From: Clostridia bacterium
Lineage (GTDB): Bacteria; Bacillota; Clostridia; Oscillospirales; Acutalibacteraceae
DNA: 64,000 nt
NCBI GenBank assembly: GCA_017473165.1
Contig: JAFUNA010000002.1
Coordinates: 62,001-126,000, forward strand
Direction of reading: 5' to 3'
Shown here: positions 1-64,000 of the stretch, one piece after another
Numbering within the stretch: the first letter of the stretch is position 1
Layout: every line of letters begins with the position of its first letter
Program-made: the position numbers and the translations under genes
The notes under the pieces: generated by a model
The model's input: only the letters and a program-made list of their open reading frames with translations
Told to the model about the DNA's origin: nothing
The model's database searches: none

Positions 1-1196
1 CCATATATTATGCTCCCAAAGATGATATTTTTCACCGTGAAAAATGGCGTGAAAAATATCCCGAAGAGGAGCTTGCAAGGCTTAAGGAGCTTGTTGACAC
101 TTCAAAGAAATACCACATGAATTTTTACTGGTGCGTTGCTCCCGGTCTTTCGATGAAATATTCCGACAACGCCGAATTTGAAGCTTTGCTTGAAAAAACA
201 AAGCAGCTTTATTCAATCGGAGTTACGGATTTCGGGCTGCTGCTTGATGACATAGACGAGGAGCTCGAGTTTGAGGAGGACAGAGCCCTTTACGGCGAAA
301 CGGTTAACGCCCATATTGAGCTGATCAACAGCTATTATTCGGCATTGCATGAAATCGATTCTTCAATCCGTCTTACCGTTTGTCCTACTCTTTACCACGG
401 TAAGGGCAATGAATACTATATTTCAAAGCTCGGACAAAACATTCCGCCGCTTGTTTCGCTTTTCTGGACGGGCAAAGACATATGCTCACGGGAGCTTACA
501 AGTCCCGAAGCCGTAAGATTCGTTGAGAATACATATCATAAGCCGCTTTATTGGGATAACTATCCCGTCAACGATTGCTCGATGTTCAACGAAATGCACA
601 TTTCACCGATTATCGGCCGTGACCCCGATTTATATAAGTATTCCGAGGGCATAATTGCAAACTGCATGGAGTATGCCGAATGCTCAAAAATTCCGCTCAT
701 AACCATTGCGGATTACCTTTGGGACAGCGAAAACTATGACCCGCAGAAATCCTGGGAGAATGCAATAAAGCAGGTTGTCGGAAAAGAAAATGCAGACAGT
801 TTTATTATATTTGCTGACCATCTTTATACTTCCTGCCTCAAGGATGCCAATTCAAGGCGGATGTATGCGGCTTTTGATGAAATTGAAACAGCTTTCAAAT
901 CAGGCAAAAAAGAAACAGCCTTTGCTCTTGCAACGGATTATCTCGGCAAAATGAATGCCTGCAGAGAATATTTAAAACAGGATTTGCCCATTTGCAATGA
1001 GCTTTCAAAATGGTCGGAAAAATATTTTGTTTCGTGCGATATCATGAACAAGATATTTGAATATTTAAAATCAAATGATGAAGGTCTGATTGCAGAGCTG
1101 CTTTTGCTTGTTGAAAAATACGAGGCAATGCCTGCAAAGCTTTCAAACGACATCAATATCCGTGAAGAACTTAAAAATCTGCAAAAAATAAAATAA
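1..1196 (+). CDS. GH84 beta-N-acetylglucosaminidase (5' partial)
   Basis: The reading frame is open from the left edge (frame starting at base 3), so the gene begins upstream. The first ATG at 117 is internal, because the residues before it (IYYAPKDDIFHREKWREKYP) match the conserved start of the GH84 catalytic barrel. GH84 enzymes remove terminal beta-GlcNAc from glycans or glycoproteins using two adjacent aspartates. The segment LLLDDIDEEL holds the expected Asp-Asp pair, and CPTLYHG further on fits the family. The C-terminal 130 residues look helical. No signal peptide can be judged because the N-terminus is missing. The stop is 13 bp before the ceramidase-like gene at 1210, so the two are probably co-transcribed. 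The family call is by motif; the exact substrate is inference. Confidence 0.85.
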   Translation, partial: IYYAPKDDIFHREKWREKYPEEELARLKELVDTSKKYHMNFYWCVAPGLSMKYSDNAEFEALLEKTKQLYSIGVTDFGLLLDDIDEELEFEEDRALYGETVNAHIELINSYYSALHEIDSSIRLTVCPTLYHGKGNEYYISKLGQNIPPLVSLFWTGKDICSRELTSPEAVRFVENTYHKPLYWDNYPVNDCSMFNEMHISPIIGRDPDLYKYSEGIIANCMEYAECSKIPLITIADYLWDSENYDPQKSWENAIKQVVGKENADSFIIFADHLYTSCLKDANSRRMYAAFDEIETAFKSGKKETAFALATDYLGKMNACREYLKQDLPICNELSKWSEKYFVSCDIMNKIFEYLKSNDEGLIAELLLLVEKYEAMPAKLSNDINIREELKNLQKIK

Positions 1197-1209
1197 AAGG
1201 AGAATTAAA

Positions 1210-2676
1210 ATGGCAGTTGTTATCAGATGGATTTCAGCGATTATGGCGGTGCTTCTCGGATTACCCACTCTTTTAGGTGCGGTTTTCCAGAGCCTTACCA
1301 AACTTGGCTACGATGAAAGACCCGTTGCCGCAATTTCGGAAAATTTTCTTGAAGGAAATGCGGAATTTATTGATGAGGCAAAATCGGAATACTGGTCGGC
1401 AGGCTATGCACGAAGAGTTCTGACTCCCGATGATATTGACGAAACAAGATATTTTCTTGGCGGTTTCCTCAAATTTCCCGCACAGGAAGCAACAGGCGTT
1501 GTTGACGACTTATGCGTAAGAGCGGTTGTGCTTGACGATAATTCGGGCAGAGGTGCGGCAGCGTTTGCATGGATTGACGGCGTAGGCTTTATGAATGCTG
1601 ATATCAAGGAAATCCGTGAAAAACTTGCCGATATAACAGGCAAAGGCAAGCTTATAAGCATTGACGTAGGCTCAACTCATAGCCATTCCGCAATTGACAC
1701 ACAGGGTCTTTGGGGCAACATTCCCAAAAGCGGCAGAAATCAGGATTACATTGATTCCATTATCTCAAAAACCGCTGATGCGATAAGAGAAGCTTATAAC
1801 AGCCGTGAGAAGGGTATGCTTTACTATTCCTCAAAAGCCTGCCCCGAATTGTTCCACGACGGCAGAGCACCTTATTCGCTTGACGAAAAAATTCACCTTT
1901 TCCGTTTTGTTCCCGATGCAAGCGGCAAAAAGGAAATTTATATTGCTAATTTCGGCGGTCATCCCATTAATCTCGGTTGGAGCAACACCGAACTTTCGGG
2001 CGACTTCCCTTATTATATCGAGCAGGCTGTTACCTCAAAAAAGAACGCTGATTTCATCTTTGTTCAGGGTGCAATCGGCGGTGCGATTCACAACAATATG
2101 GGCGTTGAAAACGGAATTCCCGAGGAGCTTACCTCTTTTGAAAAAATGAAGGAATACAGCCTTATCGTTGCCGATGTTCTTTATGAGCTTGCAGAAAGCG
2201 GCAAGGCGGTTGAGCCCATTCTCAACGTGGCTCACGCACAGGTTGATTTCGAGGTCAACAATTTCATTTTCCTGCTTGCGGAGCGTGCGGGTCTTTGCAA
2301 CGTTACTGCCTTTAAGGAAGACGGCAAAATATATCTCACAACCGAAATCGGCTATGTTGAAATCGGTAAAAACATAAAGATTATCGAAGCTCCCGGCGAA
2401 ATTCTGCCCGAGCTGGTTTACGGCGGATTCTTCTCTGCAGATGAAAGCTATAACGGCACGGAATATCCCCATGCCGCACTCAACACCTATTTTGCCGAAA
2501 GCGACGAAATTCTTGTTTTCGGTCTCTGCAACGATGCTGTCGGCTATATTGTGCCCGATAACGATTATTCCGCCTCAAATGAGGAGGGTCACTATGAAGA
2601 AACCGTTTCAACTGGCTCATATTCAGCCTCGGCATTTTCAATGGCGTTTGAGAAACTTATAAAAGCTTGGAGGTAA
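1210..2676 (+). CDS. Neutral/alkaline ceramidase-family hydrolase, copy 1
   Basis: This 488-residue protein resembles the neutral/alkaline non-lysosomal ceramidase family, zinc amidases that cleave N-acyl sphingosine. Residues about 8-28 are hydrophobic and should form an N-terminal signal anchor, so the hydrolase probably sits outside the membrane. Motifs seen are AVVLDDNSGRG, the candidate zinc ligands in STHSHSAIDTQG, and GGHPINLG followed by SGDFPYY, which match the metal-binding segments of the family. The C-terminus has LCNDAVGYIVPDNDY. The ATG follows AAAGGAGAATTAAA. A diverged second copy follows 6 bp downstream, and a GH84 gene precedes it. This arrangement suggests joint action on host glycolipid or a related conjugate, but ceramide as substrate is unproven. 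Confidence 0.75.
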   Translation: MAVVIRWISAIMAVLLGLPTLLGAVFQSLTKLGYDERPVAAISENFLEGNAEFIDEAKSEYWSAGYARRVLTPDDIDETRYFLGGFLKFPAQEATGVVDDLCVRAVVLDDNSGRGAAAFAWIDGVGFMNADIKEIREKLADITGKGKLISIDVGSTHSHSAIDTQGLWGNIPKSGRNQDYIDSIISKTADAIREAYNSREKGMLYYSSKACPELFHDGRAPYSLDEKIHLFRFVPDASGKKEIYIANFGGHPINLGWSNTELSGDFPYYIEQAVTSKKNADFIFVQGAIGGAIHNNMGVENGIPEELTSFEKMKEYSLIVADVLYELAESGKAVEPILNVAHAQVDFEVNNFIFLLAERAGLCNVTAFKEDGKIYLTTEIGYVEIGKNIKIIEAPGEILPELVYGGFFSADESYNGTEYPHAALNTYFAESDEILVFGLCNDAVGYIVPDNDYSASNEEGHYEETVSTGSYSASAFSMAFEKLIKAWR

Positions 2677-2682
2677 TTTCTG

Positions 2683-4164
2683 ATGGCAGTTTTGAGATTT
2701 CTGCGGCTTCCCGAATTGGTCAGAGGGATAATATCCGGCTTGCTTTCTCTTATAATTCTTTTTGTTCCCAATTCAACTTATACAACCGTTGAGGAAACGT
2801 CGGAATATATGCTCAAGGGCGATAAAACTTTTTCTTACAACGGCGAAAAGTGGACTGTCGGCTTTGCAAAAGAAGTGCTCACTCCCGATGATATTACTGA
2901 AGAAACCTATTATATTGCAGGTTACAACACAAATAATCCCGCAAAATCTGTTCTTGACGATATGCATGCCAAAGCGGTTTATCTTGACGATAACAGCGGC
3001 AGAGGCGGAGTTGTTATTTGTGCGATTGACTGCGTGGGCATAAGCCGAAAGGATATCAACGATATCAGAAAAATTGTTATCGAAAGCAGTAAAATTCCTA
3101 ACCTCAAATCAATCAACATCTGCGCAACCCATACCCATTCCGCTATTGATACGCAGGGTCTTTGGGGCAAAAACTTCCTTTCCGACGGAAAAAATGAGGA
3201 GTTCATGAACCGTCTTAAAGAGTTGACGGCAAAAGCAATTGTTGACGCATACATTGCAAGAAAAGACGGCAATCTTTATCTCGGCACAGCGGAAACCGAA
3301 GGACTTCTGATTGACACAAGAACTCCCGATGACTACGATGCAACATTATCAAGAATCCGTTTTGACCCTGCTGACGGCAGCGAAGACACCTATATAGTGA
3401 ACCTTGCCTGCCATGCCGAATGTCTTGGCGCAAGAACAACCGTTGTCAGCGCAGATTTTCCCGCATACATGGAAAAGGAAATAGTTGAGCAGACGGGCGG
3501 TGCAAACGTTGTTTTCATAAACGGAGCTATCGGAGGACTTATAACCTGCGAAAAGCTTGATGATGTTCTGCGTAATTTTGAGCTTGGTCTTGAATATGTA
3601 AAGGAATTCGGCAAGGATGTCGGCGAAGTTGTCATGAGCATCAAAAACGAAACCCTTATTGAGCCTGCAATCAATATAAAAACAGAAGCAATTGAAATTA
3701 AATGCAATAACACAGCCTTGATTCTTGTTCGTTTTCTCGGCGTGCTCAACAACGATGTTGCAAAAGATAAAGATAATAACATCTCGATTATTTCCGAAGT
3801 TTCATATTTGGAGCTCGGCAACAAGCAGATAGGTGTTTACATGATTCCCGGCGAGCTTTCGCCCGAGCTGGAAAGCGGCAACTTCCTTTCAGCAGAAGAA
3901 TCAGCAAACGGTACGGAAGTTAATTACAAACCTCTTTCAGAAATGTCCCGCTGCAAGCATAATTTTGTTCTCGGTCTTTGCAACGATGAATTGGGATATA
4001 TAATTCCCGAAAATGATTTCTACCTGCACGAATGGCTGCCTTATTTCAACAATGCGGTTGAAGAATCGGGCAGAGAACACTATGAGGAAACAAATTCCCT
4101 CGGACCCAATGCAGCAGGAACAATTCTTGATGCTATGGATAAGCTGATAAGTTCAGTTGAATAA
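2683..4164 (+). CDS. Neutral/alkaline ceramidase-family hydrolase, copy 2
   Basis: This 493-residue protein is a paralogue of the preceding gene. It has the same N-terminal hydrophobic anchor (about residues 14-30), the DDNSGRGG and THTHSAIDTQGLWG motifs, a second histidine segment (LACHAECLG then SADFPAY) and the end motif LCNDELGYIIPENDF. The second-His region differs from copy 1 (HAECLG against HPINLG), so the two may have different substrates. It is separated by only 6 bp from copy 1 and has GGAGG in the end of that gene as its ribosome binding site. A strong bidirectional terminator follows. Tandem duplication with divergence is seen directly; the ceramidase activity is inferred from family membership. 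Confidence 0.75.
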   Translation: MAVLRFLRLPELVRGIISGLLSLIILFVPNSTYTTVEETSEYMLKGDKTFSYNGEKWTVGFAKEVLTPDDITEETYYIAGYNTNNPAKSVLDDMHAKAVYLDDNSGRGGVVICAIDCVGISRKDINDIRKIVIESSKIPNLKSINICATHTHSAIDTQGLWGKNFLSDGKNEEFMNRLKELTAKAIVDAYIARKDGNLYLGTAETEGLLIDTRTPDDYDATLSRIRFDPADGSEDTYIVNLACHAECLGARTTVVSADFPAYMEKEIVEQTGGANVVFINGAIGGLITCEKLDDVLRNFELGLEYVKEFGKDVGEVVMSIKNETLIEPAINIKTEAIEIKCNNTALILVRFLGVLNNDVAKDKDNNISIISEVSYLELGNKQIGVYMIPGELSPELESGNFLSAEESANGTEVNYKPLSEMSRCKHNFVLGLCNDELGYIIPENDFYLHEWLPYFNNAVEESGREHYEETNSLGPNAAGTILDAMDKLISSVE

Positions 4165-4181
4165 ACTAACCTCATAAATAT

Positions 4182-4219
4182 AAATCCCTTATGAACCTTT
4201 GAAGATTCATAAGGGATTT
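4182..4219. terminator. Bidirectional terminator
   Basis: A perfect 14-bp stem (AAATCCCTTATGAA with its complement) encloses a 10-base loop. It has A and T tracts on either side. It lies between the convergent ceramidase-like and NamZ-like genes and can stop both transcripts. Confidence 0.85.
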
Positions 4220-4222
4220 TTA

Positions 4223-5344
4223 TCAGTAAATATACCGGTTTTTTGAGAGCGTTTGCCATTCATCAACTTTTCGCTGTTCCCGTGCAATAAATATGTCGGG
4301 GTTAAAATCGGGTTTCAGAATTTCGTCTGTTCCGAGAAGATCTTTTATAAACGGCTCAGATTCAAGCTCGGAATGAGTTTTTCTGATTGCATCCAGCAGT
4401 CTGATTCCTACGGCAAAAGGTGAAAAAATATCTCTGTCGGTAACGTGAAGCTGAATGCCGTGGCAAAAACTGTTCATATAGTCTGAAAAAGTCGGTGTAA
4501 ATGAACATTCACGAAGAATAACTCCGTCTTGCTGACCGATTGATTCAATAACCGCTCTGCTGTCAAGCCAAGGTGCTCCGATCATTTCAAAAGGTTTTGT
4601 TGTACCTCTGCCCTCGGAAAGGTTTGTTCCCTCAAAAATGCAGGTTCCGATATATGCAAATGCAGTATCGACGGTTGGAATATTGGGTGACGGCTGAATA
4701 AAAACAAGGTCGGTATCATCATAATACATATCCCTTTTCCAGCCTTCCATTGGAATAACAGTCAGGTCACAACCGATTTTTTCCGTTTCATTCATCATAA
4801 GTGAAAATTCGCCTATGGTAAGACCGCACCGTGTCGGAGTCGGAAATCTTCCCACAAACGACGAAAAACGCCTGTCAAGTAAAGTTCCTTCCGCTTTTAT
4901 TCCGCCCAAAGGATTCGGACGGTCAAAAACAACAAACTTTATACCGTACTCCGCACATAGCTTCATTGCATCCGTCATTGTGTAAGCATAAGTATAAAAC
5001 CTTGCACCAACATCCTGAATATCAAAAATCACGGTATCAAGAGATGTAAGAGCTTTTTCGCTTTCCGATATATCATCGCCGAACAAACTGTATACGGGAA
5101 GTCCTGTTTTTTTATCGGTGTATGATGTTACATTCTTCCCTGCCTGAAAATCGCCTCTGATACCGTGTTCGGGTCCGAAAAGAAAAGTCAGACTGCATTT
5201 TTCTTTAAGCATATCAACAGTTGAAGAAAGATCACGAAGAACACCCGTGTGGTTAGTAATAAGTCCGCATTTGCCTTGAAAATCAAACCCGTCACGGGCA
5301 ACAACATCTGCTCCGCAAAGAACTTTTTGTTTTGCACTCTTCAT
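4223..5344 (-). CDS. namZ: GH171 (DUF1343) exo-beta-N-acetylmuramidase-like protein
   Basis: This 373-residue protein matches the DUF1343 family, whose characterised member NamZ (Bacillus subtilis YbbC) releases MurNAc from the non-reducing end of peptidoglycan fragments. Seen motifs are GLITNHTGV near residue 30, GPEHGIRGDFQAGKNV (the EHG glutamate is the expected catalytic residue), YSLFGD, FDIQDVGARFYTY, FDRPNPLGG and ISEGRGTT-like NLSEGRGTTKPFE. There is no signal peptide, in contrast with some secreted homologues, so it may recycle imported muropeptides in the cytosol. The ATG is preceded by GAAGGAAGG. A TTTACA/TAAAAT promoter lies upstream. It is divergent from the MFS-GH106 operon. Confidence 0.85.
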   Translation of the reverse strand: MKSAKQKVLCGADVVARDGFDFQGKCGLITNHTGVLRDLSSTVDMLKEKCSLTFLFGPEHGIRGDFQAGKNVTSYTDKKTGLPVYSLFGDDISESEKALTSLDTVIFDIQDVGARFYTYAYTMTDAMKLCAEYGIKFVVFDRPNPLGGIKAEGTLLDRRFSSFVGRFPTPTRCGLTIGEFSLMMNETEKIGCDLTVIPMEGWKRDMYYDDTDLVFIQPSPNIPTVDTAFAYIGTCIFEGTNLSEGRGTTKPFEMIGAPWLDSRAVIESIGQQDGVILRECSFTPTFSDYMNSFCHGIQLHVTDRDIFSPFAVGIRLLDAIRKTHSELESEPFIKDLLGTDEILKPDFNPDIFIAREQRKVDEWQTLSKNRYIY

Positions 5345-5391
5345 TTTTCAACCTTCCTTCTGATTTTTTGCTCGGAAAATTTGTCTTTTTT

Positions 5392-5420
5392 ATTTTACTC
5401 ATTTTTACTGTATTTGTAAA
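5392..5420 (-). promoter_or_regulatory. Promoter of namZ-like gene
   Basis: On the minus strand, TTTACA (5415-5420) and TAAAAT (5392-5397) are separated by 17 bp, about 50 bp before the ATG at 5344. Confidence 0.6.
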
Positions 5421-5570
5421 CAAAAATCCGAACTTTTTTGCTTTATTAAAAGAATTATTGATTTACACCTCAAGCGAAAAGCACTTTCCGCATCAATAAT
5501 GAGCTTTTCAGCATTCACAAACGGGATTCAGACCGTAACACTATTTCAAAAAGTTTAAATAAAGATAAAG

Positions 5571-5599
5571 TTGACAGCAAAAAACGACCGTGATATGAT
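5571..5599 (+). promoter_or_regulatory. SigA-type promoter of MFS-GH106 operon
   Basis: TTGACA (5571-5576) and TATGAT (5594-5599) with a 17-bp spacer. It is 38 bp upstream of the TTG start of the transporter gene. Confidence 0.75.
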
Positions 5600-5636
5600 A
5601 AAACTCATTGAACTGTTTTAATGGAGGAAATTAATT

Positions 5637-6818
5637 TTGGCAACCGTTCTTCTTATCATTATTTATATAGCATTCATTGGTCTCGGCGTACCCGATTCGC
5701 TTATCGGCTCTGCATGGCCTGCCATACATTCCGAAATGAATATTCCCGTTGAGGCGGTAAGCATTATAACATTTCTCATTTCGGGTTGCACCGTTTTATC
5801 AAGTATGTTCAGCGCAAGAATACTCAATAAATTGGGAACGGCAAAAGTTACGGCATTCAGTACGGCTATGACTGCCGCGGCATTGTACGGCTTCTCGTTT
5901 GCACCGTCATTCCTGTTTATGATTCCGCTTGCCGTTATTCTCGGACTCGGTGCGGGTGCGATAGATTCAGGGCTAAACAATTATGTTGCTCTTCATTTTA
6001 AAGCAAGCCACATGAATTTTCTGCACTGTTTCTACGGTGTCGGAGTATCGCTCAGCCCTTATCTTATGTCACAGGCGTTAAACAACATAGGCTGGCGCGG
6101 CGGTTATCGCAATGCTTTTTATGTTCAACTTGCTATTACAGTCTTGCTGATTGTATCCGTTCCTTTGTGGAAAAAGAGCTCCCCTGCTGAAGAATCGGAA
6201 GAAGAAAAAGGCATAAACCTTACACTTTTGCAAATGGCAAAAAAGTCAGAAGTCCGTTTGGTATGGATCATTATGCTTGTTACAAATGCAATCGAATATG
6301 CCTGCGGAGTCTGGGGAAGTACATATCTTGTTTCGGAAAAAGGATTTGATGTGAAGCACGGAGCCCTTGCTCTAACAATATACTACGTCGGAATGTCAAT
6401 GGGACGTTTTATTTCAGGTTTGCTTTCTGACAAAGTCAACACTTGGAAACGCATCGGAATCGGCACCGCAATTCTTGCCCCTGCAATTATAATCATGCTT
6501 CTTCCTCTGCACGGTGCATTTTCTGTTTTCGGTTTATTCCTTATAGGCTTGGGTAACGGCTCAATTTATCCGAACATGATACACCTGACGCCTCACAACT
6601 TCGGCAAAGAGGTATCACAATCAATTATGGGCTCACAGATTGCCTTTGCTTATATCGGCGTTATGCTGGCTCCTCCCATGGTAAGTCTTATCAGCGGATT
6701 TTTCGGAATAAAGATATATCCCCTGTTGCTTGCCGTTCTTTATCTGACAATGGTTATCTCATTGAAGTGTTTTATCAAGCATTTAAAAAAGAATGATAAA
6801 TACGATAAAAATGTCTGA
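5637..6818 (+). CDS. MFS transporter, putative sugar uptake
   Basis: This 393-residue protein has about 12 hydrophobic helices and the major facilitator fold, with the family motif GLGAGAIDSGLNNYVA in the first half and MSMGRFISGLLSDKVN between the halves. It starts at TTG, not ATG: GGAGG at 5623-5627 is 9 bases ahead. It resembles FucP/YfmO-like MFS proteins that carry sugars or small organic solutes; the substrate is not visible. It is followed 19 bp later by a GH106-like glycosidase and is divergent from a muramidase-like gene, so a role in bringing an oligosaccharide or amino sugar into the cell is the natural inference. It is the only recognisable sugar-transporter candidate in the window. 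Confidence 0.8.
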   Translation: MATVLLIIIYIAFIGLGVPDSLIGSAWPAIHSEMNIPVEAVSIITFLISGCTVLSSMFSARILNKLGTAKVTAFSTAMTAAALYGFSFAPSFLFMIPLAVILGLGAGAIDSGLNNYVALHFKASHMNFLHCFYGVGVSLSPYLMSQALNNIGWRGGYRNAFYVQLAITVLLIVSVPLWKKSSPAEESEEEKGINLTLLQMAKKSEVRLVWIIMLVTNAIEYACGVWGSTYLVSEKGFDVKHGALALTIYYVGMSMGRFISGLLSDKVNTWKRIGIGTAILAPAIIIMLLPLHGAFSVFGLFLIGLGNGSIYPNMIHLTPHNFGKEVSQSIMGSQIAFAYIGVMLAPPMVSLISGFFGIKIYPLLLAVLYLTMVISLKCFIKHLKKNDKYDKNV

Positions 6819-6837
6819 AACAGCAAAGGTGTTAACG

Positions 6838-9105
6838 ATGAATAACAATGATAAATTTAATTTGAGCAGTTTCAAATCTCCCGACGCTTCATATGCACCC
6901 GTATATGTCTGGGTATGGAACGATATCTGCACCCGTAAAATAATTGATGAGCAGCTTGCGGAAATGCAAAGACTCGGAATACGTGCGTTTTATATTCTTC
7001 CCGAGCCCAAAGAATTCCGACCTGACAGTATGCCCACAAACCTCTTGCCCGAATATCTTACCACGGAATTTTTTGACCTTTGTGCTTATGCAATTGACAA
7101 AGGTGCTTCACTCGGAATGAATTGCTGGATTTATGATGAGGGCGGTTGGCCGTCGGGCAGTGCCTGCGGAAAAGTGGTTAAATACCATCCCGAATATGCT
7201 TCCGGCGGCAATTATCCCGATTTGCTCAACAGAGAAGCAACGGAATATTTTATTGATATCACTCACAAAAAATATGCGGCGGCAACCCGAAATTTTACTG
7301 CCGTATTTACAGATGAGCCTAAAGCTCCGTTCAATCCGTTCAACAAAGATTTGGCCGATAAATATGAACAGATTTACGGCGAATCAATATTGCCGTATCT
7401 TCCGCTTATTGAAAACAAAGAAAAACCAACGGAAGAAAACATCCGTATTCTTCACCGTTGGTATGATTTATGCAGTCATGCATTCTGCGAAAATTATTTG
7501 CTCCCCTGCAAAAAATGGGCAAATGATAACGGCTTTACTTTTACGGGACATCTTGATAAAGACCACAGTCCTCACGGCTGCATGAACGGCGGAGGAAACT
7601 TTAATCTGATGCGTGCTCTGCGGTGCTTTGACATTCCCGGTATAGACGTAATATGGCGTCAGATTTATCCCGACACTAAAGTGAAAATAAAAGATGATAT
7701 GAATGCTTACAACGGTTTTTATCCGAGATACGCTTCATCTGCCGCTGCACAAAACGGTACAAAGCTTGCAATGAGCGAAATTTTCGGCGTTGCGGGGCCG
7801 GGGCTTACTTATGATATTATGAGATATACCGTAGGTTATCAGGCTGTGAGAGGAATAAATATCTTCAATCCGTTCAACTTCCCTCTCGGCAGAAAAGGTC
7901 AGCTTCTTGCACAGGAATTACCTGTTTTCACGGAAAATCAGCCCTATTACCGCTATCTCGGTCAGTTCAACCGTTATACGGAACGCTTGTCTTATATATC
8001 TTCGCTCGGAGAACGAATATGCGAAACCGCGCTTTATTATCCCGTTTCTGATTTTCAAGGCAGGCTCAATGCTGAACCCGCTGCAAAAGAATTCGATGCT
8101 CTCGGAAGAAAGCTTGAAGATATGACGGTTGATTTTGACATTGTTGACGACGACGTTATACAGACTGCGGAGATTACCGACAACGGCTGTATGCACATCG
8201 GCAGTGCAGAATACAAACACATTATTATTCCCTGTGGTGCTTATATTCCCGATGCCACACAAAAAGCGTTAAACCGTTTTATCGGGTGCGGTGGAAAAGT
8301 TACACATGAGCTGTCCCGCCTCAAGCCTGTGATTAAGACTGACGGCAACGGCTTGCGTGCAATGCACAGAAAAACAGATGATGCTGATATTTTTATTTTC
8401 TTCAATGAATCGGAAAAAGTCGGCAATTACCGTGTTTGTCTGCCTTCGTCAAACGGTTATTCGCTTGATTTGATGAATGGTACATTACAGAATTTACAAA
8501 CCGAAAACGGCATTTTAAAGCTTACTCTTGCCACAGGTGAAACGGCTGTAATATTGCTGACAGATGAAAAATATGATGCAAAAAATAAAAAAGATTTCAA
8601 ATTTGCATTTGAAATCACAGGCGAGTTTATGTTCCGAAAAGGAATTGAACTTATTTGCAATGAAAACGGATTTGACAGTGTTAACCGTTCCGACAAAACA
8701 GTTCCGATAGAATTCGGCGATTGGTCATATCAAATCGGCAGTGCTTACTCAGGCAGCGGTGTTTACGAAACAACATTCACTCTTCCCGATGAAAAAGCAG
8801 GCAAAGAAGGCGTAATCAACCTTGGCGATGTTCGTTTTGCAGCTTCCGTTTATCTGAACGAACAATTTTTAGGAACATCTCTGATGCCTCCGTACAGTCT
8901 TAAAATACCTGTCGGATTGCTTGATAAAGTAAACAAACTGAAAATAGTTGTAACCAACACATCGGCAAATTGGTATACACACACCGATTATTTTGATAAA
9001 TGGAAAACAGAAGAATTATCTCCGTATTTTGAAACAGAGCTTGAATATTCAAAAGACTCTGTATCGGGCGGCTTGTACGGTCCTGTTGTGCTTTATACGG
9101 AATAA
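6838..9105 (+). CDS. GH106-like glycosidase (alpha-L-rhamnosidase family)
   Basis: This protein has 755 residues from the ATG at 6838. That ATG follows AAAGGTG and is preferred over the one at 6793, which would overlap the transporter gene. The N-terminal half has the GH106 barrel signatures YVWVWNDICTRKIIDEQL, GIRAFYILPEP and the strongly conserved WIYDEGGWPSGSACG, then FTDEPK. About 100 residues near the C-terminus (GVYETTFTLPDE, NLGDVRFAASVYLNEQFLG) form a jelly-roll of the type found in GH2 and GH106 enzymes. GH106 members hydrolyse alpha-L-rhamnosides, but many relatives are uncharacterised. No signal peptide is present, so it is probably cytosolic and acts on material imported by the MFS protein. 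Confidence 0.75.
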   Translation: MNNNDKFNLSSFKSPDASYAPVYVWVWNDICTRKIIDEQLAEMQRLGIRAFYILPEPKEFRPDSMPTNLLPEYLTTEFFDLCAYAIDKGASLGMNCWIYDEGGWPSGSACGKVVKYHPEYASGGNYPDLLNREATEYFIDITHKKYAAATRNFTAVFTDEPKAPFNPFNKDLADKYEQIYGESILPYLPLIENKEKPTEENIRILHRWYDLCSHAFCENYLLPCKKWANDNGFTFTGHLDKDHSPHGCMNGGGNFNLMRALRCFDIPGIDVIWRQIYPDTKVKIKDDMNAYNGFYPRYASSAAAQNGTKLAMSEIFGVAGPGLTYDIMRYTVGYQAVRGINIFNPFNFPLGRKGQLLAQELPVFTENQPYYRYLGQFNRYTERLSYISSLGERICETALYYPVSDFQGRLNAEPAAKEFDALGRKLEDMTVDFDIVDDDVIQTAEITDNGCMHIGSAEYKHIIIPCGAYIPDATQKALNRFIGCGGKVTHELSRLKPVIKTDGNGLRAMHRKTDDADIFIFFNESEKVGNYRVCLPSSNGYSLDLMNGTLQNLQTENGILKLTLATGETAVILLTDEKYDAKNKKDFKFAFEITGEFMFRKGIELICNENGFDSVNRSDKTVPIEFGDWSYQIGSAYSGSGVYETTFTLPDEKAGKEGVINLGDVRFAASVYLNEQFLGTSLMPPYSLKIPVGLLDKVNKLKIVVTNTSANWYTHTDYFDKWKTEELSPYFETELEYSKDSVSGGLYGPVVLYTE

Positions 9106-9146
9106 AATTTATCTGTTGTAATAATAAAAATATTCAAAATTCAAAT

Positions 9147-9815
9147 TTATTTTATATATGCCTCGAGTCTGTAAATCGGCATACCCTGCGAAGCAAAGCG
9201 GTGCTCGTACTCCGTTTCGATGTTGCCCTCAAAGTCGCTGTTATGAAGGTCAAGCGAAATATTTTTAAGGCTGAAGCCGTAGCCCGTCAGCTGCTCGATT
9301 GAATATTCGAAAAAGTGCATATTGTCGGTTTTCTGATGAATTTCCGCACCCTTTTTGAGTATCACTTCGTAGCTTTTCAAAAAGCGTTGATTAGTAAGGC
9401 GGTGATTGGCATATCTGTTTTTGGGATACGGACAGGAAAAATTGAGATAAATCCGTTCAATCGATTCGGGTCTGATATATTTTTCAAGATATTCGGCTCC
9501 GCTGTGAAGGAATTTCAGATTTGTTATGTTTTCCTTCATTGCCGTTTCGCACGCCATGACAAGAACGTTTTCGCATTTTTCAAGTGCGAGCACATTAATA
9601 TCGGGCTCACGCTTTGCAAGCTCGCAGGCAAATCTGCCTTTTCCGCAGCCGATTTCAAGCACAACGGGGTTATCATTACCGAAAAGAGCTTTTGTGTCGA
9701 TATACTCTTTCTTTTCTATTGCGGTCAGAACATTGCTGTCATCGCTTATAAGTGAAATAACGTTATCGCATTTTCCAATGCGTTCTTCAAGATGTTTTTT
9801 CTTTCTCATTCTCAT
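9147..9815 (-). CDS. trmB: tRNA (guanine-N7-)-methyltransferase TrmB
   Basis: This 222-residue SAM-dependent enzyme makes m7G46 in the tRNA variable loop. The SAM-binding motif VLEIGCGKGRF is near residue 55, ALEK follows, and the family motif appears as NFSCPYPKNRYANHRLT (usually SDPWPKKRHxxRRL). The C-terminus TEYEHRFASQGMPIYRLE is typical. Length is normal for the family. It is a single gene transcribed from its own promoter (TTGAAA/TATAAT), divergent from the DUF362 gene. An internal MRMRKK duplication leaves two possible ATG starts 6 bases apart. Confidence 0.92.
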   Translation of the reverse strand: MRMRKKKHLEERIGKCDNVISLISDDSNVLTAIEKKEYIDTKALFGNDNPVVLEIGCGKGRFACELAKREPDINVLALEKCENVLVMACETAMKENITNLKFLHSGAEYLEKYIRPESIERIYLNFSCPYPKNRYANHRLTNQRFLKSYEVILKKGAEIHQKTDNMHFFEYSIEQLTGYGFSLKNISLDLHNSDFEGNIETEYEHRFASQGMPIYRLEAYIK

Positions 9816-9840
9816 TTTTTATCACTTCTTTCGGAAATTG

Positions 9841-9869
9841 ATTATACAACGCAGCAAAGAATTTTTCAA
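9841..9869 (-). promoter_or_regulatory. Promoter of trmB
   Basis: On the minus strand, TTGAAA (9864-9869) and TATAAT (9841-9846) are separated by 17 bp, 26 bp before the trmB start. Confidence 0.7.
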
Positions 9870-9912
9870 TATTTTTATAAAAAAGTGTCATCAATAAATG
9901 CAAATAATTTAA

Positions 9913-9941
9913 TTGAAAACAATAAGTATGTATGGTAAAAT
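9913..9941 (+). promoter_or_regulatory. Promoter of DUF362-comEA operon
   Basis: TTGAAA (9913-9918) and TAAAAT (9936-9941) with a 17-bp spacer, 30 bp before the ATG at 9971. Confidence 0.65.
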
Positions 9942-9970
9942 ATATTTATTAATACTTCGGAGGTTAAATC

Positions 9971-10834
9971 ATGGCTGCTAAAGTTTATTTTTCAAGGGAA
10001 ATAACATCTGAAAAGGTACTTGAGCTTTATAAATTGCTCGGCAAAGAGCTCTGCGGCAGCATTGCCGTTAAAGTTCATTCGGGTGAAAAGGGCAACCAGA
10101 ATTTTCTGAAACCCGATTTCTGGAAACCCGTCATTGACCATGTCGGCGGCACGGTTGTTGAGTGTAACACCGCATATAACGGCGAAAGAAACACAACCGA
10201 AAAGCATCTGAAGCTCTTTGACGACCACGGCTGGACAGAGCATTTCAAGGTTGACTTGCTTGATGCCGAAGGTCCCGACCTTGTTCTTGACATTCCCGAC
10301 GGAAACAAAATCAAAAAGAATTATGTCGGCAAAAACATTGCAAACTATGACTCGATGCTTGTTCTTTCTCACTTCAAGGGGCATCCCATGGGCGGCTACG
10401 GCGGAGCATTGAAGCAGCTTTCAATCGGCGTTGCTTCTTCATACGGCAAGGGCTATATTCACGGCGTAGGCAATCCCGACGATTTCTGGAATTCCGACCA
10501 TGATTCCTTCCTTGAATCCATGGCTGATGCCGCAAAATCCGTTGTTGATTATTTTGACGGAAAGATTGTTTATATCAATGTTATGAAAAACATGAGCGTT
10601 GACTGCGACTGCTGTGCGGTTGCGGAAGACCCGTGCATTGCGGATATCGGCATTCTTGTTTCCGATGACCCCGTTGCAATCGATAAAGCCTGTGTTGATT
10701 TGGTTTATGCCTGCTCCGACGAAGGCAAGCCCCATCTTATTGAAAGAATCGAAAGCAGAAACGGTGTTCATACAATCGATGCCGCTGCAGCTATCGGATG
10801 CGGAACAAAGGAATATGAGCTTATCGAGGTCTGA
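9971..10834 (+). CDS. DUF362 domain protein
   Basis: This 287-residue soluble protein belongs to the DUF362 family, often annotated as iron-sulfur-cluster-related, whose biochemical role is not established. Features seen are VKVHSGEKGNQNFL near residue 32, an ECNTAY segment, HFKGHPMGGYGGALKQLSIG in the middle, and a cysteine cluster DCDCCAVAEDPC near residue 210 that could hold a metal. No separate ferredoxin 4Fe-4S domain (CxxCxxCxxxCP) is present, unlike longer members. The ATG is preceded by GGAGG with 7-base spacing. The ComEA-like gene follows 12 bp later, so both share a promoter. Confidence 0.8.
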   Translation: MAAKVYFSREITSEKVLELYKLLGKELCGSIAVKVHSGEKGNQNFLKPDFWKPVIDHVGGTVVECNTAYNGERNTTEKHLKLFDDHGWTEHFKVDLLDAEGPDLVLDIPDGNKIKKNYVGKNIANYDSMLVLSHFKGHPMGGYGGALKQLSIGVASSYGKGYIHGVGNPDDFWNSDHDSFLESMADAAKSVVDYFDGKIVYINVMKNMSVDCDCCAVAEDPCIADIGILVSDDPVAIDKACVDLVYACSDEGKPHLIERIESRNGVHTIDAAAAIGCGTKEYELIEV

Positions 10835-10846
10835 TTTATAAACGTC

Positions 10847-11203
10847 ATGACAAAAGATATAAAGCCTGCAGTAACACTCGTTGCGGCTTCGGTTATTGTT
10901 TTAACGGCTACTGTACTGTATCTGATTTTTGACACACCGAAATACAACGATATCAAAGAAATAAGCACCGCTGTTTCCGTATCCTCGGAAACGGAATCAA
11001 CCGCAAACACATCTGCCGTTAACATCAACACCGCAGATGCTGAGGAACTGACAAAGCTTTTCGGCATAGGCGAAAAACGGGCGGCGGATATTGTTGAATA
11101 CAGAGAAAAGAACGGCAGATTCCGTACCGTTGAGGAGCTCACAAACATTGACGGAATAAGCGAATCAATCATAAAAAAGAATTCGGATATCATCACGGTA
11201 TAA
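10847..11203 (+). CDS. comEA: ComEA-like helix-hairpin-helix DNA-binding protein
   Basis: This 118-residue protein has an N-terminal hydrophobic segment (about residues 9-27) and a Ser/Thr-rich linker. The C-terminal helix-hairpin-helix domain is VNINTADAEELTKLFGIG and GRFRTVEELTNIDGIS. In competent bacteria ComEA binds incoming double-stranded DNA at the cell surface. The soluble-binding domain and membrane anchor are both visible here, but the SLBB domain of longer ComEA proteins is missing, so this is the short form. Its partner ComEC is not next to it. The start has no strong ribosome binding site and may depend on translation from the DUF362 gene 12 bp upstream. Confidence 0.8.
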   Translation: MTKDIKPAVTLVAASVIVLTATVLYLIFDTPKYNDIKEISTAVSVSSETESTANTSAVNINTADAEELTKLFGIGEKRAADIVEYREKNGRFRTVEELTNIDGISESIIKKNSDIITV

Positions 11204-11205
11204 GA

Positions 11206-11237
11206 AAAACAGCTTGGTTTTTAAGCCAAGCTGTTTT
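11206..11237. terminator. Bidirectional terminator
   Basis: A perfect 12-bp stem (AAAACAGCTTGG with its complement) around an 8-base loop. It separates comEA from the convergent GH38-like gene. Confidence 0.85.
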
Positions 11238-11241
11238 GTTA

Positions 11242-13608
11242 TTATAATTCGATTTTTACTGTTTTGATTTCCCAGGGACGGAATTTCAGATATTTACGTC
11301 TTCTGCAGTCTGCAAGCTTGTTGCCGAGAAGGTCTGTTTCTTCGGTAACTTTACCGTATGCAGGCTTGAATTTAATGCGGTTTTCCTTGTCAGAATAGTT
11401 ACAGAAACGTGCAAGAATATAGTTTTCTTCGGGATAAACAGTTGTCATAACAACTTCGTTTATGTATTTTTTCGTCGGAACAAACTCCATTTCTTTAACG
11501 CCTTTTTTCTTTTTCTCAAGAGGCATTGCAACGGGAGGATAAGCGTATCTGAAAGCTTCTGTATGAATGTCGCTTATAAAATCGAATCCCGTACAGATTG
11601 CAAATTCATCCTCATAAATACCGTCAAGCATTTTTGTACCGCAAAGATATTCCTCTGCATAAACAAGAGGAATCGAAACCTTGTTACCCTTGACAGCAGA
11701 GCCCATACAGCCCTTATTGAACACTGCAACGCTTTTGCTGTTATCCTTCAGGCAAATCCAGTATATACCGTCAAGATGTGTTGTGGAATTAAAGGATTCT
11801 TCGGGAGTTACTTTTTCATTGATGAGAATACGGTCTTTTTCATACCAATAATCTTCGGTTTTTCTGACATCGCCTTCCCATTCGGAGATTGAATAAGGCA
11901 GATCACGGAACATTTTTCTGTTCTTATTCATGCAAAGATTCATATTGAAATTGAGCTTACCGTCATGTACATGACCGTTGACAGTAAGTGATTTTTCAAG
12001 TCCCATTTTATCGCCGATTATGCCAATCTTTTCGCCGTGAACCTCAAATTTTGTTTTGCAGTCAATTCTGTCTAAATCACGACCGCCGAAACGCATTTCA
12101 AAGCTGAAGGGTACGCTTCCGATTTTGCCTTCGTAGGTTGCAATCGCACCGCAATAAGGATTAAGCTCAACAGTCCATTTACCGATTGATTCACAGTCAA
12201 CACCGTCAATGTGAGCAGTAAACATTGCATTGTTACCGTTGTCTATTATCTTTTCACCGTCACAGATATAGGATATGTATTCTATTCCTTTTTCTGTAAG
12301 CTTAATTTCAGAAAATGCGGTTTTAAGAATTCCGGTTTTGGCAGACCAAGCAAAATCATCCTCAAATCCGCTTGTTGAGTCTGCGGAGATAACCTTTGCG
12401 GTATATGCGGGAAGGAATGCATAAACATATTTATCCTTGCCTACTTTGATATAATCACTGACATGGAATGAATTTGCGTTGATTGCAAGAACAGAATTAT
12501 CATCATCGCAAGCAAAGCGTGATGAAATGTTTTTGAGCGATTCATTTTTAACAAATTCCGATTCCTTGAGCGATGCGGGAATAAAGCGTCTTGCAAGGTC
12601 AAGAAGTCCGCAGATTGTAACGTCGTGGTGCTGTGCTGCAAGAGCGTATTTCCATGCTTCGTCAAGATTTTCGGTGTATGCCTTTCCGCCCAGCATAACT
12701 GAAAGTGCGTTGAGCTTTTCAGCCTGAACGGCTTCAACCTCTGCTTTTCTTACGCCGTTGAAGATTTCATTTCCGCAGTAGCCCCAGGGCATCTGAACAT
12801 GGAAATCGTTGTCGGTTGTTGCAAGCTCATCCTTTGCCTCGCCGTAGAGAGCGGGAATATCCTCAAGAAGAACATATTCGTAGTTATCTTTTGTTTCGAT
12901 ATGTTTTGTAACATCCTCAATGGGCTGGGTCAGGTCATCATATCTTGAAGCAAGGAGCGGAGAATATTTTTCAAACATTTCCTCAAATTTTTCAAGGGAT
13001 ATTTCAGTATCCTGCGGCCAGCGGGAAAGAATCCAGTTATCAACCGTGCAGCAGTTGAATCCCCTGCCCATCTTGTCATAAGTGGGTACTGCGGGAATTT
13101 CGGTTTTGTCCTTGCCTATCCATTTTCCCCATGCGGAATCAAAGGTTCTCGGATAGCCGTAGCCCATAACGTGAGAACGGAGAATTGCTGCATCGTGACC
13201 CGTAAGCTTTAAAAGCTGCGGAGTCTGGTTATTAAGAGCAAACTCCGAAATGCAGTAAACATTGGGAGTTTTGCCAAAATACTTTTTGTTTGTGCGAACG
13301 GCATAGGTCAGCTGACGGGCGTTGGATTCCTCGGAAATCGTAAGCGAAAGAGGCTGACCGTAGGTTGTTGCACCGAGTCCGACTCTGTCGGGATACTTTT
13401 TGAGCAAATCCCCTATCATTTCAACAACCTCGGGGTCGCATCTTGAAAACTCATCAAAGGTGAAAGATTCGTAATCAAGACCGATTCTCAACTTCGGATA
13501 TTTTTCCATCCACTCATAAATATTCTTAAGTCTGGGTTTAACCTCGTCTTTCCAGAGAACATATCCGCCGTGGTCATAGGTTAAAATATAAAGCTTTTTC
13601 TTTTCCAT
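11242..13608 (-). CDS. GH38-like glycosidase (divergent alpha-mannosidase family)
   Basis: This 788-residue protein has the overall layout of GH38 alpha-mannosidases: an N-terminal metal-dependent barrel, a helical middle domain and a C-terminal beta-rich domain. The middle domain signature DEAWKYALAAQHHD near residue 310 and TPQLLKLTGHDAAILRSH are the best evidence. The canonical first metal motif HxHWD is replaced by YDHGGYVLW near residue 14, and the usual WxxDxFG nucleophile segment reads CISEFALNNQ, so activity or mechanism may differ. No signal peptide is present. The ATG follows AAAGGAG. It lies 15 bp downstream of the GH29 fucosidase gene and is surely in the same operon. A GH57-like or inactive role cannot be excluded. 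Confidence 0.65.
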   Translation of the reverse strand: MEKKKLYILTYDHGGYVLWKDEVKPRLKNIYEWMEKYPKLRIGLDYESFTFDEFSRCDPEVVEMIGDLLKKYPDRVGLGATTYGQPLSLTISEESNARQLTYAVRTNKKYFGKTPNVYCISEFALNNQTPQLLKLTGHDAAILRSHVMGYGYPRTFDSAWGKWIGKDKTEIPAVPTYDKMGRGFNCCTVDNWILSRWPQDTEISLEKFEEMFEKYSPLLASRYDDLTQPIEDVTKHIETKDNYEYVLLEDIPALYGEAKDELATTDNDFHVQMPWGYCGNEIFNGVRKAEVEAVQAEKLNALSVMLGGKAYTENLDEAWKYALAAQHHDVTICGLLDLARRFIPASLKESEFVKNESLKNISSRFACDDDNSVLAINANSFHVSDYIKVGKDKYVYAFLPAYTAKVISADSTSGFEDDFAWSAKTGILKTAFSEIKLTEKGIEYISYICDGEKIIDNGNNAMFTAHIDGVDCESIGKWTVELNPYCGAIATYEGKIGSVPFSFEMRFGGRDLDRIDCKTKFEVHGEKIGIIGDKMGLEKSLTVNGHVHDGKLNFNMNLCMNKNRKMFRDLPYSISEWEGDVRKTEDYWYEKDRILINEKVTPEESFNSTTHLDGIYWICLKDNSKSVAVFNKGCMGSAVKGNKVSIPLVYAEEYLCGTKMLDGIYEDEFAICTGFDFISDIHTEAFRYAYPPVAMPLEKKKKGVKEMEFVPTKKYINEVVMTTVYPEENYILARFCNYSDKENRIKFKPAYGKVTEETDLLGNKLADCRRRKYLKFRPWEIKTVKIEL

Positions 13609-13623
13609 GTTTCAGACTCTCCT

Positions 13624-14631
13624 TTATTTCAGTGCAGATGATTTTATTAATGCTTCAACGGAAAAAGAGGGAATTCTGCCCAATCCGTCGGGTCCGACAT
13701 TGAGAAGATAATTGATTCCCATTCCGTTAAGCTTCTTTTTCCGCTGTGCTATTTCTTCGGGAGTTATCCAGCTTTGGTCATAGTATTTATAGCCCCATGA
13801 GCTGTTGAGCGTACCTGCGGTTTCATAAAGTCCGTAGGGTGAAAACTTCAGCCCGTCAAGGCTGTTGGGGTCAATGCTCTCGTCAACGGCAAATTCCGAA
13901 GGATATTCATTGTCACCAAGCGAAACATAGTCATACGCACCGTTTCCGATTCGTGAGTTGATAAGACAGTCGGGCTGATATTCCTTGACAAGAGCATTGA
14001 GCTCAAAGCTTTGTTCTTTTGTGATTGTGTGGGGCACATCAAACCACATAAGACACAAATCACCGTAGCCCGTAAGGATTTCTTTTACCTGCGGCTTGAT
14101 TTTTTCTTCAAAGCATATTGAAAAATCTTTTTTCTCTCTTTCGGGGAAATCCCAGCTGTTATCCCAGGATACACCCGAGCAGCCGCAGAATTTATCATAG
14201 CCGCCGCCGTGAAAATGCTTCCAGTCAAGCTCCTGCGAATAATAAAGACCGAATTTCAGCCCGTATTTGTAGCACGCTTCGCCCAATTCCGCAACAACAT
14301 CTCTGCCGAAGGGCGTTGCATCAACAACGTTGAATTTGTCTGCCTTTGATTTGAACATTGCAAAGCCGTCATGATGCTTTGAAGTGAACACAAAATATTT
14401 CATTCCGCAGTCACGGGCAAGGCGAATCCATTCATCGGCGTTGAAATATATCGGATTGAATATTTTTGCAAGCTCTGCGTATTCATCGTTGGGAATGGGC
14501 ATAAAGCTCTGAATCCATTCTGCATAGTCATTAACCCTTCTGCCCTTCCATTCGCCACCGAGAAGAGAATAAAGACCCCAATGTGCCATCATTCCGTAGC
14601 CCGCATTTTTAAACCATTCTCTGTTGTTCAT
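13624..14631 (-). CDS. GH29 alpha-L-fucosidase
   Basis: This 335-residue protein is the catalytic barrel of a GH29 alpha-L-fucosidase, retaining enzymes that release fucose from host and plant glycans. Seen motifs are WFKNAGYGMMAHWGLYS, MKYFVFTSKHHDGFAMF, FGLYYSQELDW, the nucleophile segment LCLMWFDVPH and TLNSSWGY. It ends after the barrel (LLNVGPDGLGRIPSFS) and lacks the C-terminal beta-sandwich of longer members. No signal peptide is present. The ATG is preceded by TGGAGAAAAGAA. It is the first gene of a two-gene unit with the GH38-like gene, and it starts only about 20 bp after the aroF terminator hairpin, so its own promoter is not evident. Confidence 0.88.
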   Translation of the reverse strand: MNNREWFKNAGYGMMAHWGLYSLLGGEWKGRRVNDYAEWIQSFMPIPNDEYAELAKIFNPIYFNADEWIRLARDCGMKYFVFTSKHHDGFAMFKSKADKFNVVDATPFGRDVVAELGEACYKYGLKFGLYYSQELDWKHFHGGGYDKFCGCSGVSWDNSWDFPEREKKDFSICFEEKIKPQVKEILTGYGDLCLMWFDVPHTITKEQSFELNALVKEYQPDCLINSRIGNGAYDYVSLGDNEYPSEFAVDESIDPNSLDGLKFSPYGLYETAGTLNSSWGYKYYDQSWITPEEIAQRKKKLNGMGINYLLNVGPDGLGRIPSFSVEALIKSSALK

Positions 14632-14650
14632 TTCTTTTCTCCATATAAGA

Positions 14651-14682
14651 TAAAAGCGGCACTCAAAACTGGAGAGTGCCGC
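14651..14682 (-). terminator. Terminator of aroF
   Basis: On the minus strand a 9-bp stem (GCGGCACTC/GAGTGCCGC, 14656-14664 with 14674-14682) is followed by TTTTA. It stands between aroF and the GH29 gene. Confidence 0.75.
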
Positions 14683-14688
14683 ATATTT

Positions 14689-15717
14689 TTAAAGCAAATC
14701 AGCAAGGTCGTAAATAAGTCTTTCGGTTTTCTCCCATCCGAGGCAGGGGTCTGTGATTGATTTTCCATAAACACTCTCGTCGATTTTCTGTGCTCCGTCC
14801 TCAATGTAGCTTTCAATCATAAAGCCTTTGACAAGCTTTTTGACATCCGCATCGTGGCGGCAGGAATGAAGAACTTCCTTTGCAATTCTTATCTGTTCAA
14901 GATATTTCTTGCCGGAGTTTGCGTGGTTTGTGTCAACTATTACACCGGGATTTACAAGTCCGCTTTTTGCATAGGTTTCTGCAAGATTGACAAGATCCTC
15001 ATAATGATAGTTGGGAAGCGACTGACCGTGCTTGTTGACATAGCCCCTCAAAATTGCATGAGCACAGGGATTGCCTTCGGAATGAACCTCCCAGCCTCTG
15101 TAGATGAAGGTATGCTTATGCTGTGCGGCAGTGATTGAATTCATCATAACCGAAATGTCGCCGCCCGTTGGGTTTTTCATGCCGACAGGAACGGAAATTC
15201 CGCTTGCGGTGAGTCTGTGCTGCTGATTTTCAACGGAACGTGCACCGACTGCAACATATGCGAGAATATCGCTCAGATATCTGTAGTTTTCGGGATAAAG
15301 CATCTCGTCGGCACAGGTGAAGCCTGTTTCGGCAATTGCTCTCATGTGAAGCTCTCTGATTGCAACGATGCCCTTATACATATCAGGCTTTTCGTTGGGA
15401 TTGGGCTGATGAAGCATGCCCTTGTAGCCGTCACCGGTTGTTCTGGGCTTGTTTGTATAAATTCTCGGAATTATATAAATTTTATCGCTGACCTTATCCT
15501 GAACGGTGCGAAGACGCGAGATATAGTCAATAACGCTGTCCTCATTGTCTGCGGAGCATGGACCGATAACAAGGCAGAGCTTATCGCTTTTGCCTGTAAA
15601 AATATCTTCAATTTCCTTTGCTCTTGTGTCAACAACCTTTGCAAGCTCGGATGAAAGAGGATAAAGCTCCTTGACCTCCTTGGGGATTGGCAGCTTTCTT
15701 TCAAAAATCATACTCAT
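14689..15717 (-). CDS. aroF: 3-deoxy-7-phosphoheptulonate (DAHP) synthase, class I
   Basis: This enzyme condenses phosphoenolpyruvate and erythrose 4-phosphate in the first step of the shikimate pathway. The 343-residue form starting MSMIFERKLPIP at 15717 is chosen because the extra 21 residues from the ATG at 15780 overlap the promoter and do not look like the family. Motifs are LVIGPCSADNE, KPRTTGDGYKG, GARSVENQQHR, MKNPTGGD and DTNHANSGKK, with the C-terminal GKSITDPCLGWE. This is the AroFGH type of E. coli, usually controlled by feedback from aromatic amino acids. It stands alone with its own promoter and terminator. Confidence 0.92.
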   Translation of the reverse strand: MSMIFERKLPIPKEVKELYPLSSELAKVVDTRAKEIEDIFTGKSDKLCLVIGPCSADNEDSVIDYISRLRTVQDKVSDKIYIIPRIYTNKPRTTGDGYKGMLHQPNPNEKPDMYKGIVAIRELHMRAIAETGFTCADEMLYPENYRYLSDILAYVAVGARSVENQQHRLTASGISVPVGMKNPTGGDISVMMNSITAAQHKHTFIYRGWEVHSEGNPCAHAILRGYVNKHGQSLPNYHYEDLVNLAETYAKSGLVNPGVIVDTNHANSGKKYLEQIRIAKEVLHSCRHDADVKKLVKGFMIESYIEDGAQKIDESVYGKSITDPCLGWEKTERLIYDLADLL

Positions 15718-15751
15718 GGATAACACTTCTTTACTTTGGGTTTTGCATATT

Positions 15752-15780
15752 ATTTTACACCCGCATAACATAAAATGCAA
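15752..15780 (-). promoter_or_regulatory. Promoter of aroF
   Basis: On the minus strand, TTGCAT (15775-15780) and TAAAAT (15752-15757) with a 17-bp spacer. Its place supports the downstream start at 15717. Confidence 0.65.
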
Positions 15781-15820
15781 TACAAAAATGCAATTTTATG
15801 AATAAAAATTCACAAAAAAA

Positions 15821-15846
15821 TTCACCGAAGATTTCTCCTCGGTGAA
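15821..15846 (-). terminator. Terminator of glnA
   Basis: On the minus strand an 8-bp stem (TTCACCGA/TCGGTGAA) is followed by a run of seven T residues. Confidence 0.85.
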
Positions 15847-15854
15847 CGGTTTTA

Positions 15855-17279
15855 TTAAAGGTTATAGTACTTATCAAACTCAGCAGGATGGGGAATTGCG
15901 GAAAGCTGACGGCATTCTTCACGCTTAGCGTTGATGAAGTTTTTGATAAGCTCCTCGGGGAATACGCCGCCTTCGGTAAGGAATGCGTAGTCCGCTTCAA
16001 GAGCATTGAGAGCCTCGGGAAGAGATGCGGGAAGATGTGAAAGCTTTGCCTTTTCTTCATCGCTGAGGTGATAGAGGTTTACATCGTAGGGACCCCAGCC
16101 GTTTGCATGGGGGTCAATCTTATTCTTAACGCCGTCAAGACCTGCCATGAGAATTGCAGCATAGCAGAAATAGGGGTTGCAGGTTGCGTCGGGGTTACGA
16201 AGCTCAAAGCGGCGCTTGTCGGGGCTCTTTGCGTAAGCGGGAATACGGATAACCGCACTTCTGTTTGAAGTTGCATAGCCTACTGTTACGGGAGCTTCAA
16301 AGCCGGGAATAAGACGCTTGAAGGAGTTTGTGCTGGGGTTTGTTATTGCACAGAGTGCACCGATATGCTTAAGAAGACCGCCCATGAAATAATGAGCTGT
16401 CCGGCTCAAATGCGAATAACCGTTGTCATCGGAGAATACGGGCTCACCGTCCTTGAAAAGGAGCATATGAACGTGCATACCGCTGCCTGCTTCGCCGTAG
16501 ATGGGCTTGGGCATGAAGGTTGCGGTTTTGCCGTACTTGAGAGCTGTGTTATGAATAATGTACTTAATCATCATTGAAGCATCTGCCATGTGAACAACTT
16601 CACCGAGCTGGGGCTCGATTTCATACTGACCCGATGCTGCAACCTCGGGATGATGATAGTTGATTTCAATGCCTGCATCCTTCATGTGCATACACATTTC
16701 GCTGCGGCATTCGTAAGATGTGTCAAAAGGCTTTGCGATGTGATAGTTTTTCTGCTTGGGAACAATAACGCCGAGACCGTCGTTATCGGAATTCCAGTAT
16801 GACTGGCTTGCATCTACGGAAGCACCGATATATTTTCCGTCAACCTTCCATCTTACGTCGTTGAAAAGATAGAACTCAAATTCGGGAAGAATCTTCATTT
16901 CATCGGCAACACCGCTGTTTTTCATGTATTCAACAGCAGCCTTGATAATGTTTCTGGGATACTGGGCAAGAGGACGGTTTTCGGGTGAATCGATAATCAT
17001 TGCGTTACCTGTCATTGAAAGGGTTGCAATCTCGCAGAAGGGGTCAATAACAGCTGTGTCGGGGTCGGGAATGAAAACCATGTCGCTCTTTTCAACAACG
17101 GCATAGCCGTAGTTTGATGCGTCAAAGCCGATACCGCTTCTCATTGTGTCCTCTGAAAAGTTCTCTGCGGGAATTGTAACGTGACGGTACTGACCGTTGA
17201 TGTCAACCATCTTGAAGTCAACCATTTTAATATCTTTTTCTTTGATAATATTAAGGATATCCTGGATGCTTTTTGCCAT
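15855..17279 (-). CDS. glnA: Glutamine synthetase, type I
   Basis: This 474-residue enzyme makes glutamine from glutamate, ammonia and ATP. The ATG at 17279 (MAKSIQD) is preferred over the GTG at 17288 because AAAGGAAGTG is 8 bases before it. Motifs seen are EFEFYLF (metal site), GEAGSGMHVH, the ATP-site segment APVTVGYATSNRSA with RIPAYAKSPDKRRFELRNPD, and the ending HPAEFDKYYNL. The length and the segment NLYHLSDEE, which aligns with the adenylylation loop NLYDLPPEE of E. coli, point to the GSI-beta subtype. It is transcribed alone from a strong promoter. Confidence 0.95.
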   Translation of the reverse strand: MAKSIQDILNIIKEKDIKMVDFKMVDINGQYRHVTIPAENFSEDTMRSGIGFDASNYGYAVVEKSDMVFIPDPDTAVIDPFCEIATLSMTGNAMIIDSPENRPLAQYPRNIIKAAVEYMKNSGVADEMKILPEFEFYLFNDVRWKVDGKYIGASVDASQSYWNSDNDGLGVIVPKQKNYHIAKPFDTSYECRSEMCMHMKDAGIEINYHHPEVAASGQYEIEPQLGEVVHMADASMMIKYIIHNTALKYGKTATFMPKPIYGEAGSGMHVHMLLFKDGEPVFSDDNGYSHLSRTAHYFMGGLLKHIGALCAITNPSTNSFKRLIPGFEAPVTVGYATSNRSAVIRIPAYAKSPDKRRFELRNPDATCNPYFCYAAILMAGLDGVKNKIDPHANGWGPYDVNLYHLSDEEKAKLSHLPASLPEALNALEADYAFLTEGGVFPEELIKNFINAKREECRQLSAIPHPAEFDKYYNL

Positions 17280-17312
17280 TAAGTACACTTCCTTTGTTTA
17301 GGATACTAACAA

Positions 17313-17340
17313 ATTATAACAATATTTTTTTACTCGTCAA
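17313..17340 (-). promoter_or_regulatory. Promoter of glnA
   Basis: On the minus strand, TTGACG (17335-17340) and TATAAT (17313-17318) with a 16-bp spacer, 33 bp before the glnA start. Confidence 0.75.
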
Positions 17341-17355
17341 TAGGTTACTTTAAAC

Positions 17356-18723
17356 TCACATATGCTTCATCGTAAGCTCTGCAGCCTGTTTTATGTCAAC
17401 AGTACCGACGCCGAAAATCGATGTGTGAATTTTTCCGTTGATCGGCTTTTTCCAGTATTCGTCAATGCCGTCAATGCCGTTTCTCATTCCCAAAACAGAG
17501 CCTACGGTTGCACCGTTGCAGTCGGTATCAAAACCCATTCCGACAGCCTGGCAGATTGATTTTCCGAAATCGCCCTCACCGTAAAGCAATGCGGCGGTGA
17601 CAATCATTGCATTTGAGATTGTGTGGCACCAGCCATGGTCAGTGTGCTCATCATATGCAGCATGGATTACGTCAAAGCATTCGTCAACGGTTACACCGTT
17701 TTTATAGCCGTCAAGTATTTTCATTACAGCTTCAAAAAGTCTTGAGGTTTCGGGAATCTGTGCAAGACCTCCGAGTATTATATCCTCGATGCTGTCGGTA
17801 ACGGCTGCACAGGCTATCATTGCCGAAACAAACATTTCGCCGTAAATACCGTTCTTGACATGAGAAATACAGGCATCTCTGAATGCCATATCGGCAGCCT
17901 TTTCGGGCTTACCCGGATTGATATAACCGAAGTAATCCCCTCTTATCTGTGCTCCTATCCACTCACGGCAGACATTTTTATACATTGCGGATGCGGGAGG
18001 CTCAATGCAGTTAACGAAGTTTACAAATGCGATTCTTTCTGCCGTAAAATACGAGAATATTGACTGATATTTCATCCAGGCAAGAGCCACGTCTTCGGAT
18101 TTGAAGCTTCTGCCTTTTTCTTCAACGATTTTCTGTGCAAGAACAACATAGTTCGTATCATCGTCAACAGGCATTCCGTCAACGGTATCGGCATAGGGTT
18201 TATTCTTCAAGCCAAATTTATAATGCGAACAAACTTCATCGGTTATATCAGAGCTCAAAATATACCTGTTCATGGGATAATTGCCCGTTTCCTTTAAAAG
18301 CGGAATAAGCTCGTTTGTTCTTATTCCCTCAACGGGCTTTCCGTGAAGACATCCGCAGGCTCTGCCCGTCCATGCTCCGAGTATTTTTTTCTTGAGAATT
18401 TCTTCATCGGGTTCGTTTTTCTCAAAATCATGGGGTTTTCTTAATGCTTTTATCTCTTCAAGGGATGAAGGCTCTTTATATTTATAGTCGGGTCTTATGT
18501 CGGCATTGATAACCATTTCATAGATAACATCGCTCATGCGTGTTTTGTATTCGCCCGGCTGAAGCTTTGAAATCTCCTCAAAAAGTCCCTTGTATCTTTC
18601 AATATCAAGACCCTCTTCCACGGACTGAACATATTCTGTCATAAGGTCCTGCGGATAACGGTTAAGTCCGTCAATGTTGTTATAATCGATTTTTATTTTC
18701 GAATCATAGATTTTTGCAAACAT
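17356..18723 (-). CDS. ADP-ribosylglycohydrolase family protein
   Basis: This 455-residue protein has about 115 N-terminal residues of unknown function followed by an ADP-ribosylglycohydrolase domain. The domain shows ILGAWTGRACGCLHGKP, the metal-binding DDDTNYVVLA, HTISNAMIVTAALLYG and the second metal motif GFDTDCNGATVGSVLG. Family members remove ADP-ribose from arginine or from small molecules with two magnesium ions, but many bacterial relatives have unknown substrates. It is a single-gene unit with its own TTGACT/TATACT promoter. No signal peptide is present. Confidence 0.85.
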   Translation of the reverse strand: MFAKIYDSKIKIDYNNIDGLNRYPQDLMTEYVQSVEEGLDIERYKGLFEEISKLQPGEYKTRMSDVIYEMVINADIRPDYKYKEPSSLEEIKALRKPHDFEKNEPDEEILKKKILGAWTGRACGCLHGKPVEGIRTNELIPLLKETGNYPMNRYILSSDITDEVCSHYKFGLKNKPYADTVDGMPVDDDTNYVVLAQKIVEEKGRSFKSEDVALAWMKYQSIFSYFTAERIAFVNFVNCIEPPASAMYKNVCREWIGAQIRGDYFGYINPGKPEKAADMAFRDACISHVKNGIYGEMFVSAMIACAAVTDSIEDIILGGLAQIPETSRLFEAVMKILDGYKNGVTVDECFDVIHAAYDEHTDHGWCHTISNAMIVTAALLYGEGDFGKSICQAVGMGFDTDCNGATVGSVLGMRNGIDGIDEYWKKPINGKIHTSIFGVGTVDIKQAAELTMKHM

Positions 18724-18762
18724 AAATTCACCTCAAATTTTGTATGCGACTTATTGTATAAA

Positions 18763-18791
18763 AGTATATAATAAATGTTTTAATAAGTCAA
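18763..18791 (-). promoter_or_regulatory. Promoter of ADP-ribosylglycohydrolase gene
   Basis: On the minus strand, TTGACT (18786-18791) and TATACT (18763-18768) with a 17-bp spacer. Confidence 0.7.
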
Positions 18792-18803
18792 GAAAAACAA
18801 AAA

Positions 18804-18848
18804 ATGACGGAAACTCTCCGACAAATCTCTGCCTTAAATTTCCGTCAT
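18804..18848 (-). terminator. Terminator of the sigma factor-plsC operon
   Basis: A perfect 10-bp stem (ATGACGGAAA with its complement) with a 25-base loop. On the minus strand it is followed by a T-rich tract. Confidence 0.75.
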
Positions 18849-18854
18849 TATTTT

Positions 18855-19511
18855 TTATGCAGTTGTTGCACTTTCAGAAGCTTTTTTTGCCCTTACGAAT
18901 TCCTCGGGTGTGCCGTAGCCTTCGGCAAGGTTTTCGTTAATCAGCTTAACAATTTCGTTGTAAAGTCGGTTATTTGCCTGTTCAACGGTCATTCCCTTTG
19001 TTGAGAAAGGAGTTCCGATTCTTGAACAGAGGGTTTTGCTTCTGAATTTATATTCACCCGTAACGGCAACAGGAACAATCATTGCCTCGTTCTTGCAGGC
19101 AAGCGATGCCGCACCGTATTTGAACTCTCCGATAAGATTATCGGTTTTGTTTCTTGTTCCTTCGGGGAAAATTCCGAGTGCTCCGCCGTTTGAAAGAACT
19201 GCATTTGCCGATGCTTTTGCATCCTCGTCATGACCGTTGCGGTTAACGCATATGCAGCCCGTAAGCTTGAAAAACCATGCAAACCTGCCCTTGAAATATT
19301 CGGATTTTGCCATATAGTTTATGGGTCTGTGAGTTGCAAGAGCGGCAAGGCACTGGTCAAGAACGTGCTTATGGTTGCTGCAAACAACAACCGCACCTTT
19401 CTTCGGAATGTTGCCTTTTCCGAACACCTTGGGACTGTAGTAAAGTGAAAATACGGCAAGAAGAATCGGAGCAAGCAGTCTGTAGCCCCATGTTCTCGGT
19501 TTTTTGTTCAT
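18855..19511 (-). CDS. plsC: 1-acyl-sn-glycerol-3-phosphate acyltransferase
   Basis: This 218-residue membrane-associated acyltransferase makes phosphatidic acid from lysophosphatidate. The HX4D catalytic motif is SNHKHVLDQ near residue 37 and the glycerol-phosphate motif is GIFPEGTRNKTD near residue 113, with VPVAVTG beyond. A hydrophobic N-terminal stretch should anchor it to the inner membrane face. Its ATG overlaps the stop of the acyl-CoA synthetase gene (TGATG), so translation is coupled. The pairing suggests activation and transfer of exogenous or recycled fatty acids into phospholipid. Confidence 0.9.
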   Translation of the reverse strand: MNKKPRTWGYRLLAPILLAVFSLYYSPKVFGKGNIPKKGAVVVCSNHKHVLDQCLAALATHRPINYMAKSEYFKGRFAWFFKLTGCICVNRNGHDEDAKASANAVLSNGGALGIFPEGTRNKTDNLIGEFKYGAASLACKNEAMIVPVAVTGEYKFRSKTLCSRIGTPFSTKGMTVEQANNRLYNEIVKLINENLAEGYGTPEEFVRAKKASESATTA

Positions 19512-21217
19512 CAGCCCACAGCCTCCTTTGCACTTTCCTTCTGAAGCTTCATAAAGTCGATTTTGTTATACGCCGTTTTGGGAAGAAGGTCAACAAATTC
19601 ATACTTATAGGGCACGCTGTAGTGCATGAGCTTCTTTTTGCAGTAAGCACGGATTTCATTTTCGGTTTTCTCGCTCTTTTCCGTTCCCTTTTTGAGAAGA
19701 ATATATGCCTTCGCAACCTCTTTTTTGTACTGATGCGGAACAGAAACAACTACGCACTTGTCAACGAAATCAAGTTCTTCAATAACACTTTCAATCTGTG
19801 TGGGGTAAACATTGAAGCCCGATGTTATCATCATTCTCTTTATTCTTAATTTGTAATAAACAAAGCCGTCTTCATCAATCGCTGCCATATCGCCCGTGTG
19901 AAGCCATACCTTACCGTCGGCATGAACACGAAGGATGTTTTCGGTTTCCTCGGGATTGTTTCTGTAGCCTATCATAACGGTAGGTCCGCTCACGCAAAGC
20001 TCACCGTCCTCGTTTGCGGGAAGAACATTGACCGTTCCCGGCTCAACAATGCACATTTCCGTTCCGACAAGAGGCTTTCCGATTGTTCTTGACTTGTAAT
20101 TTTCGCCAACGGAAAGACTGAGTGCCGCAAGACCCTCGGTCATGCCGTAGCCCTCACAGATTTTTATCTTCGAATTGTGTGCGGCAAGGAATTCGTTAAC
20201 GCTCTTTTCAAGCTTTTCGGGAAGAGTATCGCCGCCGCTTACCGCATATTTCAGGAATGAGAAATCTATTTTATCAGTACCCTTTGCTTTGAGCAGAGCA
20301 TCATAAAGAGTGGGCACGCCGAAAATCATTGTGGGCTTATACTTGTTGAGAATGCTTGCAAATTTCTTTGCGTTGAACTGCGGAATAAGAACGGAGCAAG
20401 CTCCGAAGCAGAACGAAACGTGAACACATACACCAAGACCGAAGCCGTGGAAAATCGGCAGAATTGCAAGAATCTTGTCGCCTGCACTGACATCTCTCAA
20501 GGTGAGAACCGCCTGAATTCCGAAAGCGTTGAAATTGCGGTTTGAGAGCATTATATCCTTGGGTGTGCCCGTTGTTCCTCCGCTGTGAAGAATAACGGCA
20601 ACCTCGTTGTTTTCATCGCCGAGGGGCTTATATTCGTCAACCGCTCCCCTTCTTTCCGAAAAGCTTTTCCAAGAAATATATCTTCTGTCGGTTTTGTCAT
20701 ACTTAAAATTCTTTATGCACTTAAGCGAGTAAAGAGTTTTCATAACAAAAGGCATGGAATCCCCTGCCGAGGCAACAATAACCGTTTCAAGCGGAGTTTC
20801 GTCGATTATATTCGAAATTTTTTCGCTGCAGATATCAACGCAAAGCAAAACCTTGCTGCCGACTCTGTTGATATGATTTTTAATTTCCTCCTGTGCGGAA
20901 AGAGGATGAAGAATGTTTGCAACCGCACCGATTCTGTTAAGAGCATAAATGCTGATGACGGCTTCGGGAGTGTTGGGCATAACGATGGTTACTATATCGC
21001 CTTTACTCACGCCTGTTTTGTAAAATGCACCCGAAATTTCTTCGATTTTTCCGACAAGATTTTTAAATGAGCATTCCGTGCCGAAATATTCATATGCCGA
21101 TGATTCGGGCTGGTTTTCCGCCGACATTTTAAGCATTCCGAACATTGAAGTGTCGGGAACATCAAAACCGAGCGGTGATTTGCTGTTTTCAAATTTCAAA
21201 AAAGGATTTGCTGACAT
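19511..21217 (-). CDS. Acyl-CoA synthetase / AMP-dependent acyl ligase
   Basis: This 568-residue ANL-superfamily enzyme activates a carboxylate as acyl-adenylate and transfers it to CoA or another thiol. Motifs are the P-loop LHSGGTTGTPKDIML, EGYGMTEG, LHTGDMAAIDEDGF and the C-terminal hinge KRMMITSGFNVYP, with the late lysine in KTAYNKIDF. Fatty acid is the likely substrate because plsC is translationally coupled downstream. The gene is third in an operon that begins with an ECF sigma factor and a 72-residue membrane protein. GAGG lies 12 bases ahead of the ATG. Confidence 0.88.
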   Translation of the reverse strand: MSANPFLKFENSKSPLGFDVPDTSMFGMLKMSAENQPESSAYEYFGTECSFKNLVGKIEEISGAFYKTGVSKGDIVTIVMPNTPEAVISIYALNRIGAVANILHPLSAQEEIKNHINRVGSKVLLCVDICSEKISNIIDETPLETVIVASAGDSMPFVMKTLYSLKCIKNFKYDKTDRRYISWKSFSERRGAVDEYKPLGDENNEVAVILHSGGTTGTPKDIMLSNRNFNAFGIQAVLTLRDVSAGDKILAILPIFHGFGLGVCVHVSFCFGACSVLIPQFNAKKFASILNKYKPTMIFGVPTLYDALLKAKGTDKIDFSFLKYAVSGGDTLPEKLEKSVNEFLAAHNSKIKICEGYGMTEGLAALSLSVGENYKSRTIGKPLVGTEMCIVEPGTVNVLPANEDGELCVSGPTVMIGYRNNPEETENILRVHADGKVWLHTGDMAAIDEDGFVYYKLRIKRMMITSGFNVYPTQIESVIEELDFVDKCVVVSVPHQYKKEVAKAYILLKKGTEKSEKTENEIRAYCKKKLMHYSVPYKYEFVDLLPKTAYNKIDFMKLQKESAKEAVG

Positions 21218-21230
21218 TTTTAAATTTACC

Positions 21231-21449
21231 TCACATTATATTTATATCCTGCTTCATTCCGCGGGCAACCAGAAACGCTCCGACTGCCACAACCGCAACG
21301 GCAGATGCCGCCGCAAAATGCTTGCCTGATAATTCTTTTTTCTCTGTACTTTTGCGGATAAGATAGTCCGCAACACGCTCTTTTCCCGACTGATTAAGGG
21401 AAATCGAGCTGATTAATCTTATATATTCTCTGATTTCTCGTTCAAACAC
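21231..21449 (-). CDS. Small membrane protein after ECF sigma factor
   Basis: This 72-residue protein starts at GTG, with AAGGAGAGG 6 bases ahead, and overlaps the end of the sigma factor gene by 31 bp. The first 40 residues are charged and helical and the segment AAASAVAVVAVGAFLVA is a transmembrane helix. The position matches that of anti-sigma factors, but it is much shorter than known ones and has no zinc-binding HxxxCxxC motif. It may be a minimal membrane-bound regulator of the sigma factor; that role is inference. The overlap and ribosome binding site argue that it is a real gene. Confidence 0.65.
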   Translation of the reverse strand: MFEREIREYIRLISSISLNQSGKERVADYLIRKSTEKKELSGKHFAAASAVAVVAVGAFLVARGMKQDINIM

Positions 21450-21934
21450 GTTAACCTCTCCTTTTCAATCTCATTTTTCAAAAGCTCTCTGCCCTTTTGC
21501 AGACGTTTTCGGACTGCCTCCTCGCTTATTCCGATTATTTCTGCAATTTCTTTGCTTTTGTAACCCTCAACATAATAAAGTGTCATAACGATTTTATGCT
21601 TTGCGGGCAGGCTCATTATCAGCTCAAAGGTTTCATAATCTCTTTCGTCAATGCCGATATCTTCAACATCCTCAAGGTTTACCGTTTCTCTTCTCAACCT
21701 GAACATCAGCATGTTTTTGCTCACGTTTGCCGAAACCTTGATAAGCCACGCCTTTCTGTGTTCTTCACTTGTGAATTCGGGGGCTTTGGTCAAATATCGG
21801 AGAAACGTTTCCTGAACCGCATCCTCCGCATCTGCGGAATTACAAAGAATACAGTAGGAAATTCTGAAAATCAAGGAACTGTATTTACTCACAAGCTCTC
21901 GGATTTCTTCTTCCGTTTTATTCTGTTTTTGCAT
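21419..21934 (-). CDS. ECF-type RNA polymerase sigma factor
   Basis: This 171-residue sigma-70 family protein has only regions 2 and 4, as in extracytoplasmic function factors. Region 2 includes FRISYCILCNSADAEDAVQE and FLRYL, and region 4 includes PAKHKIVMTLYYVEGYKSKE and ISEEAVRKRLQKGRE. It should direct RNA polymerase to a small set of promoters, probably in response to envelope or lipid state given the acyl-CoA synthetase and plsC genes downstream. GGAGGT is 13 bases before the ATG, a rather long spacing. The cognate promoter motif was not identified. Confidence 0.9.
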   Translation of the reverse strand: MQKQNKTEEEIRELVSKYSSLIFRISYCILCNSADAEDAVQETFLRYLTKAPEFTSEEHRKAWLIKVSANVSKNMLMFRLRRETVNLEDVEDIGIDERDYETFELIMSLPAKHKIVMTLYYVEGYKSKEIAEIIGISEEAVRKRLQKGRELLKNEIEKERLTCLNEKSENI

Positions 21935-22059
21935 AAACCCGGTAAATACCTCCTTTTCGACAATCTCTATTTAAGGATACAAATATAAATGTAATTTTGT
22001 GAATTATTTTTTGTTAAGAATTTGTGAACTTTTTTAATTTAACTAAAGTCAGCAATGTA

Positions 22060-22088
22060 TTGAAAAAATAATGGTCTGATGATATAAT
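22060..22088 (+). promoter_or_regulatory. Promoter of GH95 gene
   Basis: TTGAAA (22060-22065) and TATAAT (22083-22088) with a 17-bp spacer, 32 bp before the ATG. Confidence 0.75.
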
Positions 22089-22120
22089 GAAGAAAATTTG
22101 AAAACAGGTTGTGAAAACTT

Positions 22121-24454
22121 ATGTCAACTTTGCTTTGGTTCAACGAATTTGTTAACGAATGGATGCACGCTCTGCCTCTGGGCAACGGAAGGCTGGGTGC
22201 AATGCAATACGGCAACCCTCATTGCGAGCAGATAGAAATTAATGAAGAATCACTTTGGTGCGGCAGAAAAATCAAGGAAAAATATCACGCATCACCCGAG
22301 GCTCTTGCTGAAATCCGCAAGCTTATTTTTGAAGAAAAGCTCATAGAAGCTGCTGACCTTGCCCGTGCAACATTTTTGTCAGACCCGCCCGTTGTGCGTT
22401 CATATGAAAGCTTCGGCGAAATTTTTATTGATTTTTTCGATAAATCCCCCTACACAAATTACCGCAAGGAGCTTGAGCTCGGTGAAGCTGTCACACGGAT
22501 TTCCTGGTCAAAAAGCGGAACAAATTTCGCAAGCGAATGCTTCATCAGCGAGGAATACGATGCACTTGCTTATAAACTGACAAGCGATTCACGCACCTTC
22601 TCCTGCCGAGTAAGTGTAAAACGCAAGCAGGATGCTTATTCTGCCTGCACAGACTGCGATACCGTTATAATGAACGGACGCATAACATATACAAAGTCGC
22701 GCAATTACGGCGAGGGCGGCGAAGGAATGAGCTTCGGCGCAAGGCTGAAAATTGAAACAGACGGAATGCTTTCTGCGGAGCATGATTCAATCATCGTTAC
22801 CGATGCAACATATGTTATTCTCTACGGTGCTTTTGAAACAAACTACAATGCAGAAAAGTTTGATATTGACGAAACAATCAACTACAGAGAAAAGCTTCTT
22901 TCGTGCATTGAAAAAATCGCCGAATCATCTTATGAAGATATCAAATCTCGCCACATCAAAGAGCACAAAAAATGGTTTGACAAGGTTAAATTTGAGCTTG
23001 ATTCCGATGACCTTTCCGAAACCTCCGTTGACGAACGTCTTGACGATTTCCGTGACGGAATGAGCGACAACGACCTTCTGACTCTTTACTACAATTTCGG
23101 TCGCTATCTTTTGATTGAAAGCTCGGGCAAAAATGCACGCCTTCCCGCAAATCTTCAGGGAATCTGGTGTCACGATTTCAATCCCCCATGGGGCAGCGAC
23201 TTCCACACAAACATTAACATTCAGATGAATTACTGGCCCGCAGGCTGTGCAAATCTTACCGAAACGGAAAAACCGTTTATTCATTTCATGAAAATGATAA
23301 GCAAATTCGGCACAGACACTGCCAAAGAGCTTTTCGGTGCAAAAGGCTGGGTTGTTAATCACACCACCGATGCATTCGGACGCACAGGTGTTCATGACAG
23401 CGTTGACTGCGGATTTTTCCCCATGGCAGGTCCCTGGCTTTGCCTCAATCTCTGGGAGCACTACGAATATACGGGAAGCAGGGAGTATCTTGAGGAAATC
23501 TATCCCATTCTCAAGGGTGCCTGTGAATTCGTCAAGGATTATCTGATTGAAAACGAAGACGGTCAGCTTGTAACCTCGCCTTCAAACTCTCCCGAAAACG
23601 AATTTTATTATTTTGACTCAAACGGTCAGAAGCAGGAAAGTATGCTCACCCATGGTGCAGCTATCGATTTTCAGATTATCCGCACGCTTTTCACCCGAAC
23701 GGCATATGCCTGCAAAGCTCTTGAAACCGACAGCGATTTTGCGGATTCTCTTGAAACCGTTATGCAAAAGCTGCCTCCTGTTCGCATCAGCGAGCGTTAC
23801 GGCACAATTCAGGAGTGGATTAAGGATTACGAAGAAACCGATCCCGGTCACCGCCATATTTCACAGCTTTTCGGACTCTATCCCGGCGATATGATTAACG
23901 AAAGCGAACCTGAAATTTATGATGCCGCAAAGAAAACAATTGCACGCAGAATTGATAACGGCGGAGGTTCAACAGGCTGGTCAAGAGCGTGGACAATATG
24001 CTTCTACGCAAGGCTCAAAGACGGAAACAATGCCGCAGAGCACCTCGGATATCTTCTCAAGAACTGCACCGCATACAATCTTTTTGACATTCATCCCCCG
24101 TTCCAGATTGACGGCAATTTCGGCGGTGTTGCAGGCATAACCGAAATGCTTGTTCAGAGCCACCTCGGCTCTCCCGACAGCCGTATAGTCGAGCTTCTGC
24201 CCGCCCTGCCAGACAGCTGGAAAAACGGAAAAATCAAAGGCATCAAGGCAAGAGGCAATCTTACATTTGACCTTGAATGGTCACAGGGCAAGCTGTTGAA
24301 TGCCGCCGTAGCTGCCGAAAAGAGCAGTGTTATACAGCTCAAGCTCAATGACCGCACAGTTCTGCCCGCCGATACACAATTCACAATTGAAAACGGTATT
24401 CTCAAAGCCGAAATCGCGGCAGGCGAAACCCTGCATCTCACATTCGGCGCATAA
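22121..24454 (+). CDS. GH95 alpha-L-fucosidase (or alpha-L-galactosidase)
   Basis: This 777-residue inverting glycosidase has full GH95 length. The N-terminal beta-sandwich carries PLGNGRLGAMQYG and INEESLWCG. The helical barrel carries NLQGIWCHDFNPPWG, the HTNINIQMNYW segment with its asparagine pair, TSPSNSPEN holding the expected catalytic glutamate, and QIDGNFGGVAGI with the expected aspartate. Characterised members cleave Fuc-alpha1,2-Gal ends of mucin glycans and milk oligosaccharides. No signal peptide is present, so the substrate is probably imported first. It is monocistronic with its own promoter and terminator, and it complements the GH29 enzyme 8 kb away. Confidence 0.9.
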   Translation: MSTLLWFNEFVNEWMHALPLGNGRLGAMQYGNPHCEQIEINEESLWCGRKIKEKYHASPEALAEIRKLIFEEKLIEAADLARATFLSDPPVVRSYESFGEIFIDFFDKSPYTNYRKELELGEAVTRISWSKSGTNFASECFISEEYDALAYKLTSDSRTFSCRVSVKRKQDAYSACTDCDTVIMNGRITYTKSRNYGEGGEGMSFGARLKIETDGMLSAEHDSIIVTDATYVILYGAFETNYNAEKFDIDETINYREKLLSCIEKIAESSYEDIKSRHIKEHKKWFDKVKFELDSDDLSETSVDERLDDFRDGMSDNDLLTLYYNFGRYLLIESSGKNARLPANLQGIWCHDFNPPWGSDFHTNINIQMNYWPAGCANLTETEKPFIHFMKMISKFGTDTAKELFGAKGWVVNHTTDAFGRTGVHDSVDCGFFPMAGPWLCLNLWEHYEYTGSREYLEEIYPILKGACEFVKDYLIENEDGQLVTSPSNSPENEFYYFDSNGQKQESMLTHGAAIDFQIIRTLFTRTAYACKALETDSDFADSLETVMQKLPPVRISERYGTIQEWIKDYEETDPGHRHISQLFGLYPGDMINESEPEIYDAAKKTIARRIDNGGGSTGWSRAWTICFYARLKDGNNAAEHLGYLLKNCTAYNLFDIHPPFQIDGNFGGVAGITEMLVQSHLGSPDSRIVELLPALPDSWKNGKIKGIKARGNLTFDLEWSQGKLLNAAVAAEKSSVIQLKLNDRTVLPADTQFTIENGILKAEIAAGETLHLTFGA

Positions 24455-24461
24455 CAAAACG

Positions 24462-24497
24462 CAGCCTCTCCGGTGATATCCGAAGAGGCTGTTTTTA
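24462..24497 (+). terminator. Terminator of GH95 gene
   Basis: An 8-bp stem (CAGCCTCT/AGAGGCTG) followed by TTTTT. Confidence 0.8.
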
Positions 24498-24557
24498 ATA
24501 ATTGCAATCCGATTTTTCTGCGATTTATAGCCTAAAAAGGGCTATGAATGAATAAAA

Positions 24558-25088
24558 CTATATTTTGAATTTAATGCGTATTATAACATTTGCGACGGCA
24601 GAAACGAGTAAAATTGTTGCAATGACAGACCAGAGAATAATTTTTGTTTTTGCTGCGTTGTTATAAATACCCACATCAAAAACAACTTCATTGTCGGTTC
24701 TGATGTCAACAACCTGTTTTCTGCCGGTAAAATCAAATGCCCTTAACCATGATTTATAATCGGTTAATGTTATTCTGACATCTGTTTTGTTTTCGGCAAG
24801 CTCTTCTATCTTTTCGAGTCCGCCTGTTTTTGCTGCCTTGCGGCTTTCAAAAACATAGTAGACGGGCATTCCCGATGCATCAAACTTTGCCCATGCAGCA
24901 GCTCGGTCAGAACCGTATTCAACATTGCTTATAACAGCATCATAAGAAATCGAATTATCAATATCAACAATGTCATAATGAATAAACGTAAACAAATATA
25001 AAACCATTGCCGATACAAATGCTATCAAAGTATAGCGGGAGAAAAAATATTTAATATGCTTTTTATTCTTTGAGTTTTTCTTTTTCAT
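24558..25088 (-). CDS. Two-helix membrane protein of unknown function
   Basis: I do not recognise this 176-residue protein. It begins with a Lys/Asn-rich basic stretch, then has a transmembrane helix at about residues 17-35, an external-looking region of about 105 residues without cysteines, and a second helix at about 148-170 (IILWSVIATILLVSAVANVII) ending in a basic tail. This topology puts the central domain outside the cell. It is just downstream of ftsH with a terminator-like hairpin between them. Confidence 0.7.
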   Translation of the reverse strand: MKKKNSKNKKHIKYFFSRYTLIAFVSAMVLYLFTFIHYDIVDIDNSISYDAVISNVEYGSDRAAAWAKFDASGMPVYYVFESRKAAKTGGLEKIEELAENKTDVRITLTDYKSWLRAFDFTGRKQVVDIRTDNEVVFDVGIYNNAAKTKIILWSVIATILLVSAVANVIIRIKFKI

Positions 25089-25102
25089 TATTCATATTAC
25101 GA

Positions 25103-25133
25103 AACAAGGGTAGATTTGAGCTCTACCCTTGTT
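25103..25133. terminator. Terminator after ftsH
   Basis: A perfect 12-bp stem (AACAAGGGTAGA with its complement) and 7-base loop. It has eight T residues on the plus strand but only TTTCG on the minus strand, so ftsH transcripts may read through to some extent. Confidence 0.7.
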
Positions 25134-25137
25134 TTTT

Positions 25138-27033
25138 TTATTCTGTTACTTCGCTTTCTGTTACAGCAGAAACAGTTTCGGACATATATGCGGCAAATTC
25201 CTCGCCTGACATTTTTTCGTCCGTAAAGAGCTTCTGTGCGATAAGATGAAGCTTATCCATATGCTCGGTAAGAATCTTTTCGGTTCTTTCGTAAGCATTT
25301 CTGATGATATCCTCGATTTCCTCGTCAATCTGGGATGCAATGCTTTCAGAATAGTTGCGTACATTGTTGTAGTCTTTTCCCAGGAAAACCTGATGGTTTT
25401 CGCCGCCGAAGGAAATGGGTCCGAGCTTTTCGCTCATGCCGTACTTGGTTACCATGCTTCTTGCGATTTCGGTTGCTCTTTCAATATCACTTGATGCACC
25501 CGTTGAAATATCACCGAGCACAAGTGCCTCTGCAACACGTCCGCCGAGAAGACTTACAAGACTGTCAAGCATTTCGTTCTTTGTTGTATAATTCTTATCT
25601 TCAACAGGTCTGTAAAGAGTGTAGCCCCCTGCCATACCTCTGGGGATAACGGAAATCTGATAAACAGGGTCAACGTGCTCAAGATAGAATCTTGAAACTG
25701 CGTGACCTGCCTCGTGATAAGCGGTAAGCTTCTTTTCTTTTTCGGTCATCTTGTGTGACTTCTTTTCGGAGCCTACCTGCACCTTGAGGGATGCCTCGTC
25801 GATTTCTTCCATTGTAATCGCCTTTTTATCCTGTCTTGCAGCAAGAAGAGCTGCTTCGTTAAGCAGGTTTTCAAGGTCTGCACCCGTAAAGCCGACTGTT
25901 GCGTGAGCGATGCTCTTAAGGTCAACGTCGGGTCCGATGGGCTTGCCCTTTGCGTGTACCTTAAGGATTTCTATTCTGCCCTTGACGTCGGGATAATTAA
26001 CTGTTACCTGGCGGTCAAATCTGCCGGGACGGAGAAGTGCGGGGTCAAGAATATCGGGGCGGTTTGTTGCCGCAATAACGATAACTCCCTCGTTTGCACC
26101 GAAGCCGTCCATTTCAACAAGCAGCTGGTTGAGAGTCTGCTCTCTTTCGTCATGTCCGCCGCCCATGCCTGCACCTCTGTGACGGCCTACGGCATCGATT
26201 TCATCAATGAAAATGATTGAGGGTGAATTTTTCTTTGCCTGGTCAAAAAGGTCACGGACTCTTGATGCACCGACACCGACATACATTTCAACGAAATCTG
26301 AACCCGAGATTGAGAAGAAAGGCACGTCTGCTTCGCCCGCAACAGCTCTTGCAAGAAGGGTTTTACCCGTACCCGGAGGGCCTACAAGAAGAACACCCTT
26401 GGGAATTCTTGCACCGAGTGTGTCGAATTTGTTGGGATTCTTGAGGAATTCAACAATTTCCTCAAGCTCCTCTTTTTCTTCGTCAGCACCCGCAACATCT
26501 TTGAAGGTTGTTTTTCTTTTTTCGTCCTTTGCCTGCTTGATTCTTGCCTTGCCGAAGCTCATTGTGCGGTTGTTTTCGTTTGTCATGGTCTGATTCATTC
26601 TCTTGAACATAACAAATGTGAGAATGCCCATAACGGCAAGAAGAAGAAGGGTCGGAACAATGTTATAAAGCCACTGACCCGTTGAGCCTGCAACATAATC
26701 CGCCTTAACCTGTGCAGTCGGATTTTCACGGTTGTGTCTGATTACGCCTTCGTGAATATCCTCAATAAACAGGCTCACATTGGGAACGGTATAGTTCTTT
26801 TCCTGCTTGTCGCCTTCAACATAGTATTTGAGTGCGCCGCTGCTTAAGTTGAGGTTATATTCCGTAACCTTGCCCTCATCAAAAAGTGCAACAAGCTCAT
26901 AATATTCGGTTTTTTCCTGCGACTGATTGTTTATATAAAAGGTAAGACCGAAAATCAGCATAACAGGTATAAGAATGTACGGTAAAAATGATACCAGCTT
27001 TTTTTTCATATTTCCGGAATTGTTATTTTTCAT
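25138..27033 (-). CDS. ftsH: ATP-dependent zinc metalloprotease FtsH
   Basis: FtsH is a hexameric membrane AAA+ protease that degrades misfolded membrane proteins and short-lived regulators. The ATG at 27033 gives 631 residues; a TTG at 27048 is an alternative but sits only 3 bases from AAGGAG. Two transmembrane helices lie near residues 15-33 and 125-145. The Walker A motif GPPGTGKT is at about 218-225, Walker B is IIFIDEID, the second region of homology is [19 protein letters not shown], and the zinc site HEAGH is at about 440-444. It is the last gene of the tilS-hpt-ftsH group, an order common in Firmicutes. Confidence 0.97.
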
Positions 27034-27084
27034 ATTCAATTGGAACAATCACTCCTTAAGTTAAGGTTTGCAATATCGCTGCCG

Positions 27085-27624
27085 TTATTCATATATATCT
27101 CTTTTGAGAACTCCGATAAACGGAAGATTTCTGTATTTTTCATCGTAATCAAGTCCGTAGCCGACAACAAATTTGTCGGGAACTTCAGCACCCGAATAAT
27201 CCGCAAAAACATCGTCAACCGCTCTGCGTTCGGGTTTGTCAAGCAGAGTACAGATTTTTAAGCTTTTGGGATTTCTTGAAAGAAGTATCTTTTTGATATA
27301 GCTGAGGGTTTTTCCCGAATCAAGAATATCCTCAACAATAAGTACATCCCAGCCCTCAAGATTTATGTCAAGATCCTTTACGATTTTGACAACTCCCGAG
27401 GATTCTGTTTTGTTTGCATAGCTTGAAACGCACATGAAATCGATTGCACAGGGAACTGTTATTGCACGCATGAGATCTGCCATAAAAATAACGGAGCCTT
27501 TAAGCACGCTGACAAGAAGAAGGTTTTTGTCCTTGTAGTCTTCGCTTATCTGTTTTCCCAGACGTTCAACGATTTCACGAAGGGTTTCTTCGCTGTAATA
27601 CACTTTTTCGATATCGTTAATCAT
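27085..27624 (-). CDS. hpt: Hypoxanthine phosphoribosyltransferase
   Basis: This 179-residue purine salvage enzyme converts hypoxanthine or guanine and PRPP to IMP or GMP. The PRPP-binding motif [17 protein letters not shown] is near residue 95 and the start [19 protein letters not shown] is typical. It lies between tilS (12 bp upstream) and ftsH, as in Bacillus and many Clostridia. In B. subtilis HprT and TilS act with FtsH as a transcriptional regulatory pair, and the conserved order fits this, although regulation here is not shown. Confidence 0.95.
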
Positions 27625-27636
27625 TTCTTTTTCCTT

Positions 27637-28983
27637 TCATACCCCTGAAGGAATTGCTTTTATTTTAATAAACATTATATTTTGTGTTTCTTTTGTGACC
27701 GAAACTCTTTTGTCAATATCCGCACCCTCAACAAGAACAACTCCTGCTTCGTCACAGAAAACGGCAACGCTGTTTCTTTGTTCAGGAGGAATTTCGAGCT
27801 CATTGAAAAGCTTTTTCAGAGTTTTTGTGCAGCCCCGTGAATTCAGATTAATGCAGTCCCCTGCTTCACGGCTTCTGACACAAACCTTTCCGATTATCTT
27901 ATCATAATCGAGGTAATATTCCAAGTCAAGTTTGGAAACATTTTGTAAATTATTTGTTTCGTTAATGTCAATTATACGAATGTGAATCAGCTTGTTTGCA
28001 AACGCAACGGTTTCACCGTCAATTTCAGCTTTTGATTTTTCGGCACCGGCGGAAGGAAAATCAAGAATTCCCTTGCGGACTCTTACCGTCACTCCGCCGT
28101 TAATCTGTATCTGACCGCCGTTTCGCAGCATTTCACAGATTTTATTGACAAATTTCTGTTCGGGAGTAACGCCCGCATTCTTTTCGCAGATATGCGTAAC
28201 CGCTCTTTTTTTCAGAGGAATCGGTGCTTCATCAAGAACATCTGCATCATATCCGCTGTTTCTCCTTGCCTTTTCCGCAAGCTCCGAAGCAAGAGAAAAC
28301 AGAAATTTTTCATCCTCGTTAACCGATTCAATACACCTTTCGGCACATTCCTCAAAAGACGGGTTAATCTTTTTAAGCTCCGTAATAACATTATGCCTGA
28401 TTCTGTTTCTTGAATATTTCACATCGGAATTTGTTTCGTCGGTGACATATTCTATTGAATTTTTTTCGCAGAATTCAAGAATTTCATCCTTTGAGCAGTC
28501 GATAAGAGGTCGGATAATATTATCTCTTACGGCGGGAACAGAGCAAAGTCCTCTCAACGCACTTCCTCTTGTGAAATTGAAAAGAAAAGTTTCAACCCTG
28601 TCACTTAAATTGTGTGCCGTTGCGATTATAACGTTTTCTCCCAAGGAATTGAAGAAATCGTATCTCACCTTTCTTCCGCATTCCTCAAGACCCGTACCGC
28701 TTTCCTTTGCAAGGGCGGCAACGTCGGCTTTGAGAGTGCGGATTTCAATTCCCATTCCGTTACATTTTTCTTTAACAAATGCTTCATCCCTGTCAGCACT
28801 TTCGCCTCGCAGACCGTGATTTACATGGGCTGCAATAAGATTTATGTCATACTCGCTTTTCAGCATATCCAAGGCGTTTAAAAGCACCATTGAATCGCTT
28901 CCGCCCGAAACGGCTGCAACAACCGTTGAGCCGCAGGGAATCATGTTATGCTTTCTGATTGTTTCTCTGATTTTATCAATCAT
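27637..28983 (-). CDS. tilS: tRNA(Ile)-lysidine synthase TilS
   Basis: TilS attaches lysine to C34 of the CAU-anticodon isoleucine tRNA. The ATG at 28983 (MIDKIRETIRK) is chosen over the upstream start at 29055 because it has GGAGAAGG ahead and matches the family start; it gives 448 residues. The PP-loop motif AAVSGGSDSMVLL is near residue 22, followed by HVNHGLRG and the RNRIRHNV segment. The C-terminal domain has SRGCTKTLKKLFNE. The start overlaps the dnaB stop by 8 bp, so translation is coupled. Confidence 0.95.
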   Translation of the reverse strand: MIDKIRETIRKHNMIPCGSTVVAAVSGGSDSMVLLNALDMLKSEYDINLIAAHVNHGLRGESADRDEAFVKEKCNGMGIEIRTLKADVAALAKESGTGLEECGRKVRYDFFNSLGENVIIATAHNLSDRVETFLFNFTRGSALRGLCSVPAVRDNIIRPLIDCSKDEILEFCEKNSIEYVTDETNSDVKYSRNRIRHNVITELKKINPSFEECAERCIESVNEDEKFLFSLASELAEKARRNSGYDADVLDEAPIPLKKRAVTHICEKNAGVTPEQKFVNKICEMLRNGGQIQINGGVTVRVRKGILDFPSAGAEKSKAEIDGETVAFANKLIHIRIIDINETNNLQNVSKLDLEYYLDYDKIIGKVCVRSREAGDCINLNSRGCTKTLKKLFNELEIPPEQRNSVAVFCDEAGVVLVEGADIDKRVSVTKETQNIMFIKIKAIPSGV

Positions 28984-30358
28984 CGTGAACCTTCTCCAGC
29001 TGAATAAACAGCGTATGCTCGCCGTCCCACGCAAACTCAACCGTGCCCGTTTCACCGTGACGGTTTTTAACTACAAGCACTTCCGCAATGTTTACATCTC
29101 TCTGCTGCTCCGTGCCTTCATCGTTGTCCTCGTTTTCGGCTTTATAATAATCGGGACGGTAAAGCATCATAACAATGTCAGCGTCCTGTTCGATTGAGCC
29201 CGATTCACGAAGGTCGGCAAGCTGGGGTCTGTGGGATTTTCCTCTGCCCTCTGTACCTCTCGAAAGCTGTGCACAGCATACAACGGGGATATTAAGATCC
29301 TTTGCCATCATCTTGAGGTTTCTTGTGATTTCCGAAACCTCCTGAACACGGTTTTCGGTGCGTGTGCTGCCCTTGATGAGTCCGAGGTAGTCAATGATTA
29401 CGCAGTCAACACCGCCAAGACGGCGTGTTTTTGCCTTCATTTCGGGAACGGTGATGCTTGAAGTGTCATCAAAATAAAGCTCGCAGTCATTGAGTGCACC
29501 CGCCGCCATGCCAAGACGCTTCCATTCGTCAAGGGAAATGTTTCCGTTTCTCATTTTCATGCTGGAAACTCTTGCCTCTGTGCCGAGAACTCTCATTGCA
29601 AGCTGTGCCTTTGTCATTTCAAGAGAGAAGAAAAGAACTTTTCTTTTTCCGACAGCCGCAACGTTGCGGGCAAGGTTAAGTGCAAAGCTGGTTTTACCCA
29701 TTGCGGGACGTGCACCGATAAGAACAAGGTCGGAACGGTTAAGACCCGTTAAAATCTTGTCAAGGTCGGAATAACCCGTTGTGTAGCCCTTATATTGGTC
29801 CTTATCTTCACCCGTAATCTTTCTCAATGTTTCAAAAACATCGTTAACAATGATATCCTTGAGCTTTGAGGGAGCGTTTGATGTCTTGCCCTGACGGATA
29901 TTATAAATCTGCTGCTCGGCGTTGTCGAGAAGTGCATCGGCAGTATCTCTCTGCTCAACGGCATCCTCAATTGTTTTGCCCGAAATTTCGATAAGAGTAC
30001 GCATATATGACTTTTCACGGACAATTTTTGCGTACATTTCGATATTTTCGGTTGAGGGAACCATCTGTGCAAGCTCAAAAAGATAGGTTTTGCCTGCACC
30101 CTTTTCATAAACACCCTTCTGAACAAGAGCATTGAGAATGATAAGAGCATCAAATGTCTGACCCATGTTGTCAAGAGTTATCATTGTTTCAAATATCTCT
30201 TTGTGCTGGGGCAGGAAAAAAGAATCGGGTTTTATGTATACCGTTGCCTGTGAAAGGCACGAAGGGTCCTTGAGCACGCTGCCGAGAACAGCCTGTTCAG
30301 CTTCAAGGCTGAACGGCATCTGCACGTTATCAAGTGAAAACAAACCGTTATCTGCCAT
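28976..30358 (-). CDS. dnaB: Replicative DNA helicase DnaB
   Basis: This 460-residue hexameric helicase unwinds DNA at the replication fork. The N-terminal domain begins PFSLEAEQAVLGSVL; the RecA-like motor has the Walker A motif LIGARPAMGKTSFALN at about residue 206, Walker B CVIIDYLGLI, and the arginine-finger region QLSRGTEGRGKSHRPQLADL. No intein interrupts it. It lies 5 bp after rplI, the standard rplI-dnaB pairing of Firmicutes, and overlaps tilS. Confidence 0.97.
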   Translation of the reverse strand: MADNGLFSLDNVQMPFSLEAEQAVLGSVLKDPSCLSQATVYIKPDSFFLPQHKEIFETMITLDNMGQTFDALIILNALVQKGVYEKGAGKTYLFELAQMVPSTENIEMYAKIVREKSYMRTLIEISGKTIEDAVEQRDTADALLDNAEQQIYNIRQGKTSNAPSKLKDIIVNDVFETLRKITGEDKDQYKGYTTGYSDLDKILTGLNRSDLVLIGARPAMGKTSFALNLARNVAAVGKRKVLFFSLEMTKAQLAMRVLGTEARVSSMKMRNGNISLDEWKRLGMAAGALNDCELYFDDTSSITVPEMKAKTRRLGGVDCVIIDYLGLIKGSTRTENRVQEVSEITRNLKMMAKDLNIPVVCCAQLSRGTEGRGKSHRPQLADLRESGSIEQDADIVMMLYRPDYYKAENEDNDEGTEQQRDVNIAEVLVVKNRHGETGTVEFAWDGEHTLFIQLEKVHDD

Positions 30359-30363
30359 CTGAA

Positions 30364-30804
30364 TTATTCACCAACCATTACAAACATTGATGCGGTAATA
30401 CCGTTATAAAGCTTAACCTCAACGGGGAATGTTCCGAAGGATTTGATATCCTCAACAACAACCTTACGCTTGTCAAGCTCAATTCCGAACTGCTTCGAAA
30501 TAAGAGCTGCAACGTCTTTTGAGGTTACGGAGCCGAAAAGCTTGCCGTTTGCACCCGCTTTTGCGGAAAGCTTAACGGTTTTGCCTTCGATTTTTGCAGC
30601 GCTTGCCTTTGCGGCAGCAATTTCGGTTTCAATACGGTGTTTTTCAGATGCTTCTCTGTTTTTGAGCTCGCTCATTGCCTGTGAATTTGCCTCAACGGCA
30701 AGCTTTCTGGGGAAAAGGAAGTTTCTTGCATAGCCGTCTGAAGCGTTGACAAGCTCTCCCTTCTTACCGAGTCCTTTTACATCCTGTGTCAATACTACTT
30801 TCAT
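30364..30804 (-). CDS. rplI: 50S ribosomal protein L9
   Basis: This 146-residue two-domain protein binds 23S rRNA domain V. The N-terminal [19 protein letters not shown] and [14 protein letters not shown] are diagnostic; a long central helix joins it to the C-terminal domain with [14 protein letters not shown]. It lies between gdpP (12 bp) and dnaB, a conserved Firmicutes order. Confidence 0.97.
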
Positions 30805-30816
30805 ATTTGTTTCTCC

Positions 30817-32784
30817 TTATGAGTTTTTTTCAAAAAATTCTTTTATTGCGGCAAAGAGCTTTGATTTTGCCTCTGCCGTGTCACAATCCTTAAGCTGACA
30901 GGCAGCCATTGTCTGATGACCGCCGCCGCCGAGGGATTCCATTATAACCTGAACATTAACATCGCCGAGACTTCTGGCAGAAATATTGACCGCACCCGAG
31001 TTTTCAAACAAAACAAATGAAGCCTTGATATCGCTGACATTGAGAAGCTCGTCCGCAGCCTGTGCGGAAATAACTCTTATATCGGGCGACGAAAAATCCG
31101 CAACGGAAACCGCACAGCCCATAAAGCTTTCCGCCGATGCGATAACCTTTGTGCGAAGCTTGTTGACCTCAAGTGAATTTGCAAAAAGCTTTTTGACGCT
31201 GACCGTGTCGGCGTTTTTATCCTTAAGAAACGCAGCCGCTTCAAATGTTCTTACGCCTGCACGGATTACAAAATTCTTTGTGTCAAGCATGATTCCTGAA
31301 AGCAGAGCTTCGGCAACGGTTTTTGAAATTTCGATATCCGAATTCATATACTGCAAAAGCTCCGTCACCATTTCGCAAGCCGACGATGCTCCGGGGTCAA
31401 GGTGGAATATAACAGCGTTTTCATTATCCGTAACAGCACGTCTGTGGTGGTCAATTATAACTTTGGTTTCAGCCTTTTCGTAAAGCTTCGGAAATTCCAC
31501 AAAGCTTTCGATATGCGTGTCAACAACAATGAGAAGCGTTTTCTTATTAACAAGCTCAAGAGCCTTTTCCTGACCGACTATCAGCTCACCCATACCCTCT
31601 TTTTCGAGCTTTTTTATAAGCGAGCCTGCAAGCGATTTCTTTTTATCGGTTGCAATGTAAACGGGCTTACCAAAGCTCTGAACGGCACAGGCAACGCCCG
31701 CCGCAGCTCCGATTGCGTCAAGGTCGGTGAAGCTGTGACCCATAACAATTACGTTGCTGCTGGATTTTATAAGCTCCGAAAGTGCAGAGCCTACGACACG
31801 GCTTTTGACCTTGTTGCGTTTTTCGGCACTCTTTGAAACGCCGCCGATATAATCGTAACCGTCTTTTGTTTTAATCGCAACCTGATCTCCGCCTCTGCCG
31901 AGAGCCATTTCAAGAGCCTTTTTTGCCTTCTTTTCGCAGTCCTTGATGTTATCGCCGTCGGAAACGCCAACCGAAAGAGTTACGCCAGTTTTCTTTTCTT
32001 TGTATTCATATGAACGCACGGTTTCAAGAATTGAAAACCTGTCGGTCACCATTCTGCTCATGTTTTCGCACTCGGTAACAATCATATAACGGTCATCGCT
32101 GATTTTTTTCAGCACGCTGTCATAGGATTCCGACCAATTGTCAAGTGCAGCTTCAATCTGACTTTTGATTTCGGTTTTTTCGCTGTCACGGAAATCCGAA
32201 CGTGAATCGTCGAGATTATCCATCTCAATGATAACGGCATAGGGTCTTGAATTGAGATATTCAAGCTCCGTGAGCTTCAGCCTTGTGTTATCGATATAGT
32301 AAAAGGCATAATAGCTTTTGCCGTTTGACTGATACGGAATTTTATAAACCGAATAATAGTTTCCGTTTACGCAAACATCGGTTTTTTCTTCATGAAGCAT
32401 ATCATCAAGAGAAACACCGTTTGTAAAGCTCTTGATTTTTTCCGTTTCGGTTATTTCTCCCTGCGATATTTCATTAACGAAACGCTCGCTGCACCATCTT
32501 ATGTATCCGTCCTCGTCGCAGATAACAACGGGAAACGGAAAACTTGAAAGCACCTTATTGTCCGTATAGTCAAGCTTTTTTGAGGTTCTGACAATAAAAC
32601 GGTTATATCTCTTTCGGGCGGTAAAAGCTCTGTAAACAGCAACAAGGCACACAACCGCAAAAGCCGCAGCCTCGCAAATTGCCAATTCGGGTTTTATCAA
32701 TGCGGTCAGAACGATAAATGCCGCCGAAACACCCGCAGCAAGACCTATCAGCAAGCCGTCATACCAAAAACCTTTGAATTTCAT
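30817..32784 (-). CDS. gdpP: Cyclic di-AMP phosphodiesterase GdpP
   Basis: This 655-residue membrane protein hydrolyses c-di-AMP. It has two N-terminal transmembrane helices (about 8-28 and 32-50), a PAS-like region, a degenerate GGDEF domain ending EMALGRGGDQVAIK, and a DHH/DHHA1 phosphodiesterase. Catalytic residues are visible in MGHSFTDLDAIGAA, VDTHIESF, IIDHHRR and LGGGGHQTMAA. Start and the rnj stop are directly adjacent (TAAATG), with GGAGGTC inside the end of rnj. The gene indicates that c-di-AMP signalling operates in this organism. Confidence 0.95.
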   Translation of the reverse strand: MKFKGFWYDGLLIGLAAGVSAAFIVLTALIKPELAICEAAAFAVVCLVAVYRAFTARKRYNRFIVRTSKKLDYTDNKVLSSFPFPVVICDEDGYIRWCSERFVNEISQGEITETEKIKSFTNGVSLDDMLHEEKTDVCVNGNYYSVYKIPYQSNGKSYYAFYYIDNTRLKLTELEYLNSRPYAVIIEMDNLDDSRSDFRDSEKTEIKSQIEAALDNWSESYDSVLKKISDDRYMIVTECENMSRMVTDRFSILETVRSYEYKEKKTGVTLSVGVSDGDNIKDCEKKAKKALEMALGRGGDQVAIKTKDGYDYIGGVSKSAEKRNKVKSRVVGSALSELIKSSSNVIVMGHSFTDLDAIGAAAGVACAVQSFGKPVYIATDKKKSLAGSLIKKLEKEGMGELIVGQEKALELVNKKTLLIVVDTHIESFVEFPKLYEKAETKVIIDHHRRAVTDNENAVIFHLDPGASSACEMVTELLQYMNSDIEISKTVAEALLSGIMLDTKNFVIRAGVRTFEAAAFLKDKNADTVSVKKLFANSLEVNKLRTKVIASAESFMGCAVSVADFSSPDIRVISAQAADELLNVSDIKASFVLFENSGAVNISARSLGDVNVQVIMESLGGGGHQTMAACQLKDCDTAEAKSKLFAAIKEFFEKNS

Positions 32785-34599
32785 TTAGACCTCCATAATA
32801 ATGGGAAGAATCATTGGGCTTCTCTTGGTTTTTTCATAAACAAAATGAGAAACCGCATCTCTGACTTTGTTCTTAATTGCGTTTATATCGCTGATATTGC
32901 TGTAATAGCAGTTTTCAAGAGCTTTTTCGGCAACCTTTCTTGCCTGTGCAATAAGCTCCTCTGCTTCCTTGACATAAACAAATCCTCTTGAAACAACCTC
33001 GGGTCCCGCAATAAGCTGACCTGTTTCGTAGTCTACCGATGCCGTTACAACGATAATACCGTCCTGTCCGAGATGCTTTCTGTCTCTCAAAACAACGCTG
33101 CCGACATCGCCCACTCCGTAGCCGTCAACAAAGACCTTGCCCGCAGGCACGGGAGCACCGCTCTTGATTGATTTGCCTGTCATTTCGGCAACATAGCCGT
33201 TATCGGCAATGAAGATGTTTTCTTTGGGGATTCCCATTCCTTCCGCTATTGCGGCGTGCTTGCGCAGGTGCTTCTGCTCGCCGTGAACGGGAATAAAATA
33301 CTTCGGCTTAACAAGACCCATTATGAGCTTGAGCTCTTCCTGGCAGGCGTGACCCGAAACATGGACATCATACATCTTTTCGTAGATAACCTGTGCTCCG
33401 AGCTTCAGAAGCTCATTAACAACCTTTCCGACGGTTTTTTCGTTGCCGGGAATGGGTGTTGCGGAAATGATAACATAGTCGTTGGGGCAAATCTCAACCT
33501 TCTTGTGGTCAGAAAATGCCATTCTTGAAAGAGCCGACATGGGTTCACCCTGGCTGCCCGTGGTTATAATAACAATATTCTCCGCAGGATATTTGTTGAT
33601 AAGGTCTGCGTTTATGAGAACGTTTTCGGGAATATTGAGATAGCCGAGCTGTGCACTGATATTGACAACATTCTCAAGGCTTCTGCCGATTATGGCAACC
33701 TTTCTGCCGAGGGAGCTTGCAACGTTTATAATCTGCTGAACTCTGTGGATGTTTGAAGCAAAGGTTGCAACGATAATTCTGCCCTTACCCGCTTTTCTGA
33801 AAAGAACCTCGAAGGATTCGCCGACCTTTCTCTCGCTTTCGGTGTAACCGGGTCTTTCTGCATTCGTTGAGTCGGAAAGAAGTGCAAGCACACCCTCGTC
33901 ACCGAGCTGTGCAAATCTTGAAAGGTCAATCATTCCGCCGTCGATAGGAGTGCTGTCGATTTTGAAATCGCCCGTCTGAACGATTGTTCCGCCCTCGCAC
34001 TTGATTGCAAGAGCGATTGCATCGGGAATTGAGTGGTTAACGTGAATTGCTTCAACGGTAAATCCGCCAAGCTTGATTTCATCGCCGGGAGCGATTTCAT
34101 GAAGCTTTGCACTGCTCAAAATTCCGTGCTCTTTAAGCTTGCCTTGAATCAGACCGATTGTGAGCTTTGTTCCGTAAACGGGAATATTTGCGGTTTTGAG
34201 CAGATATGCAAGTCCGCCGATATGGTCCTCGTGACCGTGAGTTATAACAATACCCTTGATTTTGTCGGCATTCTTTTCAACATAGGTAAAGTCGGGAATA
34301 ACAAGGTCAACGCCGAGCATTTCGGGGTCGGGAAATGCAAGTCCGCAGTCAACAAGGAACATGTCGTCCTTGTATTCATAAAGAGTCATATTCTTTCCGA
34401 CCTCATTAAGACCTCCGAGGAATGAAATCTTAACGGGAAGCTCGTTAAAGCTCTTTCTGTATTTCTTTGCAGAGCCGTTTCTTGACTTGGGTGACGATGA
34501 CTTTTTAAACTGCTTTGCAGGTGAATTATTCTGTGTCTTTCTGCCCTTCTGGGGCTTTTGTTTTTGGTTATCTTTGTTAAAATTATTCTTTTTTTGCAT
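32785..34599 (-). CDS. rnj: Ribonuclease J
   Basis: This 604-residue metallo-beta-lactamase/beta-CASP nuclease has 5'-to-3' exonuclease and endonuclease activity in mRNA turnover and rRNA maturation. The MBL motif ITHGHEDHIGGL, the motif TGDFKID, SDSTNAERPG and the beta-CASP segment TTGSQGEPMSALSRMA are present, with HVSGHACQEEL and PVHGEQKHLRKH. The first 50 residues are a Lys/Asn/Gln-rich low-complexity extension not found in B. subtilis RNase J1, possibly for RNA or partner binding. It heads the seven-gene operon that ends with ftsH. Confidence 0.95.
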   Translation of the reverse strand: MQKKNNFNKDNQKQKPQKGRKTQNNSPAKQFKKSSSPKSRNGSAKKYRKSFNELPVKISFLGGLNEVGKNMTLYEYKDDMFLVDCGLAFPDPEMLGVDLVIPDFTYVEKNADKIKGIVITHGHEDHIGGLAYLLKTANIPVYGTKLTIGLIQGKLKEHGILSSAKLHEIAPGDEIKLGGFTVEAIHVNHSIPDAIALAIKCEGGTIVQTGDFKIDSTPIDGGMIDLSRFAQLGDEGVLALLSDSTNAERPGYTESERKVGESFEVLFRKAGKGRIIVATFASNIHRVQQIINVASSLGRKVAIIGRSLENVVNISAQLGYLNIPENVLINADLINKYPAENIVIITTGSQGEPMSALSRMAFSDHKKVEICPNDYVIISATPIPGNEKTVGKVVNELLKLGAQVIYEKMYDVHVSGHACQEELKLIMGLVKPKYFIPVHGEQKHLRKHAAIAEGMGIPKENIFIADNGYVAEMTGKSIKSGAPVPAGKVFVDGYGVGDVGSVVLRDRKHLGQDGIIVVTASVDYETGQLIAGPEVVSRGFVYVKEAEELIAQARKVAEKALENCYYSNISDINAIKNKVRDAVSHFVYEKTKRSPMILPIIMEV

Positions 34600-34661
34600 G
34601 TTTTCTCCTATTCATATTTTTCGGTTACGTTATATCGATATTGCATTTAATCTATGTTGGC

Positions 34662-34682
34662 GGGGCGGATTGCTCCTGCCCC
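34662..34682 (-). promoter_or_regulatory. 5'-terminal stem-loop of rnj transcript
   Basis: On the minus strand GGGGC (with one bulged base) then GGA pairs with TCC and GCCCC around a 4-base loop. It starts within a base or two of the predicted transcription start for the promoter at 34690-34718. Confidence 0.5.
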
Positions 34683-34689
34683 ATTGTAT

Positions 34690-34718
34690 ATATTATCCTT
34701 TTACCCCTCAAATGTCAA
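34690..34718 (-). promoter_or_regulatory. Promoter of rnj-ftsH operon
   Basis: On the minus strand, TTGACA (34713-34718) and TAATAT (34690-34695) with a 17-bp spacer. The leader before the rnj ATG is about 85 bases. Confidence 0.75.
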
Positions 34719-34749
34719 GGATAACTATTATAATTTATATATAATTTAA

Positions 34750-37044
34750 TTAACAACCGTCAGAATTCAACAAATCTTCAATGCTTCCGCAAAGCTCCTC
34801 TGCGGTTTCTGCGGTATCCGCTTCGGCAAGAATTCTGACTGACTTTCCGCTTTTTTCGGGTATAATCAGCAGGCTGCCTTCCTGCCGCACAAGCTTTATG
34901 CCCTCTCTTGTGTTGCGGTAATTTTTCTCATCTTCGCCGACAAGCTTTGAGATAAACGACGGAGAAAAGTTTAACGAAACGGTTTTTCTGAAAATATATT
35001 TTTTCGGAATTTCATCTGCAAGCTCACTCAATGATTTGCCCCGCTCTTTCATAACTGAAAGCAGCTTTAACGATAAAAACAAACCGTCTCTGACAAAAAC
35101 TTGTTTTTCTGCAAGGCTTCTTGCCGCCGAATCCGAATCATCGGCAGGAGTTGAAAGATATCTCATCACCCTGCAGCGTCCGTTTGTCAGCTCATCAAGA
35201 AACGCAGGTGCATCATACGGCACGGAAATATCATTGCCTTTCTTCATTTCATGAAGGCAGCAGACGGATAAAAGCGTTTCATATCCGCAGCCTTCCCCTT
35301 CCGACAAAGCGGTAACATGACTTCCGTCGGGACTGATGCGTAAAACAAGGCTGTCGCTTTGAGTAACGCCCAATCTCGCCGCACAGTCGGTTATGATGCT
35401 TTTAATGCTTTCGTTTTCGCATTCAAAAGACGCACATACTCCGTTAAGTCCGCCCTTTGCCTGCTTCATAAGCTCCTGCACATAAATATTTTTGACGCTG
35501 TGCATTTCGGCAATCTCATTTATTTCCCTTTCGGAAGCCTCTCTGAACTCGCATTTGGACATTGCGTTTTCAAGCAAACGTTCAAAGCTCCTTGTAATCG
35601 GCAGCCCGCCTTTTCCGCAGATTTCAATTGATTTTTCATCGCCGCCTTTTATGAAAACTCCTGCATCAAGTCCGCAGAAATTAACAAGAAAATCAAGCTG
35701 TGCTTTAAAGGATTCGCCGAAATCAGTAACCGATCCTCCCGAGCCCGCAATGCCCGACATAACCGCATATCTCATAATTTCCGACGAACGCTTTCCGTCG
35801 GATGCAATGCCGATTTTTCCTGCATTGCTGCCCATTGCCGCACCGAATCTGACACATGTTTCGGCGTTGAGTCTAACCCCTCCGCTTTCGGTTATTCCGT
35901 TTTCGCCGATATATTCGGATTTCATGCTTCCGTACTTCAGATTTGTGTCCAGAACGGTTTGAGAGGGAACGATTTTTCCCGGCCATACCAATACACCGGG
36001 CTTTACACCCGCAAACTCACCGACCACCGAGCCCGAGCCCGCAACGCTGCCCTCATACATTGCCGCTCCTTTTTTCAAAGCCGCTCCCGAGCAGACAACC
36101 GCACCCGTAACCTTTGCTTTGTCCGCAAGCCAGCTGTTTTCAAGCACCGCCGAGTATCTTACGGCAGAATTTCTGCCAAGATAGCAGCCGTCATCAACCA
36201 CGGCATACGGTCCGATAACCGCTCCGTCGGATATTTCGGCATTTTCGCCGATATACACGGGCGGAATAACGCTGTAATCCCCTTTTGGCATTGATTTTTT
36301 AACAAAAATTCCGTCGGCAACAGACGAAACGGGAGCCTTGAATTTTCCGTCAAACGCATCTCTGTTACATTTAAGATAAGACTCAATATTTCCGATATCA
36401 CACCAATAATCCGAAGTATGATAACAGAAAATCGGCATATCTCTTTCAAGCATCATCGGGAACAAATCCTTTGCAAAATCATAAGGCTTACCTTTAGGAA
36501 TAAGCTCCAGACACTCGGGGTTTATGATATAAACTCCCGTGTTTGCAAGGCTGCTCAAAGCCTGACTCCAGCTTGGTTTTTCAACAAAACCGACAATTCT
36601 GTTTTCTCTGTCCGTGTTGATAATTCCATACTCTCTGGGGTCACCCGCATCAACGGCAACAACCGTTATCATCGCACCCGCCGCCTTATGATAAGTCATG
36701 ATTTTATCAAGGTCAAAGTCACAGAGTGCATCGCCGCTTATGACAACAAAAGGCTCTTTGAAGTCCGCTGCGGCATTTTTAACGCTGCCCGCCGTGCCGA
36801 GTGGTTCATCCTCACGGATAAAATTAAGTTTCATATTTTTATAGCCCGATTCATAGGCTTTTTCGATTATGTGCGGCATATATCCGAGCGTAACCGCCGC
36901 ATCGGTAACACCGTTGAGCAAAAGCAAATCAAAAATATACTCAATAACAGGCTTTCCGAGAATTTTCGCCATGGGTTTGGGCACGGTGCAGGTCAGCGGT
37001 CGCAGTCTTTTTCCTTCTCCGCCCGCCATAATTACCGCTTTCAT
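34750..37044 (-). CDS. Sugar nucleotidyltransferase fused to degenerate phosphohexomutase domain
   Basis: This 764-residue protein has three parts. Residues about 1-230 are an NTP-transferase (MAGGEGKRLRPLTCTVPKPM, DALCDFD, FVEKP), like mannose-1-phosphate guanylyltransferase or glucose-1-phosphate thymidylyltransferase. Residues about 240-370 are a left-handed beta-helix of hexapeptide repeats. Residues about 375-764 resemble a phosphomannomutase, but the phosphoserine loop TASHNP is replaced by IKGGDE and the metal loop DGDRD by DGSHV, so this domain should be inactive. Homologues with this layout occur in other Clostridia and actinobacteria. It is divergent from rnhA; its NDP-sugar product is not determinable here. 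Confidence 0.85.
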   Translation of the reverse strand: MKAVIMAGGEGKRLRPLTCTVPKPMAKILGKPVIEYIFDLLLLNGVTDAAVTLGYMPHIIEKAYESGYKNMKLNFIREDEPLGTAGSVKNAAADFKEPFVVISGDALCDFDLDKIMTYHKAAGAMITVVAVDAGDPREYGIINTDRENRIVGFVEKPSWSQALSSLANTGVYIINPECLELIPKGKPYDFAKDLFPMMLERDMPIFCYHTSDYWCDIGNIESYLKCNRDAFDGKFKAPVSSVADGIFVKKSMPKGDYSVIPPVYIGENAEISDGAVIGPYAVVDDGCYLGRNSAVRYSAVLENSWLADKAKVTGAVVCSGAALKKGAAMYEGSVAGSGSVVGEFAGVKPGVLVWPGKIVPSQTVLDTNLKYGSMKSEYIGENGITESGGVRLNAETCVRFGAAMGSNAGKIGIASDGKRSSEIMRYAVMSGIAGSGGSVTDFGESFKAQLDFLVNFCGLDAGVFIKGGDEKSIEICGKGGLPITRSFERLLENAMSKCEFREASEREINEIAEMHSVKNIYVQELMKQAKGGLNGVCASFECENESIKSIITDCAARLGVTQSDSLVLRISPDGSHVTALSEGEGCGYETLLSVCCLHEMKKGNDISVPYDAPAFLDELTNGRCRVMRYLSTPADDSDSAARSLAEKQVFVRDGLFLSLKLLSVMKERGKSLSELADEIPKKYIFRKTVSLNFSPSFISKLVGEDEKNYRNTREGIKLVRQEGSLLIIPEKSGKSVRILAEADTAETAEELCGSIEDLLNSDGC

Positions 37045-37112
37045 AAAATCATTCCTTTCAGATTTCTCTGAAATATTATTGCCTGAAACAATCTTTTTTA
37101 ACCAAATTTATA

Positions 37113-37141
37113 TTGTTAAATTCGGAAAAGAATGATATACT
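37113..37141 (+). promoter_or_regulatory. Promoter of rnhA-yhhN unit
   Basis: TTGTTA (37113-37118) and TATACT (37136-37141) with a 17-bp spacer, 32 bp before the rnhA start. Confidence 0.65.
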
Positions 37142-37173
37142 TGTATAAGAAATTTTACTGACGGAGAAAAATT

Positions 37174-37623
37174 ATGTCTGAACTTAAAAAAGTTGATATT
37201 TTTACCGACGGTGCCTGCTCGGGAAATCCGGGCCCCGGCGGCTGGGGTGCAATCCTCCGCTACGGAAAGCACGAGCTTGAATTAAGCGGCGGAGAAGCCT
37301 CAACAACAAACAACCGTATGGAATTGACTGCGGTTATCGAAGCGCTGAAAAAACTCAAGGAAAAATGTGAGGTTACGATTTACACCGATTCAAAATATGT
37401 TGCCGATGCGTTTTTGCAGGGCTGGATTTGGAACTGGATGAAAAAAGGCTGGAAAAAATCCGACGGAAAGCCCGTTCTCAATCCCGAGCTATGGAAAACG
37501 CTTATATCGGAAATTCAAAAGCACGAATACAAAATCATCTGGGTAAAGGGTCATGCGGGTCATCCGGAAAACGAACGCTGCGACACTCTTGCGACCTCCG
37601 AAGCGGCTAAATTTCAAAACTGA
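37174..37623 (+). CDS. rnhA: Ribonuclease HI
   Basis: This 149-residue enzyme cuts the RNA strand of RNA-DNA hybrids. The four catalytic acidic residues lie in [38 protein letters not shown] and [11 protein letters not shown]. It has the basic protrusion ([13 protein letters not shown]) found in the E. coli type and no N-terminal hybrid-binding domain. The gene for a YhhN protein follows 19 bp later. Confidence 0.95.
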
Positions 37624-37642
37624 ATTATGAAAGGATGGTAAC

Positions 37643-38329
37643 ATGAATTATCCGTTTTTTATGTGGACATCGGCGGCACTCATGCTCGTTGCAACTCTGC
37701 TTTATCAGCTTCATCCGCTTTTCAAAAAGCATTCTTTGAAAGCAAAAATTCTTTGCTCCTCGCTTTTTGTTCTGACAGGCGTTTTTGCGGCTCTTGCCTA
37801 CGGAGTAAAAACCGACTATTCCGTCTTGATGCTCTCTGCGTTGTTTTTAGGGCTTTTGGGCGATTTCTTTCTTGATTGGAAAAAATACAACACATTTTTT
37901 GTCGGCGTTCTTTTCTTTTCAATCGGACATCTGATTTATGTTTATTCGTTCATCACCATGGAGCCGTCACTCAAGCCCTACACCGTTCACATAGTTGTGA
38001 TTTACATTCTTGTTATTCTTGCGGGAATTGCTCACATTAAAATGGACAAAATCAAATTCCCCGGAAAATACAAGATTATGCTTGTTTATTCGTTCATCCT
38101 TATCACTTCATTTGTATTCGCAACGGTCAGAGGAATTGATTCGGTATCAAACGGCAACAAGCCTTTCGGCATTTTGCTCTTGCTTTCGGGAGCGTTGTTC
38201 ATGATTTCCGACGCATTCCTTGCATCACAGCTTTTCGGCAAGCCCAAGCTCAAAAACACCGCATTCTTTGTTGCAATATTCTATTTCCCCGCACAGACAC
38301 TTTTTGCGTTGAGCATTTGTTATCAGTAA
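37643..38329 (+). CDS. YhhN/TMEM86-family membrane protein (lysoplasmalogenase-like)
   Basis: This 228-residue integral membrane protein has about eight hydrophobic helices and the YhhN family motifs GLLGDFFLDW (helix 3) and SGALFMISDAFLA (helix 7), whose aspartates are conserved in the family. The eukaryotic relative TMEM86B hydrolyses lysoplasmalogen; the bacterial role is less clear but membrane ether-lipid turnover is plausible, as gut Clostridia make plasmalogens. AAAGGATGG is ahead of the ATG. Confidence 0.8.
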   Translation: MNYPFFMWTSAALMLVATLLYQLHPLFKKHSLKAKILCSSLFVLTGVFAALAYGVKTDYSVLMLSALFLGLLGDFFLDWKKYNTFFVGVLFFSIGHLIYVYSFITMEPSLKPYTVHIVVIYILVILAGIAHIKMDKIKFPGKYKIMLVYSFILITSFVFATVRGIDSVSNGNKPFGILLLLSGALFMISDAFLASQLFGKPKLKNTAFFVAIFYFPAQTLFALSICYQ

Positions 38330-38334
38330 AAATC

Positions 38335-38363
38335 AAAACTCCTGCCGTCAAAGCAGGAGTTTT
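38335..38363 (+). terminator. Terminator of rnhA-yhhN unit
   Basis: An 11-bp perfect stem (AAAACTCCTGC with its complement) with a 7-base loop and a T-rich tail. Confidence 0.85.
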
Positions 38364-38393
38364 ATTTATTCCGTCATACATTGTCCTGTTTTC

Positions 38394-38420
38394 GCATAAG
38401 GTTTAGGGAAACCATATCAA
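38394..38420 (+). promoter_or_regulatory. Candidate SigE promoter of spoIVA
   Basis: GCATAAG (38394-38400) and CATATCAA (38413-38420), 12 bp apart, resemble the mother-cell SigE consensus. A second, better -10-like CATACATT at 38375-38382 lacks a good -35. SpoIVA is SigE-controlled in characterised spore-formers; the site itself is a weak match. Confidence 0.35.
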
Positions 38421-38441
38421 TGCGAATTCGGAGGAATTGTA

Positions 38442-39917
38442 ATGGCAAACAATATTTACAGCGACATTGCCGCCAGAACGGGCGGAGATATCTACATCGG
38501 CGTTGTCGGTCCCGTAAGAACAGGCAAATCAACGTTTATCAAAAAATTCATGGAATCCATGGTGCTGCCCAACATCGGGGATTCTCTTCGCCGTGAACGT
38601 GCCAATGACGAGCTCCCGCAGTCATCGGGAGGCAGAACAATAATGACAACAGAGCCCAAATTCATTCCCGAGGATGCCGTTGAAATCTCCCTGCCTTCAA
38701 ACTCGAAAATGAAGGTCAGAATGATTGACTGCGTGGGCTATATCGTTCCGTCGGCACTCGGTTACATCGAAGGCGAAGCACCGAGAATGGTCAAAACTCC
38801 GTGGTTTGACGATGAAATCCCTTTCAACATGGCTGCCGAAATAGGAACACAGAAGGTTATCACCGAGCATTCGACAATCGGACTTGTTGTTACAACCGAC
38901 GGCTCAATCAGCGACATTCCCCGTGAAGAATACGCACAGGCTGAAGAAAGAGTTATCAACGAACTGAAGGCTCTGAACAAGCCGTTTGTTGTTCTTCTCA
39001 ACTGCAAAAATCCCCGCTCACCCTCTGCCGTTTCAACGGCTTCAAAGCTTACGGATTCCTACGGCGTGCCCGTTATCCCGGTAAACTGCCTTGAGCTTAC
39101 GCAGGATGAAATCGTTTCAGTTCTTTCGCAGGTTCTGTTTGAATTTCCGATTAAGGAGGTCAAGGTGGATTTGCCCGGCTGGATAACTTCGCTCGACAAA
39201 TCACATTGGCTTCGGTCGGGAATCTTTGAAAAAATCAGTGCTCTTGCCCATGACCTCAAGCGTGTCCGTGACGTCAAGGACTTTGCGGAAAAGGTTTCCG
39301 CCGGTGAGCACATAGGCTCATCGTCGGTTGAGAGCATGGACCTTGCAACGGGAAGTGCTAAAATAAACGTAACTCTCCATCCGAATCTTTTCTTCAGAAT
39401 TCTTGAAGAAGAAACAGGGGTTGAGGTTGAAAACGAGCTTGAGCTTATGAAGCGTATGAAGGAGCTTTCCGCCGCTCAAAGCGGTTATCAGCGTATTCAG
39501 AATGCACTTGACGAGGTTGAAGCCACGGGCTACGGAATCGTTCTGCCCGGAATTGAGGACCTGACACTTGAAGAGCCCGAAATAATGAAGCAGGGCGGAA
39601 GATACGGCGTGCGTCTGCGTGCAAGTGCACCTTCGCTTCACATCATGAGGGCAGATATACAGACCGAGGTTGCTCCGATTGTCGGCTCGGAATCGCAGTC
39701 AGAGGAGCTTATAAAATATCTTCTCAAAGAATTTGAGGAAAATCCCGCAATGATCTGGGAATCCAACATCTTCGGCACGTCACTGCACGAGCTTGTCAAC
39801 GAAGGACTTCACAACAAGCTTTACAGAATGCCCGGAGATGCAAGACTCAAGCTGCGTGAAACCCTTGAAAGAGTTATCAACGAAGGCTGCAGCGGACTTA
39901 TCTGTATCATACTTTAA
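38442..39917 (+). CDS. spoIVA: Stage IV sporulation protein A
   Basis: This 491-residue protein is the ATPase that polymerises on the forespore surface and forms the base of the spore coat. The P-loop IGVVGPVRTGKSTFIKKFME is near residue 20, RMIDCVGYIVP follows, and the C-terminal region ends NEGCSGLICIIL, close to the conserved C-terminus needed for localisation. GGAGG is 7 bases before the ATG. Presence of an intact copy is good evidence that the organism forms endospores. It is monocistronic with a terminator after it. Confidence 0.97.
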   Translation: MANNIYSDIAARTGGDIYIGVVGPVRTGKSTFIKKFMESMVLPNIGDSLRRERANDELPQSSGGRTIMTTEPKFIPEDAVEISLPSNSKMKVRMIDCVGYIVPSALGYIEGEAPRMVKTPWFDDEIPFNMAAEIGTQKVITEHSTIGLVVTTDGSISDIPREEYAQAEERVINELKALNKPFVVLLNCKNPRSPSAVSTASKLTDSYGVPVIPVNCLELTQDEIVSVLSQVLFEFPIKEVKVDLPGWITSLDKSHWLRSGIFEKISALAHDLKRVRDVKDFAEKVSAGEHIGSSSVESMDLATGSAKINVTLHPNLFFRILEEETGVEVENELELMKRMKELSAAQSGYQRIQNALDEVEATGYGIVLPGIEDLTLEEPEIMKQGGRYGVRLRASAPSLHIMRADIQTEVAPIVGSESQSEELIKYLLKEFEENPAMIWESNIFGTSLHELVNEGLHNKLYRMPGDARLKLRETLERVINEGCSGLICIIL

Positions 39918-39923
39918 AAAAAT

Positions 39924-39952
39924 CGCAGAGGATGCATAAGTCACCCTCTGCG
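39924..39952. terminator. Terminator between spoIVA and lipoprotein gene
   Basis: An 8-bp stem (CGCAGAGG/CCTCTGCG) with A tracts before and T residues after. It serves spoIVA and possibly the convergent gene. Confidence 0.7.
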
Positions 39953-39959
39953 TCAATTT

Positions 39960-40361
39960 TTATCTGTCAACGGTTGCCGTCAGAGTGCCGTTTTTGTAAA
40001 CAAGCTCTGCATAGTAGCCTTCACCGTCTTTTGCATAAAAATATCCCGTTGCTTCAACAAGATTATTTTCAAATCCGTGCTTTTTCAAGTTTTTTGTGTA
40101 TTTCTCAAATTCTTTTTCCGAACATTTTACAACAAAGTGATAGCTGTCGCCGTCAACATATTTTTCTTCGGCTTCTTCTTTGAAATCAAGTTCCGGAATT
40201 CTGTCCTTGAAGCTGTTGTGATAATAGGTCGGCTTATCCGTTGTTTCCGCAACCGCCGTATTCTGAACAAATCCCGTGTTATTGTCCTTTTTTATGCTGC
40301 AGGCGGATATTCCGAGCAAAATAACAGCCGCCGTAACAATGCTCAATAATCTTTTTGTCAT
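39960..40361 (-). CDS. Small lipoprotein of unknown function
   Basis: This 133-residue protein has a lipoprotein signal: a basic start, hydrophobic core and lipobox LLGISAC with the cysteine at residue 21. The mature part is charged, with a segment FEKYTKNLKKHGFENN and a C-terminal beta-like region (GYYAELVYKNGTLTATVD). It should be anchored to the outer face of the membrane. No family was recognised. It is divergent from the amino acid permease gene. Confidence 0.8.
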   Translation of the reverse strand: MTKRLLSIVTAAVILLGISACSIKKDNNTGFVQNTAVAETTDKPTYYHNSFKDRIPELDFKEEAEEKYVDGDSYHFVVKCSEKEFEKYTKNLKKHGFENNLVEATGYFYAKDGEGYYAELVYKNGTLTATVDR

Positions 40362-40435
40362 TTTTCATTCCTCCGTTTTGGATTATTATATCACCTTCAA
40401 GGCAATATGGCAAGCGATTAAATTAATTTTGCATA

Positions 40436-40463
40436 TTGACAAATTTGTTTGCATAATTATAAT
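40436..40463 (+). promoter_or_regulatory. Promoter of amino acid permease gene
   Basis: TTGACA (40436-40441) and TATAAT (40458-40463) with a 16-bp spacer. Confidence 0.8.
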
Positions 40464-40509
40464 ATTTTTGTAGACATAAAACAAAATGTCGAAAGAAAGG
40501 GTTGATTTA

Positions 40510-41883
40510 ATGGCAAACGAACTCAAGAAAAAATACGGCTTACTTACCGCTATCTGTATGGTTGTCGGTATCGTTGTAGGCAGCGGCGTATTTTTCAAGG
40601 CAGAAGCAATTCTCACCAAAACCGGCGGTAACCTCAAAATAGGTATCCTTGCATGGATTATCGGCGGCATCATCATGGTCATCTCGGCTTATACTTTCTC
40701 CATTCTCGCAACAAAATATGAAAAAGTCAACGGCGTTGTTGACTATGCCGAAGCAACCATAGGCGAAAAATACGGCTATGTTATCGGCTGGTTTTTAAGC
40801 ACAATCTATTACCCCACACTTACAATGGCTCTTGCATGGCTTTCGGCAAGATACACACTCGTTGTTTTCCAGGGCGACAATGCTGACCCGACAAGCGGTA
40901 TGTGCTTTGTTCTTACAGGCTTCTATCTTGTCGCCAGCTACGCTCTTAACACGCTTTCACCCATTATTTCGGGTAAATTTCAGGTTTCAACAACATTCAT
41001 AAAGCTTGTTCCCCTTCTTCTTATGGGTGTTATCGGCACAATCTATGGCATTGCGAACGACAACGGCGTTCTTGTTCAGAATTTCACAACCGTTGTTAAC
41101 GAAGTTCCCGCAAGCGAAGCAATTTTCTCTGCTGTTTGTGCAACCGTTTTCGCTTACGAAGGCTGGATTATTGCAACATCAATCAATGCAGAGCTCAAAG
41201 ACGGCAAGAAAAACCTTCCCAAGGCTCTTGTTATCGGTTCACTCATAATCGTTGCTATCTATGTTCTTTACTATGTAGGTCTTGCAGGTGCTATCCCCAA
41301 CGCTGACATGATGGCAGGCGGTCAGGCAGCAGCAAGAAACGCTTTCGGCACAGTTTTCGGCAAGGCAATGGGCACCGGAATATTTGTTTTCGTTATCGTT
41401 TCATGCCTCGGCACACTCAACGGTCTTATGCTCGGCTGCACAAGAGGTATTTACTCCATCGCAAGCAGAGGCAGAGGTCCCGCACCCCATGTTTTCGGTT
41501 ATCTCGACAAGCACACAAATATGCCCGGCAACTCATCAATTCTTGCTCTTCTTCTCTGTGCTGCATGGCTTGTATATTTCTATTTTGCAAACCTCAACAG
41601 CTCAACTGCAGGTGCACTCAAGATGTTCGCATTTGACCCCACAGAGCTTCCCATCGTTACCATTTATCCGTTCTACATTCCCATTTTTGTAATGATGTTC
41701 AAGGACAAGAACCTTTCACCCGTAAAGCGTTTCGTTGTTCCCTCTCTTGCAATTCTCGGATGTCTTGTAATGGTTGTTGCTGCATTCGTTGCACACCTTA
41801 AAGAAATCCCCGGCTATCTTATCATTTTTGCCGTTATCATGGCTATCGGTATGGCATTTATGAAGAAGAAAAAAGTTGCATAA
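40510..41883 (+). CDS. APC-family amino acid permease
   Basis: This 457-residue protein has about 12 hydrophobic helices and the amino acid-polyamine-organocation signature GIVVGSGVFFKAE in helix 1, with VCATVFAYEGWIIATSINAE in helix 6. The ATG at 40510 (MANELKKKYG) is preferred because AAAGGG is 9 bases ahead; the ATG at 40486 would put eight extra residues before it. Homologues exchange or import neutral or cationic amino acids; the substrate cannot be read from the sequence. It is monocistronic. Confidence 0.88.
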   Translation: MANELKKKYGLLTAICMVVGIVVGSGVFFKAEAILTKTGGNLKIGILAWIIGGIIMVISAYTFSILATKYEKVNGVVDYAEATIGEKYGYVIGWFLSTIYYPTLTMALAWLSARYTLVVFQGDNADPTSGMCFVLTGFYLVASYALNTLSPIISGKFQVSTTFIKLVPLLLMGVIGTIYGIANDNGVLVQNFTTVVNEVPASEAIFSAVCATVFAYEGWIIATSINAELKDGKKNLPKALVIGSLIIVAIYVLYYVGLAGAIPNADMMAGGQAAARNAFGTVFGKAMGTGIFVFVIVSCLGTLNGLMLGCTRGIYSIASRGRGPAPHVFGYLDKHTNMPGNSSILALLLCAAWLVYFYFANLNSSTAGALKMFAFDPTELPIVTIYPFYIPIFVMMFKDKNLSPVKRFVVPSLAILGCLVMVVAAFVAHLKEIPGYLIIFAVIMAIGMAFMKKKKVA

Positions 41884-41892
41884 GATTTTCTG

Positions 41893-41918
41893 ATGTGTAC
41901 CGCTTCGGCGGTACACAT
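41893..41918 (+). terminator. Terminator with TTCG tetraloop
   Basis: An 11-bp perfect stem (ATGTGTACCGC with its complement) closed by a TTCG loop and followed by TTTTT. It ends the permease transcript. Confidence 0.9.
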
Positions 41919-42008
41919 TTTTTATATTCCACATCTTTCCTGACCACAAAATATGCAAAAAATTAAGACTTCTGTTCAATATTTAGAGAAATCTTAAGAA
42001 TTTAACCC

Positions 42009-42037
42009 TTGCTTTTTAATAATTAACATGATAGAAT
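42009..42037 (+). promoter_or_regulatory. Promoter of acyl-CoA ligase gene
   Basis: TTGCTT (42009-42014) and TAGAAT (42032-42037) with a 17-bp spacer. Confidence 0.6.
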
Positions 42038-42085
42038 AATGGAGCTTTTGTAAATTTGCAAAAATAAATTTGGGGGTGTAATTCT

Positions 42086-43804
42086 TTGGCAACAAAGAAA
42101 CAGTTTTATCCTGTAAGAGAAATCAAAGATTTGAGAGACCTTATCAATCAGAGTGCAAAGCTTTATGCAGACAGACCCGCATTTGAAGTAAAAACAAAGA
42201 GCGGCGAGCTTTATCAGATTACCTACAAGCAGTATCACGAAGATATCCGTGCACTCGGCACGGCTCTTGTTGACATGGGTCTTTCGGGTGAAAAAATCGC
42301 AGTAAGCGGTGACAACTGCTATGACTGGTGCCGTTCATACATGGCAACCGTAACAGGTGTCGGCGTTATTGTTCCCATCGATAAAGAGCTCCTTTTTGAC
42401 GATATCAACATGATTCTCAATGTTTCCGACGTAAAGCTTTTCTTCTGCGACAAAAAAATTGCAAGAAAGCTTGAAGAAAGAAAAGACGAGCTCAAAAAAG
42501 ACCTTACCATCGTTATGATGCACACCCAGAAAGAAGAAGGCGTGCTACATATTGACGACCTTGTTGAAAAAGGCAAAAAGCTCCTTGCAGACGGTGATAC
42601 ACGCTATCTCGATGCAACAATCGACCCCAATGCAATGTGCTCACTTCTTTTCACATCGGGTACAACAGGTATGTCAAAGGGCGTTATGCTTTGCCACAGA
42701 AACTTCTGCTACGAAGTTATGGCTGCAATGGGTATTCTTAAGATTTATCCCGAAGACTGCGGAATTTCGCTTCTCCCCCTTCACCACACTTATGAAAGCA
42801 CAATCATTCTTTTTTTTGCATCATATTGCGGTGCAAAGGTTACTTTCTGCGACGGCTTCAAATATGTTCTCAAGAACATGAAGGAATTCAGCCCCTCGGT
42901 TTTTGTTGCCGTTCCTCTTCTTCTTGAAACGGTTCACAGACGTCTTATGAAGGCTGTTGCAAACAAGCCCCACGGTCTTACACTCTTCAAAGTAGGCTCT
43001 GTTCTTGTTAAGGCAGCTTCAAAGGTTGGTATTGACCTCAAGAAGGTATTCTTTAAGGAAATCATCGATACATTCGGCGGAAATATGCGTCTTATCATCT
43101 GCGGTGCCGCACCCATCAATCCCCAGATTCTCAAGGACTTCGAAGCCTTCGGTATTCAGATTCTTCAGGGCTACGGTCTTACCGAATGTGCTCCCCTTGC
43201 AATGCTTAACCACGACAGACTTCACCTTGCGGAATCCGTCGGCGAAATCATTCCCGGCAGTGAAGCAAAAATTCTCAACCCCGATGAAAACGGCGTTGGC
43301 GAAATTCTTCTCAAGGGCGACATGGTTATGCTCGGCTATTATCAGAATCCCGAAGAAACCGCCAAGGTTATCGACAAAGAAGGCTGGTTCCACACAGGTG
43401 ACCTCGGTTATGTGAACAGCAAAGGCCATTATTATATTACAGGCCGCTGCAAAAACGTTATCGTTACAAGCAACGGTAAAAACATTTATCCCGAAGAGCT
43501 TGAATATCACCTCGGAATGGATATCCGTGTAGGTGAATGTCTTGTTCTTGCCGACACAAACAAGAAGGGCGAGGTTATCGTAGGTGCGAGAATCTTCCCC
43601 AACTTTGAAGAGCTCAAGGAACGCTACGGCAAGGATGAAAAGGACTTCACTGACGAAGAGCTTCACGCAATCTTCAAAGAGGTTGTGGATGCGGTTAACG
43701 CAAAGCTGCCCCCCTTCAAGTCAATTCTCAACTTCAAGGTAAGACGTACGGAGTTTGTTAAAACAACAACCTCAAAAATCATGCGTCACAAGAATACCGA
43801 CTGA
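42086..43804 (+). CDS. Long-chain fatty acid-CoA ligase-like protein
   Basis: This 572-residue AMP-forming ligase starts at TTG, with GGGGGTG 8 bases ahead. Motifs are the P-loop LLFTSGTTGMSKGVML, QGYGLTECAP, WFHTGDLGYVNSKGHYYITG and NGKNIYPEELE, with the late lysine in TTTSKIMRH. The pattern is closest to the long-chain acyl-CoA synthetases (FadD/FAA type), which activate fatty acids for phospholipid synthesis. It differs clearly from the ligase at 19511, so this organism has at least two. It is monocistronic. Confidence 0.88.
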   Translation: MATKKQFYPVREIKDLRDLINQSAKLYADRPAFEVKTKSGELYQITYKQYHEDIRALGTALVDMGLSGEKIAVSGDNCYDWCRSYMATVTGVGVIVPIDKELLFDDINMILNVSDVKLFFCDKKIARKLEERKDELKKDLTIVMMHTQKEEGVLHIDDLVEKGKKLLADGDTRYLDATIDPNAMCSLLFTSGTTGMSKGVMLCHRNFCYEVMAAMGILKIYPEDCGISLLPLHHTYESTIILFFASYCGAKVTFCDGFKYVLKNMKEFSPSVFVAVPLLLETVHRRLMKAVANKPHGLTLFKVGSVLVKAASKVGIDLKKVFFKEIIDTFGGNMRLIICGAAPINPQILKDFEAFGIQILQGYGLTECAPLAMLNHDRLHLAESVGEIIPGSEAKILNPDENGVGEILLKGDMVMLGYYQNPEETAKVIDKEGWFHTGDLGYVNSKGHYYITGRCKNVIVTSNGKNIYPEELEYHLGMDIRVGECLVLADTNKKGEVIVGARIFPNFEELKERYGKDEKDFTDEELHAIFKEVVDAVNAKLPPFKSILNFKVRRTEFVKTTTSKIMRHKNTD

Positions 43805-43811
43805 TAAATTT

Positions 43812-43837
43812 CTGCACAGGCTTTCGGGTCTGTGCAG
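43812..43837 (+). terminator. Terminator of acyl-CoA ligase gene
   Basis: An 8-bp stem (CTGCACAG/CTGTGCAG) followed by six T residues. Confidence 0.85.
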
Positions 43838-43859
43838 TTTTTTGTTTACATTGTATCTA

Positions 43860-43888
43860 TTGTAAATTAATAATGAATATGATATAAT
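43860..43888 (+). promoter_or_regulatory. Promoter of alpha/beta hydrolase gene
   Basis: TTGTAA (43860-43865) and TATAAT (43883-43888) with a 17-bp spacer. Confidence 0.7.
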
Positions 43889-43927
43889 TTCAAATATAGG
43901 AATAAAAAACAGGGAGGATAAAATAAA

Positions 43928-44890
43928 TTGAGCAAAAAAGAAAACGGTTTGTTAAAAAAATTTGCTGTAACGGCTGCAATTGCCGGTGCGGCTTGTGCGG
44001 CTGCAGGCAGTGCGTTTATAGAACAGTTTTTGAGCAAAAAGGGAATTAAGAAACTTGCTGCAAAGGGCGGCTTCACTTCGCCCGAAGAAATGGAATGCTT
44101 CATTAACAGTGAAGAAGCAATTGCAGGCACGGAATTCTACAGAAAAATGGTATACAGAGATATTTTCACCTTTAATAAGCACAGCAAGTGTCTTCACGCA
44201 ATATTCTATGATGCTCCCGAAGAAAGCGATGTTTTTGTTATTTCCTGCCACGGATTTATGGGAGATCCCACACAAAACAAAACCTATATAAAGCATTTTT
44301 ATGAAATGGGCTTTAACATTCTTCTGCCTTATCTCCGAGGACACGGAAAAAGCGAGCATAATTACTGCACAATGGGCTGGCTTGACAGACTTGACATCAT
44401 TGACTGGATAGAATATATCCGTGACCTTAATCCGAAGGCAAAAATCATTCTGCACGGCGTTTCGATGGGTGCTGCAACGGTTATGATGACAACTGGTGAA
44501 GAGCTTCCCGATAACGTTGTTTGCTGCATCGAGGACTGCGGATATACAACTCTTTGGGATGAATACAGCGTTCAGCTCAAGGAGCTTTATAATCTCCCGT
44601 CTGACATTGTTCTCAACATTCTCAATCCGATTTTCAAAATGACACTCGGGTTTGACATCAAGAGTGCATCCGCACTTAAGCAGGTCAAAAAATCAAAGAC
44701 TCCCACTCTCTTTATTCACGGCGACAAGGATGCTTTTGTTCCCTTCTGGATGAACTATCCCCTCTATCAGAACGCAAGCTGCGAAAAGGAAAGACTTGTT
44801 GTTCCCGGTGCTCATCACGCCGCTTCCGTATATCTCTGTCCGGAGCTTTACTGGAATACGGTTACGGAGTTCATTAAAAAGTACATATAA
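43928..44890 (+). CDS. Alpha/beta hydrolase with N-terminal hydrophobic segment
   Basis: This 320-residue serine hydrolase starts at TTG after GGGAGG. An Ala/Gly-rich hydrophobic segment at about residues 10-30 may be a membrane anchor or signal. The fold is shown by ISCHGFMGDP (oxyanion), the nucleophile elbow LHGVSMGAAT, the acid FIHGDKDAFVP and the catalytic His in VPGAHHAAS. Homologues include YqkD-type esterases and peptidases; the natural substrate is unknown. It is monocistronic, ending in a GC-rich hairpin. Confidence 0.85.
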   Translation: MSKKENGLLKKFAVTAAIAGAACAAAGSAFIEQFLSKKGIKKLAAKGGFTSPEEMECFINSEEAIAGTEFYRKMVYRDIFTFNKHSKCLHAIFYDAPEESDVFVISCHGFMGDPTQNKTYIKHFYEMGFNILLPYLRGHGKSEHNYCTMGWLDRLDIIDWIEYIRDLNPKAKIILHGVSMGAATVMMTTGEELPDNVVCCIEDCGYTTLWDEYSVQLKELYNLPSDIVLNILNPIFKMTLGFDIKSASALKQVKKSKTPTLFIHGDKDAFVPFWMNYPLYQNASCEKERLVVPGAHHAASVYLCPELYWNTVTEFIKKYI

Positions 44891-44897
44891 CAATCAA

Positions 44898-44920
44898 CAC
44901 CGTCCGAATTCGGGCGGTGA
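44898..44920 (+). terminator. Terminator of alpha/beta hydrolase gene
   Basis: A 9-bp stem with one G-T pair (CACCGTCCG/CGGGCGGTG), loop AATT, followed by ATTTTT. Confidence 0.8.
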
Positions 44921-44936
44921 ATTTTTAATAATACTA

Positions 44937-44965
44937 TTGAAAATAATAAAAATATGTGTTATATT
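44937..44965 (+). promoter_or_regulatory. Promoter of DtxR/MntR-type regulator gene
   Basis: TTGAAA (44937-44942) and TATATT (44960-44965) with a 17-bp spacer. The predicted start is near 44972, immediately before the palindrome at 44976. Confidence 0.7.
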
Positions 44966-44975
44966 ATTGAAACGG

Positions 44976-44987
44976 TTAGTTAACTAA
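44976..44987. promoter_or_regulatory. Palindromic operator at the mntR-like promoter
   Basis: The perfect 12-bp palindrome TTAGTTAACTAA lies just downstream of the predicted transcription start. It resembles the half-sites TTAGG/CCTAA of DtxR-family operators. Autorepression by the regulator encoded downstream is the likely role. Confidence 0.55.
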
Positions 44988-45009
44988 TATCGGTTGAGAG
45001 GTGATTTAA

Positions 45010-45381
45010 ATGATAATGGGCGAATCAGCTGAAAACTATCTTGAAACAATTCTTATTCTCAGCAAAAAGAAATCCGCCGTGCGCTCCGTTGACATTGCAA
45101 CAGAGCTCGGATATTCAAAACCCAGCGTTTGCGTTGCAATGCGTAATCTGCGTGAACACGGATATATCGTAACCGACGGCGACGGCTCAATTACCCTCAC
45201 CGAAAGCGGACTTGAAATCGCTAAAAACGTTTTTAACAGGCACGAAACAATCACCGAATGGCTCATGGGCATAGGCGTCAGCTCCGACCAGGCTGCAATT
45301 GATGCCTGCCGTATTGAACACGTTATCAGCCAGGAAAGTTTTGAATGCCTTTGCAAAGCAGTTAAGAATAATAAATCCTGA
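45010..45381 (+). CDS. mntR: DtxR/MntR-family metal-dependent transcriptional regulator
   Basis: This 123-residue protein has a winged helix-turn-helix domain (VRSVDIATELGYSKPSVCVAMR, HGYIVTDGDGSITLTESG) and a helical dimerisation and metal-binding domain (NRHETITEWLMGIGVS, DACRIEHVISQESFECL). The length and lack of an SH3 domain are as in MntR. The metal-ligand pattern HExxxxxL and CxxEHxxS is that of the family; it should repress metal uptake genes when Mn or Fe is abundant. GAGAGGTG precedes the ATG at 45010; a second ATG is 6 bases on. No metal transporter is adjacent. A symmetrical operator lies in its own promoter region. Confidence 0.88.
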   Translation: MIMGESAENYLETILILSKKKSAVRSVDIATELGYSKPSVCVAMRNLREHGYIVTDGDGSITLTESGLEIAKNVFNRHETITEWLMGIGVSSDQAAIDACRIEHVISQESFECLCKAVKNNKS

Positions 45382-45383
45382 CA

Positions 45384-45413
45384 AATAGCGTATGGTTTAT
45401 GCCATGCGCTATT
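45384..45413 (+). terminator. Hairpin after mntR-like gene
   Basis: A 12-bp stem with one G-T pair (AATAGCGTATGG/CCATGCGCTATT) and a 6-base loop. The following sequence GATATTGTT is only weakly T-rich. Confidence 0.65.
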
Positions 45414-45464
45414 GATATTGTTACGGATTTGTTCAAATTACATAAACTATTCAAAAATCGCTCG

Positions 45465-45491
45465 CAATTTAGCGTGGTAAATCGCTAATTG
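45465..45491. promoter_or_regulatory. Inverted repeat overlapping the his promoter
   Basis: CAATTTAGCG (45465-45474) faces CGCTAATTG (45483-45491), a nearly perfect inverted repeat that overlaps the -35 box of the his promoter by 3 bases. It is a candidate repressor site. Confidence 0.45.
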
Positions 45492-45517
45492 ACTAAATCA
45501 ATAAAGTGTGATATACT
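45489..45517 (+). promoter_or_regulatory. Promoter of the his operon
   Basis: TTGACT (45489-45494) and TATACT (45512-45517) with a 17-bp spacer. The leader before hisZ is only about 24 bases. Confidence 0.8.
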
Positions 45518-45547
45518 GTCATCATCTTAAATTATCAGGAGTAAATT

Positions 45548-46669
45548 ATGGACGAATTTCTTGCTACCCTGTCCAAAGAGGACAGCCTTACATATGAACT
45601 TTCAATGCTCTATAAGCAATGGGGCTACAAGGAATACCGCATGGCAAAATTTGAGGAATACAGCTTCTACAGCGATAACCGTGATTTCCTTTCGGGCAAA
45701 GGTATTCTTGCGTTCAACAATTCAGACGGACGACTTATGGCTCTTAAGCCCGACATAACTCTTTCAATCGTCAAAAACGCAAAGCTTTCGGATTCATTGA
45801 CAAAGCTTTACTATAATGAAAGCGTTTTCAGAATGAGCGACAGCTCCATGGATTATAAAGAAATCAAGCAGACGGGTGTTGAGGTTCTCGGCACGGTTGA
45901 CGATTATCTTGTTGCGGAAATGCTTATGCTTGCCGCAAAGAGCCTTAAAACAGTTGACAAGGATTTTATTCTTTCAATTTCACATATGGCATTCATCCCC
46001 TCACTTCTTGCCGAGCTCAATATCGGAGAAAACGTAAAAAAAGAAATCATCGAATGCGTCAAGGGCAAAAACACACATGATTTGCGTGCAATATGCAAAA
46101 AATGCGGAGTAAGCTCCGAAAAGACAGAGCTTCTTGTAAATCTTGTTTCCCTCAACGGAAAAATGAATGACATTCTGCCGAAGCTTTGTGAGCTTGCCTG
46201 CAACGATGAAATGAACAAAGCCTGCGTAGAGCTTGAATTCATTGCTTCCTCACTCAAAAAGAGCGAGCTTTGCGACAGACTTTTCATTGACCTTTCCGTT
46301 CTCAACAACACCGAATATTATAACGGCATAATCTTCCAGGGCTATGTTGAAAAAGCTCCCGTTGCCGTGCTTACGGGCGGAAGATACGATAAGCTGGCAG
46401 GAAAGCTTCGTGAAAACACACAGGCAATCGGCTTTGCCGTTTATCTTGATAACCTCAATTTCTATTATAAGAAAAAGCGTGAATACGACAGCGATATTCT
46501 CATTATTTTCGACTCGGCAGACAGCAGCGTTTCTCTGCTCAGTCTTGTTGAAAGCTTTGTTGAAAAGGGATTTTCCGTTCGTGTTGAGCATTCAATCCCC
46601 GAGGGATACAAGGCAAAAACGGTTTACGCATTTGAAAACGGTGCATTAAGGGAGGTGGCTTCATGCTGA
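45548..46669 (+). CDS. hisZ: ATP phosphoribosyltransferase regulatory subunit HisZ
   Basis: This 373-residue protein resembles histidyl-tRNA synthetase without an anticodon-binding domain and is needed by short-form HisG for activity and histidine feedback. It has motif-2-like YYNESVFRMSDSSMDYKEIKQ, the ALKPDITLSIVK segment and the motif-3-like VLTGGRYDKLAG. It cannot charge tRNA, being part of a his operon and lacking the normal synthetase C-terminus. CAGGAGTAAATT precedes the ATG. Its stop overlaps hisG by 7 bp. Confidence 0.95.
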   Translation: MDEFLATLSKEDSLTYELSMLYKQWGYKEYRMAKFEEYSFYSDNRDFLSGKGILAFNNSDGRLMALKPDITLSIVKNAKLSDSLTKLYYNESVFRMSDSSMDYKEIKQTGVEVLGTVDDYLVAEMLMLAAKSLKTVDKDFILSISHMAFIPSLLAELNIGENVKKEIIECVKGKNTHDLRAICKKCGVSSEKTELLVNLVSLNGKMNDILPKLCELACNDEMNKACVELEFIASSLKKSELCDRLFIDLSVLNNTEYYNGIIFQGYVEKAPVAVLTGGRYDKLAGKLRENTQAIGFAVYLDNLNFYYKKKREYDSDILIIFDSADSSVSLLSLVESFVEKGFSVRVEHSIPEGYKAKTVYAFENGALREVASC

Positions 46670-47286
46670 ATATAGCTTTACCCAAGGGCAGACTCGGCGA
46701 CAAGGTTTATGAGCTTTTTGCCTCAATAGGTTATGACTGCAGCGAAATCTACAGCGATAACCGCAAGCTGGTTTTTGAAAACAAGGAAAACGGCGTACGC
46801 TATCTTCTCGTTAAGCCCTCCGACGTTGCAATATATATTGCTCACGGTGCTGCGGATATCGGCGTTGTGGGCAAGGATATCCTTGAAGAAGGCAGCTTTG
46901 ACATATACGAGCTTCTTGACCTCAATCTCGGCAAGTGCAATATGTGCGTTGCCGCTCCCAACGATTACGTTGAGGATTTTGACAGACCTTTGAGGGTTGC
47001 AACGAAGTTTGTTAACATTGCAAAGAATTATTACATTTCACTCAACCGTGAAATCGAAATCATAAAGCTCAACGGCTCAATCGAAATCGCTCCCATTCTC
47101 GGACTTTCCGATGTTATCGTTGATATCGTTGAATCGGGCAAAACCCTTCAGGAAAACAATCTTCGTGTTTACGAAAAAATCATGCCCATCAGCGCAAGAC
47201 TCATCGCAAACAAATCCTCTTATAAATTCAAAAGCGATGACATTGAAACTCTTATGGAAAAGCTCAAAAAGGAGTTAGCAAAATGA
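46663..47286 (+). CDS. hisG: ATP phosphoribosyltransferase catalytic subunit, short form
   Basis: HisG performs the first step of histidine synthesis, joining ATP and PRPP. The 207-residue length is the short form that lacks the C-terminal regulatory domain and needs HisZ, encoded just upstream. Motifs are ALPKGRLGDKVYEL, AADIGVVGKDILEE and the PRPP motif LSDVIVDIVESGKTLQENNL. It overlaps hisD by 4 bp (ATGA). Confidence 0.97.
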   Translation: MLNIALPKGRLGDKVYELFASIGYDCSEIYSDNRKLVFENKENGVRYLLVKPSDVAIYIAHGAADIGVVGKDILEEGSFDIYELLDLNLGKCNMCVAAPNDYVEDFDRPLRVATKFVNIAKNYYISLNREIEIIKLNGSIEIAPILGLSDVIVDIVESGKTLQENNLRVYEKIMPISARLIANKSSYKFKSDDIETLMEKLKKELAK

Positions 47287-48560
47287 TTAAAATTATTAAC
47301 ATAGACAACGCTGAAAAAAGTGAAATTCTTACCCGTGACATAAAGCTTGAAAGCGGCGTTGAGTCCATTGTTTCCGACATAATCAAAAACGTCAGAGAAA
47401 ACGGTGACAAGGCTCTTAAGGAATACAGTGCAAAATTTGACGGAGTGGTCATTGAAAACCTTCGTGTTACGCAGGAAGAAATTGATGCCGCATATGAAAA
47501 CGAGGACAAGGCGCTCATTGAAACTCTTGAAATGGCAAAAGCCAATATCTGGGCATTCCATGAAAAGCAGCTTTGCAAGGGCTTTGAGATAAATAACGGC
47601 GACGGCACGGTTTCGGGTCAGAAAATCACTCCCATTGAAAAGGTTGGCATTTATGTGCCCGGCGGCACGGCAAGCTATCCTTCAACCGTACTTATGAACG
47701 CAATTCCCGCAAAAATTGCAGGAGTCAGCGAAATTATAATGGTTACCCCTCCCGACAAGCAGGGCAACATTCCCTCTGCAATTCTTTGTGCAGCAAAGGT
47801 TGCGGGAGTTGACACAATCATCAAAACAGGCGGTGCACAGGCTGTTGCAGCCCTTGCATACGGAACGGAAAGCGTTCCCAAGGCAGATAAGGTTGTAGGT
47901 CCCGGCAACGTTTTTGTTGCAACCGCAAAGAGAATGCTTTACGGTCTTGTTGACATTGATATGATTGCAGGGCCCAGCGAAATTCTTGTTCTTGCAGACG
48001 GCACATGCAACCCCGTTTATGTTGCAGCTGACCTTCTTTCACAGGCAGAACACGATAAGCTTGCAAGTGCTGTTCTTGTTACTGACAGCGAAGAGCTTGC
48101 TTACGCAGTCCGTGACGAGCTTGAAAGACAGATTCCCCTTCTCCCCAGAGAAGAAATCTCAAGAGCTTCAATTGATACAAACGGCAAAATAATCATCGCA
48201 AACAATCTTGAACAGGGCATTGAAATTGCAAACGAAATTGCTCCCGAACATCTTGAGGTCTGCGTTGACGAGCCCTTTGAGCTTCTTGACAAAATCAAGA
48301 ATGCAGGTTCAATCTTCCTCGGCAAGAACACTCCCGAAGCTCTCGGCGATTACCTTGCCGGAACAAACCACACTCTTCCCACCTCGGGCACGGCAAGATT
48401 CAGCTCTCCCCTTTCCGTTGACGATTTCGTTAAGAAATCACAGTATATATATTATACCAAAGAAGCTCTCGGCAAGGTTAAAGACAACATCGTTCTTTTC
48501 GCAAACCGTGAGGGGCTTCAGGCACACGGCAAGAGTGCTGCAATCAGATTTGAGAAATAA
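47283..48560 (+). CDS. hisD: Histidinol dehydrogenase
   Basis: This 425-residue zinc enzyme oxidises histidinol to histidine in the last two steps. Motifs are VGIYVPGGTASYPSTVLMN, KTGGAQAVAALAYGTESVP, VGPGNVFVATAKR, DMIAGPSEILVLAD and AEHDKLASAVLVT, with the C-terminal NHTLPTSGTARFSSPLSVDDF. Length and motifs are complete. Ten bases separate it from hisC. Confidence 0.97.
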   Translation: MIKIINIDNAEKSEILTRDIKLESGVESIVSDIIKNVRENGDKALKEYSAKFDGVVIENLRVTQEEIDAAYENEDKALIETLEMAKANIWAFHEKQLCKGFEINNGDGTVSGQKITPIEKVGIYVPGGTASYPSTVLMNAIPAKIAGVSEIIMVTPPDKQGNIPSAILCAAKVAGVDTIIKTGGAQAVAALAYGTESVPKADKVVGPGNVFVATAKRMLYGLVDIDMIAGPSEILVLADGTCNPVYVAADLLSQAEHDKLASAVLVTDSEELAYAVRDELERQIPLLPREEISRASIDTNGKIIIANNLEQGIEIANEIAPEHLEVCVDEPFELLDKIKNAGSIFLGKNTPEALGDYLAGTNHTLPTSGTARFSSPLSVDDFVKKSQYIYYTKEALGKVKDNIVLFANREGLQAHGKSAAIRFEK

Positions 48561-48569
48561 GGTGATCCC

Positions 48570-49631
48570 ATGAGCAGATTTCTTTCAAAGAATTACGAAA
48601 GCCTTGTTCCCTACACACCGGGCGAACAGGTTAACGTTAAGGTTATAAAACTCAACACAAACGAATCCCCCTTTCCGCCTTCACCGAAGGTTAAGGCGGT
48701 TTTGAGCGAAGAAGTTATTGATAAACTCAATCTTTATTCAGACCCCGAGCTTAAGGAGCTACGCAATGCAATTGCAGAGCAGTTCGGAGTAACCTCGGAC
48801 ATGGTATTCTGCGGCAATGGCTCGGATGACGTTCTTGCCTTCGCAATAATGGGCTTCTGCGGTCGAGGCGGTAAGCTTTGCTGCCCCGAAATTTCATACG
48901 GATTCTACCCCGTTTATGCCGACATTTTCGGAGTTGAGCTGGAGCAGATTCCCCTTAAAGACGATTTTTCAATCGATGTCAACGACTATATCGGCAAAAA
49001 CAAAAACATAGTTATCGCAAATCCCAATGCTCCGACGGGTCTTGCACTCTCTTTTGAGGATGTTGAGAAAATTGTTTCATCAAACCCCGATAACATTGTT
49101 ATCATGGATGAGGCTTATATGGCATTCTGCGGTGAAAGCTGCATGGAGCTTGTCAAAAAATACGGCAATCTGCTTGTTACAAGAACATTCTCAAAGAGCC
49201 ATTCGCTTGCCGGTCTGCGTGTGGGCTTCGGTATCGGCTCAAAGGAAATCATTGACGATCTGAACAAGCTTAAGTATTCGTTCAATCCCTATAACCTCAA
49301 CACTCTTTCAATCAAAGCGGCGGCTGCTGCAATTGCCGACAACGAATATTATGATGATAAAATCGCAAAAATCGTTGAAACAAGAGAAAAAACAACCGTT
49401 CAGCTCAAAGAGCTCGGTTTTAATTGCACAGACTCAAAATCCAACTTTATTTTTGCATCAAGCGATAAAATTCCCGCTTCCGTGCTTGCGGCAAAGCTTC
49501 GTGAAAAGGGCATTCTTATCAGATATTTCAACGAACCGAAAATCGACAACTATCTGCGAATAACCGTAGGCTCTGCGGAGGATATGCAGACACTTGTTGA
49601 TTCAATCAAAGAAATTATTGCGGAGGTTTAA
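48570..49631 (+). CDS. hisC: Histidinol-phosphate aminotransferase
   Basis: This 353-residue PLP enzyme converts imidazole-acetol phosphate to histidinol phosphate. Features are KLNTNESPFPPSP, GNGSDDVLAF, NPNAPTG, the DEAY motif and the PLP lysine in RTFSKSHSLAGLRVG. The family arginine RITVGS is near the C-terminus as YLRITVGS. It ends 2 bp before hisB. Confidence 0.95.
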   Translation: MSRFLSKNYESLVPYTPGEQVNVKVIKLNTNESPFPPSPKVKAVLSEEVIDKLNLYSDPELKELRNAIAEQFGVTSDMVFCGNGSDDVLAFAIMGFCGRGGKLCCPEISYGFYPVYADIFGVELEQIPLKDDFSIDVNDYIGKNKNIVIANPNAPTGLALSFEDVEKIVSSNPDNIVIMDEAYMAFCGESCMELVKKYGNLLVTRTFSKSHSLAGLRVGFGIGSKEIIDDLNKLKYSFNPYNLNTLSIKAAAAAIADNEYYDDKIAKIVETREKTTVQLKELGFNCTDSKSNFIFASSDKIPASVLAAKLREKGILIRYFNEPKIDNYLRITVGSAEDMQTLVDSIKEIIAEV

Positions 49632-49633
49632 TT

Positions 49634-50221
49634 ATGAGAGAGGCATCAATCAAAAGAAAAACCAACGAAACAGATATTGAGCTTTCGCTCTGCCTTGACG
49701 GCACGGGTAAATGCGAAATCGACACAGGCTGCGGATTTCTCAATCATATGCTCGAGCTTTTTGCACGCCACGGCAGAATGGATTTAACCGTTAAATGTGT
49801 CGGCGACACACAGGTTGACTATCACCACACCGTTGAGGACATCGGAATTGTGCTCGGCAAGGCTTTTGCCGAGGCTGTAGGCGACAAAAGAGGAATCACC
49901 CGCTACGGCTCAATGATTCTTCCCATGGACGAAACTCTCATTCTTGCAAGCGTTGATATCAGCGGCAGAGCTTATCTCAACTATGATTTGAGCATTCCCT
50001 GCTCAACAGTCGGCGAAATGGATACCGAGCTTGTTGAGGAATTCTTCATTTCACTTGTACGCAACAGCGATATAACCCTCCACATCAAACAGCTTGAGGG
50101 CAAAAACAGCCACCATATCATTGAAGGTGCATTCAAGGCGGTTGCAAGAGCACTCCGTCAGGCTGTTACCGTTGACGAGGCTCTCGGCGGTGAAATTCCC
50201 TCAACGAAAGGACTTTTATAA
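49634..50221 (+). CDS. hisB: Imidazoleglycerol-phosphate dehydratase
   Basis: This 195-residue manganese enzyme dehydrates imidazoleglycerol phosphate. The metal-binding motifs GFLNHMLELFARHGRMDL, DYHHTVEDIGIVLG and NSHHIIEGAFKAVARALR are intact. It is the monofunctional form, without the HAD-type histidinol-phosphatase domain of E. coli HisB. Its stop overlaps the hisH start (TAATG). Confidence 0.97.
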   Translation: MREASIKRKTNETDIELSLCLDGTGKCEIDTGCGFLNHMLELFARHGRMDLTVKCVGDTQVDYHHTVEDIGIVLGKAFAEAVGDKRGITRYGSMILPMDETLILASVDISGRAYLNYDLSIPCSTVGEMDTELVEEFFISLVRNSDITLHIKQLEGKNSHHIIEGAFKAVARALRQAVTVDEALGGEIPSTKGLL

Positions 50222-50829
50222 TGCTTGCTATAATCGATTACGGCTGCGGCAATCTGTTTTCGCTCTCATCTTCACTCAAAAGCTTGGGAATCGAGTGCAA
50301 AATAACGGGTGACAAAGACGAAATTGCAGCGGCTGACAGAATAATTCTCCCCGGTGTCGGTGCATTCGGCGATGCGGCACAAAAGCTCCGTGACTGCGGC
50401 ATGGACAAGCTTCTCTGCTCTCTTGCGGCGGAAGGCAAGCCCATTCTCGGCATCTGCCTCGGAATGCAGCTGCTTTTTGAAAAAAGCTTTGAATACGGTG
50501 CACACATGGGTCTTGGTCTTATCAAGGGCTATGTCGGTCCTCTTGAAGGACAGATTTCAAAAGATTTGAAAATTCCCCATATGGGCTGGAATAAACTCAA
50601 TCTTGCAAAGGCTGACCCGATTTTCAAATACATTGAGCCCGGTGACTATATGTATTTCGTTCACTCATTCTACGCAAGAAACTGCGTTGAAAACACTCTT
50701 GCGTTTGCTGAATACGGTGTTGCCGTGCCCGCAATCGTAAAGAGCGGCAGTGTTTACGGAATGCAGTTCCACCCCGAAAAAAGCGGTGCAAAGGGTCTTG
50801 CACTTTTAAAAGCATTCTCGGAAATTTAA
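50221..50829 (+). CDS. hisH: Imidazole glycerol phosphate synthase subunit HisH
   Basis: HisH is the glutaminase that supplies ammonia to HisF. The 202-residue class I amidotransferase has IDYGCGNLFSLSSSLKSLG, LPGVGAFGDA, the nucleophile ILGICLGMQLLFE and the His-Glu pair in MQFHPEKSG. It overlaps hisB by one base and precedes hisA. Confidence 0.97.
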   Translation: MLAIIDYGCGNLFSLSSSLKSLGIECKITGDKDEIAAADRIILPGVGAFGDAAQKLRDCGMDKLLCSLAAEGKPILGICLGMQLLFEKSFEYGAHMGLGLIKGYVGPLEGQISKDLKIPHMGWNKLNLAKADPIFKYIEPGDYMYFVHSFYARNCVENTLAFAEYGVAVPAIVKSGSVYGMQFHPEKSGAKGLALLKAFSEI

Positions 50830-50839
50830 GGAGATTATT

Positions 50840-51562
50840 ATGCAGATTTTTCCCGCAACAGATATTCTCGGCGGCAAGGTTGTGCGTTTAACAAAAGGCG
50901 ACTACAATCAGGTTAAGATTTACGCAGACTCCCCCGCCGAAATGGCTCTGGAATTCATGAAAGACGGAGCAACAAATTTACATATGGTTGACCTTGACGG
51001 TGCAAAAGACGGTGCTCCCGTTAACTTTGAGGCAATCCGTGAAGCCGCAAAAATCAAGGGACTTTTTATTGAAGTCGGCGGCGGAATAAGGAATATGCAG
51101 AGAATTGAGGATTATCTCAACCTCGGCGTTAAAAGAGTTATCCTCGGCACTGCTGCTGTCAGAAATTATCCCTTTGTTGAAGAAGCGGTAAAGAAATTCG
51201 GCAATGCGGTTGCTGTCGGCGTTGACGCAAAGGAAGGCTTTGTTGCCGTCAGCGGCTGGCAGGAAACAACAAGCGTTAATTCCGTTGAATTCTGCAAAAA
51301 GCTTCGTGACACAGGCGTTTCAACCGTTATTTATACCGACATTTCAAAAGACGGTATGCTTTCGGGCACAAACCTTGAAATTTATAAAGAGCTTTCCGAA
51401 ATCAAAGGTCTTGACATCGTTGCATCGGGCGGAATCACATTCGCTCACGAAATTAAAACCCTTTCCGAAATGGGCATCTACGGTGCAATAGTCGGAAAAG
51501 CCGTTTACGAAGGAAAATTAAGCCTTAAAGAAGCCCTTGCGGCTGCAGGAGGTGCAAAATGA
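50840..51562 (+). CDS. hisA: ProFAR isomerase HisA
   Basis: This 240-residue (beta/alpha)8-barrel isomerises ProFAR to PRFAR. The N-terminal IFPATDILGGKVVRLTKGD, LHMVDLDGAKDG and IEVGGGIR are diagnostic, with YTDISKDGMLSG and VASGGIT in the second half. It overlaps hisF by 4 bp. GGAGATTATT precedes the ATG. Confidence 0.97.
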   Translation: MQIFPATDILGGKVVRLTKGDYNQVKIYADSPAEMALEFMKDGATNLHMVDLDGAKDGAPVNFEAIREAAKIKGLFIEVGGGIRNMQRIEDYLNLGVKRVILGTAAVRNYPFVEEAVKKFGNAVAVGVDAKEGFVAVSGWQETTSVNSVEFCKKLRDTGVSTVIYTDISKDGMLSGTNLEIYKELSEIKGLDIVASGGITFAHEIKTLSEMGIYGAIVGKAVYEGKLSLKEALAAAGGAK

Positions 51563-52314
51563 TTACAAAAAGAATTATCCCCTGCCTTGATGTGCGTAAC
51601 GGCAGAGTTGTTAAGGGCGTTAACTTTGAAGGAATTCAGGACGTTGCCTCGCCCGTTGAGCTTGCACATTTCTATAATGACAGCGGTGCAGATGAGCTTG
51701 TTTTCTATGATATAACAGCTTCGTTTGAGGGCAGAGCACTTTTCACCGATGCGTTAACGCAGGTTGCAAGCGAGATTTTCATTCCTCTCACCGTCGGCGG
51801 CGGAATCAACACCCTTGAAGATTTTGACAGAGTGCTCAAATGCGGTGCTGACAAGGTTTCGGTGAATTCGGGTGCAATCAAAGACCCCTCTATCATTGAA
51901 AAGGCCGCTAAAAAATACGGTGACCAGTGCGTTGTGCTTTCAATGGACATAAAGCGTGTTGACGGCTCATTCCATATTTTCAGCAAGGGCGGAAGAATCG
52001 ACACGGGCATTGATGCTCTTGAATGGGCAAAAAGAGGTCAGGAAAGCGGTGCAGGCGAGTTGGTTGTAAACAGCATTGACACCGACGGCGTAAAGCAGGG
52101 CTTTGACCTTGAAATGCTTCAGAAAATCAGCGATTTGGTTTCAATTCCCGTTATCGCAAGCGGCGGTGCAGGCAAAAAGGAAGATTTCCTTGAACTTTTC
52201 CGTGCAGACTGTGCGGATGCGGGTCTTGCGGCATCAATATTCCACTTTAAGGAAGTCAACATCTGGGATTTGAAGCATTATCTTAACGACAACAACATAG
52301 AGATGAGGATATAA
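51559..52314 (+). CDS. hisF: Imidazole glycerol phosphate synthase subunit HisF
   Basis: HisF is the cyclase that uses ammonia from HisH to form IGP and AICAR. The 251-residue barrel has [55 protein letters not shown] and [17 protein letters not shown]. It is followed one base later by hisIE. Confidence 0.97.
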
Positions 52315-52315
52315 A

Positions 52316-52951
52316 ATGATTGAACTTAAATATAACAGCGACGGACTTATTCCCGCAATCGTGCAGGATCATTACAGCAAAAAGGTTCTTATGCTTGCAT
52401 ATATGAACGCAGAAAGCCTTGATATTACTATCAAGGAAGGCAAAACCTGTTTCTGGAGCAGAAGCCGTCAGGAGCTTTGGCGTAAGGGCGAAACTTCCGG
52501 CAACACACAGCAGGTCGTTTCAATCCGCACGGACTGCGACAGGGACACACTTCTTATCGACGTTATCAAAAACGGTCCTGCTTGCCACACAGGCAGCGAA
52601 ACCTGTTTCTTTGAGGATATTGTTGCACCCGAAGCCGAAGAATTCTCATATGAAGGTCTTTATAAGATGCTTGTAGGCAGAAAGGTTGAGAAAAAAGAAG
52701 GCTCATACACAACCTATCTTTTTGAGAAGGGAATCGATAAAATTCTCAAGAAAGTCGGCGAAGAATGCACAGAGGTTATCATCGGTGCAAAGGGCGGCGA
52801 CAAGGCTGAAACCGTTTATGAGATTGCCGATTTGCTCTATCACATCACCGTTATGATGATTGAAATGGGCATCAGCCTTGACGAGGTTACAGCCGAGCTT
52901 GCAAAGCGTCACATCGTTGACCATAAAGTAAAACAGGAAAAAATGCAGTAA
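52316..52951 (+). CDS. hisI: Bifunctional PR-AMP cyclohydrolase / PR-ATP pyrophosphatase HisIE
   Basis: This 211-residue fusion does the second and third steps of histidine synthesis. The HisI part (about 1-110) has [30 protein letters not shown] and the zinc cysteines in [11 protein letters not shown] and [10 protein letters not shown]. The HisE part (about 115-211) has [24 protein letters not shown] and [10 protein letters not shown]. It is the last gene of the operon, followed by a strong terminator. Confidence 0.97.
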
Positions 52952-52958
52952 ACATCAG

Positions 52959-52983
52959 CTCCCGAGAAATCGGGAGTTTTTTT
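52959..52983 (+). terminator. Terminator of the his operon
   Basis: A 7-bp GC-rich stem (CTCCCGA/TCGGGAG) with loop GAAA followed by seven T residues. Confidence 0.9.
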
Positions 52984-52984
52984 A

Positions 52985-53013
52985 TTGATATATATAGACT
53001 TATATGGTATAAT
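52985..53013 (+). promoter_or_regulatory. Promoter of Dabb-GH43-GH3 operon
   Basis: TTGATA (52985-52990) and TATAAT (53008-53013) with a 17-bp spacer, 36 bp before the first gene. Confidence 0.75.
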
Positions 53014-53049
53014 TTGAATGTATTTGTAATATTGTAAGGAGAAGATAAC

Positions 53050-53340
53050 ATGATTAAACATATCGTTTGCTTCAAGCTCAAAGACAACTCCCCCGCCGAA
53101 TGCGAAAAAGCAAAGGAAGTTCTGCTTTCAATGCAGGGAAATGTTCCCCAGCTTCGTGACATAAAAGTCGGAATTGATTTTCTTCATTCCGAGCGTTCAT
53201 ATGACATCATTCTCGAGGTTCTTCTTGACGATGAAGCTGCTCTTGAAAGCTATCAGAACGACCCCTATCATTGCTCCGTTGTCAAAACTCATATGCACGC
53301 CGTGCGTGAAGCAAGCGTTGCGGTTGACTATATTGTTTAA
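53050..53340 (+). CDS. Dabb (stress-responsive A/B barrel) domain protein
   Basis: This 96-residue protein is a single dimeric alpha/beta-barrel of the Dabb family. The start MIKHIVCFKLKD and the segment YDIILEVLLDDEAALESYQNDP are typical. The function of bacterial Dabb proteins is mostly unknown; some act in stress or in aromatic and polyketide chemistry. It is the first gene in an operon with GH43-like and GH3 glycosidases, with 11 bp to the next gene. Confidence 0.85.
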   Translation: MIKHIVCFKLKDNSPAECEKAKEVLLSMQGNVPQLRDIKVGIDFLHSERSYDIILEVLLDDEAALESYQNDPYHCSVVKTHMHAVREASVAVDYIV

Positions 53341-53351
53341 GGGGATTTAAT

Positions 53352-54293
53352 ATGCAGTTACTCGAAATAAATAAAGAAAAATATATCGGTCAGGCTGACC
53401 CGTTCATTCTTGAAAGCAACGGAAAATTCTATATCTACACCACGGGCAATGACGGAATTTATGCCTACTCTTCAGATAAACTTCTTGAAGGCTGGAAATT
53501 TGAAGGCAGAGTTTTCACAGTTGAGGGTCACGAATGTTTCTGGGCCCCCTCGGTTATTGAAATTGACGGAACATATTATATGTACTGCTCCTTTGAATTT
53601 TTCGGCGACACTCCCGACAAGGGCGGTCACAGGCAGACGATGCACGTTTCATCAAGCAAAAACCCTCTCGGTCCTTTCGAAAATCCGAAACAGCTTCTTC
53701 ACCCCTTTTCAATTGACTCACACGTTGTGAAAAACGAAAACGGTCTGTTTATTTTCTATTCAACAAACATTTTCGATGTCGAGCGACCCGGCACAATCAT
53801 TGTTGTTGACAGACTTCTCGACCCCGTAACTCCCGAAGGAAAGCCCGTTCCCGTTGTCGTTCCTTCAATTGATGAAGAGATTTTTCAGCGTGACAGATAC
53901 GCAAAAGGAACGCATTGGCACACAATTGAAGGAGCTTTCTATTTCAAAGAGGGCGACTGGCAATATGTAATGTATAGCGGCTCATGCTATGAAAACGAAA
54001 CATATTTCATCGGCTATGCAAGAGCAAAAACCGATGAAACCGACCTCACAAAGATAAAATTCGAAAAATACCCCGATGACAAAACCTATGCTCCCGTATT
54101 GAGAAGCAACGAATGGGAGGAAGGCACGGGTCATCACTCCATGATAAAGCACGGCGACGAATGGTACGCAATTTATCATGCAAGAAATACCGAAGCCGAC
54201 GGTCTTGACGGCGACAGAAGAAACGCAAGAATCTGCCGTCTGATTGTTGACAACGGAACAATCAAAGCAGACAGAAAACAGTTTGAAATCTGA
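53352..54293 (+). CDS. GH43-like glycosidase
   Basis: This 313-residue protein is a five-bladed beta-propeller of the GH43 type, whose members hydrolyse arabinosides, xylosides or galactosides. The expected three acidic residues are in QADPFILESNGKFYIY (base), HPFSIDSHVV (pKa modulator) and THWHTIEGAFYF (acid). Blade motifs WAPSVIEIDGTYYMY and GTGHHSMIKHGDEWYAIYHA support the fold. There is no signal peptide or carbohydrate-binding module. GGGG lies 7 bases before the ATG. The GH3 gene follows 16 bp later, so the two enzymes may act on the same oligosaccharide. Confidence 0.85.
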   Translation: MQLLEINKEKYIGQADPFILESNGKFYIYTTGNDGIYAYSSDKLLEGWKFEGRVFTVEGHECFWAPSVIEIDGTYYMYCSFEFFGDTPDKGGHRQTMHVSSSKNPLGPFENPKQLLHPFSIDSHVVKNENGLFIFYSTNIFDVERPGTIIVVDRLLDPVTPEGKPVPVVVPSIDEEIFQRDRYAKGTHWHTIEGAFYFKEGDWQYVMYSGSCYENETYFIGYARAKTDETDLTKIKFEKYPDDKTYAPVLRSNEWEEGTGHHSMIKHGDEWYAIYHARNTEADGLDGDRRNARICRLIVDNGTIKADRKQFEI

Positions 54294-54309
54294 CAGGCAG
54301 GTGTGAATT

Positions 54310-56730
54310 TTGAATATCAAAAAGACAGTTTTTAAATATGTCGGTAAGGTTGTGAACTATGTAACCTCAACTACCTCGCAAGGTACAGCCGATAAATCCG
54401 AGCCCATTGTCCACAATCCCGACCCCGAGCTCGTCAGACTTTGCCGTCAGGCGGGTGCGGAAGGAATTGTTATGCTCAAAAACAACAACAATGTTCTTCC
54501 CCTTACTCCCGACAGAGTTGTTTCCGTTTTCGGCAGAGTGCAGAACGATTATTTCTGTGTGGGCTATGGCTCGGGCGGTGACGTCAAAACACCCTACAAA
54601 GTAACTCTCATGCAGGGCATCCGAAACAGCGGCAAAATCGCCGTTAACGAGCTGCTTGCAGCAACATATGTCAAATGGGGTGAAGCAAATCCCGTTGATG
54701 ACGGCTTTTGGGGTAACTGGCCCATGTGCTATGACGAAATGCCCGTTGACCTTTCGATGGCTCGCACCGCCGCTTCTCAATCCGACACGGCAATTGTTGT
54801 TATCGGCAGAGCTGCGGGCGAAGACAGAGAAAACAAGCTTGAAAAGGGCAGCTACTATCTGACAGACACCGAAAAACAGCTTCTCGATTCCGTTACGGCG
54901 GCATTTGATAAGGTTATTGTTCTTCTCAACTGCGGCGGAATTATGGATATGTCGGCAATTGACAGCTACGGCGATAAAATTTCCGCAATTCTCTATGTCT
55001 GGCAGTCGGGCATGGAAAGCGGGAACTCCGTTGCAGATGTACTCTGCGGCGATGTTTCACCCTGCGGCAAGCTGCCCGATACAATTGCAAAGGAATACAA
55101 AGATTATCCCGGCAGCTCCGATTTCGGCGACAGAAAATCAAACTGCTACACCGAAGATATCTACGTTGGCTACAGAGGTCTTGAAACCTTCGGAAAAGAA
55201 AAAGTGCTCTATCCCTTCGGCTTCGGTCTGGGTTATTCCGAATTCGCAATTGAAAATATTGATTGCTCCTGCAAGCATGACTTTATAACCGTTTCGGCTG
55301 ATGTTAAAAATATCGGCAATTATTCGGGCAAAGAGGTTTTGCAGCTCTATTTTGAAGCTCCGTGCGGAAAAATGGGCAAGCCTGCAAGACAGCTGATTTC
55401 ATTCAGAAAAACAAAGCTTCTCAAGCCCGATGAATGTGAAACTCTTTCAATGACCTTTAACGCCGCTGAAATGGCATCCTATGACGATGTCGGCGAATTT
55501 GCCTATATTCTCGAAAAGGGACTTTATAAAATTTATCTCGGCACAGACGTACGCTCCGCTCAAATCTGCTGCGAATATGAGCAGGAAACAAACGAGATTG
55601 TCAAACGCTGTAAGCAGGTATGTGCTGTTGCGGAGGAATCTGCGTTCAAGCGTATGAAATACACAAACGGCGGTCTGACATATGAGAATGTCCCCACCGT
55701 TAAATATGACCTTAAAGAAATTATACTTAACAATCTTCCTCAAAGCATTCCGCAGACGGGCGACATGGGCTATAAGCTTGCAGATGTCAAAAGCGGCAAG
55801 ATTTCGATGACGCAGTTTGTTGCACAGCTTGACAACAAAGAGCTTGAAGCAATCAGCAGAGGCGACTACATAATGAACAGTCCTCTCGGTGCACAGGGCA
55901 ACGCAGGCACATTCGGCGGCGTGCTCGAATCCATGAGAGCAAAGGGAATTCCCGCAGTTACAACAACCGATGGACCTTCGGGCATCCGGTTAAGAGCAGG
56001 TGCATCCCTCCTGCCCTCGGCAACGGGACTCGCAAGCACATGGAATCCCGAGCTTTGCGAAGCTCTTTACGAAAAGGTCGGCGAAGAAATGAACAAGCTC
56101 GGCTCACACGTTCTTCTTGCTCCGGGAATGAACATTCACAGGAATCCCCTTTGCGGCAGAAACTTTGAATATTTTTCCGAAGACCCTCTGCTCACGGGCG
56201 AAATGGCGGCTGCGGTTGTCAGAGGAATTCAGAAAACGGGCTGCTCGGCTTGTCCCAAGCATTTCGCCTGCAACAACCAGGAAACAAACCGAATTCACAA
56301 CGATTCAAGAGTTTCGGAAAGAGCATTGCGTGAAATCTATCTCAAGGGCTTTGAAATTGTTGTAAAAGAAGCAAGGCCTTGGAACATTATGACCTCATAT
56401 AACAAAATCAACGGCGTCTGGGGTCACTATAACTATGAGCTCTGCATGAGAATTCTCCGTGGAGAATGGGGCTATGAGGGCAGCATCATGACTGACTGGT
56501 GGATGCGTTCATCAAAATCTCCCGAATTTCCCGAGCTCAAAGACCAGGCTTACCGTGTGCGTGCAGGCGTTAACGTGCTCATGCCCGGCGGCAGAAGAGT
56601 CGGACCGAAAAAGCCCGACGGCACGCTTCTCAAAACTCTCGGTCAGGAAAACGGCATAACCCTCGGCGAGCTCCAGCAGAATGCGGCTTATATTCTCAAT
56701 TTTGTTATGAATAGTGCGGCAATGAAATAA
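54310..56730 (+). CDS. GH3 beta-glycosidase with permuted domain order
   Basis: This 806-residue enzyme starts at TTG after AGGTG. The usual GH3 order is reversed: residues about 35-310 are the alpha/beta-sandwich domain (AGAEGIVMLKNNNNVLPL, AAGEDRENK), about 310-430 a fibronectin III-like domain (SADVKNIGNYSGKEVLQLYF), and about 510-806 the TIM barrel. The barrel has TTDGPSGIR, PGMNIHRNPLCGRNFEYFSE, CPKHFACNNQE and the nucleophile in SIMTDWWM. Similar permuted GH3 enzymes are known from rumen bacteria such as Ruminococcus albus. It is probably a cytosolic exo-beta-glucosidase or beta-xylosidase. Confidence 0.9.
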   Translation: MNIKKTVFKYVGKVVNYVTSTTSQGTADKSEPIVHNPDPELVRLCRQAGAEGIVMLKNNNNVLPLTPDRVVSVFGRVQNDYFCVGYGSGGDVKTPYKVTLMQGIRNSGKIAVNELLAATYVKWGEANPVDDGFWGNWPMCYDEMPVDLSMARTAASQSDTAIVVIGRAAGEDRENKLEKGSYYLTDTEKQLLDSVTAAFDKVIVLLNCGGIMDMSAIDSYGDKISAILYVWQSGMESGNSVADVLCGDVSPCGKLPDTIAKEYKDYPGSSDFGDRKSNCYTEDIYVGYRGLETFGKEKVLYPFGFGLGYSEFAIENIDCSCKHDFITVSADVKNIGNYSGKEVLQLYFEAPCGKMGKPARQLISFRKTKLLKPDECETLSMTFNAAEMASYDDVGEFAYILEKGLYKIYLGTDVRSAQICCEYEQETNEIVKRCKQVCAVAEESAFKRMKYTNGGLTYENVPTVKYDLKEIILNNLPQSIPQTGDMGYKLADVKSGKISMTQFVAQLDNKELEAISRGDYIMNSPLGAQGNAGTFGGVLESMRAKGIPAVTTTDGPSGIRLRAGASLLPSATGLASTWNPELCEALYEKVGEEMNKLGSHVLLAPGMNIHRNPLCGRNFEYFSEDPLLTGEMAAAVVRGIQKTGCSACPKHFACNNQETNRIHNDSRVSERALREIYLKGFEIVVKEARPWNIMTSYNKINGVWGHYNYELCMRILRGEWGYEGSIMTDWWMRSSKSPEFPELKDQAYRVRAGVNVLMPGGRRVGPKKPDGTLLKTLGQENGITLGELQQNAAYILNFVMNSAAMK

Positions 56731-56735
56731 AAAGC

Positions 56736-56773
56736 AAAGATGATTTGTTCGGTGTTCCGTTCAAATCATCTTT
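56736..56773 (+). terminator. Terminator of GH3 operon
   Basis: A 12-bp perfect stem (AAAGATGATTTG with its complement) followed by T residues. Confidence 0.85.
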
Positions 56774-56814
56774 TTTATAACACTTCATAAAAATCCGAAT
56801 ATAATGTAAATAAA

Positions 56815-56883
56815 GGACAGGCAATTTTGAAATTTTTTGCTCCCCGATTTCAAAATCACGATTAATTTGCCTGTTATCTGTCC
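56815..56883. repeat. Nested inverted repeat upstream of mazF
   Basis: Three nested inverted arms are present: GGACAG/CTGTCC (outer), ACAGGCAA (56817-56824) with TTGCCTGT (56867-56874), and a perfect 10-bp inner pair ATTTTGAAAT (56824-56833) with ATTTCAAAAT (56847-56856). A TATAAT at 56800-56805 just upstream lacks a clear -35 box. The element could be a leader hairpin or an operator for mazF. Confidence 0.55.
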
Positions 56884-56923
56884 AAAATATTGATGTAACA
56901 ATTCGGTTATAGGAGTGATTATA

Positions 56924-57277
56924 TTGACCGTTAAACGGGGAGAAATTTATTATGCCGACTTAAGCCCTGTTATCGGCTCGGAACAGGGCGGCACAAGACC
57001 TGTTCTTATTGTTCAGAACGACGTAGGGAACAAATTCAGCCCTACGGTTATTGCGGCAGCAATAACAAGCCAGAGATTCAAAACCAGTCTTCCCACACAT
57101 ATAAGAGTTAATGCGGACGGCTGCGGACTTGCAAAGGATTCAATCGTTTTGCTTGAACAGGTACGTACACTTGATAAGAAAAGACTTCGCGAAAAAATGG
57201 GAATTCTTGACGAAACAGACATGATAAGAGTTGACAGGGCATTATCTGTCAGCTTGGGAATAGGTATTGCAGAATAG
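56924..57277 (+). CDS. mazF: MazF/PemK-family mRNA interferase toxin
   Basis: This 117-residue toxin cuts mRNA at short sequence motifs. The TTG at 56924 ([13 protein letters not shown]) is chosen because AGGAG lies 8 bases before it; the upstream GTG at 56915 would overlap the Shine-Dalgarno sequence. The MazF fold is shown by [36 protein letters not shown] and the C-terminal [14 protein letters not shown]. Length matches B. subtilis NdoA. No MazE antitoxin gene is found on either side, so it is either a solitary toxin or controlled by an antitoxin elsewhere. It marks the edge of the A+T-rich island. Confidence 0.9.
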
Positions 57278-57281
57278 AAAG

Positions 57282-57307
57282 AAAACCACTCCGTTGGGGG
57301 TGGTTTT
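57282..57307 (+). terminator. Terminator of mazF
   Basis: An 11-bp stem with one G-T pair (AAAACCACTCC/GGGGTGGTTTT), loop GTTG, T-rich tail. Confidence 0.8.
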
Positions 57308-57438
57308 TGCTTGTCGAAAAGTCATTATCAATATGAAAAGTTTCTTGACAGAATCGCCTTCCCTTAATGCGTGGGGTTGCTAAGGACAGTTCATAAAACA
57401 GTCATTTAGATACCGTGCATTGCAGAAGGAAAAGAAAT

Positions 57439-57468
57439 AACCAAGAGAGAGTAAAATCTTTCTTGGTT
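57439..57468 (+). terminator. Terminator-like hairpin without a recognised gene
   Basis: AACCAAGA/TCTTGGTT (8 bp) followed by TTCTTTTTT. The 130 bp between the mazF terminator and this one contain no open frame of note. Confidence 0.55.
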
Positions 57469-57552
57469 TTCTTTTTTATTAATATTTGCACATTCGACAA
57501 ATCATTCTTTAATTTGTACAATGTAAGTATAAAATTTTAAGGAGGACTTTTT

Positions 57553-57918
57553 ATGTCAAACCAAAACAAATTCCAATATCGTCAGGTTGGTGATTATTTG
57601 ATTCCGAACCTCGTTTTACCACCCGAAGAAACAACCATAACACTTGGCAAATGGGGAATGATGCACAAGGATTATCTTCTCAAACACAAGAAAGTATTAT
57701 TTTCAACACTGCTTACCCAAGGTAAACTCTATCAGTATTGTGCCGAGGTCGAAAAGCAGGCACAGGATATGTATGATAAGTTTTTGGAGCAAATGAAAGT
57801 TGCAGTTGGCGTGACAGAGGTTTTGAAAGAACAAGACCAGATGGAGTGGGTGCGGAGAATGAGGAATATTGAAGCAAGGACAAGGGAGATTGTGTGTGAA
57901 GAAGTAATATATATCTAA
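57553..57918 (+). CDS. tnpV: TnpV, transposon-encoded protein
   Basis: This 121-residue protein matches the TnpV family encoded by conjugative and mobilisable transposons of Firmicutes. The pattern is VGDYLIPNLVLPPEE, GKWGMMHKDYLLKHKK, LLTQGKLYQYCAEVEKQA and VTEVLKEQDQMEWVRRMRNIEARTREIV. Its biochemical role is unknown. GGAGG is 8 bases before the ATG. Being isolated from a transposase or integrase, it is probably a remnant of, or cargo from, a mobile element and marks the following DNA as accessory. Confidence 0.85.
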   Translation: MSNQNKFQYRQVGDYLIPNLVLPPEETTITLGKWGMMHKDYLLKHKKVLFSTLLTQGKLYQYCAEVEKQAQDMYDKFLEQMKVAVGVTEVLKEQDQMEWVRRMRNIEARTREIVCEEVIYI

Positions 57919-57939
57919 TATTATGACGCTTTTATAAGA

Positions 57940-57973
57940 AAAAGAGAAGCTTTTCAAGATGAGCTTCTCTTTT
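57940..57973. terminator. Bidirectional terminator between tnpV and MBL operon
   Basis: A 12-bp perfect stem (AAAAGAGAAGCT with its complement) with A and T tracts on either side, between convergent genes. Confidence 0.85.
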
Positions 57974-57979
57974 CGAGTT

Positions 57980-59323
57980 TTATTTACCGTTTATACAAAA
58001 GATTTTCGTTATAGTACCTTTTTTAGGATTGTATACTCGGCATCGCAACAAATGTCTTCCCACATACGATAGGTCTCTTTTAAAAGAAAAAATACCATCG
58101 TTTTCTTCTTGGCCTTTGTAATATATTTCTTGATGCGAACTATCAACGCCTTTTCCACCGTTTGATACTTCCCACCAAGTATTTATCCTGTCTATAGGTT
58201 CGAAAAAGCCTAATTTGGAAGATAATGAAAATTTAAGTGTACCACCAACATCTAATGTGCTTCCGCTTTTAACTGGTATGGTTGTATTGTTGTGAGTGTA
58301 AGTACAATTAATTTGCATATCATAAGTAATTGAAGCCGTTCTAGTTTCGCAGAATCTAGAAGGAACAACAGTGTAATTTCCTTCGCTATCTATATATCCA
58401 ACAATGTGTCCACAATTTTTGGTGGTATATACTTGCTGATTCTCACAATTTTCTAGATATATTTTAAATGCTTCTTTGTTGGGATGATGCTGAGTTTTAT
58501 AATCACCGCAAGAAATCAATACGACATCAGGATTAATGTAATCTATAGATTCAATGTATGTTGTATCGGGACTTTTAACTATGTCTATGCTATCATTTTG
58601 CTCTTCGTCGGTAAAAAATGAGCGTGAACCATGATGGCTTGCAATTAAAATATTACTTTCAACATCGCTTCCATAAGTTGGTATTATTTTTTCTTTCCAA
58701 CATTTCCAATCAGAGTCGCCTGTTAGCAACATAGATGTATTAGCATACTCGATTTTTAAAACAATAGAATTTGTATGTTGTATTTTGGCATAGGCCTCAA
58801 AAATTTTAACGCAGTTATCATAACCTTCTTGATACTCTTCTTTGCTCGACAAACAATAAATATTTGCACCGCCAATATTAGCTATTGGCAAATCAGTAGG
58901 TACAAGCTCTTTTAAATTATCTGCATCTTCATCTCTGAGTTTTCTTCTTAAATACATATAGTATTTATATGTATCACTTTGTGTGGATGCACCCGTTTGA
59001 CCGGAATCCCAAATTGATTTAATTTTAAATTTTTCATTTACTTTTTTTAAACCTCTGCAATGGTCATCATCACGGTGAGAATTGACAAAAAAATGAATAA
59101 TTTTTTCTTCTAAATCTGTATCCTCGTTGTAATTTAAAGGAATGTTTTTATCTAAATAATTTAAAATATCATCAGCATTTTCTTCGGTAACATTACAATC
59201 AAATAACATAACCTTATTATCGGGAAATATGATTAAAATCATTAGACCTTCCCCAACATCCAATATATGAAATCTAAAAGCATTTTCATCACAATAATAC
59301 TTTAAAGGTGAACTTAAAGACAT
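57980..59323 (-). CDS. MBL-fold hydrolase with C-terminal AGS-C-like sensor domain
   Basis: The ATG at 59323 (MSLSSPLKYY) is chosen because AAGGAG is 7 bases ahead; it gives 447 residues. Residues about 14-325 are a ComEC/Rec2-type metallo-beta-lactamase fold with metal motifs HRDDDH (83-88), TGDSD (201-205) and SHHGS (229-233). Residues about 355-445 show a beta-rich module with WWEVSNGG (383-390), a following YKGQ, FKRDL and YVGRHLLRCRVY (420-431), which resembles the AGS-C domain (Adenylyl/Guanylyl and SMODS C-terminal sensor) of CBASS nucleotidyltransferases. It may sense or hydrolyse a nucleotide or nucleic acid. It is the last gene of the operon. The AGS-C assignment is by eye and needs a profile search. 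Confidence 0.75.
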   Translation of the reverse strand: MSLSSPLKYYCDENAFRFHILDVGEGLMILIIFPDNKVMLFDCNVTEENADDILNYLDKNIPLNYNEDTDLEEKIIHFFVNSHRDDDHCRGLKKVNEKFKIKSIWDSGQTGASTQSDTYKYYMYLRRKLRDEDADNLKELVPTDLPIANIGGANIYCLSSKEEYQEGYDNCVKIFEAYAKIQHTNSIVLKIEYANTSMLLTGDSDWKCWKEKIIPTYGSDVESNILIASHHGSRSFFTDEEQNDSIDIVKSPDTTYIESIDYINPDVVLISCGDYKTQHHPNKEAFKIYLENCENQQVYTTKNCGHIVGYIDSEGNYTVVPSRFCETRTASITYDMQINCTYTHNNTTIPVKSGSTLDVGGTLKFSLSSKLGFFEPIDRINTWWEVSNGGKGVDSSHQEIYYKGQEENDGIFSFKRDLSYVGRHLLRCRVYNPKKGTITKIFCINGK

Positions 59324-59361
59324 AATATCACTCCTTGTTTTTATCATTCTATTTTTAAGTC

Positions 59362-59868
59362 TTAAGTGTCCTTGCCACTCTCCATTAGTTTAACTATTTT
59401 TGATGCGTGTTTTCTACAAGAAAGATAAAAAACTAAAGATATCATTATGCAAGAAACAAACATTGGGCAAAACTTGTTAAACGCTGCAATAACAGCTAGA
59501 ACCACAAACAATGCAATACTAGTTCTCGAAAGAGCAAATTCTCTTGAAAGAGTACTCATAATAGGATATTCTTTCTTTTTTTCATTAAATAAAACATAAT
59601 CATCATTAAAAGGGATTAATTTTATCTTTTTTAATACTGGTTCAATGACAACAGAACCGACTCTGTTTATTATCAGTCCGATTTCATAAGCTACCGCTAA
59701 TAAGCAGATTACAAATATAATTTCGGGCCCAGTTTTTAGATTTGCATAGAATTCACCATTCAATAGCTGAATTGCTTTTTCCGGAAAAACAAACAGTAAA
59801 CCTCCTAAAAACACAAATCCTGTTAAAAGCATATTAACTATGTTATAAAACGGCACTTTAATTTCCAT
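59362..59868 (-). CDS. Four-helix membrane protein of MBL operon
   Basis: The 168-residue form begins at the ATG at 59868 (MEIKVPFYNIVNML), which shares a base with the stop of the upstream MBL gene (TAATG) and has AAAGGAG ahead, so it is translationally coupled. Hydrophobic helices are at about 8-27, 46-66 and 105-140 (two helices back to back). A loop of about 40 residues with charged residues lies between helices 2 and 3 and should be cytoplasmic. No family was recognised. As a small membrane protein tied to three putative nucleases or nucleotide hydrolases, it could be an effector that disrupts the membrane or an anchor; both are inference. Confidence 0.75.
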   Translation of the reverse strand: MEIKVPFYNIVNMLLTGFVFLGGLLFVFPEKAIQLLNGEFYANLKTGPEIIFVICLLAVAYEIGLIINRVGSVVIEPVLKKIKLIPFNDDYVLFNEKKKEYPIMSTLSREFALSRTSIALFVVLAVIAAFNKFCPMFVSCIMISLVFYLSCRKHASKIVKLMESGKDT

Positions 59869-60710
59869 TAATAATTCTCCTTTCCCCAATCTACATAGCA
59901 ATAATCTTCGCCAATATCAAATGTAATTGTACCTTCATTTCGAGTGGTCAACACATACCTGTCTTGTCCCTTGAGAGTAACTCCTCTGCCTTTATACAGA
60001 CGAGTTGTATCATTTTGAGTGCCGTACTCAATTGATTTATCTGATACAACGGTAAGATACGGATTAACACAGTCAAAGAATTCTTTACAAAATTCTCCTG
60101 TTCTGCCATGATGCGGCGCTAATAAAACGGTTGCGTTTTTTACTTTTGATTTTATGTTTTCATAATTTTCATTCATCATATTTTGTAATATACTTTTTGG
60201 ATTATCTCCCGTCAAAACAAATTTATATCCAAAAGCATTTATGACTATAATGTTTGAAAAAGTATTTAAGTCTTGTTTTGTTGTCCATGAAGATTTTGGT
60301 GTTATAAATTCAAACGAGACTCCACCGTTAGATAAAGATTCTGTAGGCAACTCATTAACATTAACCGGTTGATTATAGGATGCATTCATACTGTTAGCAA
60401 CTTCTGCTATTTTTTTATGTATATAAGTATTTTGAGTTGGTATAATGTCAAAAGCCCCTCGATCTCTATGTAAAACTCTGGGTTTTAACATATCAACCAT
60501 ATTAGGTAAATCATAAATGTGATCTTCGTGTGGATGTGTAATTATTAGTTCGTCTATAGTTCCGTAACTATACATAAAGTATTTTCTTTTAATATGCTCA
60601 ATTATGCTTTTATTAGTTTTGCTTCCGACATCGATTAATATATGTTGATTATTGGGTGTAATAATATGACAACAGCTACCGTGTTCTACATCGTAAAAAA
60701 TTATTTTCAT
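59868..60710 (-). CDS. ComEC-type MBL-fold hydrolase, compact
   Basis: This 280-residue protein is a stand-alone metallo-beta-lactamase domain like the C-terminal part of ComEC/Rec2, with no membrane segment. Metal-binding motifs are complete: THPHEDH (58-64), TGD (167-169) and PHHG (199-202), and it begins KIIFYDVEHGSCCHI in the way typical of the group. The ComEC-type MBL domain is known or proposed to act as a nuclease; related MBL phosphodiesterases hydrolyse cyclic nucleotides. It lies between the larger MBL gene (72 bp upstream) and the membrane protein (overlapping). No signal peptide. Confidence 0.85.
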   Translation of the reverse strand: MKIIFYDVEHGSCCHIITPNNQHILIDVGSKTNKSIIEHIKRKYFMYSYGTIDELIITHPHEDHIYDLPNMVDMLKPRVLHRDRGAFDIIPTQNTYIHKKIAEVANSMNASYNQPVNVNELPTESLSNGGVSFEFITPKSSWTTKQDLNTFSNIIVINAFGYKFVLTGDNPKSILQNMMNENYENIKSKVKNATVLLAPHHGRTGEFCKEFFDCVNPYLTVVSDKSIEYGTQNDTTRLYKGRGVTLKGQDRYVLTTRNEGTITFDIGEDYCYVDWGKENY

Positions 60711-60782
60711 TTTTCTTACTCCTTTTAATTATTTTGATTTATGTTTATCATAAGTAGTAAAAACATCAATGAATGCAACAGT

Positions 60783-61973
60783 TTAACTATATATTCGAAA
60801 ATAAACTGCGCTATTGGCTTCTTCTGTAACTACAAGAGGATTGGTATCATTCAATAATAAATTCTTAATCACAAAAGAGTGCGGATGACCATACATATTC
60901 TTGGTTCCAGCGGAAATAACATAGTACGAATTATACACAGATATGTTAGTATTGTAATTGTTTTTTGAACCATGATGCGGTATTTGAATGCAGCCTACAA
61001 AATCTTCTATACTTTTATTTGAAAAACCTTTATTAAGTCTATTTTCATATGACTCTATTAAAGTGAAAAATTTATTATCATCGCTCATATCATAATCGCC
61101 GGTGTAAAGACAACCTGACATTTTTAAACCTCCGAAATTATAGCAACCTTTACAGTAACATCTTGTGTATTTTTGACCAACATATTTTTGATAGCTTTTT
61201 CCGAGTATGTCTCCGGAATATAAAGTCATAGAGTTAGTGTTAAAATGTTTTGTACCTTTTAACACATTCAAATATATTCTTTTAATATCTTTGATAGATT
61301 CTTTTGTTATATTGTTTGGTAATTCTTTATAATCGAATCCTTTTAAATTTGCATATTCACTCAAAGCTTGCTTTAAATAGATCATATTATTTCTTTCTTC
61401 ATAATTAAAAGGAATAAACGCCCAATCAGAAAGCATTTTATTGCGAGAATAACGTGCTATTATGGAACTGACATCCCTGCCTGAACGAATATATTCTTCT
61501 CTTTCTCCATAATCAATTTCCTTGTTTGCAAATTGCTCAAACTGATTATCAAGATAGTATGGTTCTATTTCATATATTTCAGTTGACTCAGATTTATGAA
61601 CCAAAGCTTTCTTGGGGTTATTGATAAAGCTATTGGTAAAATCACTATTTTTAGAATCATTGAGAATATTGTTAAGATATAAAACTATCTTATTTTCATC
61701 AGTAACCATAGGCAAAAATATTATTTTGACATCGCAGTATTCTAATAAGTGTTCTAATCCACTAATATGGTCATAATGAAAATGAGATATAAATACCGCG
61801 TGAATGGTTTCGCCTCTTTTAAAAGTATTTTCAATTTGTTTTTTTATCAGCGTTTTACTTTGCGAACCACAATCATAAACAATATTTATGATTTCTTTAG
61901 TTTGTTTATCTAAAAATTGTTCGCAATAAAAAGCGCCTTGTCCCACCGGTATAAAGCTTCTAATCATTTTCAT
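60783..61973 (-). CDS. MBL-fold hydrolase with cysteine cluster
   Basis: This 396-residue protein is the first gene of the operon; AAAGGAGGT is 7 bases ahead of the ATG. It starts MIRSFIPVGQGAF-like, then has the metal motif SHFHYDH (63-69), TGDYD (291-295), PHHGS (332-336) and GHPH (362-365). An insertion of about 200 residues between the first two motifs is larger than in its neighbours. A cysteine group CYCKGC plus Cys288 (residues 272-288) just before the TGD motif could hold zinc. No membrane segment or signal peptide. Probably a nuclease or phosphodiesterase; substrate unknown. Confidence 0.8.
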   Translation of the reverse strand: MKMIRSFIPVGQGAFYCEQFLDKQTKEIINIVYDCGSQSKTLIKKQIENTFKRGETIHAVFISHFHYDHISGLEHLLEYCDVKIIFLPMVTDENKIVLYLNNILNDSKNSDFTNSFINNPKKALVHKSESTEIYEIEPYYLDNQFEQFANKEIDYGEREEYIRSGRDVSSIIARYSRNKMLSDWAFIPFNYEERNNMIYLKQALSEYANLKGFDYKELPNNITKESIKDIKRIYLNVLKGTKHFNTNSMTLYSGDILGKSYQKYVGQKYTRCYCKGCYNFGGLKMSGCLYTGDYDMSDDNKFFTLIESYENRLNKGFSNKSIEDFVGCIQIPHHGSKNNYNTNISVYNSYYVISAGTKNMYGHPHSFVIKNLLLNDTNPLVVTEEANSAVYFRIYS

Positions 61974-62088
61974 ACAGTAAACCTCCTTTTAATGAGTGTA
62001 CATCTGTTTTTTACCAAAAAGAGAAATCAATGCTTATAATTATACTAATATACTATATTAATATTTAAATGTATCTTCAATCCGATTT

Positions 62089-62121
62089 ACAAAAACGCTT
62101 GATTTTTCGACAAAAACGCTT
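62089..62121. repeat. Two direct repeats spaced two helical turns apart
   Basis: ACAAAAACGCTT occurs at 62089-62100 and again at 62110-62121, 21 bp start to start, each followed by a similar T-rich tract. They lie between the two divergent transcription units. Confidence 0.7.
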
Positions 62122-62193
62122 ACTTTTTGACTGAAAAATAGAGTTTTAATGTACCATACTTGATTTATTTACACCTGATAATACTGTAAAATA

Positions 62194-62222
62194 TTGACTT
62201 TTCACGCTGTCGGTGCTATACT
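62194..62222 (+). promoter_or_regulatory. SigA-type promoter of HNH-DUF4037 unit
   Basis: TTGACT (62194-62199) and TATACT (62217-62222) with a 17-bp spacer. Confidence 0.8.
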
Positions 62223-62253
62223 GATAAAAATTACCGAAAGGCAGGTGGACAAA

Positions 62254-62310
62254 ATGATGAAGAGTCTTAGCTTTATGATTAGGAGTGCCGTTTTGTCCGT
62301 TTGCGATTGA
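62254..62310 (+). CDS. 18-residue leader peptide
   Basis: The ORF encodes MMKSLSFMIRSAVLSVCD. AGGTGG at 62243-62248 gives a suitable ribosome binding site for either ATG. It starts about 25 bases into the predicted transcript. An 8-bp complementary pair GGACAAAA (62247-62254) and TTTTGTCC (62291-62298) would fold the first part of the ORF into a hairpin that hides its start. With the hairpin downstream it has the layout of an attenuation leader. No known leader peptide was recognised. Confidence 0.5.
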   Translation: MMKSLSFMIRSAVLSVCD

Positions 62311-62333
62311 TGTAAATATCTATCTAAACTTAC

Positions 62334-62363
62334 AGGCATCTCCGTCAGATTATGGAGATGCCT
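62334..62363 (+). terminator. Attenuator-like hairpin before HNH gene
   Basis: A perfect 10-bp stem (AGGCATCTCC with its complement) and 10-base loop followed by TATTTATTATG. It lies between the leader ORF and the HNH gene, 28 bp before its start. The T tract is broken, so termination may be partial. Confidence 0.6.
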
Positions 62364-62390
62364 TATTTATTATGTGACGAGGTGTAATAA

Positions 62391-63170
62391 ATGGCGAATA
62401 GCAGTAAAAATGTATTTAGTATAGATGGTGACACTATAACCATTTCACATTCCGATGGAGATTTTATTGCAACAGCCTCGTTAAGAGAAGATTATGAAGA
62501 AGAAATACAATCTGTTACATGGAGCAAAAATGGAAATTATGTTTATAGTCAAAAGTTAGGAGTATATTTACATATCTATATAATGAAGAAATGGTATGGT
62601 GAAGATGTTTATGACCAAATGAAAACATCAGGCTATATTGTCGACCATATGGATAATAATGGTTATAATTGTTGCATAGATAATTTGTGTTTTTTGACTT
62701 ACGACGAAAATATAGCTAAAGGACACACAGTTGACAAGAAGAGCAAAAATAAAACTCATATTGCTTTATCTTTGTTTAAAGACTTTTACACACAGAACAT
62801 ACAAATGACAATTGTTTTTAATTATCCGGCTATCGCTAAAATTAGCAGTATAAATTCACCTGCGGTAATTGAACTCGTTTATTTGCTATATGATTGTGAA
62901 TATGAAATAGTCCTTAATGATGCGAGAGCGATTTTATATGATTATGAATATAACCATACTTTCGATCCTGAAAAGCTACACGATTCAGATTATCACATTG
63001 AAGGTGCATACGGCATTCCTTGGCCTATAGAACGTTATAACAGATATATTGAAGGTGGACATGGACACGCTGTTTGCTTCTTCGTGAAGAAATCGCCCAT
63101 TAAAGGATGGAAAGTTGAAGAACAGCGGAAGTTTTTTTACTTAAGAGGAACACCAAAACCGAAAGAATGA
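62391..63170 (+). CDS. HNH endonuclease-like protein
   Basis: This 259-residue protein contains an HNH-type motif at about residues 58-100: YLHIYIMKKW, then IVDHMDNN and NCCIDNL, as in HNH nucleases of phages and mobile introns (usually HR...DHIDGN...NN...NL). A His at 61, His 86 and Asn 93/98 are the expected key positions. The C-terminal 150 residues are of unknown function and contain the motif HIEGAYGIPWPIERYNRY. GACGAGGTG is ahead of the ATG. The gene may cut DNA as a mobile-element or defence nuclease; activity is inferred from the motif only. Confidence 0.7.
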   Translation: MANSSKNVFSIDGDTITISHSDGDFIATASLREDYEEEIQSVTWSKNGNYVYSQKLGVYLHIYIMKKWYGEDVYDQMKTSGYIVDHMDNNGYNCCIDNLCFLTYDENIAKGHTVDKKSKNKTHIALSLFKDFYTQNIQMTIVFNYPAIAKISSINSPAVIELVYLLYDCEYEIVLNDARAILYDYEYNHTFDPEKLHDSDYHIEGAYGIPWPIERYNRYIEGGHGHAVCFFVKKSPIKGWKVEEQRKFFYLRGTPKPKE

Positions 63171-63198
63171 TAAAGATTAAAACATTGAGGGAAAAGCA

Positions 63199-64000
63199 AT
63201 GAATAAATTTATAAAAGGAATGGACTTATGTGAAGGCTTTTTCAATGAATATGCAAAACCAATCATTGAAGAAAGCTTCCCTGATTTAAAATACTCAGCC
63301 GGGTTAATTGGCTACGGCTCTGATGTGTTGGGTTATGATGATGCTGTTTCTACTGACCATATGTGGGGACCTCGTTTTTATTTGTTTTTGAGTGAAACTG
63401 ATATTTCAATGAAGAACGATATCATAAATGCATTATATGAAAATCTACCCTATACATACAAAGGTTATAGTGTTAATTTCACCGAACCTGACCCGAATGA
63501 TTGCGGTGTTCAGCATCCTGAATTTATAACCGAAGGTAAGGTTAATCCATTGGTGTTTATACACACTTTTGATGAGTACCTAAATGAACAACTCGGCACA
63601 GCAGATTTAGATAATATTTCACCTTTTCAATGGCTTGCTTTTTCGGAGCACAGACTATTATCGTTGGTATCAGGCAAGTTCTTTGATGATGGTCTTAACT
63701 GTTCAGATAAAATCGAAAAAATTAAGTACTATCCCAAAGAAGTAAAATTATATATGATTGCTTCTAATTGGGAAATTATTGCGTCAGAACAGGCATTTGT
63801 AAAGCGTTGCGGTGAATGTGGCGATGAAATAGGCTCACAGCTTGTCTGTGCAAGAATTGCAGAACGCCTGATGAGATTATGTTTCTTGTATAAAGATACC
63901 TATGCCCCTTATAGTAAGTGGTTCGGAACGGCTTTCAACCATCTTGATATTGATGAAAGTATAAAACAAACAATTCAGACCGCACTTTCAGCAAACAGTT
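63199..64000 (+). CDS. DUF4037 domain protein (3' partial)
   Basis: The frame starts at ATG 63199 after GAGGG and is open to the right edge (at least 267 residues). It begins MNKFIKGMDLCEGFFNEY and has AGLIGYGSDVLGYDDAVSTDH and MWGPRFYLFLSE, which is the nucleotidyltransferase-like N-terminus of DUF4037 proteins. Other seen segments are SPFQWLAFSEHRLLSLVSGKFFDD and MIASNWEIIASEQAFVKRCGECGDEIGSQL. DUF4037 proteins are related to aminoglycoside and kanamycin nucleotidyltransferases, but the function is not established. It follows the HNH gene by 28 bp and is probably co-transcribed. Confidence 0.8.
   Translation, partial: MNKFIKGMDLCEGFFNEYAKPIIEESFPDLKYSAGLIGYGSDVLGYDDAVSTDHMWGPRFYLFLSETDISMKNDIINALYENLPYTYKGYSVNFTEPDPNDCGVQHPEFITEGKVNPLVFIHTFDEYLNEQLGTADLDNISPFQWLAFSEHRLLSLVSGKFFDDGLNCSDKIEKIKYYPKEVKLYMIASNWEIIASEQAFVKRCGECGDEIGSQLVCARIAERLMRLCFLYKDTYAPYSKWFGTAFNHLDIDESIKQTIQTALSANS

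Follow-up and report, generated by a model that had tools for sequence, protein, structure and literature searches.

Metallo-beta-lactamase (MBL) fold hydrolases of the ComEC type are generally regarded as nucleases, and we know of no mechanism for the pairs in which an MBL is combined with a membrane protein. One such pair is the PADLOC defence candidate PDC-M48; the PDC series, whose members were discovered through their position within or next to known defence systems, goes back to Payne et al. (bioRxiv 2024.01.29.577857), as cited or described in PMC12988326, PMC13092281 and PMC13356809. In NCBIfam, 6A-MBL denotes an anti-phage system made up of an MBL enzyme (NF058524) and cap2_3 (NF058523). 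The AGS_C domain, outside the locus described here, is found on CD-NTases such as DncV, according to PMC7288161. A literature search found no paper under the names 'PDC-M48' or '6A-MBL', and none for 'AGS-C' together with 'metallo-beta-lactamase'.

When examining a window of 64,000 nucleotides (the whole stretch analysed) from a Clostridia bacterium, we followed up an operon of four genes between 57980 and 61973, all of which the ORF listing presents as real reading frames on the minus strand (Table 1). The co-directional, coupled or closely spaced arrangement that had been predicted is borne out by spacings of 72 bp between MBL396 and MBL280 and of 38 bp between the membrane-protein gene and MBL447 (14 bp with the start of the 455-aa frame), and the proposed coupling of the membrane protein to the compact MBL by a stop/start overlap, TAATG. 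MBL447 can start at 59347 (455 aa) or at the ATG at 59323 (447 aa), which is preceded by an AAGGAGT Shine-Dalgarno sequence. The three MBLs, of 447, 280 and 396 residues, do carry the complete HxxxDH, GD and HHG motifs ascribed to them: SHRDDDH, LTGD and SHHG in MBL447; THPHEDH, LTGD and PHHG in MBL280; SHFHYDH, YTGD and PHHG in MBL396. Against Pfam Lactamase_B (cut-off 22.7 bits), MBL396 and MBL280 score 38.8 and 30.4 bits, and MBL447, at 21.5 bits, falls slightly under the cut-off.

Table 1. Features of the operon and its surroundings, in window coordinates
Feature	Position	Strand	Description
MBL396, first gene	60783..61973	-	ComEC-like MBL, widespread family without steady partner
MBL280	59868..60710	-	Compact ComEC-type MBL, PADLOC PDC-M48B (PDLC04675, 145 bits)
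168-aa membrane protein	59362..59868	-	PADLOC PDC-M48A (PDLC04670, 54 bits)
MBL447	57980..59323	-	MBL domain closest to 6A-MBL type, with C-terminal AGS_C
AGS_C domain of MBL447	58019..58336	-	Residues 338-443 of the 455-aa frame; Pfam PF18134
Probable terminator	57940..57973	.	Lies between tnpV and the operon; exact inverted repeat of 12 bp, A/T tracts
TnpV transposon protein	57553..57918	+	Context, outside the system
HNH_3-domain gene	62391..63170	+	Divergent; context

The surroundings likewise agree with the original prediction, the operon being flanked by genes for TnpV (139 bits) and an HNH_3 protein (26.3 bits, cut-off 24.8) in Pfam. An exact 12-bp inverted repeat, read by eye (arms 57940-57951 and 57962-57973), is probably the terminator of the operon. 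The GC content of 0.29-0.34 against 0.42-0.47 suggests that the three-gene core described below lies on imported DNA. Seven window proteins were scanned with profiles and the remaining ORFs to the contig end were judged by reading; among the ORFs of 50000-64000 and onward to the contig end, read by eye, no known defence system was seen near the operon, and no type I restriction gene was seen adjoining it. The genome's other ComEC-type MBL was considered as a part of the operon and rejected, being a separate gene on C21 with 29-31% identity over partial length; with this, a housekeeping reading was dropped. That gene is flanked by genes read as radical-SAM enzymes.

The claim that no named system has such a composition needs correction, because MBL280 and the membrane protein match both components of PDC-M48, an M48B-type compact MBL and an adjacent M48A-type membrane protein; MBL280 scores 145.2 bits over residues 2-267 and the membrane protein 54.4 bits over 4-163, the match being judged from these bit scores as PADLOC displays no cut-offs for the two models. 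The membrane protein, 168 aa from its ATG (a longer, 179-aa TTG start is also listed), shows three clear membrane segments in a hydropathy scan rather than the four helices predicted. PDC-M48A was matched in 5 of 295 genomes of the order, and the window's own membrane protein in 4 of 300 of the family, once partially, in a 654-aa frame (G819); it was found in none of four listed congeners and had no match among plasmids. In the five other genomes opened for its relatives, an MBL directly adjoins in L152 and lies one ORF off in L012, the context in L013 ends at the contig end, and the weak matches in L014 and L015 have neighbours without an MBL. L152 is a pair-only version, with nearby genes read as TnpV-, ParA- and integrase-like.

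The most unusual part of the operon, absent from the original prediction, is the C-terminal AGS_C domain of MBL447. It passes the Pfam PF18134 gathering score (29.8 versus 26.7 bits), and a profile-profile comparison with the AGS_C domains of four proteins, which came from a PF18134 search of phylum genomes, gives a probability of 91.7%, compared with 0.1% for an MBL-domain control. A PF18134 search of 299 phylum genomes matched 4, a tally that under-counts, since the window's own AGS_C was missed. The AGS_C part had no match among plasmids; MBL447 alone hit eight stretches of genome contigs, none of them confirmed. A search of 348 phylum genomes with the AGS_C part yielded one relative, locus L137 from another class, in which the gene order is that of the window, compact MBL, membrane protein and MBL-AGS_C, and the triad stands directly behind hsdM-hsdS-hsdR. 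The window membrane protein is 46% identical to the product of L137:7950-8438, and MBL447 52% identical to that of L137:8497-9828; the compact MBL of L137 scores 446 bits against PDC-M48B, and its MBL-AGS_C protein 24.4 bits against PF18134, slightly under the cut-off. PADLOC models match the two MBL-AGS_C proteins weakly, at best with 37 bits in the window and 47 bits in L137, in both cases PDC-M48B. Within the order of genome G308, 1 of 10 genomes matched, G308 itself. The expectation that the genes are kept as a unit thus holds for three of them, in the same order and in L137 beside type I restriction genes, whereas the full four-gene set was found only in the window. As judged from sequence, the operon is a conserved but rare three-gene core plus a fourth MBL, MBL396, given that the L137 triad is the sole other one found and the MBL396 family is looser.

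This family, with the signature PVGQGxFYxE, VYDCG, SHFxxDH, YSG, YTGD, PHHGS and YGHP, was represented by 81 loci (the best 80 of 117 confirmed plus one viral contig) and its profile matched 10 of 398 genomes of the phylum sample. Within six genes of these 81 loci, even the most frequent neighbour family is shared by at most 14, so MBL396 was ruled out as the defining gene, and no PDC-M48 pair was seen beside its relatives in nine other loci opened (L043-L051). One relative does join a PDC-M48-like pair, in L105, where the MBL396-type gene occurs with HsdS and HsdR, a PDC-M48B/LmuA-like MBL (LmuA 118.7 bits, slightly above PDC-M48B with 116.7) and a PDC-M48A protein; the set lies inside a type I restriction operon. 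Besides the L137 triad, 13 of the 81 loci (again the best 80 of 117 plus one) have type I restriction genes no more than four genes away, compared with none seen beside the window operon. The initial count used reference Hsd proteins partly from the same loci; a repeat that excluded self-matches again gave 13 of 81, with 5 of 81 matched further out, over 541 ORFs within four genes and 469 beyond, a comparison that is not a genome-wide background. Pfam confirms the presence of HsdS together with HsdR in both L105 and L120, and of HsdS together with HsdM in L127. Among viral contigs the A1 profile gave one confirmed match, L054; MBL280, MBL396 and MBL447 alone and the A4 alignment gave none.

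With somewhat less than even confidence, we propose that this is a horizontally acquired candidate anti-phage operon, in which a three-gene core with an added fourth MBL would hold a membrane executor under MBL control. The membrane protein would damage the cell's own membrane; the coupled MBL would keep it in check through hydrolysis of a ligand, either a nucleotide or a nucleic acid; and AGS_C would sense some sign of infection and switch MBL447 in response. Phage attack would in this way set the executor free, and the infected cell would stop growing or die. The L137 triad behind its restriction genes, the L105 set and the PDC-M48 match point this way, as do the otherwise CD-NTase-borne AGS_C, the low GC and the adjacent TnpV. 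In plasmid loci with a compact MBL, moreover, the next gene encodes a protein of 120-260 aa with 2-4 hydrophobic segments in 9 of the 12 opened. In L071, L127 and L139 the membrane-protein position is occupied by a patatin-like phospholipase that has two hydrophobic segments, as expected of an exchangeable membrane-attacking effector. Counting against the proposal are the three plasmid loci without a membrane partner (L024, L145 and L146), the L105 MBL being slightly nearer LmuA, the single further genome with the triad, the window operon in which no adjoining type I restriction gene was seen, and the lack in the operon of any nucleotide synthase that could make a signal.

Because ComEC-type MBLs count as nucleases, direct attack on phage DNA fits as well: the membrane protein might tether MBL280 to the inner membrane in the manner of a split ComEC, the MBLs cutting entering phage DNA and AGS_C licensing the cut on sensing DNA or a ligand. 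For all three MBLs the closest relatives of solved structure are ComEC MBL domains, MBL280 and MBL447 each match ComEC_Rec2 at 43 bits (MBL396 at 25.7, on a par with its 25.3 for RNase Z), and the TAATG overlap and the linkage to DNA restriction would suit a tethered nuclease; yet the phospholipase replacements are not what an anchor role predicts, and the ComEC channel and OB domain are absent; we consider this rather unlikely. A role outside defence, in mobile-element maintenance, as a toxin-antitoxin-like module or as an unrelated hydrolase cluster, could be read from the adjoining TnpV, the setting of L152 and the many MBL396 relatives, among the matches listed, without a recurrent partner, but sits poorly with L137, where the genes follow a type I restriction operon, with L105, where they lie within one, and with PADLOC's listing of the pair type as a defence candidate, and appears distinctly unlikely. 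It is less probable still that the MBLs are Apyc1-like phosphodiesterases damping CBASS/Pycsar-type signals, whether the host's own or those of rival systems, which would make the element a counter-defence. The A1 profile does find Apyc1 weakly (E 9e-4) and AGS_C has ties to nucleotide cyclases, but ComEC is found far better (E 3.5e-8), phage anti-CBASS genes do not resemble a set of three MBLs plus a membrane protein close to restriction genes, a search of 50,697 phage records with the L137 membrane protein gave no match, and the ten phage records matched by MBL447 are all confined to residues 22-356.

Returning to the anti-phage operon with a membrane executor, a bolder version, which we regard as unlikely, is cyclase-free antiviral signalling: the CBASS AGS_C sensor would have moved onto a hydrolase, with a ligand destroyed, not made, upon infection, and with the coupled MBL and membrane executor accepting further hydrolases, such as MBL396, as plug-in modules. 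The seven proteins scanned include no match to a CD-NTase or pyrimidine cyclase. As an MBL with an antiviral-cyclase sensor, the third gene of the conserved core gives direct access to the question of what AGS_C senses and of whether hydrolases can take the switch role held by cyclases in CBASS. The exchange of the membrane protein for a patatin-like phospholipase in related loci leads to a prediction on the executor that can be tested.

Among known systems, CBASS and Pycsar cyclases share the C-terminal AGS_C domain with MBL447, whose enzyme part has the MBL hydrolase fold instead of a nucleotidyltransferase or cyclase. ComEC/Rec2 shares the MBL domain type, but these are stand-alone MBLs without competence channel or OB domain, scoring 25.7-43.5 of the 190 bits of the full-length model, through the MBL part alone. 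MBLs of similar type in the Avs1a, LmuA and reverse-transcriptase-associated defence loci match weakly (11-46 bits; for the Avs1a MBL model at best 29.2 of 420 bits), whereas the four genes here come without STAND, SMC or reverse-transcriptase genes, or any further partner. MBL447 is closest to the 6A-MBL type, at 54.1 bits of a 220-bit cut-off (59 bits for its L137 homologue), and the 6A-like plasmid loci L140 and L141 likewise end in a small membrane protein; in contrast, MBL447 has an added AGS_C, and no cap2_3-type E1-E2-JAB partner was present among the seven scanned proteins or recognised by eye in the ORFs as far as the contig end. PDC-M48 shares the compact MBL coupled to a small membrane protein, to which the window and L137 add the MBL-AGS_C gene and the window also MBL396.

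MBL280, the compact member of the three metallo-beta-lactamase (MBL) fold hydrolases of the operon (MBL396, MBL280 and MBL447, numbered by residues), and the 168-aa membrane protein form a pair that is already catalogued, as the PADLOC phage-defence candidate PDC-M48 (an unvalidated kind): MBL280 scores 145 bits on PDC-M48B (PDLC04675), and three PADLOC models of PDC-M48A hit the membrane protein (best, 54 bits). What is new relative to this pair is a third, conserved member, an MBL joined to AGS_C, the sensor domain of CBASS nucleotide cyclases; this third protein gets only low PADLOC scores (window, 37 bits; L137, a locus of another genome, G308, 47 bits). Residues 338-443 of MBL447 match Pfam AGS_C moderately (29.8 bits vs a cut-off of 26.7, E 6.5e-7). 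A two-row profile built from the final 130 residues of MBL447 and of its L137 homologue aligned with the C-terminal ends of four AGS_C proteins at a probability of 91.7%, with W-V-N-G and G-H motifs within the alignment; for the MBL portions of this protein pair, used as a control, the value was 0.1%. Scored singly, the L137 homologue reached 24.4 bits, slightly under the Pfam cut-off; the same stretch also matches a PADLOC oligonucleotide-cyclase model (20.6 bits). A literature search exclusive of bioRxiv preprints and most subscription papers found no paper on AGS-C with metallo-beta-lactamase, PDC-M48 or 6A-MBL. MBL396 shows general MBL matches and weak ones to LmuA (45.5 bits) and Avs1a (29.2 bits).

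Features of the operon and of the loci compared with it
Feature	Location	Strand	Content
Operon	window 57980-61973	minus	MBL396, MBL280, 168-aa membrane protein, MBL447, from 61973 down
ATG of MBL447	window 59323	minus	preceded by AAGGAGT
Operon composition	window 58000-61999; L003 (same contig) 5001-9000		GC 0.29-0.34
Outside composition	window 53000-56999; L003 1-4000		GC 0.42-0.47
Genes downstream of HNH gene	window 63199 onward; L003 10200-13553		DUF4037, GNAT-like, APH-family phosphotransferase (53 bits), LytTR-like
FRG-domain gene and 282-aa membrane protein	L137 1958-3725		between hsdS and hsdR
MBL set	L127 694-6748		346-aa MBL, then protease-like, 177-aa, SMC-like ATPase genes (by reading)
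Two partner kinds	L139 3128-8937		patatin + MBL pair divergent beside 6A-like MBL, E2-like, ThiF set
Membrane partner	L021 5272-5982		PDC-M48A; Csx27, 28 bits
Membrane partner	L025 6979-7674		PDC-M48A; Csx27, 24 bits
Two-gene pair	L152 7435-8944		MBL320 + membrane protein

All three MBLs contain the HxxxDH, GD and HHG motifs, so none of them looks dead. The MBL280 stop overlaps the membrane-protein start (TAATG); of the two possible starts of MBL447, the tabulated ATG appears the better one, and the L137 homologue starts close to the matching position. Given the drop in GC content, the adjoining TnpV gene, and the Mob_Pre relaxase (133 bits) and ParB-like gene (identified by reading) near the contig end, ~7.6 kb beyond the window, the operon is probably imported DNA. 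The membrane protein had no match in the four other congener genomes listed. Among the flanking genes downstream of the HNH gene, DUF4037 and APH were assigned by Pfam and the GNAT-like and LytTR-like genes by reading.

The triad of compact MBL, membrane protein and MBL-AGS_C is rare. When 348 genomes from the phylum were searched with the AGS_C segment of MBL447, matches came from the window genome and G308, which have only the phylum in common, so that G308 belongs to another class; within the order of G308, one of ten genomes, G308 itself, matched at E 1e-20, and one other of 295 genomes of the window's order matched MBL447 at E <=1e-15, in the MBL part only. The L137 locus consists of hsdM (cut; by reading), hsdS, an FRG-domain gene, a gene for a 282-aa membrane protein, hsdR, MBL297, a gene for a 162-aa membrane protein and MBL443-AGS_C, with the triad in the same order as in the window. 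MBL297 matches PDC-M48B (446 bits); the 162-aa protein and MBL443 are 46% and 52% identical to their window counterparts vs only ~23% for MBL297 and MBL280, so the compact MBL diverges more quickly than the other two proteins. Of the grounds named for refuting the original prediction that the four genes could form an undescribed system, separation of their homologues does not apply to the three genes of the triad but does apply to the fourth, MBL396, which is absent from the L137 locus. The FRG-domain gene of L137 matches PADLOC PDC-S15 (180 bits), and the 282-aa protein had no match in the three libraries scanned.

A scan of an 84,980-species collection confirmed 117 loci with MBL396 relatives, the best 80 of which, with one viral contig, were compared. 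With self-matches excluded, BLAST against a reference set of Hsd proteins places type I restriction genes <=4 genes away in 13 of the 81 and further out in five, counts that come without a genome-wide background rate; otherwise, the most recurrent neighbour family occurs in <=14 loci. In Psychrobacter (L068, L079 and L120; Pfam run for L120), hsdS and hsdR flank the MBL396-type gene. A YgjP-like peptidase gene follows hsdR in these three loci and in L069. A second ComEC-kind MBL is found <=8 genes away in three loci (L071, L105 and L127), and four more MBL-motif genes within eight genes are, by reading, of other kinds. The most informative of these, the Bacteroidales locus L105, runs HsdS, MBL357, a 177-aa PDC-M48A protein (126 bits), MBL396-type, AAA ATPase, ORF, HsdR and YgjP-like peptidase, the scores of MBL357 for PDC-M48B (116.7 bits) and LmuA (118.7 bits) being nearly equal. 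In L071 and L127, a patatin (Pfam; 60 and 62 bits) replaces the membrane protein beside a PDC-M48B-type MBL (148 and 155 bits). Judging from these arrangements, MBL396 is a module able to join PDC-M48-type sets and not required by them. In L127 (Flavobacterium degerlachei), the HsdS and MBL396-type genes are immediately preceded by what appears to be another MBL-based defence set.

Twelve plasmid loci with compact MBLs were opened, picked near the list tops rather than at random (six of the 95 records that matched MBL280 and six of the 38 that matched the L127 MBL). In nine, the next gene encodes a protein of 120-260 aa with 2-4 hydrophobic segments; L024, L145 and L146 lack this partner. Two such partners (L021 and L025) resemble, too weakly to carry weight, Csx27 of type VI-B CRISPR. 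The L152 pair, from the window's family (genome G855), is located near TnpV-, ParA- and integrase-like genes (by reading).

The window operon is probably a defence system of some sort. That an MBL so often comes with a membrane protein, and that a patatin-like phospholipase can take the place of the latter, speaks for the cell membrane as the target of the second member. AGS_C, placed at the end of MBL447 as in antiviral cyclases, most likely senses an infection cue. Tentatively, we favour an abortive response that would be executed at the membrane under the control of the MBLs. Against this count the confinement of the AGS_C triad to two known genomes, the fact that no restriction gene was seen next to the window operon and the usual view of ComEC-type MBLs as nucleases. 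A membrane-tethered nuclease seems to us a less likely reading.

Beyond PDC-M48, a further close known system is 6A-MBL, the NCBIfam anti-phage system with a cap2_3 (E1-E2-JAB) partner. An annotated E1/ThiF gene is present in plasmid loci L139-L141, L144, L146 and L147, with cap2_3 matches in L140 (140 bits) and L141 (158 bits), both under the 320-bit cut-off; in L139, from a Hymenobacter volaticus plasmid, the patatin and E2-like/ThiF partner kinds are joined in one locus. The MBL447 profile scored 84-100 bits on one MBL each in L139, L140 and L141 and <=36 bits or nothing on the other MBLs tried, its own L137 member excepted. MBL447 therefore looks like a 6A-type MBL, which differs from 6A-MBL in that it is without the E1-E2-JAB partner and carries AGS_C.
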